The translations under genes and the position numbers were made by a program. A model generated the notes under the pieces. That model was not told where the DNA came from and did not search any database. It was given only the letters and a program-made list of their open reading frames with translations. Shown here one piece after another: positions 1 to 36,721 of a stretch of DNA of 36,721 bases. Positions within the stretch are counted from its first letter, which is position 1; each line of letters opens with the position of its first letter. The DNA comes from Sphaerochaetaceae bacterium (GTDB lineage: Bacteria > Spirochaetota > Spirochaetia > Sphaerochaetales > Sphaerochaetaceae). The stretch spans positions 1 to 36,721 of the forward strand of contig JAQQAI010000042.1 of the NCBI GenBank assembly GCA_028532915.1, given 5' to 3'.

Positions 1-1
1 A

Positions 2-268
2 AAACACGATACACTTTCCAGATACGGAGGAGAAGAATTCATCATTCTCGTTTACTGCGATGCGCTCGATGAACTGGCAAAAATGGCCGAGAAAATCCGT
101 CATACGGTGGAAACCACAGAATTCCCCTTCCTGAAAAGCCCCCTCACCGCGAGTTTCGGAATCACCATGATCGAAAAAGACGAAACTCCCGGGCACCTGA
201 TAAAAAGGGCAGATGAGGCTATGTACACAGCCAAAAGAAAAGGAAAGAATCAGGTTTCATCACTTTGA
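2..268 (+). CDS. GGDEF-domain diguanylate cyclase, C-terminal fragment
   Basis: The frame is open from the left edge of the window and ends at a TGA, so only the last 88 codons are present. It encodes RYGGEEF near residues 7-13, the GGEEF active-site loop of diguanylate cyclases, followed by the usual C-terminal elements (TASFGIT, then KRADEAMYTAKRKGKNQV). An intact GGEEF loop normally means the domain makes cyclic di-GMP from two GTP. An RxxD inhibitory site would lie before the visible part, so feedback control and the N-terminal sensory region cannot be judged. An intrinsic terminator follows 57 bases downstream. Confidence 0.93.
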   Translation, partial: KHDTLSRYGGEEFIILVYCDALDELAKMAEKIRHTVETTEFPFLKSPLTASFGITMIEKDETPGHLIKRADEAMYTAKRKGKNQVSSL

Positions 269-325
269 GTATGATCAATACGACCTCTGACCGATGATTT
301 GAATATCATCTGCGGACGTAAAGAA

Positions 326-352
326 AAACCATCCGGACCGGATGGTTTCTTT
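326..352 (+). terminator. Intrinsic terminator after the GGDEF gene
   Basis: AAACCATCCGG and CCGGATGGTTT form an almost gapless inverted repeat followed by a T-rich stretch (CTTTCTG). It lies between the GGDEF gene on plus and the tRNA-Arg gene on minus and could stop transcription from both sides. Confidence 0.75.
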
Positions 353-379
353 CTGTAGCGCTGGTAATTGAAATTTTTA

Positions 380-453
380 TACGCCAAAGAGGATTCGAAC
401 CTCTGACCCACAGCTTAGAAGGCTGTTGCTCTATCCAACTGAGCTATTGGCGC
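380..453 (-). tRNA. tRNA-Arg (anticodon TCT)
   Basis: The complement folds as a cloverleaf: acceptor GCGCCAA/TTGGCGT, D arm beginning GCTC, anticodon stem ACAGC/GCTGT with loop CTTCTAA (anticodon TCT, reads AGA), T arm AGAGG-TTCGAAT-CCTCT, discriminator A. The terminal acceptor pair is G1-U72 rather than G-C. CCA is not encoded. It lies 12 bases downstream of tRNA-Pro and is probably cotranscribed with it. Confidence 0.95.
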
Positions 454-465
454 AGGTTATCTGAG

Positions 466-538
466 TCGGGGCGAGAGGACTCGAACCTCCGATTTCTTGC
501 TCCCAAAGCAAGCGCCTTAGCCACTAGGCAACGCCCCG
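466..538 (-). tRNA. tRNA-Pro (anticodon TGG)
   Basis: Acceptor CGGGGCG/CGCCCCG starts with C1-G72 and the discriminator is A73, both typical identity elements of bacterial tRNA-Pro. Anticodon stem CTTGC/GCAAG holds loop TTTGGGA (anticodon TGG, reads CCA). The T arm is GGAGG-TTCGAGT-CCTCT. CCA is not encoded. Confidence 0.95.
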
Positions 539-556
539 TTTCGCGTAACGGATGTG

Positions 557-586
557 AGTATACTTGCTTTTTCGGGTAAGAGTCAA
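557..586 (-). promoter_or_regulatory. Sigma-70-type promoter of the tRNA-Pro/tRNA-Arg unit
   Basis: On the minus strand TTGACT (586-581) is followed after exactly 18 bases by TATACT (562-557). Each differs from consensus by one base. Transcription would start about 12 bases before the tRNA-Pro 5' end. Confidence 0.7.
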
Positions 587-645
587 TATGGCTCAGCCGA
601 GATTTTCCCTACTCTTTCATTAAAAATTAAGGTAAAGTGTGGTGT

Positions 646-1281
646 ATGACAGATATACAGAATAAAGTAGATTCAGTATTCGATCTTCTCGATAGAAATT
701 CTCCTGAGAAGATCGATTTCCTCCGCTTCAACAATGCTTTCGAACTGCTCATCAGCGTGATCCTTTCGGCACAGACAACCGACAATCAGGTGAACAAGGT
801 GACCGAAACTCTATTCGAAACATATCCTACCCCATCATGTCTTGCGGCAGCCGAGGTGGAAGATGTGGAAGAGATCATAAGGAGCACAGGATTTTTCAAA
901 CGCAAGGCGAAGCATATCATTGCCGCATCAGGAGCCTTGGTCGACAGGTTCGATTCTAGTGTTCCTCTTGAAATGAAAGATCTTATCACTATACCCGGAG
1001 TGGGAAGAAAAAGTGCGAATGTGATCATCGGGAGGATAGCTCATAAAGGAGCTGTGATCGTCGACACTCACTTCATGAGGGTAGTCAACCGGTTAGGCAT
1101 CGTCGACTCCTCTGATCCGCTTGTCATAGAAATGACCATAAAGGAGCTTCTCGCAGAAAACAAGCAGTACAGATTCTCCATGGTGGTGAATCTGCACGGA
1201 AGGAGGGTATGCTTTGCCCGCACACCCTCCTGTGATACCTGCATATTATCAGGATACTGTGATTATATTGTCACATCCTAG
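646..1281 (+). CDS. nth: Endonuclease III (DNA glycosylase/AP lyase)
   Basis: Base-excision repair enzyme that removes oxidised pyrimidines and cleaves at the resulting abasic site. The 211-residue product has the family's usual size. It contains the helix-hairpin-helix LITIPGVGRKSANVI (about 113-127) with catalytic Lys122, catalytic Asp140 in VDTHFMRVVNRLGI, and the 4Fe-4S ligands Cys189-x6-Cys196-x2-Cys199-x5-Cys205, the exact Nth spacing. The ATG at 646 is preferred. An in-frame GTG at 637 sits only 4 bases after TAAGG, which would crowd ribosome binding. The stop overlaps the stop of the convergent NifX-like gene by 4 bases, with no terminator between them. Confidence 0.95.
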   Translation: MTDIQNKVDSVFDLLDRNSPEKIDFLRFNNAFELLISVILSAQTTDNQVNKVTETLFETYPTPSCLAAAEVEDVEEIIRSTGFFKRKAKHIIAASGALVDRFDSSVPLEMKDLITIPGVGRKSANVIIGRIAHKGAVIVDTHFMRVVNRLGIVDSSDPLVIEMTIKELLAENKQYRFSMVVNLHGRRVCFARTPSCDTCILSGYCDYIVTS

Positions 1282-1616
1282 TGATCGCAGGTATTAGCCC
1301 CCGCTACAAGAGAGTCTGCAAGATAGTCGGCTACGATCTGATCGACATCGACTGAAGCGACACCCATGACGACCTTCACTCCGAACCCTTCAAGCATTGA
1401 CTGGGCACTCGGTCCCATTCCGCCTGTGAGGATCACGTCAACCTTCTGGTCACGCAGGAAACGGGGAAGGACACCGGGTTCATGCTTCGGCGGTTCCACT
1501 TCCGATTTCGAGTTGATCTTCTTCGACTGATCATCGACATCGTAGATGGTGAACAGTCTGGTATGGCCGAAATGGCCGTCAAGTTTACCATTTGCTGTAG
1601 GGATTGCGATTTTCAT
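1278..1616 (-). CDS. NifX/ORP-like metal-cluster-binding protein, 112 aa
   Basis: A single-domain member of the dinitrogenase iron-molybdenum cofactor family (NifX, NifB C-terminus, orange protein). It starts MKIAIPTANGKLDGHFGHTR, has the central DVILTGGMGPSAQSMLEGFGV segment, and ends in a short Cys/His tail. Relatives bind iron-molybdenum or molybdenum-copper sulfide clusters; which metal is bound here cannot be told. It is the last gene of the unit. Its ATG overlaps the mrp stop by one base (TAATG), and AAGGAGA inside the end of mrp is its ribosome binding site. Coupling to mrp and the nearby sigma-54 activator suggest an ORP-type complex rather than nitrogen fixation. No nif structural gene is in the window. 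Confidence 0.85.
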   Translation of the reverse strand: MKIAIPTANGKLDGHFGHTRLFTIYDVDDQSKKINSKSEVEPPKHEPGVLPRFLRDQKVDVILTGGMGPSAQSMLEGFGVKVVMGVASVDVDQIVADYLADSLVAGANTCDH

Positions 1617-2752
1617 TATTTATCTCTCCTTGTATGAACTATGGCTTCGCAGATCTCATTATAAGCTAGAGCGATCGGCGAATTCTCAAAACGCTGTACG
1701 TAAGGGATTCCCACATCACCTGCGATACCGACATTCGCATCGAGAGGGATGGAACCTAATAGGGGAACATGATAGTACTTCGACAGTTTATCACCGCCAC
1801 CGGTTCTGAAGATGTTGGTGACAGTCTGGCAGTGGGGGCAGACAAATCCGCTCATGTTCTCGATGAGACCGACGATCGGCAGATCGAGCTTATGGCAGAA
1901 ATTGATCGAGCGGCTCACATCGGCTGTCGATACCTGCTGAGGAGTCGTCACCAGAAGAGCCTCTCCTTTACCTTTCAGCTGCTGGGCTGTGGAAAGCGGT
2001 TCATCCCCTGTCCCCGGCGGATTGTCGACTATGAGGTAATCGATATCGCCCCAATCCACATCATTGAGGAACTGTTCGATCATCTGATTCTTCAGCGGAC
2101 CTCTCCATACGACAGGGTCATCAGGATGTTCGAGCATAAAGCCCAGACTCATCACCTTGAGGTTGTAGACATCCGGCAGGATCACAGGCACGATACCGTG
2201 ATCGCCTTTCATCACATCGACATCGGGCAGATTCAGCATCACAGGAATCGAAGGACCGTGAACGTCGACATCCACAAGACCGACCTTATATCCTTTCTGT
2301 GCCAGAGAAACGGCGATATTGAGGCTGACGGTACTCTTTCCGACTCCGCCTTTTCCGCTGATGACCATGATAGTCCTTCTCTCTTTACTCTCCTGGTGTT
2401 CCTTACTGTTGTTTACGATCTTCATCGGATGCTTCTTCTCTTCTTTCAGCAGATATGACTGAACGGCATCTTTGAAGGCACTCAATCCTGTTTTGAATGA
2501 TACGGGAGCTTTACTGCCGTCAGCAAAGACAGCGGTCTCTTCCGTCGCAAGCAGAGTTTCCGCCTCCTTTCCCTCAGCATATTCACACAGGGAGTCCAGA
2601 GCCTGCAGGACGTCGTCTGAGGCATCACTCACAAAAGAGACCTGAGTGATCATCCCCCGATCTCCCTTCACGAACACTTCATAAAAGTAGTGTTGTTCAT
2701 CATTCATTTTTACTTTTGCATCATAGATATGCATAGCCTTGTAATGTTGCAT
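1616..2752 (-). CDS. mrp: Mrp/ApbC-type ParA-family ATPase with an unusual N-terminal domain
   Basis: A MinD/ParA-like P-loop ATPase of the Mrp/Nbp35 group, whose members carry and transfer iron-sulfur clusters. The ATPase part begins near residue 127 with the deviant Walker A GKGGVGKS (133-140). VDVDVHGPS, YLIVDNPPGTGDEPL and a C-terminal CPHC pair, the usual cluster-binding site, follow. The first roughly 105 residues are extra. Instead of the common MIP18 (DUF59) domain they resemble a NifU/IscU-type scaffold: ITQVSFVSDASDDVLQALDS, then EYAEGKEAETLL, then PVSFKTGLSAFKDAVQSYLL. The positions expected to hold cluster cysteines are Asp and Thr. The SD GAGGAGA serves ATG 2752; GTG at 2755 is equally possible. 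The gene is flanked by two NifX/ORP-like genes. Confidence 0.92.
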   Translation of the reverse strand: MQHYKAMHIYDAKVKMNDEQHYFYEVFVKGDRGMITQVSFVSDASDDVLQALDSLCEYAEGKEAETLLATEETAVFADGSKAPVSFKTGLSAFKDAVQSYLLKEEKKHPMKIVNNSKEHQESKERRTIMVISGKGGVGKSTVSLNIAVSLAQKGYKVGLVDVDVHGPSIPVMLNLPDVDVMKGDHGIVPVILPDVYNLKVMSLGFMLEHPDDPVVWRGPLKNQMIEQFLNDVDWGDIDYLIVDNPPGTGDEPLSTAQQLKGKGEALLVTTPQQVSTADVSRSINFCHKLDLPIVGLIENMSGFVCPHCQTVTNIFRTGGGDKLSKYYHVPLLGSIPLDANVGIAGDVGIPYVQRFENSPIALAYNEICEAIVHTRRDK

Positions 2753-2826
2753 CACAAAATTCTCCTCGATTCTATTGATATTCCCATAGTTTCTTCCATA
2801 TTCTCATCTCGACTCTTACCGTTCAT
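2752..2826 (-). CDS. Possible 24-residue small protein or leader coupled to mrp
   Basis: An ATG at 2826 lies 6 bases after GAGAGG and opens 24 codons rich in Arg and Glu (starts MNGKSRDENMEET, ends IESRRIL). Its TGA overlaps the mrp start region in the string TTGTGATG, and the mrp ribosome binding site lies inside it. That arrangement is typical of translational coupling. It sits in the otherwise empty gap between ORP-like gene 2925-3332 and mrp. I recognise no family, and such a short frame can arise by chance. Confidence 0.35.
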   Translation of the reverse strand: MNGKSRDENMEETMGISIESRRIL

Positions 2827-2924
2827 CCGAAACCTCTCATATACTATAGTATCTAAATTCGTCCGGTTCGACCTGTCTTCTATCGTCACTTCTGCATTTT
2901 TTCCGGTTCCTCAGGGATGATGAT

Positions 2925-3332
2925 TCAGTGATTCTTTCTTCTTTCTCCCCTTATGCAGCAATTGTCTCTGCTTCTTTTGGGACAGTGATGAGGGCGAAGG
3001 CAACCGGGCATCGAAAACGTATATCCGTGAAGACTCCTTTCCTTCCACCCCTTGAGAACCTCCTGTACGGGACCACACAGAAAGGAAAATACCTCAACAC
3101 CGTTGTACACGAGCAACCTTTCGACTTCGTTGGATATCGCGCCGCACACCACAGTGTCGACAGGAATGTGATAAAGCGTCTCAAGGTTCTGCTGAGCACC
3201 TTCGGGAAACTCTAAGGTACTTACGAGAACACAATCGCACCCGTATCCCTCGGTCGCATACAATTCGATGTTAGTGGCACTGTCGAACAATGGGGCGATT
3301 CTCTGACGTGTAGTCGGGATTGCAAGTTTCAT
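2925..3332 (-). CDS. NifX/ORP-like protein with Cys/His-rich tail, first gene of the sigma-54 unit
   Basis: The 135-residue product starts MKLAIPTTRQRIAPLFDSAT, matching the start of the second NifX-like gene (MKIAIPTANGKLDGHFGHTR), and has the family core VDTVVCGAISNEVERLLVYNGVEV. It ends in a Cys/His-rich tail (PGCLRPHHCP, then NCC) that could bind metal. The frame stays open upstream to 3440. I chose 3332 because homology begins there and because the extension would translate across a sigma-54 promoter and a perfect inverted repeat. No Shine-Dalgarno is visible at 3332. The predicted transcript starts only about 2 bases before this ATG, so translation may be leaderless. mrp follows after a gap holding the 24-codon frame. 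Confidence 0.8.
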   Translation of the reverse strand: MKLAIPTTRQRIAPLFDSATNIELYATEGYGCDCVLVSTLEFPEGAQQNLETLYHIPVDTVVCGAISNEVERLLVYNGVEVFSFLCGPVQEVLKGWKERSLHGYTFSMPGCLRPHHCPKRSRDNCCIRGERRKNH

Positions 3333-3344
3333 ACAGAAAGAGAC

Positions 3345-3362
3345 AGCATCTTTTGTGCCAAC
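3345..3362 (-). promoter_or_regulatory. Sigma-54 (-24/-12) promoter of the ORP-like unit
   Basis: On the minus strand TTGGCACAAAAGATGC places GG (3359-3358) exactly 10 bases before GC (3347-3346), the diagnostic sigma-54 spacing. The -24 box TTGGCAC is perfect, and the -12 box is ATGC against consensus TTGC. A sigma-54 activator is encoded directly upstream on the same strand. The predicted start is near 3334, almost at the ATG at 3332. Confidence 0.75.
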
Positions 3363-3395
3363 ATATTTCGGCGATCTGAGAGCCTGATACGAAGG

Positions 3396-3449
3396 GTTTG
3401 TCGCAATCTTGCGACAAACCTGTCGCATTTCTAAATTCATAGCGCGACA
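3396..3449. promoter_or_regulatory. Candidate activator binding array (TGTCGC/GCGACA half-sites)
   Basis: GTTTGTCGCAA and TTGCGACAAAC form a perfect 11-bp inverted repeat with a 2-bp spacer (3396-3419). A further TGTCGC (3421-3426) and GCGACA (3444-3449) follow. The perfect dyad is centred about 70-75 bases upstream of the predicted sigma-54 start, where enhancer-binding proteins bind. It lies just behind the activator gene's stop codon, so the activator is the obvious candidate ligand. The pairing is inferred. Confidence 0.6.
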
Positions 3450-3456
3450 GAACGGA

Positions 3457-4773
3457 TCAGATCTCTATCTTGTATTTTTCGATTTTCCTGTAAAGGGTTG
3501 AGCGGTGCATGTCAAGATCTTTCGCTGCTGCACTGACGTTGTAATCATGTTTTTCCAGAACGGTCCGGATCGATTCCTTTTCGGCGATCTCCTTCATTTT
3601 GTTCACGTTGAGAACAGAATGCTCTTCATGTGATCGGCTCATAGCAGATGGAAGATCTGATAATGTGACCTCATCGCTGTCACACAGCACAACCGCACGT
3701 TCGATCACATTTTCCAGCTCCCGGATATTGCCGGGCCAGGAGTATGAGAGAAAAAGCTTAAACACATCGTTGGAGAACCTGTCCACCCTCTTGTTATTGA
3801 CAACGCTGAAACGGTCTAGAAACTGATGTGCAAGGAAGATGATATCTTCTTTTCGTTCTCTGAGCGGAGGTATGGTCAAAGTGATCACATTGATCCTGTA
3901 ATAGAGATCCTGACGGAATTTTCCCAGTCTCACAAGTCTTTCCAGATCGGCATTGGTGGCACAGATGATCCGTGCGGAGGTCTTCTTCGTCTCGACCGAA
4001 CCGAGAGGTTCATAGCTTCTTTCCTGAAGGACCCTCAGAAGCTTCACCTGCATCATCGGAGAGAGTTCTCCTATCTCATCGAGAAACAATGTTCCCTTAT
4101 CGGCAAGAGAGAACCTTCCCGGTTTATCCCGGTCAGCACCGGTGAAAGCCCCTTTATTATAGCCGAACAGCTCGCTTTCCAAAAGAGAATCCGGGATCGC
4201 TGCGCAGTTTATCGCGATGAACGGTCCGTTCTTCTGTTCACTGAGAGAATGGATCGAACGGGCCATCACCTCTTTACCGCTGCCCGACTCGCCTGTTATC
4301 AGAACGGTGGAGGCACTTCGGGCGACTGTAGGAACGATATGAAGGATCTTCCTCATCGTCTCGCTTTTTGTGACCATGGTCCCTTCTCTCTTGAAAGCTC
4401 CCAGAGACCTCAGATGTTCTATGGCCGAGATATCCCGAAAAGTCTCCACTCCCCCGATCCGGTTACCCTGTGAATCATAGAGTATCGCCGAAGAGACACT
4501 CACTTTCACCCTCTGTCCCATCAGATTGACGATATAGCCTCGCTGCTCTCTCACGTTCTCTTTCGTAGTGAACGTGTGACGAAGCGGACAGTGGGATTCG
4601 CACATGTTGGATTTGAAGACCTCGCAGCAGCTGAGACCTATCGCCTGGTCGCGCAGGATCCCTGTGATCTTCTCTGCAGCACTGTTGAAATAGGTTATTC
4701 TCCATTCATTGTCGATGGTGAATACCCCGTCACTGATACTCTCCAGGATAGTCTCGCTCGTCAATATATCCAT
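3457..4773 (-). CDS. Sigma-54-dependent transcriptional activator, PAS-AAA+-Fis
   Basis: An enhancer-binding protein of 438 residues without a receiver domain. Residues 8-115 form a PAS domain with clustered cysteines (Cys49, Cys50, Cys58, Cys62; CCEVFKSNMCESHCPLR), which suggests redox, metal or gas sensing. The AAA+ core has Walker A GESGSGKE (161-168), the sigma-54 contact loop GAFTGA (208-213) and Walker B GTLFLDEI (227-234). A Fis-type helix-turn-helix occupies about 411-432 (NVSAAAKDLDMHRSTLYRKI). It lies 22 bases after the GntR gene and directly before the ORP-like unit with its sigma-54 promoter, so it very probably activates that unit. The order matches the activator-plus-orp arrangement known in Desulfovibrio. 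Confidence 0.93.
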   Translation of the reverse strand: MDILTSETILESISDGVFTIDNEWRITYFNSAAEKITGILRDQAIGLSCCEVFKSNMCESHCPLRHTFTTKENVREQRGYIVNLMGQRVKVSVSSAILYDSQGNRIGGVETFRDISAIEHLRSLGAFKREGTMVTKSETMRKILHIVPTVARSASTVLITGESGSGKEVMARSIHSLSEQKNGPFIAINCAAIPDSLLESELFGYNKGAFTGADRDKPGRFSLADKGTLFLDEIGELSPMMQVKLLRVLQERSYEPLGSVETKKTSARIICATNADLERLVRLGKFRQDLYYRINVITLTIPPLRERKEDIIFLAHQFLDRFSVVNNKRVDRFSNDVFKLFLSYSWPGNIRELENVIERAVVLCDSDEVTLSDLPSAMSRSHEEHSVLNVNKMKEIAEKESIRTVLEKHDYNVSAAAKDLDMHRSTLYRKIEKYKIEI

Positions 4774-4795
4774 AGTATTATACTTCTTTGGAAGA

Positions 4796-5482
4796 TCAGT
4801 TCAGAAAGTAGGAAGGAAAGGCGATCTTCAGACTCTCGTGATCACACTTGAGATGCTCGACATAGAAGGTATGGTGCATGATCGCATCGTTGCAGTTGTG
4901 CTGCGTGATCGCGTTGACGATCGCCTCCTGATGTTCTATAAGCTGGGCAAACGGTACCATTGAAATCTCAAGCATCCATTCGCGCACGATATGATAGAAG
5001 AACCGGTCGAATACGCAAAACAGTTTTTCTTTATGGAAGACAACGAATAGCGAATTGTGAAATTTATACAATGCGGTAGCCAGCTCGAAGATATTCTCTT
5101 TTTCCAGAGCAGCTTTTTCCTGTTCGATATTCGCCTTGATTGTATCTATCGATCCATGGTGGATCATATTGCAGGCATCTTTGATGATCTGGTCTTCCAG
5201 AGCCTTGATCCCGAAGATCGACTGATCGATGATATTGATATCGATTCTGGTCACCTTGGTCGATCTCTGGGGAAACACTTCTATCAGCTCTTCTCTCATG
5301 AGAGCTAAAATAGCCTCTCTCACCGGGGTCCTGCTCACAGAAAGCTGAGTCGCTATAGCGAATTCCTCGATCGTATCATTGGGGGGAAGAATCAGTGAAG
5401 TGATATTATACTTCAGGACTCTATAGACAAAATCCTTTGCGGACTCCCCGCTTTTTCGCTCGTGGACAATCTCAAGTGGCAA
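4796..5482 (-). CDS. GntR-family (FCD) transcriptional regulator
   Basis: The 228-residue product has an N-terminal winged helix (IEEFAIATQLSVSRTPVREAIL, about 42-63), then the all-helical FCD domain that in relatives binds carboxylate effectors with metal-coordinating Asp/His residues. The start is TTG: AAAGGAG stands 7 bases before it and no ATG fits. A dyad AGAACA-N5-TGTTCT lies 24-40 bases upstream, a likely self-operator. Downstream neighbour is the sigma-54 activator, 22 bases away and possibly cotranscribed. The effector cannot be read from the sequence. Confidence 0.9.
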   Translation of the reverse strand: MPLEIVHERKSGESAKDFVYRVLKYNITSLILPPNDTIEEFAIATQLSVSRTPVREAILALMREELIEVFPQRSTKVTRIDINIIDQSIFGIKALEDQIIKDACNMIHHGSIDTIKANIEQEKAALEKENIFELATALYKFHNSLFVVFHKEKLFCVFDRFFYHIVREWMLEISMVPFAQLIEHQEAIVNAITQHNCNDAIMHHTFYVEHLKCDHESLKIAFPSYFLN

Positions 5483-5505
5483 AAGAAAACTCCTTTAATA
5501 ACATG

Positions 5506-5539
5506 AGAACATTCATTGTTCTGCAACTGTGTCATAATA
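5506..5539 (-). promoter_or_regulatory. GntR self-operator candidate with adjacent -10
   Basis: AGAACA and TGTTCT form a perfect 6-bp inverted repeat with a 5-bp spacer (5506-5522). TATTAT on the minus strand, about 5539-5534, is a plausible -10, which would put the repeat at or just after the transcription start, a position that blocks transcription. I see no convincing -35 at normal spacing. Confidence 0.4.
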
Positions 5540-5741
5540 GTAGCATAGAGAAAGAAAGGCGACAAGGGCTCTCCGCTTTGAAAAAGAACTGAAAAGCTAT
5601 AATTACTGATTTTAAATCTTTTTATGAAAACGTTTTGTGAGATATTCTTATATTCAAGCCTCTATTTTTCAACCGCCAGAGATATCGGTATACCGGACTA
5701 CATGGAAAGAATATGTTAATTTTCTGTAAAAAGAAGTGAAT

Positions 5742-5798
5742 ATGAAAACTCCATCTTGTCAGGGATGCAAGTCATTGGTAGTCTGTCATTATGGATAA
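5742..5798 (+). CDS. Possible 18-residue Cys-containing leader peptide before phoB
   Basis: The frame encodes MKTPSCQGCKSLVVCHYG and stops at a TAA eight bases inside phoB (ATGGATAA), in another frame. phoB itself lacks a clear Shine-Dalgarno, so ribosomes ending here could reinitiate at the phoB ATG. The upstream signal is weak (AAGAAG, 5 bases before the ATG). The CxxC...C pattern is unusual for a random short frame, but no family is recognised. The rest of 5483-5790 shows only the GntR control region and AT-rich DNA. Confidence 0.3.
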   Translation: MKTPSCQGCKSLVVCHYG

Positions 5799-6495
5799 CG
5801 ATATACAGATTTTAGTTGTTGAAGATGATGGTGATATCCAGGAACTGATGTGCCACCACCTTGAAAAAGAGGGATTCCATACGATTCGGGTCTCGGACGG
5901 CGAGAGCGCATTGGATTATGTAAGATCCGAACAGGTCGATCTCATTCTGCTTGATCTCAACCTCCCTAAAGTGAGCGGACTCGATGTTCTCAAGACGATC
6001 CGCTATACCTACCAGATGAATACCCACATCATCATCGCCTCGGCAAGGACAGACGAAAGTGATATCATCACGGCATTGGAACTCGGAGCAGACAACTACC
6101 TTCCGAAACCATTCAGCCCCAAGGTGCTGGTAGCCAATGTGAAGGCACTACTGAGAAGATCTCACGAACATAATATTAAGAAGATAGAAAAGCAGGCAAA
6201 TCAGATAGAGGCGGGACCTCTTTCGATCGACCTGCTCAGATACGAGGTAACATGCGGCGGTGAGGTGATCTCACTGAGTGCTACCGAGTTCTCTCTTCTG
6301 GCTTTTCTCGCATCCTTCCCGGGAAGAGTCTTTACCAGAAATCAGATCATCTCGAAACTGAAAGGAGATGATTATCCGGTAACCCAGCGGTCGATCGATG
6401 TGCAGATCGCCTCATTGAGAAAGAAACTCAAGGAAGCCGGAGAGCTGATCAATACAGTATGGGGTATCGGTTATTCTTTCCAGGACAAAATGTAA
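5791..6495 (+). CDS. phoB: PhoB-like response regulator
   Basis: An OmpR/PhoB-class regulator of 234 residues. The receiver domain has the acidic pair Glu11/Asp12, phosphoacceptor Asp55 in LILLDLNLP and Lys106 in YLPKPF. The C-terminal winged helix runs from about 135 to 233 (LSATEFSLLAFLASFPGRVF, then RSIDVQIASLRKKL). It is followed one base later by a PhoR-like kinase and faces the pst-phoU operon, so phosphate starvation control is very likely. Its probable target is the repeat before pstS. There is no clear Shine-Dalgarno; a short upstream frame overlaps the start. Confidence 0.88.
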   Translation: MDNDIQILVVEDDGDIQELMCHHLEKEGFHTIRVSDGESALDYVRSEQVDLILLDLNLPKVSGLDVLKTIRYTYQMNTHIIIASARTDESDIITALELGADNYLPKPFSPKVLVANVKALLRRSHEHNIKKIEKQANQIEAGPLSIDLLRYEVTCGGEVISLSATEFSLLAFLASFPGRVFTRNQIISKLKGDDYPVTQRSIDVQIASLRKKLKEAGELINTVWGIGYSFQDKM

Positions 6496-6496
6496 C

Positions 6497-8332
6497 ATGA
6501 AAATACGTTCGCTCAGAAACCAGAGTATCCTCCTTATCCTCTTCATCCTTGTCATCACATTGCTTTCGATGGTTCTCATAAGCCAGTACACCTATCTGAC
6601 AAGTCTGAAACAGCAGACCTACGAAGATCTGGAATCACACAATGATTTCGTAAGCTCACTGATCGAACAAACACCCGGCAATCCATTTGAGACTCTTGAT
6701 GAGTATTCATCGATTCATTCGATCCGCATTACGATCATAGAGAGTGACGGGACTGTCGCATATGACAGCGACTATGATGAGATGAATCTGGAGAGCCACC
6801 TTTTTCGCGAAGAAGTACAGCAATCGCTGAAAGAGGGCTTCGGAATGAGTGAGAGAAGAAGTGCCACACAAGAGGCTCTCGTCCTCTATTTTTCCCGATA
6901 CCATGCTGAGGCCCCCTACCCTTTCGTAAGGACTTCGACGCCTCTCGATCAGCTCAAAGAATACCGCACATTGTTCGACAGGCTGCTGTGGGGAAACGTT
7001 TTCTTCCTGATCCTCGTTGTGACCGCCCTTACACTGTTGAGCATAAGGAAGATCACAAAACCGATCAGCGATCTGAACATGCTTGCACAGATGTACGAAC
7101 AGGGAAATCTTAAGGCTAAGCGGCAGATAAGAGGCCCGAAAGAGATCACCGATCTTTCATTAACCATGCAGAAAATGGCTTCCACACTGAAAGGGAAAAT
7201 AGAAGAGCTCAACTCCTCCAGAATCATGATAGAGACGATGATCAATGCCCTTTCACAGGGTCTGCTGCTGCTCGACAACAATCTGGTCATCAAGATCGCG
7301 AATACCCCCTCCTATGAACTGCTTATGACCAAAGGATCCCTGGAGGGGCGCACCATAAGCCAGATCATAAACAGTACCCGTGTTCTGGAGACGATCAGAA
7401 ACTGCAAGGATGAGAAGACTCACACGGAGATCACCATAGAACAGTATGCTCATCTGTTCGGAGAGACTGCAAGAATCGTCGGCAGAGAGAAGACAAGAAC
7501 ATTGAGGTTCTCCGTCGACCCGATAGATGATGAGAGCACTTCGATGTCCCTGGTCATAACCATCACGGACATGACTGAACTGGTGAAACTGGAGCAGATG
7601 AGAAAGGATTTCGTCGCGAATGTATCCCATGAGCTGAAAACCCCTATCACGGCAATAGCAGGATTCAGCCAGACTCTCCTTGAAGAGGATGAACAGCAGC
7701 TCAACGAGACACAGAAAAGATTCCTCTCGATCATACACCGTCAGGGACAGAATATGCTTTCGATAGTCCAGGACCTCCTCCTGCTCTCTTCTCTGGAGCA
7801 AAAGCAGAGTTCGCTTGTCCAGTCATGGGTTGAAATCGAACATGTTGTCGAACAGAGTATCGGTTCCTGCGAATACAAGTCGAAAGAGAAGAATATCAAC
7901 ATCATAAGTCACATCGAAAATCCCGAAAACCTTCCGGTCTTCATTCATCCTGTTCTGATAGGCCAGGCGCTGACGAATCTGCTGTCCAATGCGATCGCAT
8001 ACTCTCCAGAAGGAAGGACAGTAGAGGTGAACACCGCTGTGGATGAGCAGAACCTAGAGATAAAGGTAATGGACAAAGGATATGGTATTCCCGAAAGCGA
8101 ACAGGAGAGAATCTTCGAACGATTCTACCGTGTCGATACAGCACGTTCGCGAGCTCTCGGGGGAACGGGACTGGGCCTTTCGATCGTCAAACATATCGCG
8201 GCGGCCCATCATGGGACCGTGAAAGTAGAGAGCGAACCGGATAAAGGATCGACTTTCACAATCACCGTCGACCGGAAAGGCGGGCAGTTCAGCCAGCTCG
8301 AGAAATCAAGAAAGAAGATTATTTCGAACTAA
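6497..8332 (+). CDS. phoR: PhoR-like sensor histidine kinase
   Basis: A 611-residue membrane kinase. The transmembrane segments lie near 10-30 and 167-184 and flank an extracytoplasmic region of about 135 residues. Then come HAMP (185-237), PAS (about 245-365), HisKA with His378 in FVANVSHELKTP, and the ATPase domain with N box NLLSNAIAYS, G1 DKGYGIP and G2 GGTGLGLSIV. E. coli PhoR lacks the large outer domain; the two-pass form with a periplasmic loop is the PhoR type of Bacillus. It probably phosphorylates the preceding regulator and, with PhoU and Pst, reports external phosphate. It ends in a terminator shared with phoU. Confidence 0.88.
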   Translation: MKIRSLRNQSILLILFILVITLLSMVLISQYTYLTSLKQQTYEDLESHNDFVSSLIEQTPGNPFETLDEYSSIHSIRITIIESDGTVAYDSDYDEMNLESHLFREEVQQSLKEGFGMSERRSATQEALVLYFSRYHAEAPYPFVRTSTPLDQLKEYRTLFDRLLWGNVFFLILVVTALTLLSIRKITKPISDLNMLAQMYEQGNLKAKRQIRGPKEITDLSLTMQKMASTLKGKIEELNSSRIMIETMINALSQGLLLLDNNLVIKIANTPSYELLMTKGSLEGRTISQIINSTRVLETIRNCKDEKTHTEITIEQYAHLFGETARIVGREKTRTLRFSVDPIDDESTSMSLVITITDMTELVKLEQMRKDFVANVSHELKTPITAIAGFSQTLLEEDEQQLNETQKRFLSIIHRQGQNMLSIVQDLLLLSSLEQKQSSLVQSWVEIEHVVEQSIGSCEYKSKEKNINIISHIENPENLPVFIHPVLIGQALTNLLSNAIAYSPEGRTVEVNTAVDEQNLEIKVMDKGYGIPESEQERIFERFYRVDTARSRALGGTGLGLSIVKHIAAAHHGTVKVESEPDKGSTFTITVDRKGGQFSQLEKSRKKIISN

Positions 8333-8373
8333 GAAAACGACAGCCTCTTTATTTTTGAAGGCTGCCGTTTTCT
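8331..8373. terminator. Bidirectional terminator between phoR and phoU
   Basis: AAGAAAACGACAGCCT and AGGCTGCCGTTTTCT form a long stem with one mismatch around a T-rich loop. A-rich and T-rich flanks on the two sides suit termination of both convergent operons. Confidence 0.75.
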
Positions 8374-8379
8374 ATTCAG

Positions 8380-9057
8380 TCAGTGATTCTTGCTGTGGGG
8401 ATTGTTCAGGTGGGGACGTTCGCCCTTCTCCATGTACACGATCCACCTGCAGATCGTCGTCACATGATCGCCCAGACGTTCCATCTCTTTAGCGACATAG
8501 AAAAGATTTAACAGCCTCTCCATCTGGGCCGGATCGGAAGCTGTCGCCTTGAAGAGCATGCTGTTGATCTCATCGCGGGCAGCGTCCATCTGATCATCGA
8601 TCTGAGCGACCTCTATCGCCTTTTCTGATTCCACATCAACGAAAGCTTCGACCGCCTTTCTGATCATCGTCGCTCCGATGAGAGCCATATCGCTGATCTT
8701 CTTGATATACGGCTGCTCCGCCTCCGATTTGTCGGCTGTGGCCATCTTTGCCAGATGGGCCGCATGATCGCCCATCCTCTCAAGATTCGAGACCATCTTG
8801 ATTCCTGCTATGATGTGACGCATATAGTGACCGTAGGGAGCTTCGCTGACGAGAAGCCTCACCCCGTCATTCTCTATCATCTCCTGCAGCTGATCGATGA
8901 AATAGTCGTTCTCGATCACTTTTCGGGCGAGAATCACATCATGCTCTTCGAATGCCGAGCGGGCCTGATAGACAGCCTCCTCGACCCTGGTCACCATCTG
9001 AAGCATCATCTCCTGGAAGAAGTGCATCTTATCATCTAGTGAATTCTGTTCTTTCAT
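8380..9057 (-). CDS. phoU: Phosphate signalling protein PhoU
   Basis: The helical 225-residue protein has two PhoU repeats with the E/DxxxD-type metal-binding patterns (ERMGDHAAHLAKMA near 100-113, ERLGDHVTTICRWI near 194-207). PhoU links the Pst transporter to PhoR and keeps the Pho regulon off when phosphate is plentiful. The frame is open upstream to 9192, but the ATG at 9057 has AAGGA six bases before it and starts where homology does. It is last in pstSCAB-phoU, 25 bases after pstB. Confidence 0.93.
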   Translation of the reverse strand: MKEQNSLDDKMHFFQEMMLQMVTRVEEAVYQARSAFEEHDVILARKVIENDYFIDQLQEMIENDGVRLLVSEAPYGHYMRHIIAGIKMVSNLERMGDHAAHLAKMATADKSEAEQPYIKKISDMALIGATMIRKAVEAFVDVESEKAIEVAQIDDQMDAARDEINSMLFKATASDPAQMERLLNLFYVAKEMERLGDHVTTICRWIVYMEKGERPHLNNPHSKNH

Positions 9058-9082
9058 ATAGTTTTCCTTCTGTTTTATTATA

Positions 9083-9913
9083 TCAACCAAATTTACCGGA
9101 GATATACTCTTCGGTCTTCTTATGAAGCGGATTGAGGAAAAGGTGTTCCGTAATATTGAATTCCTGCAGATAGCCGCTTCTGTTCTCGTCAACCATGAAA
9201 AACGCAGTGTAATCGGACACTCTGGATGCCTGTCCCATGTTATGGGTTACGATGGCGATCGTATAGTCCTCCTTCAGCTGCAGTATCAGCTCCTCGATCC
9301 TCCCTGTAGCGATAGGGTCGAGTGCAGATGCCGGTTCATCCATCAGGATCACCTTGGGCATCACAGCGATGGTTCTCGCTATGCACAGTCTCTGCTGCTG
9401 TCCACCGCTGAGCCTCAGTGCATTCTGTTTGAGTTTATCCTTCACTTCATCCCATAACGCCGCCTGAGTCAGGCTTTTTTCGACAAGTTCATCATAGTCA
9501 CCTTTGAACCCGTTGATACGGGCACCCCAGGCGATATTCTCATAGATGCTCTTCGGGAACGGATTAGGTTTCTGGAAGACCATCCCTATCTGACGTCGGA
9601 TCAGCACCGGATCCACCTGATCTTCGTAGATATCGTGACCTTCGAATGTCACCTTACCTTTCAGTGATGCTCCGGGAATGGTATCGTTCATCCTGTTTAT
9701 CGACCTGAGAACGGTCGATTTTCCGCACCCCGACGGACCGATGAAGGCTGTGACCTTGTTCTTCGCTATATCGAGCGATACATTCTTCACCGCCTGAAAA
9801 TTGCCGTAACTGATCGTCACATCACTGACGGAGATGATTTTATCTTCTGTCTCCATCGCCTGTGAAACGGTCATCGACGGGTGTTTGTTCAACTGCTGTT
9901 CAATTATACTCAT
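9083..9913 (-). CDS. pstB: Phosphate ABC transporter ATP-binding protein PstB
   Basis: The ATPase of the high-affinity phosphate importer, 276 residues. It has Walker A GPSGCGKS, the PstB-typical RSINRMND just after it, ABC signature LSGGQQQR, Walker [13 protein letters not shown] and switch His in VTHNMGQA. The first roughly 25 residues are an extra tail before the usual start of the fold. The ATG overlaps the pstA stop by 4 bases (ATGA), so translation is coupled. Confidence 0.96.
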
Positions 9914-11169
9914 GCTTCAAGCCTCTTCTTTCTATTTAATCTTTCTCTCATATAGATGGCACTGCTGTTTATAAGAAGCAGCAGAACCAGCAGGACTATG
10001 ATCGCTCCGGCAGCTATGCTGCGGTAGGCACCCTGCGGCCGTGCCGACCATTGATATATCTGTATGGGTAATGTCGTGAATTTACTGAATACACCTGTCG
10101 GATCCACACTGATGAAGGTCGACGCTCCGATGACCACCAAAGGAGCAGTCTCTCCGAGTGCTCTGGAGAGAGCAAGAATCGTACCTGTGAGGATCCTCGA
10201 AAAACTTGCCGGCAGCACATGGTGCCAGATAGTCTGCCATTTTGTTGCCCCGACCCCGTAGCTGCTCATCCGCAGCGAATCTGGAACGGCCTTTATGGCT
10301 TCCTGTGTGTTGATGATGATGATCGGTAATACCAGAAGCCCCAGTGTAAGACCACCTGAAAGTATCGTTCTTCCGTTGGCGACGGTGGAGGAGATGTGGG
10401 TGAAGACCGCTCCGCTCGTCACAGGTTCGAGCACCCTGACGAAGAACGCAAGCCCCAGCAGGCCGTAAATGATCGACGGAACAGCCGAAAGATTGAATAT
10501 GTTCAGCTGCATGATATTGGTGAGCCTGTTTTTCGGCGCATACTCCTGCAGGTATATCGCAGCTCCGATGCCGAACGGGAATGAGAACAGAAACGTTACA
10601 AGGAGAATCCACATCGATCCCAGAAAAGCTGTTCTGATCCCTGCGATAAGAGGATTCGAAGACTGGCTTGCCTGAAGAAAATGAGGAGTGATCCATGACC
10701 TGAAGGAAAGGTATGCCCCTTCGTGTTCCAGGGCGAACTGCTCCACCTCACCCTTGCGGGTGATCGAATCCCACAATCCCCAGGTTCTTAAAACACTCGG
10801 TTCTATGACATACTGTTCCACAAGAGCTATCAGATCGGAGTCGCTGCGGTTTTCAAGAGGGTTTTCGTATTCGATTCTTCTCAGAATTCCTTTTGATATA
10901 TGTTCCGTAGAGAGGTGGATGAGCTGCTCACGGCTGAGATCTTTCACACTTTCGGCATCTTCGACAAGAGTCGAAAGAGGGCGTTCATCCACAAGGACAG
11001 CCCAGCCGAACACATCGTCGATGATCGATATGAGAAGGATCGATAGGAACATGACTGCGATCACTGTGGAAAGGATGAAGAGAAAATAGAAGAAATTCCC
11101 TCTGTTCTTCCTTATTTTCACCCTTGTCGTCGCTTCTGCTCCTGTAGCATAAGGTTCTATATATTCCAT
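9910..11169 (-). CDS. pstA: Phosphate ABC permease PstA with enlarged external loop
   Basis: A 419-residue permease, against roughly 280-300 in E. coli PstA. After a first membrane segment (27-50) it carries about 125 hydrophilic residues (52-175) before the usual five-helix permease core, which holds the EAA loop ([20 protein letters not shown]) and ends near 410. By topology the insert should be outside the membrane, next to PstS. Its ATG follows the pstC TAG with no spacer. The permease identity is secure; the insert's role is unknown. Confidence 0.93.
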
Positions 11170-12087
11170 CTATTCATACTCCATATGGTATTTCGCACTG
11201 ATCGACCGGCTTATCAGATTCAATGTGAAGGTGATGATGAACAGCATCAGACCGAGAGCGAAGATACTTGTATAATCGACCGAGTTGTAACTGACATCAC
11301 CTCCCGAGATTCTCACAATATATCCTGTGATGGTCTCGGCTCCCTCGAAGGGGTTGAATGTGAGTTTCGGTCCTGCTCCGGCTGCTAACGCCACGACCAT
11401 CGTCTCTCCGATCGCCCTGGAAAGAGCGAGAAGGAACGTTGCCGACAGACCGCTCAGTGCAGCCGGAAGAACAATGTGAAAGGTAGTCTCGGCAACCGTC
11501 GAACCCAGAGCGTGCGATGCGAGTCGAAGCTCTTTGGGGACCGCGGAGATGGCATCTTCGGCCATCGTGGCCACAAGCGGTAGAATGAGGATCCCGATGA
11601 CGATCCCCGCACTGGCGGTATTGTACATCTGGACGACCTCTTCTCCGAATATCGACCTCAGCAGAGGTGTCATGAAAGTGAGCGCAAAATAGCCGTATAC
11701 AATAGTGGGGATCCCCGCGAGGATCTCCAGAATAGGTTTGACTATACTTTTGGTTTTCGCCGTGGCATATTCGCTCAGATAGATTGCGACACTCAATCCG
11801 AGCGGAAGTGCAACGAGCATGGCGATAAGGGATGTCGTGATCGTAGAGTTCAGCAGCGGGAGGACTCCGAACTGCCCTATCATCGGCTGCCATTTAGTTC
11901 CGAACAGGAACTGGGAGAGAGTCACCTCGTCACTAGAGAAAAAGAGCATCGACTCTTTGAAGAGGATGACGACAATACCGACAGTGATCATCACAGACAT
12001 CAGAGCAAACAAGAACAGAAGCGATTCGATGACCGTTTCGTGTAATCTTATTCTTTTCCCATACGGATGTGGTACAGTATTTTTCAT
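11170..12087 (-). CDS. pstC: Phosphate ABC permease PstC
   Basis: The 305-residue inner-membrane permease has about six helices. The EAA loop AVPKELRLASHALGSTVAET contacts PstB, and the PstC-typical GILPLLNSTI-like segment appears as FGVLPLLNSTI. It pairs with PstA to form the phosphate channel. It lies downstream of pstS, separated by an 88-base spacer with a strong hairpin, and abuts pstA. Confidence 0.95.
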   Translation of the reverse strand: MKNTVPHPYGKRIRLHETVIESLLFLFALMSVMITVGIVVILFKESMLFFSSDEVTLSQFLFGTKWQPMIGQFGVLPLLNSTITTSLIAMLVALPLGLSVAIYLSEYATAKTKSIVKPILEILAGIPTIVYGYFALTFMTPLLRSIFGEEVVQMYNTASAGIVIGILILPLVATMAEDAISAVPKELRLASHALGSTVAETTFHIVLPAALSGLSATFLLALSRAIGETMVVALAAGAGPKLTFNPFEGAETITGYIVRISGGDVSYNSVDYTSIFALGLMLFIITFTLNLISRSISAKYHMEYE

Positions 12088-12114
12088 TCTTTACGTTTTT
12101 TCCTTTCAGCAAAC

Positions 12115-12149
12115 GGCTTTTGACGACCGGAAGACCGGTGTCAAAAGCC
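12115..12149 (-). promoter_or_regulatory. Intercistronic hairpin between pstS and pstC
   Basis: GGCTTTTGAC-G-ACCGG pairs with CCGGT-GTCAAAAGCC around AAGA, a 15-bp stem with one bulge. No T-tract follows on the minus strand, so it is more likely an mRNA-stabilising or partial-termination hairpin that keeps pstS above the other pst genes. Confidence 0.65.
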
Positions 12150-12175
12150 ATCTGATAGTTACAGTAAGGTATTCT

Positions 12176-13171
12176 TTAATAGGTACCTTCCATGGCTTCG
12201 AGCCAAGAAGCGCGGCCTTGAGATAGAGCCTCTTCACTTGCCGGGAAGTAACCGACTGAAGTGACTTCTTCAGTAACATAGGTGAGGTAGAAGTTTATGA
12301 AAGCAGCGACCTGCGGCTTCTCTTTCATGATCGAAGCGTCCGAGTAGAGGAACAGGGGTCTTGCGAGAGGATAGACTCCAGCGTTCACTGTATCTTCGCT
12401 TGCTTCGATACCTTCGATATCGAGTACGTTCAGAACATCTTTGTTCTCGACATAGTATGCATAACCGAAGAATCCGATCGCATATTCGCTTCCTTTCACT
12501 CCCTGCACGAGGATGTTGTCATCTTCGCTCAGCTGGACGTTCTCTGCACTCAGCATCGCTGTGGCATCTTTGTCGAAAATCTCTTCAACGAAGTAGTCGA
12601 AAGTACCGCTGTCGGTTCCGGGAATGAATCTCATGATCTCTTCCTTCGGCCATTGGGGTCTCACATCACTCCAGTATACGGCAGACCCGAAGATCTGGGC
12701 GAGTTCCTCAAGAGTCACATCTTTGACGAAGGTGTTCTTCGAACTCACCGTAACGGCGAGGGCATCGGTTCCTACTTTGAACTCGATAGGATTTCTACCG
12801 ATAGTTTTAGCCTGGGCGATCTCTTTGTCTTTGATAGGTCTTGAAGCATTGGAGATATCACTTTCACCTGCGACAGTGAAGCGTTCAAAACCTGCTCCGC
12901 TTCCGATGCTGTCAACCGTGATCGTTCCCGAGTAACCTTCTTCGCTGAATCTTTCAGCCATTCTCTCAGAGAGAGGGAACACTGTAGAAGAACCAGCAGT
13001 TACGATATTTCCTGTTACTTTCAATGGATTGACACCGGGAAGACCGTTCACCATCTGATCTTCGATCCAGCCGTAGGCATCAACTGTCTCTGTCTGTTCG
13101 GTACTACCGCCTGCAGCAACCGGCAGGATGATCAGGGAGACAAGAAGCAGAGTAAGCAATATTTTTTTCAT
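12176..13171 (-). CDS. pstS: Periplasmic phosphate-binding protein PstS
   Basis: A 331-residue exported protein. The signal peptide MKKILLTLLLVSLIILPVAA is followed by a short linker and the PstS fold with phosphate-loop sequences TAGSSTVFPLSERM (about 58-71) and GSGAGFERF, then GTDSGTFDYFVE later. It captures phosphate for PstCAB. GGAGG lies 7 bases before the ATG. The PHO-box-like repeat is 46-67 bases upstream. It is the first gene of pstSCAB-phoU. Confidence 0.96.
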   Translation of the reverse strand: MKKILLTLLLVSLIILPVAAGGSTEQTETVDAYGWIEDQMVNGLPGVNPLKVTGNIVTAGSSTVFPLSERMAERFSEEGYSGTITVDSIGSGAGFERFTVAGESDISNASRPIKDKEIAQAKTIGRNPIEFKVGTDALAVTVSSKNTFVKDVTLEELAQIFGSAVYWSDVRPQWPKEEIMRFIPGTDSGTFDYFVEEIFDKDATAMLSAENVQLSEDDNILVQGVKGSEYAIGFFGYAYYVENKDVLNVLDIEGIEASEDTVNAGVYPLARPLFLYSDASIMKEKPQVAAFINFYLTYVTEEVTSVGYFPASEEALSQGRASWLEAMEGTY

Positions 13172-13216
13172 ATATTCCTCCGAATAAATTAGATGACCAA
13201 AATCTACAGAGAAAGT

Positions 13217-13238
13217 GTTAGCAAATTGTTAGCAAAAA
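13217..13238 (-). promoter_or_regulatory. PHO-box-like tandem repeat upstream of pstS
   Basis: On the minus strand two consecutive 11-base units, TTTTTGCTAAC and AATTTGCTAAC, share TTTGCTAAC. An 11-bp period is the spacing used by PhoB/PhoP dimers. About ten bases downstream is TAGATT, a possible -10. No -35 is needed if the regulator activates. A PhoB-like regulator is encoded in the same window. Confidence 0.6.
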
Positions 13239-13390
13239 GTGAGAAGATCATGTATTTTTGAAAAATTAATTCAAATCTTCTATGGGATGTTGCACACATT
13301 TATGATACGATATCGATGTTCTTTTTTTGACTGGAAGGATGCTTTTCACTGTCTACTAGTATGGTAGATAGGAAACAGGAGGACCTCTGC

Positions 13391-14662
13391 ATGGTATTTT
13401 GTCAGATAGCGGATTCTGAAGGAATCTCTCAGGAAACAATGAAAAAACACTTCTTCAAAGGCCTGAAGGCTCTTGGCGAACGAAAGAGGATTCTGCTCAT
13501 TCCTCCTGACATCACCCGTCTGCACGGTCTCGGAGGCCTTCTGGCCGTGTGGGCTGTTGAGTATTTCGGCTCCAAGGTCAAAGCGATCCTGCCTGCACTC
13601 GGAACTCATGTTCCGATGACGCCCGAAGAGCTTGATATCATGTATCCTGGAATCGATCACTCGCTGTTTGTCGACCATGACTGGAGAAATGATGTAGTGA
13701 CTTTGGGAACCGTCCCCTCCTCTTTCATAGAGGAAGTTTCGGAGGGAAAACTCTCGTATCAGTGGAAGGCCCAGGTCAACCGCCTCCTTGTGACAGGCGG
13801 ATTCGATCTGATACTCTCTCTAGGACAGGTCGTGCCTCATGAAGTCATCGGGATGGCAAACCATACAAAGAACATCTATGTGGGAACCGGCGGCCCCGAA
13901 GGAATCAACAAGAGTCATTATCTCGGTGCCGTCTATGGAATGGAGCGCATCATGGGCCGCACCGACACTCCAGTCAGAGCTGTACTTGATTACGCTCACG
14001 AGAACTTTGCCCGAAATCTGCCCATCGTCTTCGCCCTCACGGTCGTATTCCGCCAGATCGACGGGACGATGAGAAGTGCCGGGCTGTTCATGGGAGATGA
14101 CAGAGAATGTTTCAATGAAGCATGTGAACTCTCACTGAAGGTAAACTTCACAATGGTCGACACACCGCTGAAGAAGGTGGTCGTCTATCTTGATCCGGAG
14201 GAATTCAGGACGACATGGCTGGGAAACAAGGCTATCTACCGTACGAGGATGGCTATCGCCGACGAAGGGGAGCTCATCATCATCGCACCGGGGGTCCATA
14301 AATTCGGTGAAGATGAACAGATTGACCGGCTCATCAGGAAATACGGATACAAGGGAACCGACCATACCCTTGAAGCGGTCACACGACACCAGGATCTGAA
14401 AGATAACCTCTCTGCAGCAGCTCATCTCATCCACGGTTCGAGTGAGAACAGATTCTCCATCCGCTACTGCCCCAAAAGTATCAGCAGAGAAGATATCATC
14501 CAATCGGGCTATCAGTACGGTGACATCACAGAATACACCGACAGATATATCTTCGACGGGATACAGGATGGAGAGAACCGGACAGAAGACGGAGAGACCT
14601 ACTATTATATCAGCAATCCGGCAGTGGGCTTATGGGCACATGAGAGTAGATTCAGCAACTAG
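13391..14662 (+). CDS. LarA-family nickel-pincer 2-hydroxyacid racemase/epimerase
   Basis: The 423-residue product matches LarA in length and carries its key residues: Asp40-x-Thr-Arg43 (DITR), His73 in LGTHVPMT, His150 in VVPHEV, Lys160 exactly 10 residues later and His176 16 after that. These spacings equal LarA His174, Lys184 (cofactor-bearing) and His200. An active nickel-pincer enzyme is therefore likely. Characterised homologues act on lactate, malate, hydroxyglutarate or D-gluconate (C2 epimerases). 6-phosphogluconate dehydrogenase follows 49 bases downstream, which favours an aldonate. The ATG at 13391 has GGAGG 8 bases before it; an earlier in-frame ATG at 13361 has none. No larB, larC or larE is in the window. 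Confidence 0.87.
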   Translation: MVFCQIADSEGISQETMKKHFFKGLKALGERKRILLIPPDITRLHGLGGLLAVWAVEYFGSKVKAILPALGTHVPMTPEELDIMYPGIDHSLFVDHDWRNDVVTLGTVPSSFIEEVSEGKLSYQWKAQVNRLLVTGGFDLILSLGQVVPHEVIGMANHTKNIYVGTGGPEGINKSHYLGAVYGMERIMGRTDTPVRAVLDYAHENFARNLPIVFALTVVFRQIDGTMRSAGLFMGDDRECFNEACELSLKVNFTMVDTPLKKVVVYLDPEEFRTTWLGNKAIYRTRMAIADEGELIIIAPGVHKFGEDEQIDRLIRKYGYKGTDHTLEAVTRHQDLKDNLSAAAHLIHGSSENRFSIRYCPKSISREDIIQSGYQYGDITEYTDRYIFDGIQDGENRTEDGETYYYISNPAVGLWAHESRFSN

Positions 14663-14711
14663 GAACAATATAAAAATACAACAAGCACCCTCACATCATG
14701 GGAGGGAAACA

Positions 14712-16184
14712 ATGGGAGAAAGCAAGATGAAGAAGAAAGCGGATATCGGACTTATCGGTCTGGCTGTCATGGGACAGAACCTCGTCCTCAATATGAACGA
14801 TCATGGGTATACTGTCGCTGTATATAACCGTACAGTATCGAAGGTCGATGATTTTTTGCAGGATGCTGCAAAAGGAAGAGATACCATCATAGGGACCTAT
14901 TCGATGGAAGAGTTCATCGACTCTCTAGAAAGACCGAGAAAAGTCATGCTGATGGTGAAAGCCGGAGAGGTGGTCGACAAGTTCATCGATCAGATCGTTC
15001 CTCTGCTGGATGAAGGTGATCTGATCATCGATGGAGGAAACTCCCATTTCCCCGACACCAACAGAAGAACTCAACGGCTCAAAGAGAAGGGGATCATCTA
15101 TATCGGTACCGGAGTATCCGGCGGAGAAGAAGGTGCCCGCAGAGGTCCTTCGATCATGCCCGGCGGGAATAAGGACGGATGGCCCCTGGTCAAGAAGATC
15201 TTCCAGGATATCAGTGCGAAGGTGGAAGACGGATCTCCCTGCTGTGACTGGGTCGGAGACAATGGAGCAGGCCATTATGTCAAGATGGTCCACAACGGAA
15301 TAGAATACGGGGACATGCAGATGATCTGCGAAGCCTACGATCTTCTCCACCGGGGACTCGGACTCACCCATGACTCCCTTCATGAGATCTTCAGCCAGTG
15401 GAATCAGACGGAGCTGGACAGTTATCTCATTGAAATCACCCGAGATATCATGAAGATGAAAGACAGTGACGGTGAGGTTCTCGTCGAAAAGATCCTGGAC
15501 AAGGCTGGACAGAAAGGGACCGGAAAATGGACAGGTATCAGTTCTCTTGAACTCGGTGTTCCTGTCACCCTGATAGTAGAAGCCGTCTATGCCAGATCGC
15601 TGTCAGCTCTGAAAGGGGAAAGAGTCGAGGCCAGCAGGATCATCGAAGGTCCTCAAGGCCTGATAGAAGGAGATGAAAAAGAAATCATCGAAGATGTCCG
15701 AAAAGCCCTTCTGGCTTCCAAGATAGTCTCCTATGCACAGGGCTACATGCTCATGAGAGAAGCTGCAAAAGAAAACGGATGGGACCTGAACTACGGGGGC
15801 ATCGCTCTGATGTGGCGCGGCGGATGCATCATCAGAAGCGCATTCCTCGGAAAGATCAAGGAAGCATTCGATTCGAACCCCTCACTCAATAATCTTCTCG
15901 TCGATCCCTATTTCAATTCGGTGATCAGCGATTGTCAATCCTCATGGAGAAAGACTATAGCCCGCGCTGTGACCGCAGGGATCGCAACACCTGCAATGAG
16001 CAGTGCACTTGCATTCTTCGACGGTTACAGATCCGAACGCCTCCCTGCAAACCTGCTTCAGGCGCAGCGCGATTACTTCGGAGCGCATACCTATGAACGC
16101 ACCGACGCTGAAGAGGGAGAATTCTTCCATACGAACTGGACGGGAACAGGCGGGAACGTCAGTTCTTCGACCTATCAGGTATAA
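14712..16184 (+). CDS. gnd: 6-phosphogluconate dehydrogenase, decarboxylating
   Basis: Oxidises 6-phosphogluconate to ribulose 5-phosphate and CO2 in the pentose phosphate pathway. The 490-residue product has the Rossmann start IGLIGLAVMGQNLVLNM, NRT in the NADP-selecting position, the GVSGGEEGARRGPSIMPGG substrate loop and catalytic Lys in GHYVKMVHNGIEYGDMQ. The large helical C-terminal domain ends with the usual Tyr/Arg-rich tail. GGAGGG stands 5 bases before ATG 14712; ATG 14727 with GGGAG is a possible alternative that removes five residues. It probably shares a transcript with the LarA-like gene and ends at a terminator. Confidence 0.96.
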   Translation: MGESKMKKKADIGLIGLAVMGQNLVLNMNDHGYTVAVYNRTVSKVDDFLQDAAKGRDTIIGTYSMEEFIDSLERPRKVMLMVKAGEVVDKFIDQIVPLLDEGDLIIDGGNSHFPDTNRRTQRLKEKGIIYIGTGVSGGEEGARRGPSIMPGGNKDGWPLVKKIFQDISAKVEDGSPCCDWVGDNGAGHYVKMVHNGIEYGDMQMICEAYDLLHRGLGLTHDSLHEIFSQWNQTELDSYLIEITRDIMKMKDSDGEVLVEKILDKAGQKGTGKWTGISSLELGVPVTLIVEAVYARSLSALKGERVEASRIIEGPQGLIEGDEKEIIEDVRKALLASKIVSYAQGYMLMREAAKENGWDLNYGGIALMWRGGCIIRSAFLGKIKEAFDSNPSLNNLLVDPYFNSVISDCQSSWRKTIARAVTAGIATPAMSSALAFFDGYRSERLPANLLQAQRDYFGAHTYERTDAEEGEFFHTNWTGTGGNVSSSTYQV

Positions 16185-16206
16185 CGAAATCTTCTACCGA
16201 TATCAA

Positions 16207-16235
16207 AGAGGGGAGCTGCGGCTTCTCTCTTTTTT
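16207..16235 (+). terminator. Intrinsic terminator after gnd
   Basis: AGAGGGGAGC and GCTTCTCTCT pair (two G-T wobbles) around TGCG, followed directly by TTTTT. It closes the LarA-gnd unit. Confidence 0.8.
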
Positions 16236-16301
16236 CTTCTTTCGATAATTCCTTTTATGGAATATACTAACAAAATAAATTGAAGATTCATTGAAATCAT
16301 A

Positions 16302-16331
16302 TTGACAACAATCGGCAAATACCCTAATTAT
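16302..16331 (+). promoter_or_regulatory. Promoter of potABCD
   Basis: A perfect -35 TTGACA (16302-16307) is followed after 18 bases by AATTAT (16326-16331). It leaves a leader of about 70 bases before the potA start, in which I see no known riboswitch. Confidence 0.55.
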
Positions 16332-16410
16332 ATCGCGTATTTGTTGTGGTTTTCAAAGTTTACAGTCACATTTCGTCATGAGCGGGATGTAGGGAGGAAT
16401 AGGAAAAAAT

Positions 16411-17535
16411 TTGAAAGGTTACGATGTACAGATAGAGAATGTCTCAAGAGCCTACGGCTCTTTCAAGGCCCTGGATGATGTGAGTATCGATATAAAAAAG
16501 GGAGAGTTCTTCTCTCTTCTGGGCCCTTCAGGATGCGGAAAGACCACTCTTTTACGTATCATCGCCGGATTCGATTCCCCCGATACCGGCATTCTTCTGT
16601 TCGATGGAAAGGAGATACTCTCCCAGCCCCCTGAAAAGAGGCATGTGAATACGGTATTTCAAAGCTATGCCCTTTTCCCTCATCTTACCGTCTATGAAAA
16701 CGTGGCCTTTCCGCTGCGCCTCAAAAAGATCGACAAAAACCTCATCGATTCGAAAGTGAGAGAATATCTTCATCTCGTTCAGCTCGATTCGCACATCCAT
16801 AAGAAACCCGGCAAACTCAGCGGAGGACAGAAACAGAGAGTCGCTATTGCACGCGCACTGATCAACGAACCGAGTGTCCTTCTTCTTGACGAACCTCTTT
16901 CTGCTCTCGACGCGAAACTGAGACAGAACCTCCTTGTCGAGCTCGATCATCTTCATGACCAGATCGGCATCACCTTCATCTACGTGACCCACGATCAGAG
17001 TGAAGCTCTCTCGGTCAGTGACAGAATCGCCGTGATGAATCAGGGCAAGGTCCTTCAGGTGGGTACCCCTTATGAGATCTATGAAAGCCCCGCGACAGAT
17101 TTCGTCGCCCGTTTCATCGGAGAGACCAATCTGTTCGAAGCGACGGTAGTGAACTGCGACCCGTACGAAGATTACTTCATGACCACACTCGATATCCCTG
17201 CGTTGAATTCTCTGGTGAAGGTCACCGATTACGACAATCTGGAAAAAGGCCAGCGGGTATCGTTCACGGTCCGGCCGGAGAAACTGAAGATCACCGGGGA
17301 GAGACCGAACAAAGTCGGAAAGGATATCAATCTGTTCCATGGAATCGTAGAGGAGCCGATCTACAGCGGTTTTCAGTCGAAATACTACGTCCTGCTCGAA
17401 AATTCGACTGTCATCAAGGTTATCCAGCAGCATGCGAACTATATGGATGAAGGGCCCGAGATAGACTGGAAGGATTCCGTCTTCGTCTCCTGGAGCGCCG
17501 AAGACGGCTACATCGTCGAGGTGGTGGATTCATGA
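16411..17535 (+). CDS. potA: Spermidine/putrescine ABC transporter ATPase PotA
   Basis: The 374-residue ATPase has Walker A GPSGCGKTT, a Q-loop in VFQSYALFPH, signature LSGGQKQR, Walker B LLLDEPLSALD and switch His in VTHDQ. A C-terminal TOBE regulatory domain follows from about residue 250. It energises polyamine uptake through PotB/PotC. The start is TTG; AGGGAGG lies 13 bases and AGGA 6 bases upstream, and no ATG fits. Its stop overlaps potB. Confidence 0.94.
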   Translation: MKGYDVQIENVSRAYGSFKALDDVSIDIKKGEFFSLLGPSGCGKTTLLRIIAGFDSPDTGILLFDGKEILSQPPEKRHVNTVFQSYALFPHLTVYENVAFPLRLKKIDKNLIDSKVREYLHLVQLDSHIHKKPGKLSGGQKQRVAIARALINEPSVLLLDEPLSALDAKLRQNLLVELDHLHDQIGITFIYVTHDQSEALSVSDRIAVMNQGKVLQVGTPYEIYESPATDFVARFIGETNLFEATVVNCDPYEDYFMTTLDIPALNSLVKVTDYDNLEKGQRVSFTVRPEKLKITGERPNKVGKDINLFHGIVEEPIYSGFQSKYYVLLENSTVIKVIQQHANYMDEGPEIDWKDSVFVSWSAEDGYIVEVVDS

Positions 17536-18425
17536 TGAACAACCGCAAACGCGAGATACGGCTCGGAACGACCTATTCTTTCCCTATGGGTATTTGGCTC
17601 TTCATTTTCTTTCTGGTCCCACTGCTGATCATCATTCTTTATTCCTTCATGAAGAAAGGATTGTACGGCGGTGTGGAATGGGAATTCTCGCTGGCCGCAT
17701 ACAGACAGATGTTCAACCCCAATTTCATGAGAGTCCTGGTCAGGACGATCGTCGTATCGGTCGCAGCGACGTTCTTCACTATGCTGCTGGCTCTGCCGTG
17801 CGGTTACGCCATGGCAAGAAGCCGCAATCAGACACTTCTTCTGGCTCTGATCATCATCCCTTTCTGGACAAACTCTCTCATCAGAATCTATGCATGGATA
17901 GCGATTCTCTCCAGTGAGGGCTTTCTCAACGAAACGCTTAAATTCTTTCATATCATCAGCGAGAGTCTCCCGCTTATCTACAACCAGGGAGCTGTGGTCA
18001 CCGTACTGATCTACATGTACATTCCTTTCGCGATTCTTCCGATTTTCACCACGATCGACAAATTCGACTTCCAGCTGCTCGAAGCGGCAAGAGATGTGGG
18101 TGCTAACAAGACCAGGGCGATCATCTCGGTCCTTCTTCCAAATATTCGAAGCGGTATCATCACTTCCTTCATCTTCACATTCATCCCCATCTTCGGCGCA
18201 TATACCGTCCCCCTCCTGGTAGGTGGAAAAGACTCCTACATGATCGGAAACATCATAGTCGATCAGGTTACCAAGACGAGAAACTGGCCGCTGGCCTCGG
18301 CTTTCAGCCTCATTCTCACTCTCCTGAGCACGCTGGGCGTCATGTGGATGATGGTCTCGAGCGCAAAGGAAAGATCGCAGAGCGGGAAAAAAAATCCCTC
18401 GTTTAGACAGGGAGGAAACCTATGA
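17532..18425 (+). CDS. potB: Polyamine ABC permease PotB
   Basis: A 297-residue permease with about six membrane helices. The EAA loop is LLEAARDVGANKTRAIISVL and the helix ending in IPFWTNSLIRIYAW is typical of PotB. It forms the channel with PotC. The start is in ATGATG overlapping the potA stop by 4 bases; either ATG is possible. Confidence 0.94.
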   Translation: MMNNRKREIRLGTTYSFPMGIWLFIFFLVPLLIIILYSFMKKGLYGGVEWEFSLAAYRQMFNPNFMRVLVRTIVVSVAATFFTMLLALPCGYAMARSRNQTLLLALIIIPFWTNSLIRIYAWIAILSSEGFLNETLKFFHIISESLPLIYNQGAVVTVLIYMYIPFAILPIFTTIDKFDFQLLEAARDVGANKTRAIISVLLPNIRSGIITSFIFTFIPIFGAYTVPLLVGGKDSYMIGNIIVDQVTKTRNWPLASAFSLILTLLSTLGVMWMMVSSAKERSQSGKKNPSFRQGGNL

Positions 18426-19291
18426 GTTCACTCGATCCCTCTTTTCTCATCAAGGCTCCGACACATCCTGTCGGTGTATATAAAGTCTCGAAGAATCAGG
18501 TATTCAAAGACCACCGCAGATTCGGTTTTTCCAATATCGTCCTGGTTTTGACCATCCTGTTTCTTTTCACTCCACTGATAGTGGTCATAACCTACTCTTT
18601 CAACAGTTCGAAAGGGATGATGTGGACAGGTTTCTCTCTCAAATGGTATGCCGCCTTGCTGTTCGACTCGGAGGAACTGTGGAGAGCATTTCTGAACAGT
18701 TTCATCATAGCCATCTCATCTTCGGCTGTGGCTACCGTTCTCGCCTCTTTAGCGGCTGTCGGGATCAAGTGGTATTCGTTCAAAGGAAGACAGTTCATAC
18801 AGACTCTCAGCTTTCTGCCGATGGTTCTGCCTGAAGTGATCATAGGTATTTCGATGCTCATATTCTTCACGGCGATTAAACTGCCTCTGGGAATGTTCTC
18901 GATCTTCATAGCTCATACGACCTTCAACCTTCCTTTCGTCTTCCTCCTTGTCTCCGCTCGCCTCGATGAGTTCGATTTCACGATCCTCGAAGCCGCAAGG
19001 GACCTTGGAGCTTCTGAAAGACAGACGCTGATGAAAGTGATCGTTCCTTCCATCATGCCCGGAGTGATGAGCGGACTTCTCATGTCGATAACGATGAGCC
19101 TCGAAGATTTCGTCATCACCTTTTTCGTCTCGGGTCCCGGGTCGACTACATTACCTCTGTACGTCTATTCGATGATACGTTACGGCGTCTCCCCGGTTAT
19201 CAATGCCCTTTCCTTCGTCCTGATTCTCTCGATCATACTTCTCGCCTTCGCTCTGCGCCGTTTCTTGAAGGTGATAGCCGCCTCAAGCTGA
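18422..19291 (+). CDS. potC: Polyamine ABC permease PotC
   Basis: A 289-residue permease; its EAA loop ILEAARDLGASERQTLMKVI is followed by the PotC-typical SLEDFVITFFVSGPGSTTLP. About 30 hydrophilic residues precede the first helix, a longer cytoplasmic N-terminus than in E. coli PotC. The ATG overlaps the potB TGA (ATGA) and GGAGG lies just before it. Confidence 0.94.
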   Translation: MSSLDPSFLIKAPTHPVGVYKVSKNQVFKDHRRFGFSNIVLVLTILFLFTPLIVVITYSFNSSKGMMWTGFSLKWYAALLFDSEELWRAFLNSFIIAISSSAVATVLASLAAVGIKWYSFKGRQFIQTLSFLPMVLPEVIIGISMLIFFTAIKLPLGMFSIFIAHTTFNLPFVFLLVSARLDEFDFTILEAARDLGASERQTLMKVIVPSIMPGVMSGLLMSITMSLEDFVITFFVSGPGSTTLPLYVYSMIRYGVSPVINALSFVLILSIILLAFALRRFLKVIAASS

Positions 19292-19378
19292 TCACCCTTT
19301 TTCTCAGAACATCGCGTTCCGGGGTATGACCGTATGGTGGTCCCGGACGTCTGAATCTCCTTCTTTCGGGAGGATCAT

Positions 19379-20446
19379 ATGAATAAAAAGATGCATTTCA
19401 TCTTTATCGTGATAATCTTCACGATCTCAATCGTCTTTACTGCAGGCTGTGCCAAAGAAGAAGCAGTAAAAAAACAATCAGATACAAATACTCTCTATCT
19501 GTACAATTGGACCTACTACACCCCCGAGTCGGTCATCGAGAAATTCGAAGAGGAATTCAACGCGAAAGTCGTCCTCGACTACTTCGGATCGAACGAAGAT
19601 ATGTTCGCAAAGCTGAAAGCCGGCGGATCCGGTTATGATATCGTATTTCCTTCCCAGGATTACGTTTCGATCATGATGACCCTCGATATGCTCACACCCA
19701 TTGATCTTGAGAAGATTCCCAACAGCCGGTACATCAGTGATCTTGCACTCAGTAAGGCAACCTACGATCCATTGATGAACTACAGTGTCCCCTACTTCAT
19801 GGGAGCAGCCGGCATAGCCGTGAACACGAAAAAGGTGACCGATTATCCCCGCGACTGGTCGATCTTCTCACAGACAAAGCTGAAAAACAGAATGAGTATG
19901 CTCGATGACATGAGAGAAGTAATGGGTGATGCTCTGGCACACCTGGGCTACAGCGTCAACACGACCGATGAAAAGGAACTCAAAGAGGCTCAGCAGCTGA
20001 TCAACGGGGAATGGAAACCCAATCTTACGAAATTCGATGCCGAAGGGTTCGCGAAAAGTTTCTCTTCAGGTGAATTCTATGTCGTACAGGGCTATGCGGA
20101 AGCTATCTTCGAAGAGATCGAGGAAGACAGATGGGATGATGTCGATTTCTTCCTTCCCGAAGAAGGAGGGCCGATGTACCTCGATTCGATGGTGATTCCC
20201 AAAGGGGCGAAACATATCGAACTGGCGCACCAGTTCATCGATTTCATCCATCGTCCCGAAATCTATGCCGAATTCCTCGACAGATTCAGATTTCCCTCGT
20301 CTGTTCATACCGAAGCTATGAATTACACGACAAAAGAACCTTTCTATGTCGAAAGTGATCTGGCCAACTATGAACTGAAAAACGATCTGGGAGAGAACCT
20401 GGCCGCCTACGATGAGATCTGGCAGACTGTCAGGTATACTGATTAG
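19379..20446 (+). CDS. potD: Polyamine-binding lipoprotein PotD
   Basis: The 355-residue solute-binding protein has a lipoprotein signal with lipobox TAGC (Cys24), so it is membrane-anchored rather than free. The PotD fold begins LYLYNWTYYTPESVIEKFEEEF and includes GYDIVFPSQDYV and WSIFSQTKLKNRMSMLDDMR. It binds spermidine or putrescine and delivers it to PotBC. An 87-base gap after potC holds a weak CCGGG/CCCGG hairpin (19319-19346); the ribosome binding site is GGGAGGA. A strong terminator follows. Confidence 0.93.
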   Translation: MNKKMHFIFIVIIFTISIVFTAGCAKEEAVKKQSDTNTLYLYNWTYYTPESVIEKFEEEFNAKVVLDYFGSNEDMFAKLKAGGSGYDIVFPSQDYVSIMMTLDMLTPIDLEKIPNSRYISDLALSKATYDPLMNYSVPYFMGAAGIAVNTKKVTDYPRDWSIFSQTKLKNRMSMLDDMREVMGDALAHLGYSVNTTDEKELKEAQQLINGEWKPNLTKFDAEGFAKSFSSGEFYVVQGYAEAIFEEIEEDRWDDVDFFLPEEGGPMYLDSMVIPKGAKHIELAHQFIDFIHRPEIYAEFLDRFRFPSSVHTEAMNYTTKEPFYVESDLANYELKNDLGENLAAYDEIWQTVRYTD

Positions 20447-20470
20447 ACATCGAACAACTTCTCACATATT

Positions 20471-20509
20471 ATCGGAGTATTCTGTTACGGAATATTCCGA
20501 TTTTTTTTT
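20471..20509 (+). terminator. Strong intrinsic terminator after potD
   Basis: ATCGGAGTATTC and GAATATTCCGAT pair over 12 bp (one wobble) and are followed by nine Ts. It ends the potABCD unit. Confidence 0.92.
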
Positions 20510-20536
20510 GACTTCCAAAGGCATATAGTATAAAAT
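20508..20536 (+). promoter_or_regulatory. Promoter of the small-lipoprotein pair
   Basis: TTGACT begins in the terminator T-tract (20508-20513) and is followed after 17 bases by TAAAAT (20531-20536). Each differs from consensus by one base. The start would lie about 17 bases before the lipoprotein's ATG. Confidence 0.65.
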
Positions 20537-20559
20537 TTTTTTCAGAGGTAACCTAAGTT

Positions 20560-21024
20560 ATGAAAAAAAGCATTATCGTCCTTGTCACAATCTTTCTGGT
20601 TATGATAATTTTCAGCAGCTGCGATACATGGTATTTCAGGAACAAAGAACTTATCGTTGATAACCAGAGTAATCTTGATATCACTGAGTTGAACGTGAAT
20701 ATCCTGGATTCCGGACAATTGACGAATTTTTACAAAAGCGCAGGAGAATCTATGCCGACTGTGTACATCACATCCGGTGAGAGTAAAGAATATGCGATTC
20801 CCTATATTCCTTCAAACAGCAGATCCGATCAGATCTATGTATTTGCCGAAGGTATGGATTCACTCGACGATGATTACGATGCTGGTATAGTTTTTACATT
20901 CGACACATCATCAAGTGAAGGTATCATCCTCACTCTCACACAAGACGATGAAAGAGGGGCTTCTATCAGTTACCATTTTGAAGGCGAAGGAGCAGGCTTT
21001 CAGAAAATCGATGACTTAGATTAA
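20560..21024 (+). CDS. Small lipoprotein of unknown function, paralogue 1
   Basis: A 154-residue protein with a lipoprotein signal (lipobox FSSC, Cys21), so anchored in a membrane and mostly outside the cytoplasm. I do not recognise the family. The body is rich in Asp, Ser and beta-prone segments. It shares an ordered set of motifs with the next gene: YITSGESKEYAIPYIP against IYAGDTKDYAVPYMA, IVFTFDTSSSE against ILFTFDAGSTE, and a GEGAGFQKI-like end. AGAGGT lies 10 bases before the ATG. Confidence 0.8.
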   Translation: MKKSIIVLVTIFLVMIIFSSCDTWYFRNKELIVDNQSNLDITELNVNILDSGQLTNFYKSAGESMPTVYITSGESKEYAIPYIPSNSRSDQIYVFAEGMDSLDDDYDAGIVFTFDTSSSEGIILTLTQDDERGASISYHFEGEGAGFQKIDDLD

Positions 21025-21051
21025 AATAAAACCACAGAAGAGCAAAAAATC

Positions 21052-21073
21052 AGACCGGTAATAAACCGGTTCT
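21052..21073 (+). promoter_or_regulatory. Hairpin between the two lipoprotein genes
   Basis: AGACCGGT and ACCGGTTCT pair around AATAA with one bulge. No T-tract follows, so read-through into the second lipoprotein gene is expected. A role in mRNA processing is possible. Confidence 0.4.
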
Positions 21074-21092
21074 AATATAAAGGAAACATATC

Positions 21093-21542
21093 ATGAAAAA
21101 ACATATAACAGTGATCATTCTGACGGCGATTCTGGTCGTAATCTCAGTATCGTGCAACGAAACACCATATGCTGTCAAAACGGTTCATTTCGTCAATGAC
21201 AGTGACGTTGACATCACCGCGGTACATTATGTCTACGGTGACAATATAGATTCGATAGATTCGAGAATCAGTATTTCAACAGAGCCTGTCATCTATGCGG
21301 GAGATACGAAAGATTATGCCGTTCCCTATATGGCGAATCAGGGGACAAGCGACACCTATGGCTTCACAGCATACTATGAAGAGCCGGACAGAGATGTATT
21401 TTCCTACCCCACAATATTGTTCACTTTCGATGCGGGAAGCACCGAAGATATCACGTTGGTGTTGCAGGGAGAGATGGACTCATATACCATCACCGGCGAA
21501 GGAAGCGGTATCGAAGAGGTTGAATATATAGCATATGACTGA
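21093..21542 (+). CDS. Small lipoprotein of unknown function, paralogue 2
   Basis: A 149-residue lipoprotein with lipobox SVSC (Cys21) and no recognised family. It is collinear with the preceding gene: FVNDSDVDITAVHY corresponds to IVDNQSNLDITELNV, then the KDYAVPY, LFTFDAGS and GEGSGIEEVE motifs. This indicates an old tandem duplication. It follows 68 bases after its partner, with AAAGGA before the ATG, and is convergent with the phosphorylase gene. Confidence 0.8.
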   Translation: MKKHITVIILTAILVVISVSCNETPYAVKTVHFVNDSDVDITAVHYVYGDNIDSIDSRISISTEPVIYAGDTKDYAVPYMANQGTSDTYGFTAYYEEPDRDVFSYPTILFTFDAGSTEDITLVLQGEMDSYTITGEGSGIEEVEYIAYD

Positions 21543-21576
21543 GATCTGCCAATAAAAGAATCCGTCATGGCCTTTT

Positions 21577-22296
21577 TCAGCTCAGCGTCTCCTTAGCAAG
21601 CAAAGTAAGCTGGTCGACAGCCTTCTCGGTGATTTCCTTTTCGATGAAACTGATGCCTTCGGCATCAAGTCCGGCAGCCCAGTTCATCGAATAGACCAGC
21701 CCGGCAAATTCGATATGCAGCTCGTTTGCAAGTATCGTCTCTGTGGCCGCGGTCATCCCCACGTAATCGGCACCGAGTCGACGGTACATAGTGATCTCTG
21801 CAGGAGTCTCGAGCCTGGGTCCGTTCGTGCAGACATACGTACCTTTCAAAGACAGCGGTATCCTCAGTTCCTTGGCCTTGTTGGCCAGCAGCACCCGCAG
21901 TCTTCTGCTGTAGGGAAAGACCATCGGAGTGTGTTCGAAAGGCTCGTTGAGTGTGTCGTAGAACGTTGAGATTCTGTTGTTCGTCAGATCGATGAACTGG
22001 TCTATGAGGCCCAGATTTCCCGGAATCACCATGGAAGTGATCGAACCGACTCCGTACAGACCTATGATCTGCGTCACACCAACCTTTTTCAAAGCTGTGA
22101 TGTTCGCCCGGTAATTGATCAGATGAGGAGGAACGGTATGTCCTTTTTCATGTCTGAGAAGATAGAAGATGGAATTTTCGTTCACCTTCTCTTCCCACAG
22201 CGTCGCATCTCCATACTCGGTTGAAACACACACCTTCTCTGCATTCGCGGGAATCAGGCCCTGAAAGCCGCTTCCGCCTATAATCGCCGAATTCAT
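21577..22296 (-). CDS. Methylthioadenosine/methylthioinosine phosphorylase
   Basis: A 239-residue purine nucleoside phosphorylase of the MTAP/MTIP group. It splits a 5'-methylthio nucleoside with phosphate into base and methylthioribose 1-phosphate. It has AIIGGSGF, the phosphate/ribose region RHEKGHTVPPHLINYRANI, GTYVCTNGPRLETPAE and VGMTAATE. The base-contact segment reads SMNWAAGL (Asn205). Asn there is typical of enzymes that prefer 6-oxopurines, whereas adenine-specific MTAPs have Asp, so methylthioinosine may be the true substrate (inference). GGAGG is 7 bases before ATG 22296. The ATG overlaps the mtnA-like stop by one base, and both genes are coupled to the deaminase. Confidence 0.86.
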   Translation of the reverse strand: MNSAIIGGSGFQGLIPANAEKVCVSTEYGDATLWEEKVNENSIFYLLRHEKGHTVPPHLINYRANITALKKVGVTQIIGLYGVGSITSMVIPGNLGLIDQFIDLTNNRISTFYDTLNEPFEHTPMVFPYSRRLRVLLANKAKELRIPLSLKGTYVCTNGPRLETPAEITMYRRLGADYVGMTAATETILANELHIEFAGLVYSMNWAAGLDAEGISFIEKEITEKAVDQLTLLAKETLS

Positions 22297-23342
22297 CAAT
22301 CATCCTCCAGATCGAATATATCCATAATCTGATCGGGCGCATAGAGCCCTTTCGGAGTAATTATCCCTGTTATGAGAGAACGTGGAATCTTATCGAAGGC
22401 GGGATAGACTCCCTTCACACCCTCAGCAGTGATTCTTCTGTTTTCGAACACAAAAAGTTCTTCAGGGTCTCTCTCCTCCATCTCTATATCCTCTAAAGTC
22501 TTCTTCGTTCTGTCAGGAGAGACTGAGAACACATGGAAGGGAAGAGAAAAATGACGGCAGATGATCGCATTGTTCAGCGTCCCGACCTTGTTCACGGCAG
22601 ATCCGTCCATACAGAGGGTATCTACGGCACTCATGTACCGGTTGATCTTTCCTTCCACGATGTAGTGTGCCGCCATCGCATCGCTCATAAGTGTCGTATC
22701 GATTCCCGATTGCACCAGCGAAGGTGCACTAAGATGTGCTCCCTGCAGATACGGGCGGGTTTCAGGTACCCATGCTGTTACGTCCTTTCCAGAGTTTCGT
22801 GCTTTGAGAAGAGAAAGGATGAAGGTATGCTCGGCAAAGCAGGTCGTGAACACACCATCTCCGTCTGAAATCAGGTCCGCTCCGAGATCGCTCATATGAT
22901 CGTAGATTCTGTCGAACTCATCCTCTATCGCTGATACTTTCTCTGTGACGAAAGGCACGATATCGTGTCTGTTGAGCATCTGCGGGTGGCGAGAAAGATC
23001 TTCTGCGACTCTCTGATAGAGGCGGCGGGCTGTGGTGTTTGTCTTCCGCGCTTCCAGTATAGGTCTCATACTGTTTTCGAAACTTTCCAGTGAGAGGTCG
23101 ACTCTCCCCCGGTCCATCAGACGGGCGATATAGATCATGGAAGTAAGGACCACCTGCTGTACCCCTCCTCCCTGGGTGACCATTGCTTTGAGACAATCTG
23201 CAATCTCTTCCGGTGAGCTACATGCAACAAATTCATCGCAGTGAGGATATCTTCTTCTGTTGTGGATATAGAACACATCGTCTTCGATATGGGCTATCAC
23301 CCGCTTTTGCAGGATGTGAGGCAGTTGTGAGTCAAGGTCCAT
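22296..23342 (-). CDS. mtnA: Methylthioribose-1-phosphate isomerase-like protein (MtnA/eIF2B family)
   Basis: A 348-residue aldose-ketose isomerase that should convert methylthioribose 1-phosphate to methylthioribulose 1-phosphate. The family pattern ETRPYLQGAHLSAPSLVQSGIDTTLMSDAMAA (read in two parts) is clear. By eye, Cys168 and Asp241 align with the catalytic Cys160 and Asp240 of B. subtilis MtnA. The usual HCN around the Cys is replaced by TTCFAEH and ANGD by CMDGS, so it is a divergent member and a related sugar-phosphate substrate is possible. It lies 3 bases after the deaminase gene and overlaps the phosphorylase gene. Confidence 0.82.
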   Translation of the reverse strand: MDLDSQLPHILQKRVIAHIEDDVFYIHNRRRYPHCDEFVACSSPEEIADCLKAMVTQGGGVQQVVLTSMIYIARLMDRGRVDLSLESFENSMRPILEARKTNTTARRLYQRVAEDLSRHPQMLNRHDIVPFVTEKVSAIEDEFDRIYDHMSDLGADLISDGDGVFTTCFAEHTFILSLLKARNSGKDVTAWVPETRPYLQGAHLSAPSLVQSGIDTTLMSDAMAAHYIVEGKINRYMSAVDTLCMDGSAVNKVGTLNNAIICRHFSLPFHVFSVSPDRTKKTLEDIEMEERDPEELFVFENRRITAEGVKGVYPAFDKIPRSLITGIITPKGLYAPDQIMDIFDLEDD

Positions 23343-23345
23343 CGG

Positions 23346-23849
23346 TCAGTCCCAGAATCCGATATGGTCTTTAAGAATCCGGTCTCTCAACGATTTGTCA
23401 TCGACGGGACCGACCACAATGATATCCTTCTGTCCGTGATCGATCACCGATCTGCAGGGAAGAGAGAAGGTCGGATTCTCTTCATTCGATCCGGTCAATT
23501 CAAGAAGGGTATGTTCGGTGAGGCCGTAGACAAGACGCCCCACATTTGCCCAGTACAGAGCCCCGGTACACATCACGCACGGTTCGATAGTCGTATAGAG
23601 GGTGCACTCTGAAAGGAAATCTCTCGAATATTCCTTCGACGCTCTGAAAAGCAGTGCCGTCTCCGCGTGTCCGCAGTCATTATGCTCGGTCACGACCTCG
23701 TTTCCCTGTGTCATCAGGATATGCCCCTCTCTGTCGGCCAATAGAGCCCCGAAGGGATGATTCCCCTGTGCACGCGAGAGGGTTGCCACCTCTGCGCTTT
23801 CATACAGCAGTTCAATATCTCTTTCGGTGATCGTTCCTTCGACTGTTCC
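23346..23849 (-). CDS. Cytidine-deaminase-fold purine/nucleoside deaminase
   Basis: A zinc hydrolase of 167 residues with HAE (His62, Glu64) and PCVMC (Cys92, Cys95), the metal and proton-shuttle residues of the CDA superfamily. NHPFGALLAD and the length resemble guanine deaminase/GuaD-type proteins more than TadA. It opens the operon before the MtnA-like and phosphorylase genes, so deamination of a purine or purine nucleoside in methylthionucleoside salvage is likely (inference). An earlier frame extends to 23891, but ATG 23849 has GAAGGA 6 bases before it. The promoter region contains TATACT near 23916. Confidence 0.85.
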   Translation of the reverse strand, partial: GTVEGTITERDIELLYESAEVATLSRAQGNHPFGALLADREGHILMTQGNEVVTEHNDCGHAETALLFRASKEYSRDFLSECTLYTTIEPCVMCTGALYWANVGRLVYGLTEHTLLELTGSNEENPTFSLPCRSVIDHGQKDIIVVGPVDDKSLRDRILKDHIGFWD

Positions 23850-23960
23850 CATAATGTTTCCTTCAGTTATTTTGTGCCAACACTTTACCACGTTACAGCC
23901 TCAGTATAAAGAGTTTACCTGAAAAACACTTTCTCTTCAGTCATTCCACACAAACTTCTA

Positions 23961-23989
23961 TAGACAATAGGAAGGAGTATTGCGATACT
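23961..23989 (+). promoter_or_regulatory. Promoter of the orphan HTH gene
   Basis: TAGACA (23961-23966) and GATACT (23984-23989) are separated by 17 bases. The predicted start near 23996 falls after the upstream in-frame start at 23980 and so supports the ATG at 24025. Confidence 0.55.
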
Positions 23990-24024
23990 ATACAGAAAAG
24001 GCATCTTTTTTTTGGAGATTTTCA

Positions 24025-25581
24025 ATGAATTTTGGTGAGAAACTTGAGCTGCTGATGAATATGACAAATACCACTAACAACGAAATCGCTTCCAGATTGG
24101 ATATCGATCCTTCGCTGGTCAGCCGCTTCAGAACGGGGAAAAGAGTTCCCAGTGCAGCAAGCGGATACAGGGAACAGATAGCGTCATTCATCGCTTCGAA
24201 AGCGACAGAAGATTATCAGAAGGCTGCACTGATGGAACTCACAGATACTATCTGGGATGAGAACGAAGACGAGTGTGAATTCCTGACTTCGATAATCACA
24301 TCATATCTTGAGGATTCATCTTTCATCACCCAGCGTGAAATCTCTCATTTTCTTTCGACCGTAGGATCATATTCCAAAATCCCCGGACACCCGGTCCCGG
24401 TAGAACAACCGGAAACGGTCAGCGGCGAAGTGATTGCCCATGAGCTGTACAAAGGACATGACGGGCTCAGAGCGGCAGTCATCACGTTTCTCTCAACTGC
24501 GCTGCAGATGCAGGGACACGTGACATTACGCCTGTTCAGCGAAGAGGAAATCTCATGGATCACAGAGGACCTGACATTCGCCAGATTGTGGACGAACCTG
24601 CTTACCGCCTGTATTCATAAGGGTATCCGCATCGAGATCATACATACACTTCAGCGCAGTTCAACCGAACTCAATACGGCCTTAGCCAGGTGGTTCCCGT
24701 TCTATCTGAGCGGAATGATCACAAGCTACTATATGCCGATAAGATATGAAAAGATCTTCGAGCATACGATCTTCCTCATGAACGACACCCATGCGGTCTA
24801 TTCCCACTCTCCTTCGAACCAGGATAGAGAAGATAGGGTTTATTACAGTGTCTCGAATCCCGAGTCTTTATCAAATCTTCTCTCCTCCTTCCGGTCATTG
24901 AAACGTGAGGCAAAACCTCTCATACGTCCCTATCGGGAACCCACCGTCGAATCCTATTTTGAAGCAGTCTCCGCATCATTCGATTCAAAAGGGGATGATG
25001 CTCTTGGTCTAGAAAGTCTCTTTTCTCTGTCCATGAACGAGACGCTGCTCGAAAAGATCCTCACCAGATGCGAGGTGGAAAATACTGTGATAGAACATGC
25101 TGTCAGGATGCAGAAGGAAGTCAATGCGAAGGTCTCATCATATCTTCAGGACAGAAATCTCACCCTGATCACGACTCTTCCCAGAATAACCGAAGTTCTG
25201 AAAGGAAAGAAAGATTGTATTCTTCCCCTGTTGGGCAGAGATCTGAAGATCACCTATCTTCCCGGGGAGTTCAAAGAACATCTTGAATATATCATCGCCA
25301 TGCTCAACAAGCATGCCCGTCTCAACATATTCATCATTCCTCATCAGCGCTTCCCGTTCGGAGTACAAACGCTGTGTATCGATCACGATTCTCTTCTGGT
25401 ACTGAAACAGACCAGACCGACTCTGATGTTCTCTTCAGAGCAGAAGGAACTGGTCACTTCGATGAGAAACTATATCGCTGACACCGCCTCGAGCATCCCG
25501 AAACGGCACAGGAAGAAGGAATACGTCATATACAGATTCAATCAGTACATCTCGAAAATAGAAAGAGGATTGAGAAGTTAA
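24025..25581 (+). CDS. Orphan helix-turn-helix protein with large uncharacterised C-terminus
   Basis: A 518-residue soluble protein. Residues 1-45 form an XRE-type helix-turn-helix (TNNEIASRLDIDPSLVSRFR; recognition helix SLVSRFRTGKR). The remaining 470 residues are mixed helix/strand without a domain I recognise. TGGAGA lies 6 bases before the ATG. It stands alone between the methylthio operon (divergent) and the sugar permease gene (convergent, 4-base overlap). A sensor-regulator with a ligand- or protein-binding C-terminus is possible but unproven. Confidence 0.78.
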   Translation: MNFGEKLELLMNMTNTTNNEIASRLDIDPSLVSRFRTGKRVPSAASGYREQIASFIASKATEDYQKAALMELTDTIWDENEDECEFLTSIITSYLEDSSFITQREISHFLSTVGSYSKIPGHPVPVEQPETVSGEVIAHELYKGHDGLRAAVITFLSTALQMQGHVTLRLFSEEEISWITEDLTFARLWTNLLTACIHKGIRIEIIHTLQRSSTELNTALARWFPFYLSGMITSYYMPIRYEKIFEHTIFLMNDTHAVYSHSPSNQDREDRVYYSVSNPESLSNLLSSFRSLKREAKPLIRPYREPTVESYFEAVSASFDSKGDDALGLESLFSLSMNETLLEKILTRCEVENTVIEHAVRMQKEVNAKVSSYLQDRNLTLITTLPRITEVLKGKKDCILPLLGRDLKITYLPGEFKEHLEYIIAMLNKHARLNIFIIPHQRFPFGVQTLCIDHDSLLVLKQTRPTLMFSSEQKELVTSMRNYIADTASSIPKRHRKKEYVIYRFNQYISKIERGLRS

Positions 25582-26393
25582 CCTTTCACGGCGCCCATCG
25601 TGAGTCCTTTGACGACATATTTCTGGAAGATCATGGTCAGTATGATAGCCGGGGTCATGATCGCCACGGCAGCGGCCATCACTCCTCCCCAGTCCACTTC
25701 GGCATAGGACATGAAATTGTAGACAGCTATCGGAAGTGTCCGTGTCTTCTCCATGCTCAGCACCTGAGAGAACATGAAATTATTCCAGCTGAAAATAAAG
25801 CTCAAGGTGGTGGAGGTGACGATTCCGGGTACGGACAGAGGTAGAATGATGGAAACAAAGGCCCTCTGCATCGTTGCTCCGTCGACCATCGCAGACTCTT
25901 CCATCTCTCTGGGAACTCCTTCGAAATAACTCGACATGATCCAGACCACAACCGGAAGCGCTATCAGAATATGGGAAAGTACGAGAGCGGTGTAGCTGTC
26001 CATCAGACCGAGACGGGAGAATACGATATACCAGGGCATCAGAAATGATATTCCGGGCATGAGCCGGGCTACAAGGATCAGAACCGATAGTCTTTTCTGG
26101 GAGAATCTTGCGATCGAATAGGCTGCAGGCAGCCCCAACAGCAGTGAAAATCCTACCGACAGGACTCCGACGATCGTCGAATTTTTGAGGTATAGAAGGA
26201 AATTCTGCTCGTTGAACACTTTATTGAAATTGATCAGTGTCGGAGAGAATATGAATTTGGGAGGCCAGCTTATGATGTCTACCTGTGTCTTGAACGAAGA
26301 GAGGAACATCCATAGAAACGGGAAGATCATCGGGATGATGATGATAAGGATGATCACGACGAATCCGATTTTTCTGTGTAATGGTCTTTTCAC
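25578..26393 (-). CDS. Sugar ABC transporter permease, MalG type
   Basis: The 271-residue inner-membrane permease of the carbohydrate uptake-1 class has six predicted helices. Its EAA loop EESAMVDGATMQRAFVSIIL binds the ATPase, and the end of the chain (VVKGLTMGAVKG) is highly typical of MalG-like proteins. The start is GTG after AAGGAGGAG. It is last in the binding protein-permease-permease unit. No cognate ATPase is encoded here, so a shared MsmX/UgpC-like ATPase elsewhere probably serves it. Confidence 0.93.
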   Translation of the reverse strand: MKRPLHRKIGFVVIILIIIIPMIFPFLWMFLSSFKTQVDIISWPPKFIFSPTLINFNKVFNEQNFLLYLKNSTIVGVLSVGFSLLLGLPAAYSIARFSQKRLSVLILVARLMPGISFLMPWYIVFSRLGLMDSYTALVLSHILIALPVVVWIMSSYFEGVPREMEESAMVDGATMQRAFVSIILPLSVPGIVTSTTLSFIFSWNNFMFSQVLSMEKTRTLPIAVYNFMSYAEVDWGGVMAAAVAIMTPAIILTMIFQKYVVKGLTMGAVKG

Positions 26394-26405
26394 AATCTCC
26401 TCCTT

Positions 26406-27284
26406 TTACAGCTCGAATCGTTTTCTCAGCCGCATCACACCGAGACTGAACAGAAGTACGAGCAAGAACAGAAATACCAGAATCGAAGAAGCCTGTCCGA
26501 GATTGAAATATTCGAAGCTGTATTTGTATGCGAGAATATTCAATGTCTCGGATGCATAACCGGGTCCTCCGCCTGTCATCGCGTAGATGATATCGTAGGT
26601 CTTCAACGCATCTACGGCCCTCAAAATTACGGCGGTGAGTATCGTGGGGGTGATCATCGGAAGAGTGATCCTGAAGAAGATCTGAGATGAGGAGGCCCCG
26701 TCGACTTTCGCCGATTCATACGGTTCGCTCGACAGTCCCGCCAGTCCCGCCAGGACGATCAGTGCGATCATGGGAGTCCACTGCCACACATCCACAGCCA
26801 TGAGAGAAGGAAGGACGGTAGCTGAATCTGTCACCCATCCGCTTTGGGGCAGATGGAAGAGACTCAGCACATAGTTGAGAAAGCCTATAGTCGGATCATA
26901 AAACAGATTGAAGACGATACCGACAGCGACCGGTGTAGCTACCAGAGGAAGCAGCAGAATGAACTTCAATCCGTTCTTTCCTCTGAATTCTCTGTTGAGA
27001 ATAAGTGCGATGATGATACCCAGTACAGCTTCGGCCGCAACAGCTCCGACAGTGAAATAGAAGGTCCTTCCCACTGCATCAAGGAATCTAGGTTCTTTGA
27101 GGATCTTGAGATATGAGGAGAATCCTGCAAAGGTGATCGGACGACCGCTAGTGAGCGTCCATTCCGAGAAACTGAGGATAAGGGTGTAGACGACGGGAAA
27201 CACCATCAATGCGATGACGAAGATGAGTGCCGGCAAAGGAAAAATATATTTCAGATTGCGTTCGAAGAATCCGCTTTTTATCAC
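26406..27284 (-). CDS. Sugar ABC transporter permease, MalF type
   Basis: A permease of 292 residues with six helices and EAA loop PYESAKVDGASSSQIFFRITLP. It pairs with the MalG-type permease 12 bases downstream. I chose GTG 27284 because AGGAGGT lies 6 bases before it. The upstream ATG at 27305 would place the ribosome binding site inside the gene. Confidence 0.92.
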   Translation of the reverse strand: MIKSGFFERNLKYIFPLPALIFVIALMVFPVVYTLILSFSEWTLTSGRPITFAGFSSYLKILKEPRFLDAVGRTFYFTVGAVAAEAVLGIIIALILNREFRGKNGLKFILLLPLVATPVAVGIVFNLFYDPTIGFLNYVLSLFHLPQSGWVTDSATVLPSLMAVDVWQWTPMIALIVLAGLAGLSSEPYESAKVDGASSSQIFFRITLPMITPTILTAVILRAVDALKTYDIIYAMTGGGPGYASETLNILAYKYSFEYFNLGQASSILVFLFLLVLLFSLGVMRLRKRFEL

Positions 27285-27314
27285 GAAGAGACCTCCTGCT
27301 TTCAAAATGTAAGT

Positions 27315-27345
27315 AAGAGGGGATCGTGCAGAGCAATCCCCTCTT
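27315..27345 (-). promoter_or_regulatory. Hairpin between binding-protein and permease genes
   Basis: AAGAGGGGAT and ATCCCCTCTT form a perfect 10-bp stem with an 11-base loop. No T-run follows, so it probably limits read-through or protects the binding-protein mRNA, giving more binding protein than permease. Confidence 0.7.
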
Positions 27346-27365
27346 TCGATGTATATCCCGGGAAG

Positions 27366-28631
27366 CTATTTCATTCCATATTCACCGTCGGCTTTCAACA
27401 GATCGTTGACCGCCTTGGCTTTTTCGGTCGCGAGTGACTGCAGTTTCGGTGACATACCCTTCGTGTTGATCGATTCGATGACGATCTCGCCGATCAGGTC
27501 TCTGGCCTGTCCGACTGCACTCATGAACGGACGGTCGAAAGGATATCCGTTCATCGCCGCATGTGCCTGAGTTTCGATCAGTCCGGGGTTCATCATCGCT
27601 CTTACGCTTTCGTCGGCCCAGGCTGAATTTCTTGCCATCGTGATATTGCTCTTCATTCCTTCGATAGCCAGGCTCTTGCTTGTCGCCCATTCGAGGAATT
27701 TCATAGCAGCTTCGGTATTCTTGGTCTTGCTGCTCATCGCCATTCCCCAGGAGACGACGATGAACGGGCTGTCATCAACCGGACCTCTGGGAAGCTGTGC
27801 GACACCGACATCCTCTGCAGGTATCTGAGTCTTGGCAGGATCGACTACCTGACCGTAGAAGACCGAAGCATCTGTCCACATAGCCAGCTTGCCGGCCTGG
27901 AACACGGGCATCAGGTTCTCCCATGACATCGAGACCACACCCTGCGGTCCGTAGTTGCCCAGAAGTTTTCCGTAGTATCTGATAGCTTCGACGGCCTCGG
28001 GGGAATCGAACACTGCGATATTGTCCTCAAGGTACCGCCCGCCGTAGTTATAGATGTAACTTGAGAGCTGGGTCACCGCGGCAGCCCCCTTCCCTCTTGA
28101 ACCGAATCCGGCCACACCATCTTTATTCAAAGCCTTGGCGGCTGCTTCAAGTTCTTCGAAATTCGTGGGAACATCGATTCCTGCGGCTTCGAACAGATCT
28201 TTTCTGTAATACATCACCTGCCATTCGGTGACAAGCGGTACGATGAACGGCGTGCCGTCCTTCCTGCCGATATCGACTGTATTCCCGGGATAATCCGAGA
28301 AATCATACGAATCCAACGGTGCATACCATCCGTTCTTGTTGAACAGCAGTCCTTCCTGCAGCGGACGGGTCATGAAGACATCGACGGTGGAAGAACCTGT
28401 CGCGAACTCTGTCGTCAGCTTCTGTGTAAGCTGACTTTCCTGCAGCGATTCCACATTGACCTTGATCCCGGTCTGTTCTTCGAATTCTCCGATGGATTCC
28501 TTCAACAGTTCTCCATAGGGGTGGTTAGCGAGTAAAACACGAATCTCCTGTTGGGCACTCTCAGTCTGACCTTGTGCAAAAAGGACAAATGACAGGCTCA
28601 CTACGAGTAAAACAACGAAAACCTTTTTCAT
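27366..28631 (-). CDS. Extracellular sugar-binding protein of ABC transporter
   Basis: A 421-residue family-1 solute-binding protein with signal peptide MKKVFVVLLVVSLSFVLFAQ and the spirochaete-like junction AQGQTES. Typical segments are LLKESIGEFEEQTGIKVNVE, VDVFMTRPLQEGLLF and WQVMYYRKDLFEAAGIDVP. It delivers a sugar or oligosaccharide to the two downstream permeases. The adjacent KDG-kinase-like gene suggests a uronate- or aldonate-linked substrate, but the sequence does not prove it. Confidence 0.92.
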   Translation of the reverse strand: MKKVFVVLLVVSLSFVLFAQGQTESAQQEIRVLLANHPYGELLKESIGEFEEQTGIKVNVESLQESQLTQKLTTEFATGSSTVDVFMTRPLQEGLLFNKNGWYAPLDSYDFSDYPGNTVDIGRKDGTPFIVPLVTEWQVMYYRKDLFEAAGIDVPTNFEELEAAAKALNKDGVAGFGSRGKGAAAVTQLSSYIYNYGGRYLEDNIAVFDSPEAVEAIRYYGKLLGNYGPQGVVSMSWENLMPVFQAGKLAMWTDASVFYGQVVDPAKTQIPAEDVGVAQLPRGPVDDSPFIVVSWGMAMSSKTKNTEAAMKFLEWATSKSLAIEGMKSNITMARNSAWADESVRAMMNPGLIETQAHAAMNGYPFDRPFMSAVGQARDLIGEIVIESINTKGMSPKLQSLATEKAKAVNDLLKADGEYGMK

Positions 28632-28677
28632 GAACTTCTCCTTTTTTCCAGAATTTATGAAACGTATTCACTATTTA

Positions 28678-28706
28678 AGTATCGAGCACAATTTTCGGAT
28701 TGTCAA
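28678..28706 (-). promoter_or_regulatory. Promoter of the sugar ABC transporter unit
   Basis: On the minus strand a perfect TTGACA (28706-28701) is followed after 17 bases by GATACT (28683-28678). Transcription would start about 40 bases before the binding-protein ATG. Confidence 0.65.
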
Positions 28707-28726
28707 ACACAAAATGACTGGTATTT

Positions 28727-28760
28727 TTCATTTACATGAATATTTTTTTCATATTATAAT
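28727..28760 (+). promoter_or_regulatory. Promoter and dyad upstream of the RpiR-type regulator
   Basis: TTTACA (28731-28736), 18 bases, then a perfect TATAAT (28755-28760). A dyad TTCAT-N4-ATGAA (28727-28740) covers the -35. It is a candidate operator in the divergent region between the transporter and regulator genes. The start would be close to ATG 28769, so a downstream ATG (28781) may be used. Confidence 0.5.
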
Positions 28761-28768
28761 AGAGAAAT

Positions 28769-29638
28769 ATGAGAGATGAGATGCAGGAGAAGAACATACC
28801 GGTAATAAGCTGCCTCTATACGATACATCATATGCGAGATCGGCTCAGTGCTTCGCATCGGCGTATTGCGGACTATATCATCGAGCATCCCCAGAGGGCG
28901 ATTCATGCGACGATCGATACTCTTGCTGGAGAGATCGGGACAAGTGAGTCGACTCTTGTACGCTTCGTGAGAAAACTGGGGTACGACGGATACCAGCACT
29001 TCAGGATCTCTCTTGCGACCGAACTGGTATCTCCTGTGAAACGGGTCTACGAGACTGACATCAACCAGGAAAAGAATATCATCCCGACGGTCTTCAACAG
29101 TTCGATAGAGACTCTCAGGGCGACAAGAGAACAGCTCGATTCATCGAAAGTCCTTCAGACGGCAAGGCAGATGATCGAAGCCGAGAACGTTCTTCTGTTC
29201 GGTATGGGAGGATCCTTCATCGTAGCTCTCGACGGCTTTCACAAGTTCGTCAGGATCGGCCTCCCCGTCAAGATGATCCAGGATTTCCATATTCAGCTGA
29301 TGATGGCCAGTCAGTCTTCACCTGCTGATGTGGCACTTCTCTACAGTCATACAGGTATCAATGTCGATGCCATCTCGATCGCTGATGAACTGGGAAAGCA
29401 GGGATGTCCTACGATCTGTATCACAAGCAATGAGAATTCTGTCCTTTCACAACACTGCAGCAGCACACTCGGCGTATACACCAGGAGCAACGGTGTGATC
29501 AGTGAAGCATTCAGTGCCAGAATCGCCCAGATGGCAGTCAACGACGCTCTTTACCTCTATGCAATCAAAGAGAGGGAGGAAAAAAGTGTCAATCAGCTCG
29601 AGAAAATGCAATCTGTCATCTCCAAGAGAAGAATTTAA
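28769..29638 (+). CDS. RpiR/MurR-family sugar-phosphate-responsive regulator
   Basis: A 289-residue regulator. An N-terminal HTH (IDTLAGEIGTSESTLVRFVRKLG, about 50-72) is followed by a SIS domain (about 120-255; LLFGMGGSFIVALDGFHKFVRIG, then LLYSHTGINVDAISIADELGK) that binds phosphosugars in relatives. It is divergent from the sugar transporter and upstream of the kinase/dehydrogenase genes, so it probably controls both sides. The exact start is uncertain among ATG 28769, ATG 28781 and a later Met. Confidence 0.9.
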   Translation: MRDEMQEKNIPVISCLYTIHHMRDRLSASHRRIADYIIEHPQRAIHATIDTLAGEIGTSESTLVRFVRKLGYDGYQHFRISLATELVSPVKRVYETDINQEKNIIPTVFNSSIETLRATREQLDSSKVLQTARQMIEAENVLLFGMGGSFIVALDGFHKFVRIGLPVKMIQDFHIQLMMASQSSPADVALLYSHTGINVDAISIADELGKQGCPTICITSNENSVLSQHCSSTLGVYTRSNGVISEAFSARIAQMAVNDALYLYAIKEREEKSVNQLEKMQSVISKRRI

Positions 29639-29686
29639 AACGTAAATATGCTACCATACTAATATGATAGATTTAAGGAGTAAGAA

Positions 29687-30805
29687 ATGGGGACATTAAC
29701 TATGATTCAGGACACCGGAGCAAAGAGTGTGAAAGACTCTTCATATGACTTTATGGCATTGGGAGCTCTGGTCACACGACTCGACCCGGGGATAATACCT
29801 TTTGAATATGCTTCATCCTACGACCTTCATGTTTCGGGAGGAGAATTCAACGTCGCGGCAAATCTTTCAAGAGCTTTCGGTCAAAAAAGTGCCGTCATCT
29901 CCGCGATGGTCGACTACCCTATCGGAAAGAAGGTGGAAGCCGAAGTGAGAAAAATGGGTGTCGACGCCTTTTACAAGAGGTTCACTCACAACGGAGTGCA
30001 CGGGCCGACGATAGCACAGGTGTGGAGCGATCAGGGAAAAGGAGTGAGAGCTCCTGTCGTCTTCTATAACAGGGCCAATGAAGCTGCGGCATTGCTGGAA
30101 AAAGATAGTTTTGACTGGGATGCAATATTTTCCAACGGTATCCGGTGGTTCCACAGCGGAGGGATCTTCAGCGCTCTTTCCGAAACGACTCCCGAGGTCG
30201 TCATCGAAGGTATGAAAAGAGCGAAGGAAGCCGGTGCGATCATCTCCTTCGATCTGAATTATCGGGCGAAACTGTGGTCTGCGAACGCACTCGAAGGAGA
30301 GGATGCTGTCAGCAAGGCTCAAAAAGTCCTCTCTAAGATAGTTGAACATGTCGATGTACTTGTCGGAAACGAAGAGGATCTTCAGATGGGTCTCGGTCTG
30401 CAGGGGCCGAAAGTCGAAAAACAGTCGAAACTCGATCCTTCGGTCTTCTTTTCGATGATGGAGACAGTGAAGGAAAGATTCCCGAACATCAAGGCTGTCG
30501 CCACGACGATGAGAGAGGTCCGTTCGACGAACCGGCATGACTGGAGTGCGGTCCTTTACATCGGGGGGAAAGCATATCAGGCACCGACTGCCTCGCTTGA
30601 TGTTTACGACAGAGTCGGCGGTGGTGACGGATTCGCTGCAGGATTGATCTACGGAATACTTCAGGATATGGAGCCGCAGAAAGCACTGAATCTGGGGTGG
30701 GCTCATGGCGCATTGTTGACAACCTTCCCCGGTGATACGACAATGGCTACGCTGGAACAGGTCGAAGCATTCGCTCAGGGAGGTTCGGCCCGCATTCAGC
30801 GTTAA
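29687..30805 (+). CDS. PfkB-family sugar kinase, KDG kinase-like
   Basis: A 372-residue ribokinase-fold kinase. It has the N-terminal SGGEFNVAANLSRAFG substrate segment, GAIISFDLNYRAKLW and VLVGNEEDL, and the anion-hole/catalytic motif GGGDGFAAGL. ISFDLNYR together with the GNEEDL pattern is typical of 2-keto-3-deoxygluconate kinases, which feed KDPG to an aldolase. TAAGGAG lies 6 bases before the ATG. It is the first of three tightly spaced catabolic genes; no KDPG aldolase is present in the window, so the exact substrate stays open. Confidence 0.87.
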   Translation: MGTLTMIQDTGAKSVKDSSYDFMALGALVTRLDPGIIPFEYASSYDLHVSGGEFNVAANLSRAFGQKSAVISAMVDYPIGKKVEAEVRKMGVDAFYKRFTHNGVHGPTIAQVWSDQGKGVRAPVVFYNRANEAAALLEKDSFDWDAIFSNGIRWFHSGGIFSALSETTPEVVIEGMKRAKEAGAIISFDLNYRAKLWSANALEGEDAVSKAQKVLSKIVEHVDVLVGNEEDLQMGLGLQGPKVEKQSKLDPSVFFSMMETVKERFPNIKAVATTMREVRSTNRHDWSAVLYIGGKAYQAPTASLDVYDRVGGGDGFAAGLIYGILQDMEPQKALNLGWAHGALLTTFPGDTTMATLEQVEAFAQGGSARIQR

Positions 30806-30817
30806 GGAGAAAAAGTA

Positions 30818-31852
30818 ATGAAAGCGCTCGTTCTGACCGGATACAAAAGATTGGAGTACATGGAGGTCGCCACCCCGACTATCAGAAAAAGTGATGAGGT
30901 GCTCATCAGGATCGCTGCTTCCGCTATCTGCGGTTCAGATATCCACGGATACGACGGGTCGACCGGCCGCAGACAGCCGCCGGTGATCATGGGACATGAA
31001 GCTTCGGGAGTCGTGGAAGAGATCGGCAATGAGGTAACAAAAGTCTCTGTCGGTCAGAGAGTCACCTTCGATTCCACCATCTGGTGCGGAGAGTGCCGCT
31101 TCTGCAGAGATGGCAGAGTGAACCTCTGTGTCAACAGACGGGTGCTTGGAGTCTCATGCGATGATTACAGACAGGACGGGACCTTCGCTGAATATGTGGT
31201 GGTTCCGCAGCATATCATCTTCCCTATCGCTGATGAGGTATCCTTTGACGAAGCAGCTCTGACCGAACCGGCATCCGTGGCAGCCCATGCTCTGAGGATC
31301 ACACCGGTAAGATTGAACGACAGTATCGCGATAGTGGGAGCAGGTCTTATCGGTCTGCTTGCCATCCAGATGGCGAAGACAAGAACCGCAGGGGCGGTCG
31401 TTGCCCTCGATACGGATGAGAACAGAAGGGACATCGCTGTCGAATTCGGCGCCGATGCCGCCTTCGCCCCTGAAGATCCCGACCTGTCCGATAGAATAAG
31501 AGAAGTGACCGGAATTTCAGGATGCAGCAGAGTCATCGAAGCTGTGGGAGCGACCGCTCCGGTACGCACTGCCGTCTCCATCGTGGAAAACGGCGGTTCT
31601 GTCACGCTGATAGGAAACGTAAGCCCCTCGATAGATCTGCCTCTGCAGCAGATAGTGACCAGAGAGATTGCTCTGTACGGTTCTTGTGCGATAGCGGGAG
31701 AATACCCGCTGGTACTCGATATGATGGCTCGAAAGAAGATCGATGTAAAACCGCTGATAAGTATCACCGACACTCTCGAAAACGGTCCCAAATGGTTCGA
31801 CATCCTTTACAGTAGAAAACAACCTCTATTAAAGGTAGTATTGAAACCATAG
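30818..31852 (+). CDS. Zinc-dependent MDR alcohol/polyol dehydrogenase
   Basis: A 344-residue medium-chain dehydrogenase. Catalytic zinc residues are Cys38, His60 and Glu61 (GHE). Structural zinc is held by Cys90, Cys93, Cys96 and Cys104 (CGECRFCRDGRVNLC). The Rossmann motif is VGAGLIGLLAIQ. It resembles sorbitol, galactitol or hexonate 5-dehydrogenases that oxidise a secondary alcohol with NAD(P). The ribosome binding site TAAGGAG overlaps the kinase stop 12 bases upstream, indicating one operon. Confidence 0.9.
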   Translation: MKALVLTGYKRLEYMEVATPTIRKSDEVLIRIAASAICGSDIHGYDGSTGRRQPPVIMGHEASGVVEEIGNEVTKVSVGQRVTFDSTIWCGECRFCRDGRVNLCVNRRVLGVSCDDYRQDGTFAEYVVVPQHIIFPIADEVSFDEAALTEPASVAAHALRITPVRLNDSIAIVGAGLIGLLAIQMAKTRTAGAVVALDTDENRRDIAVEFGADAAFAPEDPDLSDRIREVTGISGCSRVIEAVGATAPVRTAVSIVENGGSVTLIGNVSPSIDLPLQQIVTREIALYGSCAIAGEYPLVLDMMARKKIDVKPLISITDTLENGPKWFDILYSRKQPLLKVVLKP

Positions 31853-31861
31853 GAGGCGCAA

Positions 31862-32938
31862 ATGGAAAAAGTACGCTTTGGATTAATCGGATACGGCAAG
31901 GTCGCCCACCTTCATGCACAGGCGATCGAAAGTGTCCAGGGAGCGCAACTGGTCTCTGTCTGCGGCAGGAACAGGAAAAGAAGAGACCAGTTCGCCACGG
32001 AGTTCAATATCGGCTCCCGCGATTCTGTAGAGGAGATGATCAATTACGATCATGTCGATGCGGTGATCATCACCTCCCCCCACCCCATCCATCACAAACA
32101 TACGATGGAAGCTCTCGAAGCAGGGGCTCATGTCCTCGTCGAAAAACCTATGGCGATGAATGTCGTTCAATGTGATGAGATGATACAGAAAGCTCAAGAT
32201 GTGCAAAAGCAGCTGTCGGTGGTCAGCCAGAGAAGATGGTATCCTTCCACGATGAGAATTCGCGAGGCGATCGACAGCGGAAAGCTCGGAACCGTCGCTC
32301 TCGCACAGGTGACGATTCTCGGCTGGAGAGATGAGGAATATTACAACAGCGACCCGTGGAGGGGTAAATGGGACAGCGAAGGCGGCGGGATCCTGATCAA
32401 TCAGGCTCCGCACCAGCTCGATCTGCTTCACTGGTTTTTGGGCCCTGTGGAAAGGATCTACGGAGAATGGGATAACATGAACCACCCGTATATCGAGGTG
32501 GAAGACAGTGCGGCTGCGACGATCCGGTTTAAAAACGGAGCTCTTGCATCACTTCTTCTGAGCAATTCGCAGAAACCGGGGATCTATGCGAAAGTCCATG
32601 TTCACGGCACCAGCGGAGCATCGGTCGGTGTCCAGACCGACGGAGGAGCTATGTTCATCGCCGGCCGCTCGGGTATCACAGAACCGCCTTATAACGATAT
32701 CTGGAATATCGAAGGAGAAACATCACTTCTGGAGGCCTTCAGGCAGCAGGATACGGCATTCTTCAATTCCATAGATCCGAACACCTATTTTTTCGCCCGG
32801 CAGGTCGAGGATTTCGTGAAAGCCGTGACAACCTCAAACACTCCGATGGTAACAGGCGAAGACGGAAGGGAGACAGTGAAGATCATCGAAGGTATCTATC
32901 GAAGCGGAAGAGAACTCCAGGTAGTCACTTTTCCTTGA
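31862..32938 (+). CDS. Gfo/Idh/MocA-family oxidoreductase
   Basis: The 358-residue NAD(P)-dependent sugar or inositol dehydrogenase has N-terminal Rossmann GLIGYGKVAHLHAQAI, the conserved EKPMAMN lysine motif and the middle GGGILINQAPHQLDLLHWFLG with the His expected in the active site. TAGGAGG overlaps the MDR stop just upstream. Together the two dehydrogenases could invert a sugar hydroxyl by oxidation and reduction before the kinase step (inference). Confidence 0.9.
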   Translation: MEKVRFGLIGYGKVAHLHAQAIESVQGAQLVSVCGRNRKRRDQFATEFNIGSRDSVEEMINYDHVDAVIITSPHPIHHKHTMEALEAGAHVLVEKPMAMNVVQCDEMIQKAQDVQKQLSVVSQRRWYPSTMRIREAIDSGKLGTVALAQVTILGWRDEEYYNSDPWRGKWDSEGGGILINQAPHQLDLLHWFLGPVERIYGEWDNMNHPYIEVEDSAAATIRFKNGALASLLLSNSQKPGIYAKVHVHGTSGASVGVQTDGGAMFIAGRSGITEPPYNDIWNIEGETSLLEAFRQQDTAFFNSIDPNTYFFARQVEDFVKAVTTSNTPMVTGEDGRETVKIIEGIYRSGRELQVVTFP

Positions 32939-32964
32939 CCTGTAAAGCTGTATTGTCGTAGAGT
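32935..32964 (+). promoter_or_regulatory. Possible promoter of the large lipoprotein gene
   Basis: TTGACC, 18 bases, then TAGAGT, overlapping the end of the Gfo/Idh/MocA gene. The start would fall at or just before ATG 32973, so the mRNA may be leaderless; no Shine-Dalgarno is visible. Confidence 0.4.
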
Positions 32965-32972
32965 CTATCTAT

Positions 32973-34484
32973 ATGGTGAAGAAAAACTTAAAAAGCCTTT
33001 TTCTGCTCAAGATACTCATTCTTTTTTCTGTCATGACATTCCTGTCGGGCTGCGCCGGCACCCGTCAGCTTGTTATCGACGGAGAGAAGGCCAGAGAAAT
33101 CGAAAACTGGATAAACAACCTTGCTCACGATCCTTCATTCGACCTCAGGGGAACCGCTGTAAGCAATATAAGGAACGGCGGCGGAGCTCTTATCGATTCC
33201 GATAATCTCTATCTGATCAGGAAAGTCTCCTTCTCACCGGAGGATACATTCTCCTATCTTCAGAAGATTCCGATGAAGCTTCTTGGAACCCCCTCGATGA
33301 AAGATGACTACATCGCTGAAACAGATGCTGTTCTCCTCTATTCGGATGAGTCATACATCTACTTTATCGACAAAGAAGATGAAAACAGAGCGAAGGCCTT
33401 CGACAAAGATTCCAATATAGCATACACGATCAGTGAACGACCGGTCTCTTCGTTTCAATTCTTCGATTCGACAGGCTATTTCAGTGACGCCGAGACCGGA
33501 GATATCCTCAGGATAACCGGCGATGATGGAAATTTCGGCACGGAAATTCTCAGTAGAGGCGCAGGGGATCTGATAGCCGTCGAAAAAGAGAGACTGTACA
33601 CCTATCCATCCAGCGACGATCATTCAAAGGTGGTCATTTACGACAGGACCACCTTTGAAAAGGTAGGCGAACTTTCAGGAAACAATTTCGATGATGCACA
33701 GGTCTCGGGTGCATACCTCTATTATATTGAAGATGACATGCTCAGACGCAAACTGATAGATGAACAGTGCCCGTGTGATACAGCATCAATTCTTCCGACT
33801 GGAGAATATGCACTCTATGATGAGTATATGGTGATCGGCGGCATAGACGGAGGACTGTTCATGTCCTCTCTCGACGGAACCCACATCGTCAAGCTTTCCG
33901 ATGACAAAGCATCGAATCTTCAGCTGTTCGATGATTTCATCTTTTACCGCAACGGATATGATGAGAACAGATGGTATCTTTTTCAACTCTCTTCACAGAT
34001 CAGACAGGCTGTAACAGGGGAGACAATGACTGATGGAGGACCGCAATTCTCGCTTATCGACGAGTATCACAGTGAATCGGTCGAGCAGTATTTCTCCTTC
34101 TTCATCCTTGAAGCCCGGCAATTCACCAGCACAAGAATCTCGACCAATGCTCACATAGGGGAGAATGTTCTTTTCGTAGATGTGCGAGAACCGCAGTGGA
34201 AATACTACTCTCATAAAGATTTTCATTTCAGCAATGAACAGACCGATGCCATTGTCATCATCACTTCCGAAGATACACTGCTCGGAAAATATACAGACGG
34301 CGACAGCGCCTATCGCACAGATACCAGACTGACTCTCTTTATTCCGGGAGACGTGAACCCGGTCGTTACGTTGACTCAGGAAGGGCAGCTTCCCATCGAC
34401 ATCAAAACAGGAGATGGAGACCGTTACGGATCTGCCGTCTCATGGCATCTGAAAGGCCTTGAGCTGATGGAAATGGTCTTGTGA
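32973..34484 (+). CDS. Large lipoprotein, possible beta-propeller, function unknown
   Basis: A 503-residue lipoprotein with lipobox LSGC (Cys27). Repeated blocks of short strands ending in Asp/Gly turns (for example DSDNLYLIRKV, DESYIYFIDKE, DGGLFMSSLDG, YIEDDMLRRK) suggest a beta-propeller of the DUF5050 or Kelch-like kind. This is fold inference, not a family match. It faces outside the cytoplasm. Upstream genes are sugar-catabolic and spaced 34 bases away, but a separate promoter is possible. Its TGA touches the TCA of the convergent aldehyde dehydrogenase gene (TGATCA). Confidence 0.75.
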   Translation: MVKKNLKSLFLLKILILFSVMTFLSGCAGTRQLVIDGEKAREIENWINNLAHDPSFDLRGTAVSNIRNGGGALIDSDNLYLIRKVSFSPEDTFSYLQKIPMKLLGTPSMKDDYIAETDAVLLYSDESYIYFIDKEDENRAKAFDKDSNIAYTISERPVSSFQFFDSTGYFSDAETGDILRITGDDGNFGTEILSRGAGDLIAVEKERLYTYPSSDDHSKVVIYDRTTFEKVGELSGNNFDDAQVSGAYLYYIEDDMLRRKLIDEQCPCDTASILPTGEYALYDEYMVIGGIDGGLFMSSLDGTHIVKLSDDKASNLQLFDDFIFYRNGYDENRWYLFQLSSQIRQAVTGETMTDGGPQFSLIDEYHSESVEQYFSFFILEARQFTSTRISTNAHIGENVLFVDVREPQWKYYSHKDFHFSNEQTDAIVIITSEDTLLGKYTDGDSAYRTDTRLTLFIPGDVNPVVTLTQEGQLPIDIKTGDGDRYGSAVSWHLKGLELMEMVL

Positions 34485-35846
34485 TCACTTAAGCACTTTT
34501 CTGATCAGTGCACTCTTCTTTTCGTTGTACGGATGATAGCGGGCATTGATATCGAACAGCTTTCCTTTCTTCATGACTGTCTTGTGATGTGATAACAGAT
34601 CAAAACTGTATTTCCCGTGATACATGCCCATTCCGCTGTACCCTACTCCGCCGAACGGCGCTTTCACATTGGCCAGATGGAGTATCGTATCGTTGATGCA
34701 CCCGCCTCCAAAACTCAGTGTTTCACATATCCTTTTTTCTATCATTTTGTCATCAGTGAACAGATAAAGCGCAAGCGGTCGCTCTTTGCTTCTTATGATG
34801 TCGACAGCTTCATCGATACTCCCGATCTCTATTATCGGAAGTATCGGTCCGAAGATCTCCTCTTCGAGCAGCAGGTCCCGATCGTTCGGGACTGCCAGAG
34901 CAGGTTCGATGAAAGGATATTCACATCGGCCTCCGTAGATCACCGTCGTCTGCTCAAGCAGCTCGATGAGCCTGTCATACCTTTTGCGGTTGATGATCCC
35001 GGGATACTGTTCACAGGCATTCGCGTTCTCTCCCACGAACTGTACGATATAGTGCTTCATCTTCTCGATCAGAGGCTCTCTGACCTCTTTTTCAACAAGC
35101 AGGTAATCGGGGGCTATACATGTCTGTCCGGCGTTTATCAGTTTCCCGAAGATGATCCTTTTCGCGGCTATATCGAGATTGCAATTCCTTGTAACTATCA
35201 CCGGGCTCTTTCCCCCGAGTTCGAGTGTCACGGGAGTGAGATTCTCACTGGCCGCTCTCATGACAACTTTTCCGACAGCCGTGCTGCCGGTGAAGAAGAT
35301 ATAATCGAACCTCTGGTTCAGCAATGCGGTATTGGCGTCTCTTCCTCCCTGAACGACATAGACATACTCTGAAGGAAAAAGGGAAGACAGAAGCTTTTCA
35401 AGGACTGCCGAAGTAGATTCCGAATAGGCCGAAGGTTTGACGACGGCACAGTTGCCGGCCGACAGAGCCCCAATGAGAGGAGAGAGGGTAAGAAGTACAG
35501 GATAGTTCCACGGACTCATGATCAGAGTGACACCGAAGGGCTCTTTGAGGACTCTCACCTTTGCAGGGAACTGGCCGATCGAGGGTGAGACTTTATCAGG
35601 TTTCGCCCACTTCCTGAGATGGCGTATGTGGTATCTGATCTCTTCGAGAGCCAGACCTACCTCACTCATATACGCTTCGTGTTCACTTTTATGAAGATCC
35701 TGATAGAGTGCTTCGGTAAGCTCATGTGTATGTTCGACAAGTGCTTTCTGTAGCTTCTTCAGAGCATCGATGCGGAAAGAGAGCGAAAGGGTGGCTCCGC
35801 TTTGAAAGAATGTCCTTTGAGAGCGGACTACTGTTTGAATATCCAT
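34485..35846 (-). CDS. Aldehyde dehydrogenase, ALDH3-type
   Basis: A 453-residue NAD(P)-dependent aldehyde dehydrogenase of the short ALDH3/fatty-aldehyde group. Catalytic Glu is in VTLELGGKSPV, and catalytic Cys in INAGQTCIAPDYLLV. Cofactor sequences are FFTGSTAVGKVVM and MSPWNYPVLLTLSPL, and the PFGGVGYSGMG end is typical. It likely oxidises a medium- or long-chain aldehyde. It follows the Crp/Fnr gene by 12 bases, so it is probably cotranscribed and controlled by it. Confidence 0.94.
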   Translation of the reverse strand: MDIQTVVRSQRTFFQSGATLSLSFRIDALKKLQKALVEHTHELTEALYQDLHKSEHEAYMSEVGLALEEIRYHIRHLRKWAKPDKVSPSIGQFPAKVRVLKEPFGVTLIMSPWNYPVLLTLSPLIGALSAGNCAVVKPSAYSESTSAVLEKLLSSLFPSEYVYVVQGGRDANTALLNQRFDYIFFTGSTAVGKVVMRAASENLTPVTLELGGKSPVIVTRNCNLDIAAKRIIFGKLINAGQTCIAPDYLLVEKEVREPLIEKMKHYIVQFVGENANACEQYPGIINRKRYDRLIELLEQTTVIYGGRCEYPFIEPALAVPNDRDLLLEEEIFGPILPIIEIGSIDEAVDIIRSKERPLALYLFTDDKMIEKRICETLSFGGGCINDTILHLANVKAPFGGVGYSGMGMYHGKYSFDLLSHHKTVMKKGKLFDINARYHPYNEKKSALIRKVLK

Positions 35847-35858
35847 AAGTCTATGATA

Positions 35859-36542
35859 CTACAACAGAGTCTCATCGGTAAGGGTAAAATTGCTCCTGTG
35901 TGATTCGATTATTCCTTCATCGATCATCTTGGCGATCTCACGTGAAAGAGCGCTTCTGTTCACACAGAGAAAGTCTGCGAGTTCATCCCGGTTGAAAGGG
36001 ATGGTGAAGGTCCTGGTTCCGACCTGCTTATACTGCAGAAGAAGGAATGCAAGGAGCTTGTCTCTCATGGTTCTCTGAGAGAGGATGGCGAGTTTCTGAT
36101 TCATCAGCAGATTCCGTTTTGCAAGGACGTTCATCATATTCTCGATGACTGTCGAGTGAAACGCACAGGCTCTCGTGCAGGGAGCCACCAGCCTGGAAAA
36201 GTTGAGAAACATCACAAGGCAGTCGGTGTCCGCCACAACCGAGGCCGGAGCATATCGGGCCTCTTCGGTGGTAGCGATCTGACCGAAGATCTCGCCGGGA
36301 GGCAGTTTTGCGGTTATGCTCCTGTTTCCGAACAGATCCTCGGTTATAACCTGTACCCTACCCTCCAGGACGACACCGAAGTTATCGTATTTTTCCTCTG
36401 AGAAAAAGATGAACTGCCCCGCATCGAATTCTTTCGTATGGCAGCGCAGGCAGTACAAAAGCTGGGTCATATCCTCTTCTCTTATATCCGAGAACAGAGG
36501 AGTTTTCACGAGCATCGGGTAAAATGGTTTGACTGAATTCAT
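35859..36542 (-). CDS. Crp/Fnr-family transcriptional regulator
   Basis: A 227-residue regulator. Residues 15-115 form the cyclic-nucleotide-like sensor (PPGEIFGQIA, with no obvious cAMP Arg). The hinge region carries PCTRACAFH (Cys122, Cys126), which may sense redox or gas. The C-terminal HTH is RDELADFLCVNRSALSREIAK. In the recognition helix the two CRP arginines are kept (R196, R201 by alignment), but the FNR Glu is not. Frames extend to 36572, but a TATAAT box and inverted repeat occupy that stretch, so ATG 36542 is preferred even though no Shine-Dalgarno is visible. Downstream gene: aldehyde dehydrogenase. Confidence 0.88.
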   Translation of the reverse strand: MNSVKPFYPMLVKTPLFSDIREEDMTQLLYCLRCHTKEFDAGQFIFFSEEKYDNFGVVLEGRVQVITEDLFGNRSITAKLPPGEIFGQIATTEEARYAPASVVADTDCLVMFLNFSRLVAPCTRACAFHSTVIENMMNVLAKRNLLMNQKLAILSQRTMRDKLLAFLLLQYKQVGTRTFTIPFNRDELADFLCVNRSALSREIAKMIDEGIIESHRSNFTLTDETLL

Positions 36543-36543
36543 C

Positions 36544-36567
36544 TGTTGCATAAGCAACAACATTATA
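36544..36567 (-). promoter_or_regulatory. Crp/Fnr gene promoter -10 and self-operator
   Basis: On the minus strand TATAAT (36567-36562) precedes a perfect dyad TGTTGC-N4-GCAACA (36544-36559) that covers the predicted start. In register with CRP sites it reads TGTTG-N6-CAACA, the usual 16-bp span for this regulator family. Binding here would repress. Confidence 0.6.
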
Positions 36568-36590
36568 CGCAATCATATTAAAAAATTCTA

Positions 36591-36619
36591 TAGACAAAAT
36601 GCAAAAAAATGCCTAACAT
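36591..36619 (+). promoter_or_regulatory. Promoter of tRNA-Val
   Basis: TAGACA (36591-36596) and TAACAT (36614-36619) stand 17 bases apart, putting the start about 8 bases before the tRNA. Confidence 0.5.
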
Positions 36620-36634
36620 AGTAAACCATCCACC

Positions 36635-36706
36635 GGGCGCGTAACTCAGCGGGAGAGTGCTACCTTCACACGGTAGAAGTCGTTGGTTCAAACCCAATCG
36701 CGCCCA
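36635..36706 (+). tRNA. tRNA-Val (anticodon CAC)
   Basis: Acceptor GGGCGCG/CGCGCCC, D arm ACTC...GAGT, anticodon stem CTACC/GGTAG with loop TTCACAC (anticodon CAC, reads GTG), T arm GTTGG-TTCAAAC-CCAAT, discriminator A. CCA is not encoded. The remaining 15 bases of the window hold nothing recognisable. Confidence 0.95.
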
Positions 36707-36721
36707 TCAGGCAACTGGTTC

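Follow-up and report, generated by a model that had tools for sequence, protein, structure and literature searches.

What does a tightly packed operon that joins a deaminase, an isomerase and a phosphorylase salvage, and does its deaminase act on the nucleoside or on the purine base? The question bears on 5'-deoxyadenosine and methylthioadenosine (MTA), which are inhibitory by-products of SAM chemistry; to our knowledge, their disposal is only partly known for many bacteria. The operon lies in the window analyzed here, 36,721 nucleotides from a Sphaerochaetaceae bacterium, which make up contig 42 in an assembly of 2.64 Mb. Reading the open reading frames of the window located all three genes where a first-pass annotation had put them, on the minus strand in the order DEAM-MTNA2-PHOS, with a divergent protein on the opposite strand:

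23346..23852, minus strand: DEAM, CDA-fold deaminase, 168 aa (PF00383, 65.8 bits; alignment with symporter-linked relatives)
22296..23342, minus strand: MTNA2, eIF-2B/MtnA family isomerase, 348 aa (PF01008, 133.6 bits; alignment and tree)
21577..22296, minus strand: PHOS, MTAP/MTIP-group phosphorylase, 239 aa (PF01048, 96.8 bits; NCBIfam scores; 27-row alignment)
23980..25581, plus strand: divergent protein, 533 aa, which may regulate the operon (relative in locus L045)

DEAM starts at the ATG at 23852, and the ATG of MTNA2 at 23342 follows the DEAM stop codon after a gap of 3 bases. PHOS starts at the ATG at 22296, which shares one base with the MTNA2 stop codon (TGATG), so that the TTG start at 22299 proposed earlier for PHOS is unnecessary. 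The first-pass annotation had described a deaminase, phosphorylase and isomerase operon headed by a CDA-fold deaminase. This description holds, as the three genes are present, linked and conserved in family genomes, and the PF00383 protein is the first of them.

Conservation was followed in two samples, one of 392 genomes of the phylum and one of 119 from the family. The first sample contained the window-type isomerase in 26 other genomes, all of the same family; PHOS adjoins it in 26/26 and DEAM in 21/26, one of these being split by a contig end. In the second sample, MTNA2 was present in 75 of the 119 genomes, with PHOS adjacent (within 400 bases on the same strand) in 73, DEAM adjacent by the same measure in 54, and both in 53. 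Among the 21 MTNA2 genomes without an adjacent DEAM, 11 carry the gene elsewhere and none was found in 10. Conversely, 21 of the 86 family genomes with DEAM are without MTNA2, and 18 of these 21 are also without an MTAP-type phosphorylase match above 130 bits. DEAM directly adjoins PHOS in the absence of MTNA2 in genomes G395 and G302. The three-gene operon is real, and its arrangement is beyond chance. A single-protein scan of genome contigs returned four distant PHOS relatives, and another such scan gave no match. An acetyltransferase with two GNAT domains lies directly 3' of PHOS in two loci (L044:4743-5846 and L045:8945-10063).

PHOS scored 191.5 bits against the S-methyl-5'-thioinosine phosphorylase (MTIP) model NF006599 and 191.2 bits against the S-methyl-5'-thioadenosine phosphorylase (MTAP) model TIGR01694, below the curated cut-offs of 223 and 274.85, respectively. 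Its L045 ortholog reached 208.7 bits with the MTIP model, and the MTAP cut-off was passed in 0/119 family genomes. The alignment revealed the base contacts Glu163 (in GPRLET) and Asn205 (in NWAAG, replacing Asp), each in 27/27 rows, a pair that is found in Pseudomonas aeruginosa MTIP (PDB: 3ozb), unlike archaeal MTAP (PDB: 2a8y). Asn205 had been singled out earlier as favoring 6-oxopurines, and that residue proved to be correct. Phe217, likewise in 27/27 rows, is located at the 5' pocket and would suit a hydrophobic 5' group; at its place the trimeric PNP of the genome has LNHQEV, the His of which we take to be the 5'-OH contact, as in human PNP. Only three PF01048 genes occur in the genome, namely PHOS, this PNP (above its cut-off) and a uridine-phosphorylase-like protein named by eye, and PHOS is thus the sole candidate of its group for methylthioinosine or 5'-deoxyinosine. 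These observations support PHOS as a putative phosphorylase of 6-oxopurine 5'-modified nucleosides, of the methylthioinosine or 5'-deoxyinosine type.

MTNA2 shares 28% identity with the canonical MtnA that the genome also encodes and scored below the cut-offs of both MtnA models (TIGR00512, 154.1 bits, cut-off 279; NF004326, 211.4 bits, cut-off 271). The catalytic residues Cys168 and Asp221 are kept and are invariant in 78/78 aligned isomerases, as are one Arg, a Gln, an Asn and a Lys, while about seven residues after Cys168 are missing through a loop deletion. At the position of the phosphate-clamp Arg, MTNA2 has Gln57. In the P. horikoshii enzyme, as described in the available portion of PMC5789824, the 1-phosphate is held by Arg22, the equivalent of this Gln. 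The earlier remark that the MtnA is divergent around its active site thus finds its basis in the low identity, the profile scores and the replaced clamp residue.

A tree was built from 78 isomerase rows, comprising 31 TQGGG (including the window), 22 other TQ and 25 RGAP sequences; the canonical row of L104 and the assayed Bacillus thuringiensis DrdI were left out of it. Three groups formed, and the TQ (53 rows) and RGAP (25 rows) sides were separated with 100/100 support. The clamp position holds Gln in 31/31 TQGGG and 22/22 other TQ rows and Arg in 25/25 RGAP rows, counts that follow groups sorted on that motif itself, the grouping in the tree being independent of it. Judged by this tree, MTNA2 belongs to a separate TQ clade, apart from canonical MtnA, and its assignment as a canonical MtnA was rejected on the cut-offs and its place outside the RGAP clade. 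The Arg replaced by Gln in the TQ clade is one that canonical MtnA and ribose 1,5-bisphosphate isomerase have in common. The locus points to an MtnA-like clade that profiles label methylthioribose 1-phosphate isomerase, yet which is without the phosphate-binding Arg. The MtnA-like gene of L043 is of the RGAP type. L051 and L052 carry TQGGG isomerases with neither DEAM nor PHOS nearby, and the neighbors of the former include ECF-transporter genes.

The partners of TQ isomerases bear on their substrates. An MtnK-type kinase adjoins the isomerase in eight loci (L072, L076-L078, L118-L120 and L125), and in six of these the stretch also includes a class II aldolase. Among relatives of the window genome, the partners of TQ isomerases vary and are drawn from class II aldolase, PNP, amidohydrolase, Bmp transporter and DeoR regulator genes. 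Six PNPs of TQ clusters, when aligned, were all without the PNP His, with Gly, Ile or Glu in that column. Together, the MtnK-type kinases, His-less PNPs and class II aldolases point to 5-deoxypentose 1-phosphates as the likely substrates of the TQ clade.

Such clusters were seen in L156-L163 and L165, where the TQ isomerase is accompanied in varying sets by the aldolase, a His-less PNP, a DadD-like amidohydrolase, a Bmp/PnrA-type transporter and the DeoR regulator; uptake and catabolism of 5'-deoxynucleosides is their possible function. In genome G401, MTNA2 coexists with two further TQ isomerases, on contigs C23 and C39 (the latter being L165). Genes for the aldolase, PNP and a Bmp transporter come after the one on C39; for the one on C23, an aldolase match was located at a distance of about 3 kb.

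Comparable gene sets belong to the drd pathway, for which the accessible text of PMC6079011 describes versions with a kinase or a phosphorylase, and to the DHAP shunt covered by the available parts of PMC10986504 and PMC12632272. The clade of MTNA2 resembles the drdK-drdI-drdA/DHAP shunt in that it includes isomerases beside MtnK-type kinases and class II aldolases, B. thuringiensis DrdI being outside this comparison. The window operon differs from it in having a CDA-fold deaminase and neither aldolase nor kinase. Three class II aldolase-family genes are present in the genome, one of them at C50:12463-13101. Its orthologs (44-46% identity) immediately follow canonical mtnA in G367 and lie one gene from it in G378. 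The C50-type aldolase occurs in 67/75 MTNA2 genomes, with none found in the remaining 8, versus 15/44 other genomes, a comparison that ignores shared ancestry.

Elsewhere in the genome, an amidohydrolase gene (C89:313108-314400) directly precedes canonical mtnA, and on this evidence the idea that MTA salvage is otherwise missing from the genome was rejected. Aligned over 382 residues, the C89 amidohydrolase shares 34.6% identity with the TRZ/ATZ hydrolase whose gene neighbors mtnA in P. aeruginosa, presumably the MTA deaminase of that organism. It scored 306.2 bits against the 5'-deoxyadenosine deaminase model, below the cut-off of 522, and the adjoining MtnA passes TIGR00512 (431.6 versus 279 bits). 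Amidohydrolase-mtnA pairs, picked by eye, occur in 60/119 family genomes. MTNA2 is present in 59 of the 60 genomes with a pair versus 16/59 others (Fisher p 8e-18, shared ancestry ignored). From this co-occurrence we infer that PHOS serves the amidohydrolase-mtnA pair and that canonical MtnA and MTNA2 would take different sugar phosphates.

The MTA deaminase of P. aeruginosa is an amidohydrolase. The methylthioinosine pathway of that organism, as outlined in the available portion of PMC6302742, resembles the present arrangement in that MTA is deaminated before phosphorolysis, the phosphorylase is of the Asn, 6-oxopurine type, and the isomerase is of the MtnA family. Here, in contrast, the amidohydrolase is unlinked, the operon holds a CDA-fold deaminase, and its isomerase belongs to another clade.

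DEAM has the zinc motifs HAE (His62 and Glu64) and PCxxC (Cys92 and Cys95), with a conserved C-terminal aromatic residue, Trp167. Its fold is that of PF00383, not the amidohydrolase fold of known MTA deaminases, and the open-licence literature searched yielded no CDA-fold MTA deaminase. Among PDB sequences, it matches B. subtilis guanine deaminase GuaD best (PDB: 1wkq, 55.7 bits), followed at 30-52 bits by deaminases of cytosine, guanosine, tRNA and other substrates. GuaD has the same zinc motifs and the YW after the second Cys; only 87 DEAM residues align with it, however, the C-terminal part is unlike, and DEAM is linked to a phosphorylase and an isomerase. A role as the tRNA adenosine deaminase TadA was rejected (56.2 bits versus 150, NF008113). 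Adenosine deaminase and adenine deaminase of the genome score above their cut-offs, and the partial set of genome proteins scanned held no guanine deaminase above its cut-off.

Gene contexts were viewed for nine plasmid relatives of DEAM, among 40 of 188 records listed. Five adjoin an NCS2 nucleobase symporter; one adjoins a Bmp transporter and urease; another is followed by an ABC transporter and by what is annotated as an isoxanthopterin deaminase gene; a further one lies some kilobases from molybdopterin-enzyme genes; and the neighbors of the last are uninformative. Among 20 further DEAM regions of the family, 16 of which were grouped by clustering rather than by gene-by-gene annotation, three have DEAM in one run with a Bmp (PnrA-like) transporter and one other has it with PHOS; in L171, L176, L178 and L180 the position of DEAM is that of the search match and not of the ORF list.

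The first-pass annotation had assigned the MTA step to DEAM. That assignment is disfavored by the C89 amidohydrolase, by the 21/75 MTNA2 genomes in which DEAM is absent or unlinked, by the 21 genomes with DEAM and without MTNA2, and by the transporter-linked relatives. Since an MTA-type amidohydrolase is encoded elsewhere in the genome, the DEAM of the operon probably acts on a purine base. The genomes without MTNA2, together with the relatives beside nucleobase and nucleoside transporters, also make a purine-base deaminase likelier than an MTA deaminase, and the presence of adenosine and adenine deaminases, alongside the transporter contexts, favors the same kind of substrate. DEAM is probably a purine-base deaminase of the guanine type.

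Our preferred reading, of moderate confidence, is that the operon serves to salvage purine nucleosides of the 5'-deoxy type, with the C89 amidohydrolase as the main deaminase of the nucleoside and DEAM acting on the base. The earlier proposal of deamination-first salvage was right in kind as to the phosphorylase and the MtnA-family isomerase, and its CDA-fold MTA deaminase is the part that found no support and for which a likelier alternative exists. We propose every substrate and the direction of flow on the basis of features read from the sequence, namely gene order, conservation, active-site residues, clade and the presence of other genes. The C89 amidohydrolase would carry out the main deamination of MTA or 5'-deoxyadenosine ahead of PHOS, and PHOS would convert the 6-oxopurine 5'-deoxynucleosides (methylthioinosine, 5'-deoxyinosine) to the purine base and a 5-modified ribose 1-phosphate. 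MTNA2 would turn the sugar phosphate, most likely 5-deoxyribose 1-phosphate, into a ketose, which the C50:12463-13101 class II aldolase could cut to DHAP and an aldehyde. DEAM would act on a purine base, most likely converting guanine to xanthine. The locus also offers an easy way to test how common deamination-first disposal is.

Several observations stand against this preferred reading. Operon members usually belong to the same pathway, and an unrelated base deaminase is an odd partner as the first gene, adjacent to MTNA2 in 54/75 genomes. The parallel clusters hold an amidohydrolase in the role of DEAM, which by analogy favors a nucleoside deaminase. In addition, the aldolase is outside the operon, and the E. 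coli MtnA of the DHAP shunt falls in the RGAP clade, apart from MTNA2. It is conceivable, as a tentative alternative, that DEAM is a CDA-fold deaminase of MTA or 5'-deoxyadenosine, with PHOS phosphorolyzing its product and MTNA2 isomerizing the sugar phosphate. Its adjacency to MTNA2, the 6-oxopurine residues of PHOS, the parallel combination of amidohydrolase, PNP and TQ isomerase, and the DEAM-PHOS pairs without MTNA2 in G395 and G302 would all fit such a role. Against it, the genome already has the amidohydrolase beside mtnA, DEAM was not found in 10/75 MTNA2 genomes and is unlinked in 11/75, relatives adjoin nucleobase symporters, and 21 genomes have DEAM without MTNA2, 18 of them without the MTAP-type phosphorylase above 130 bits. 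It is doubtful that DEAM is the first CDA-fold MTA/5'-deoxyadenosine deaminase, replaced by an amidohydrolase in the parallel clusters, and that with PHOS and the TQ isomerase it forms a deamination-first, phosphorylase-type route of 5-deoxyribose disposal with Gln for the clamp Arg.

Guanosine catabolism is an unlikely function, in which PHOS would release guanine and ribose 1-phosphate, DEAM would act on the guanine, and MTNA2, as a ribose 1-phosphate isomerase, would supply ribulose 1-phosphate to an aldolase. The resemblance of DEAM to guanine deaminase and the three relatives in which its gene shares a run with Bmp (PnrA-like) transporters agree with it, but PHOS has Phe where the PNP of the genome has the His of the 5'-OH type, and TQ isomerases accompany MtnK-type kinases and His-less PNPs. 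Haloarchaeal guanosine degradation also passes through ribulose 1-phosphate, but with a kinase and a phosphatase, as far as the available part of PMC9700705 describes it. Highly improbable is a function of MTNA2 as ribose 1,5-bisphosphate isomerase, which was rejected on its profile score (TIGR00511, 113.7 bits versus a cut-off of 314.1). MTNA2 and the archaeal enzyme belong to one Pfam family, with a weak profile match, and have in common the catalytic Cys and Asp as well as four further residues of the active site; MTNA2 differs in the Gln for the 1-phosphate clamp Arg and is without the 5-phosphate site motif, as the Ser137-Lys138 given in the accessible text of PMC5789824 corresponds to Ala-Glu, counted from the catalytic Cys.

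The 533 aa protein upstream of the operon (23980-25581) is 36% identical over 518 columns to a protein at the same place in L045. The L045 counterpart carries HTH_3, and the window protein itself gave no Pfam match. It is possible that this divergent protein, which is conserved in place in relatives, represents a new regulator family. A potABCD-like polyamine transporter (16411-20446) converges on the operon, as does a similar transporter of four genes in L044, L045, L058, L066 and, judged from gene sizes alone, L145. Two small ORFs that resemble lipoproteins lie side by side (20560-21024 and 21093-21542), share 30% identity and have no Pfam matches. The stretch from 25578 to 34484 holds a sugar ABC transporter, an RpiR-type regulator, a PfkB-type kinase and inositol-type dehydrogenases, and is a probable sugar or inositol catabolic cluster.
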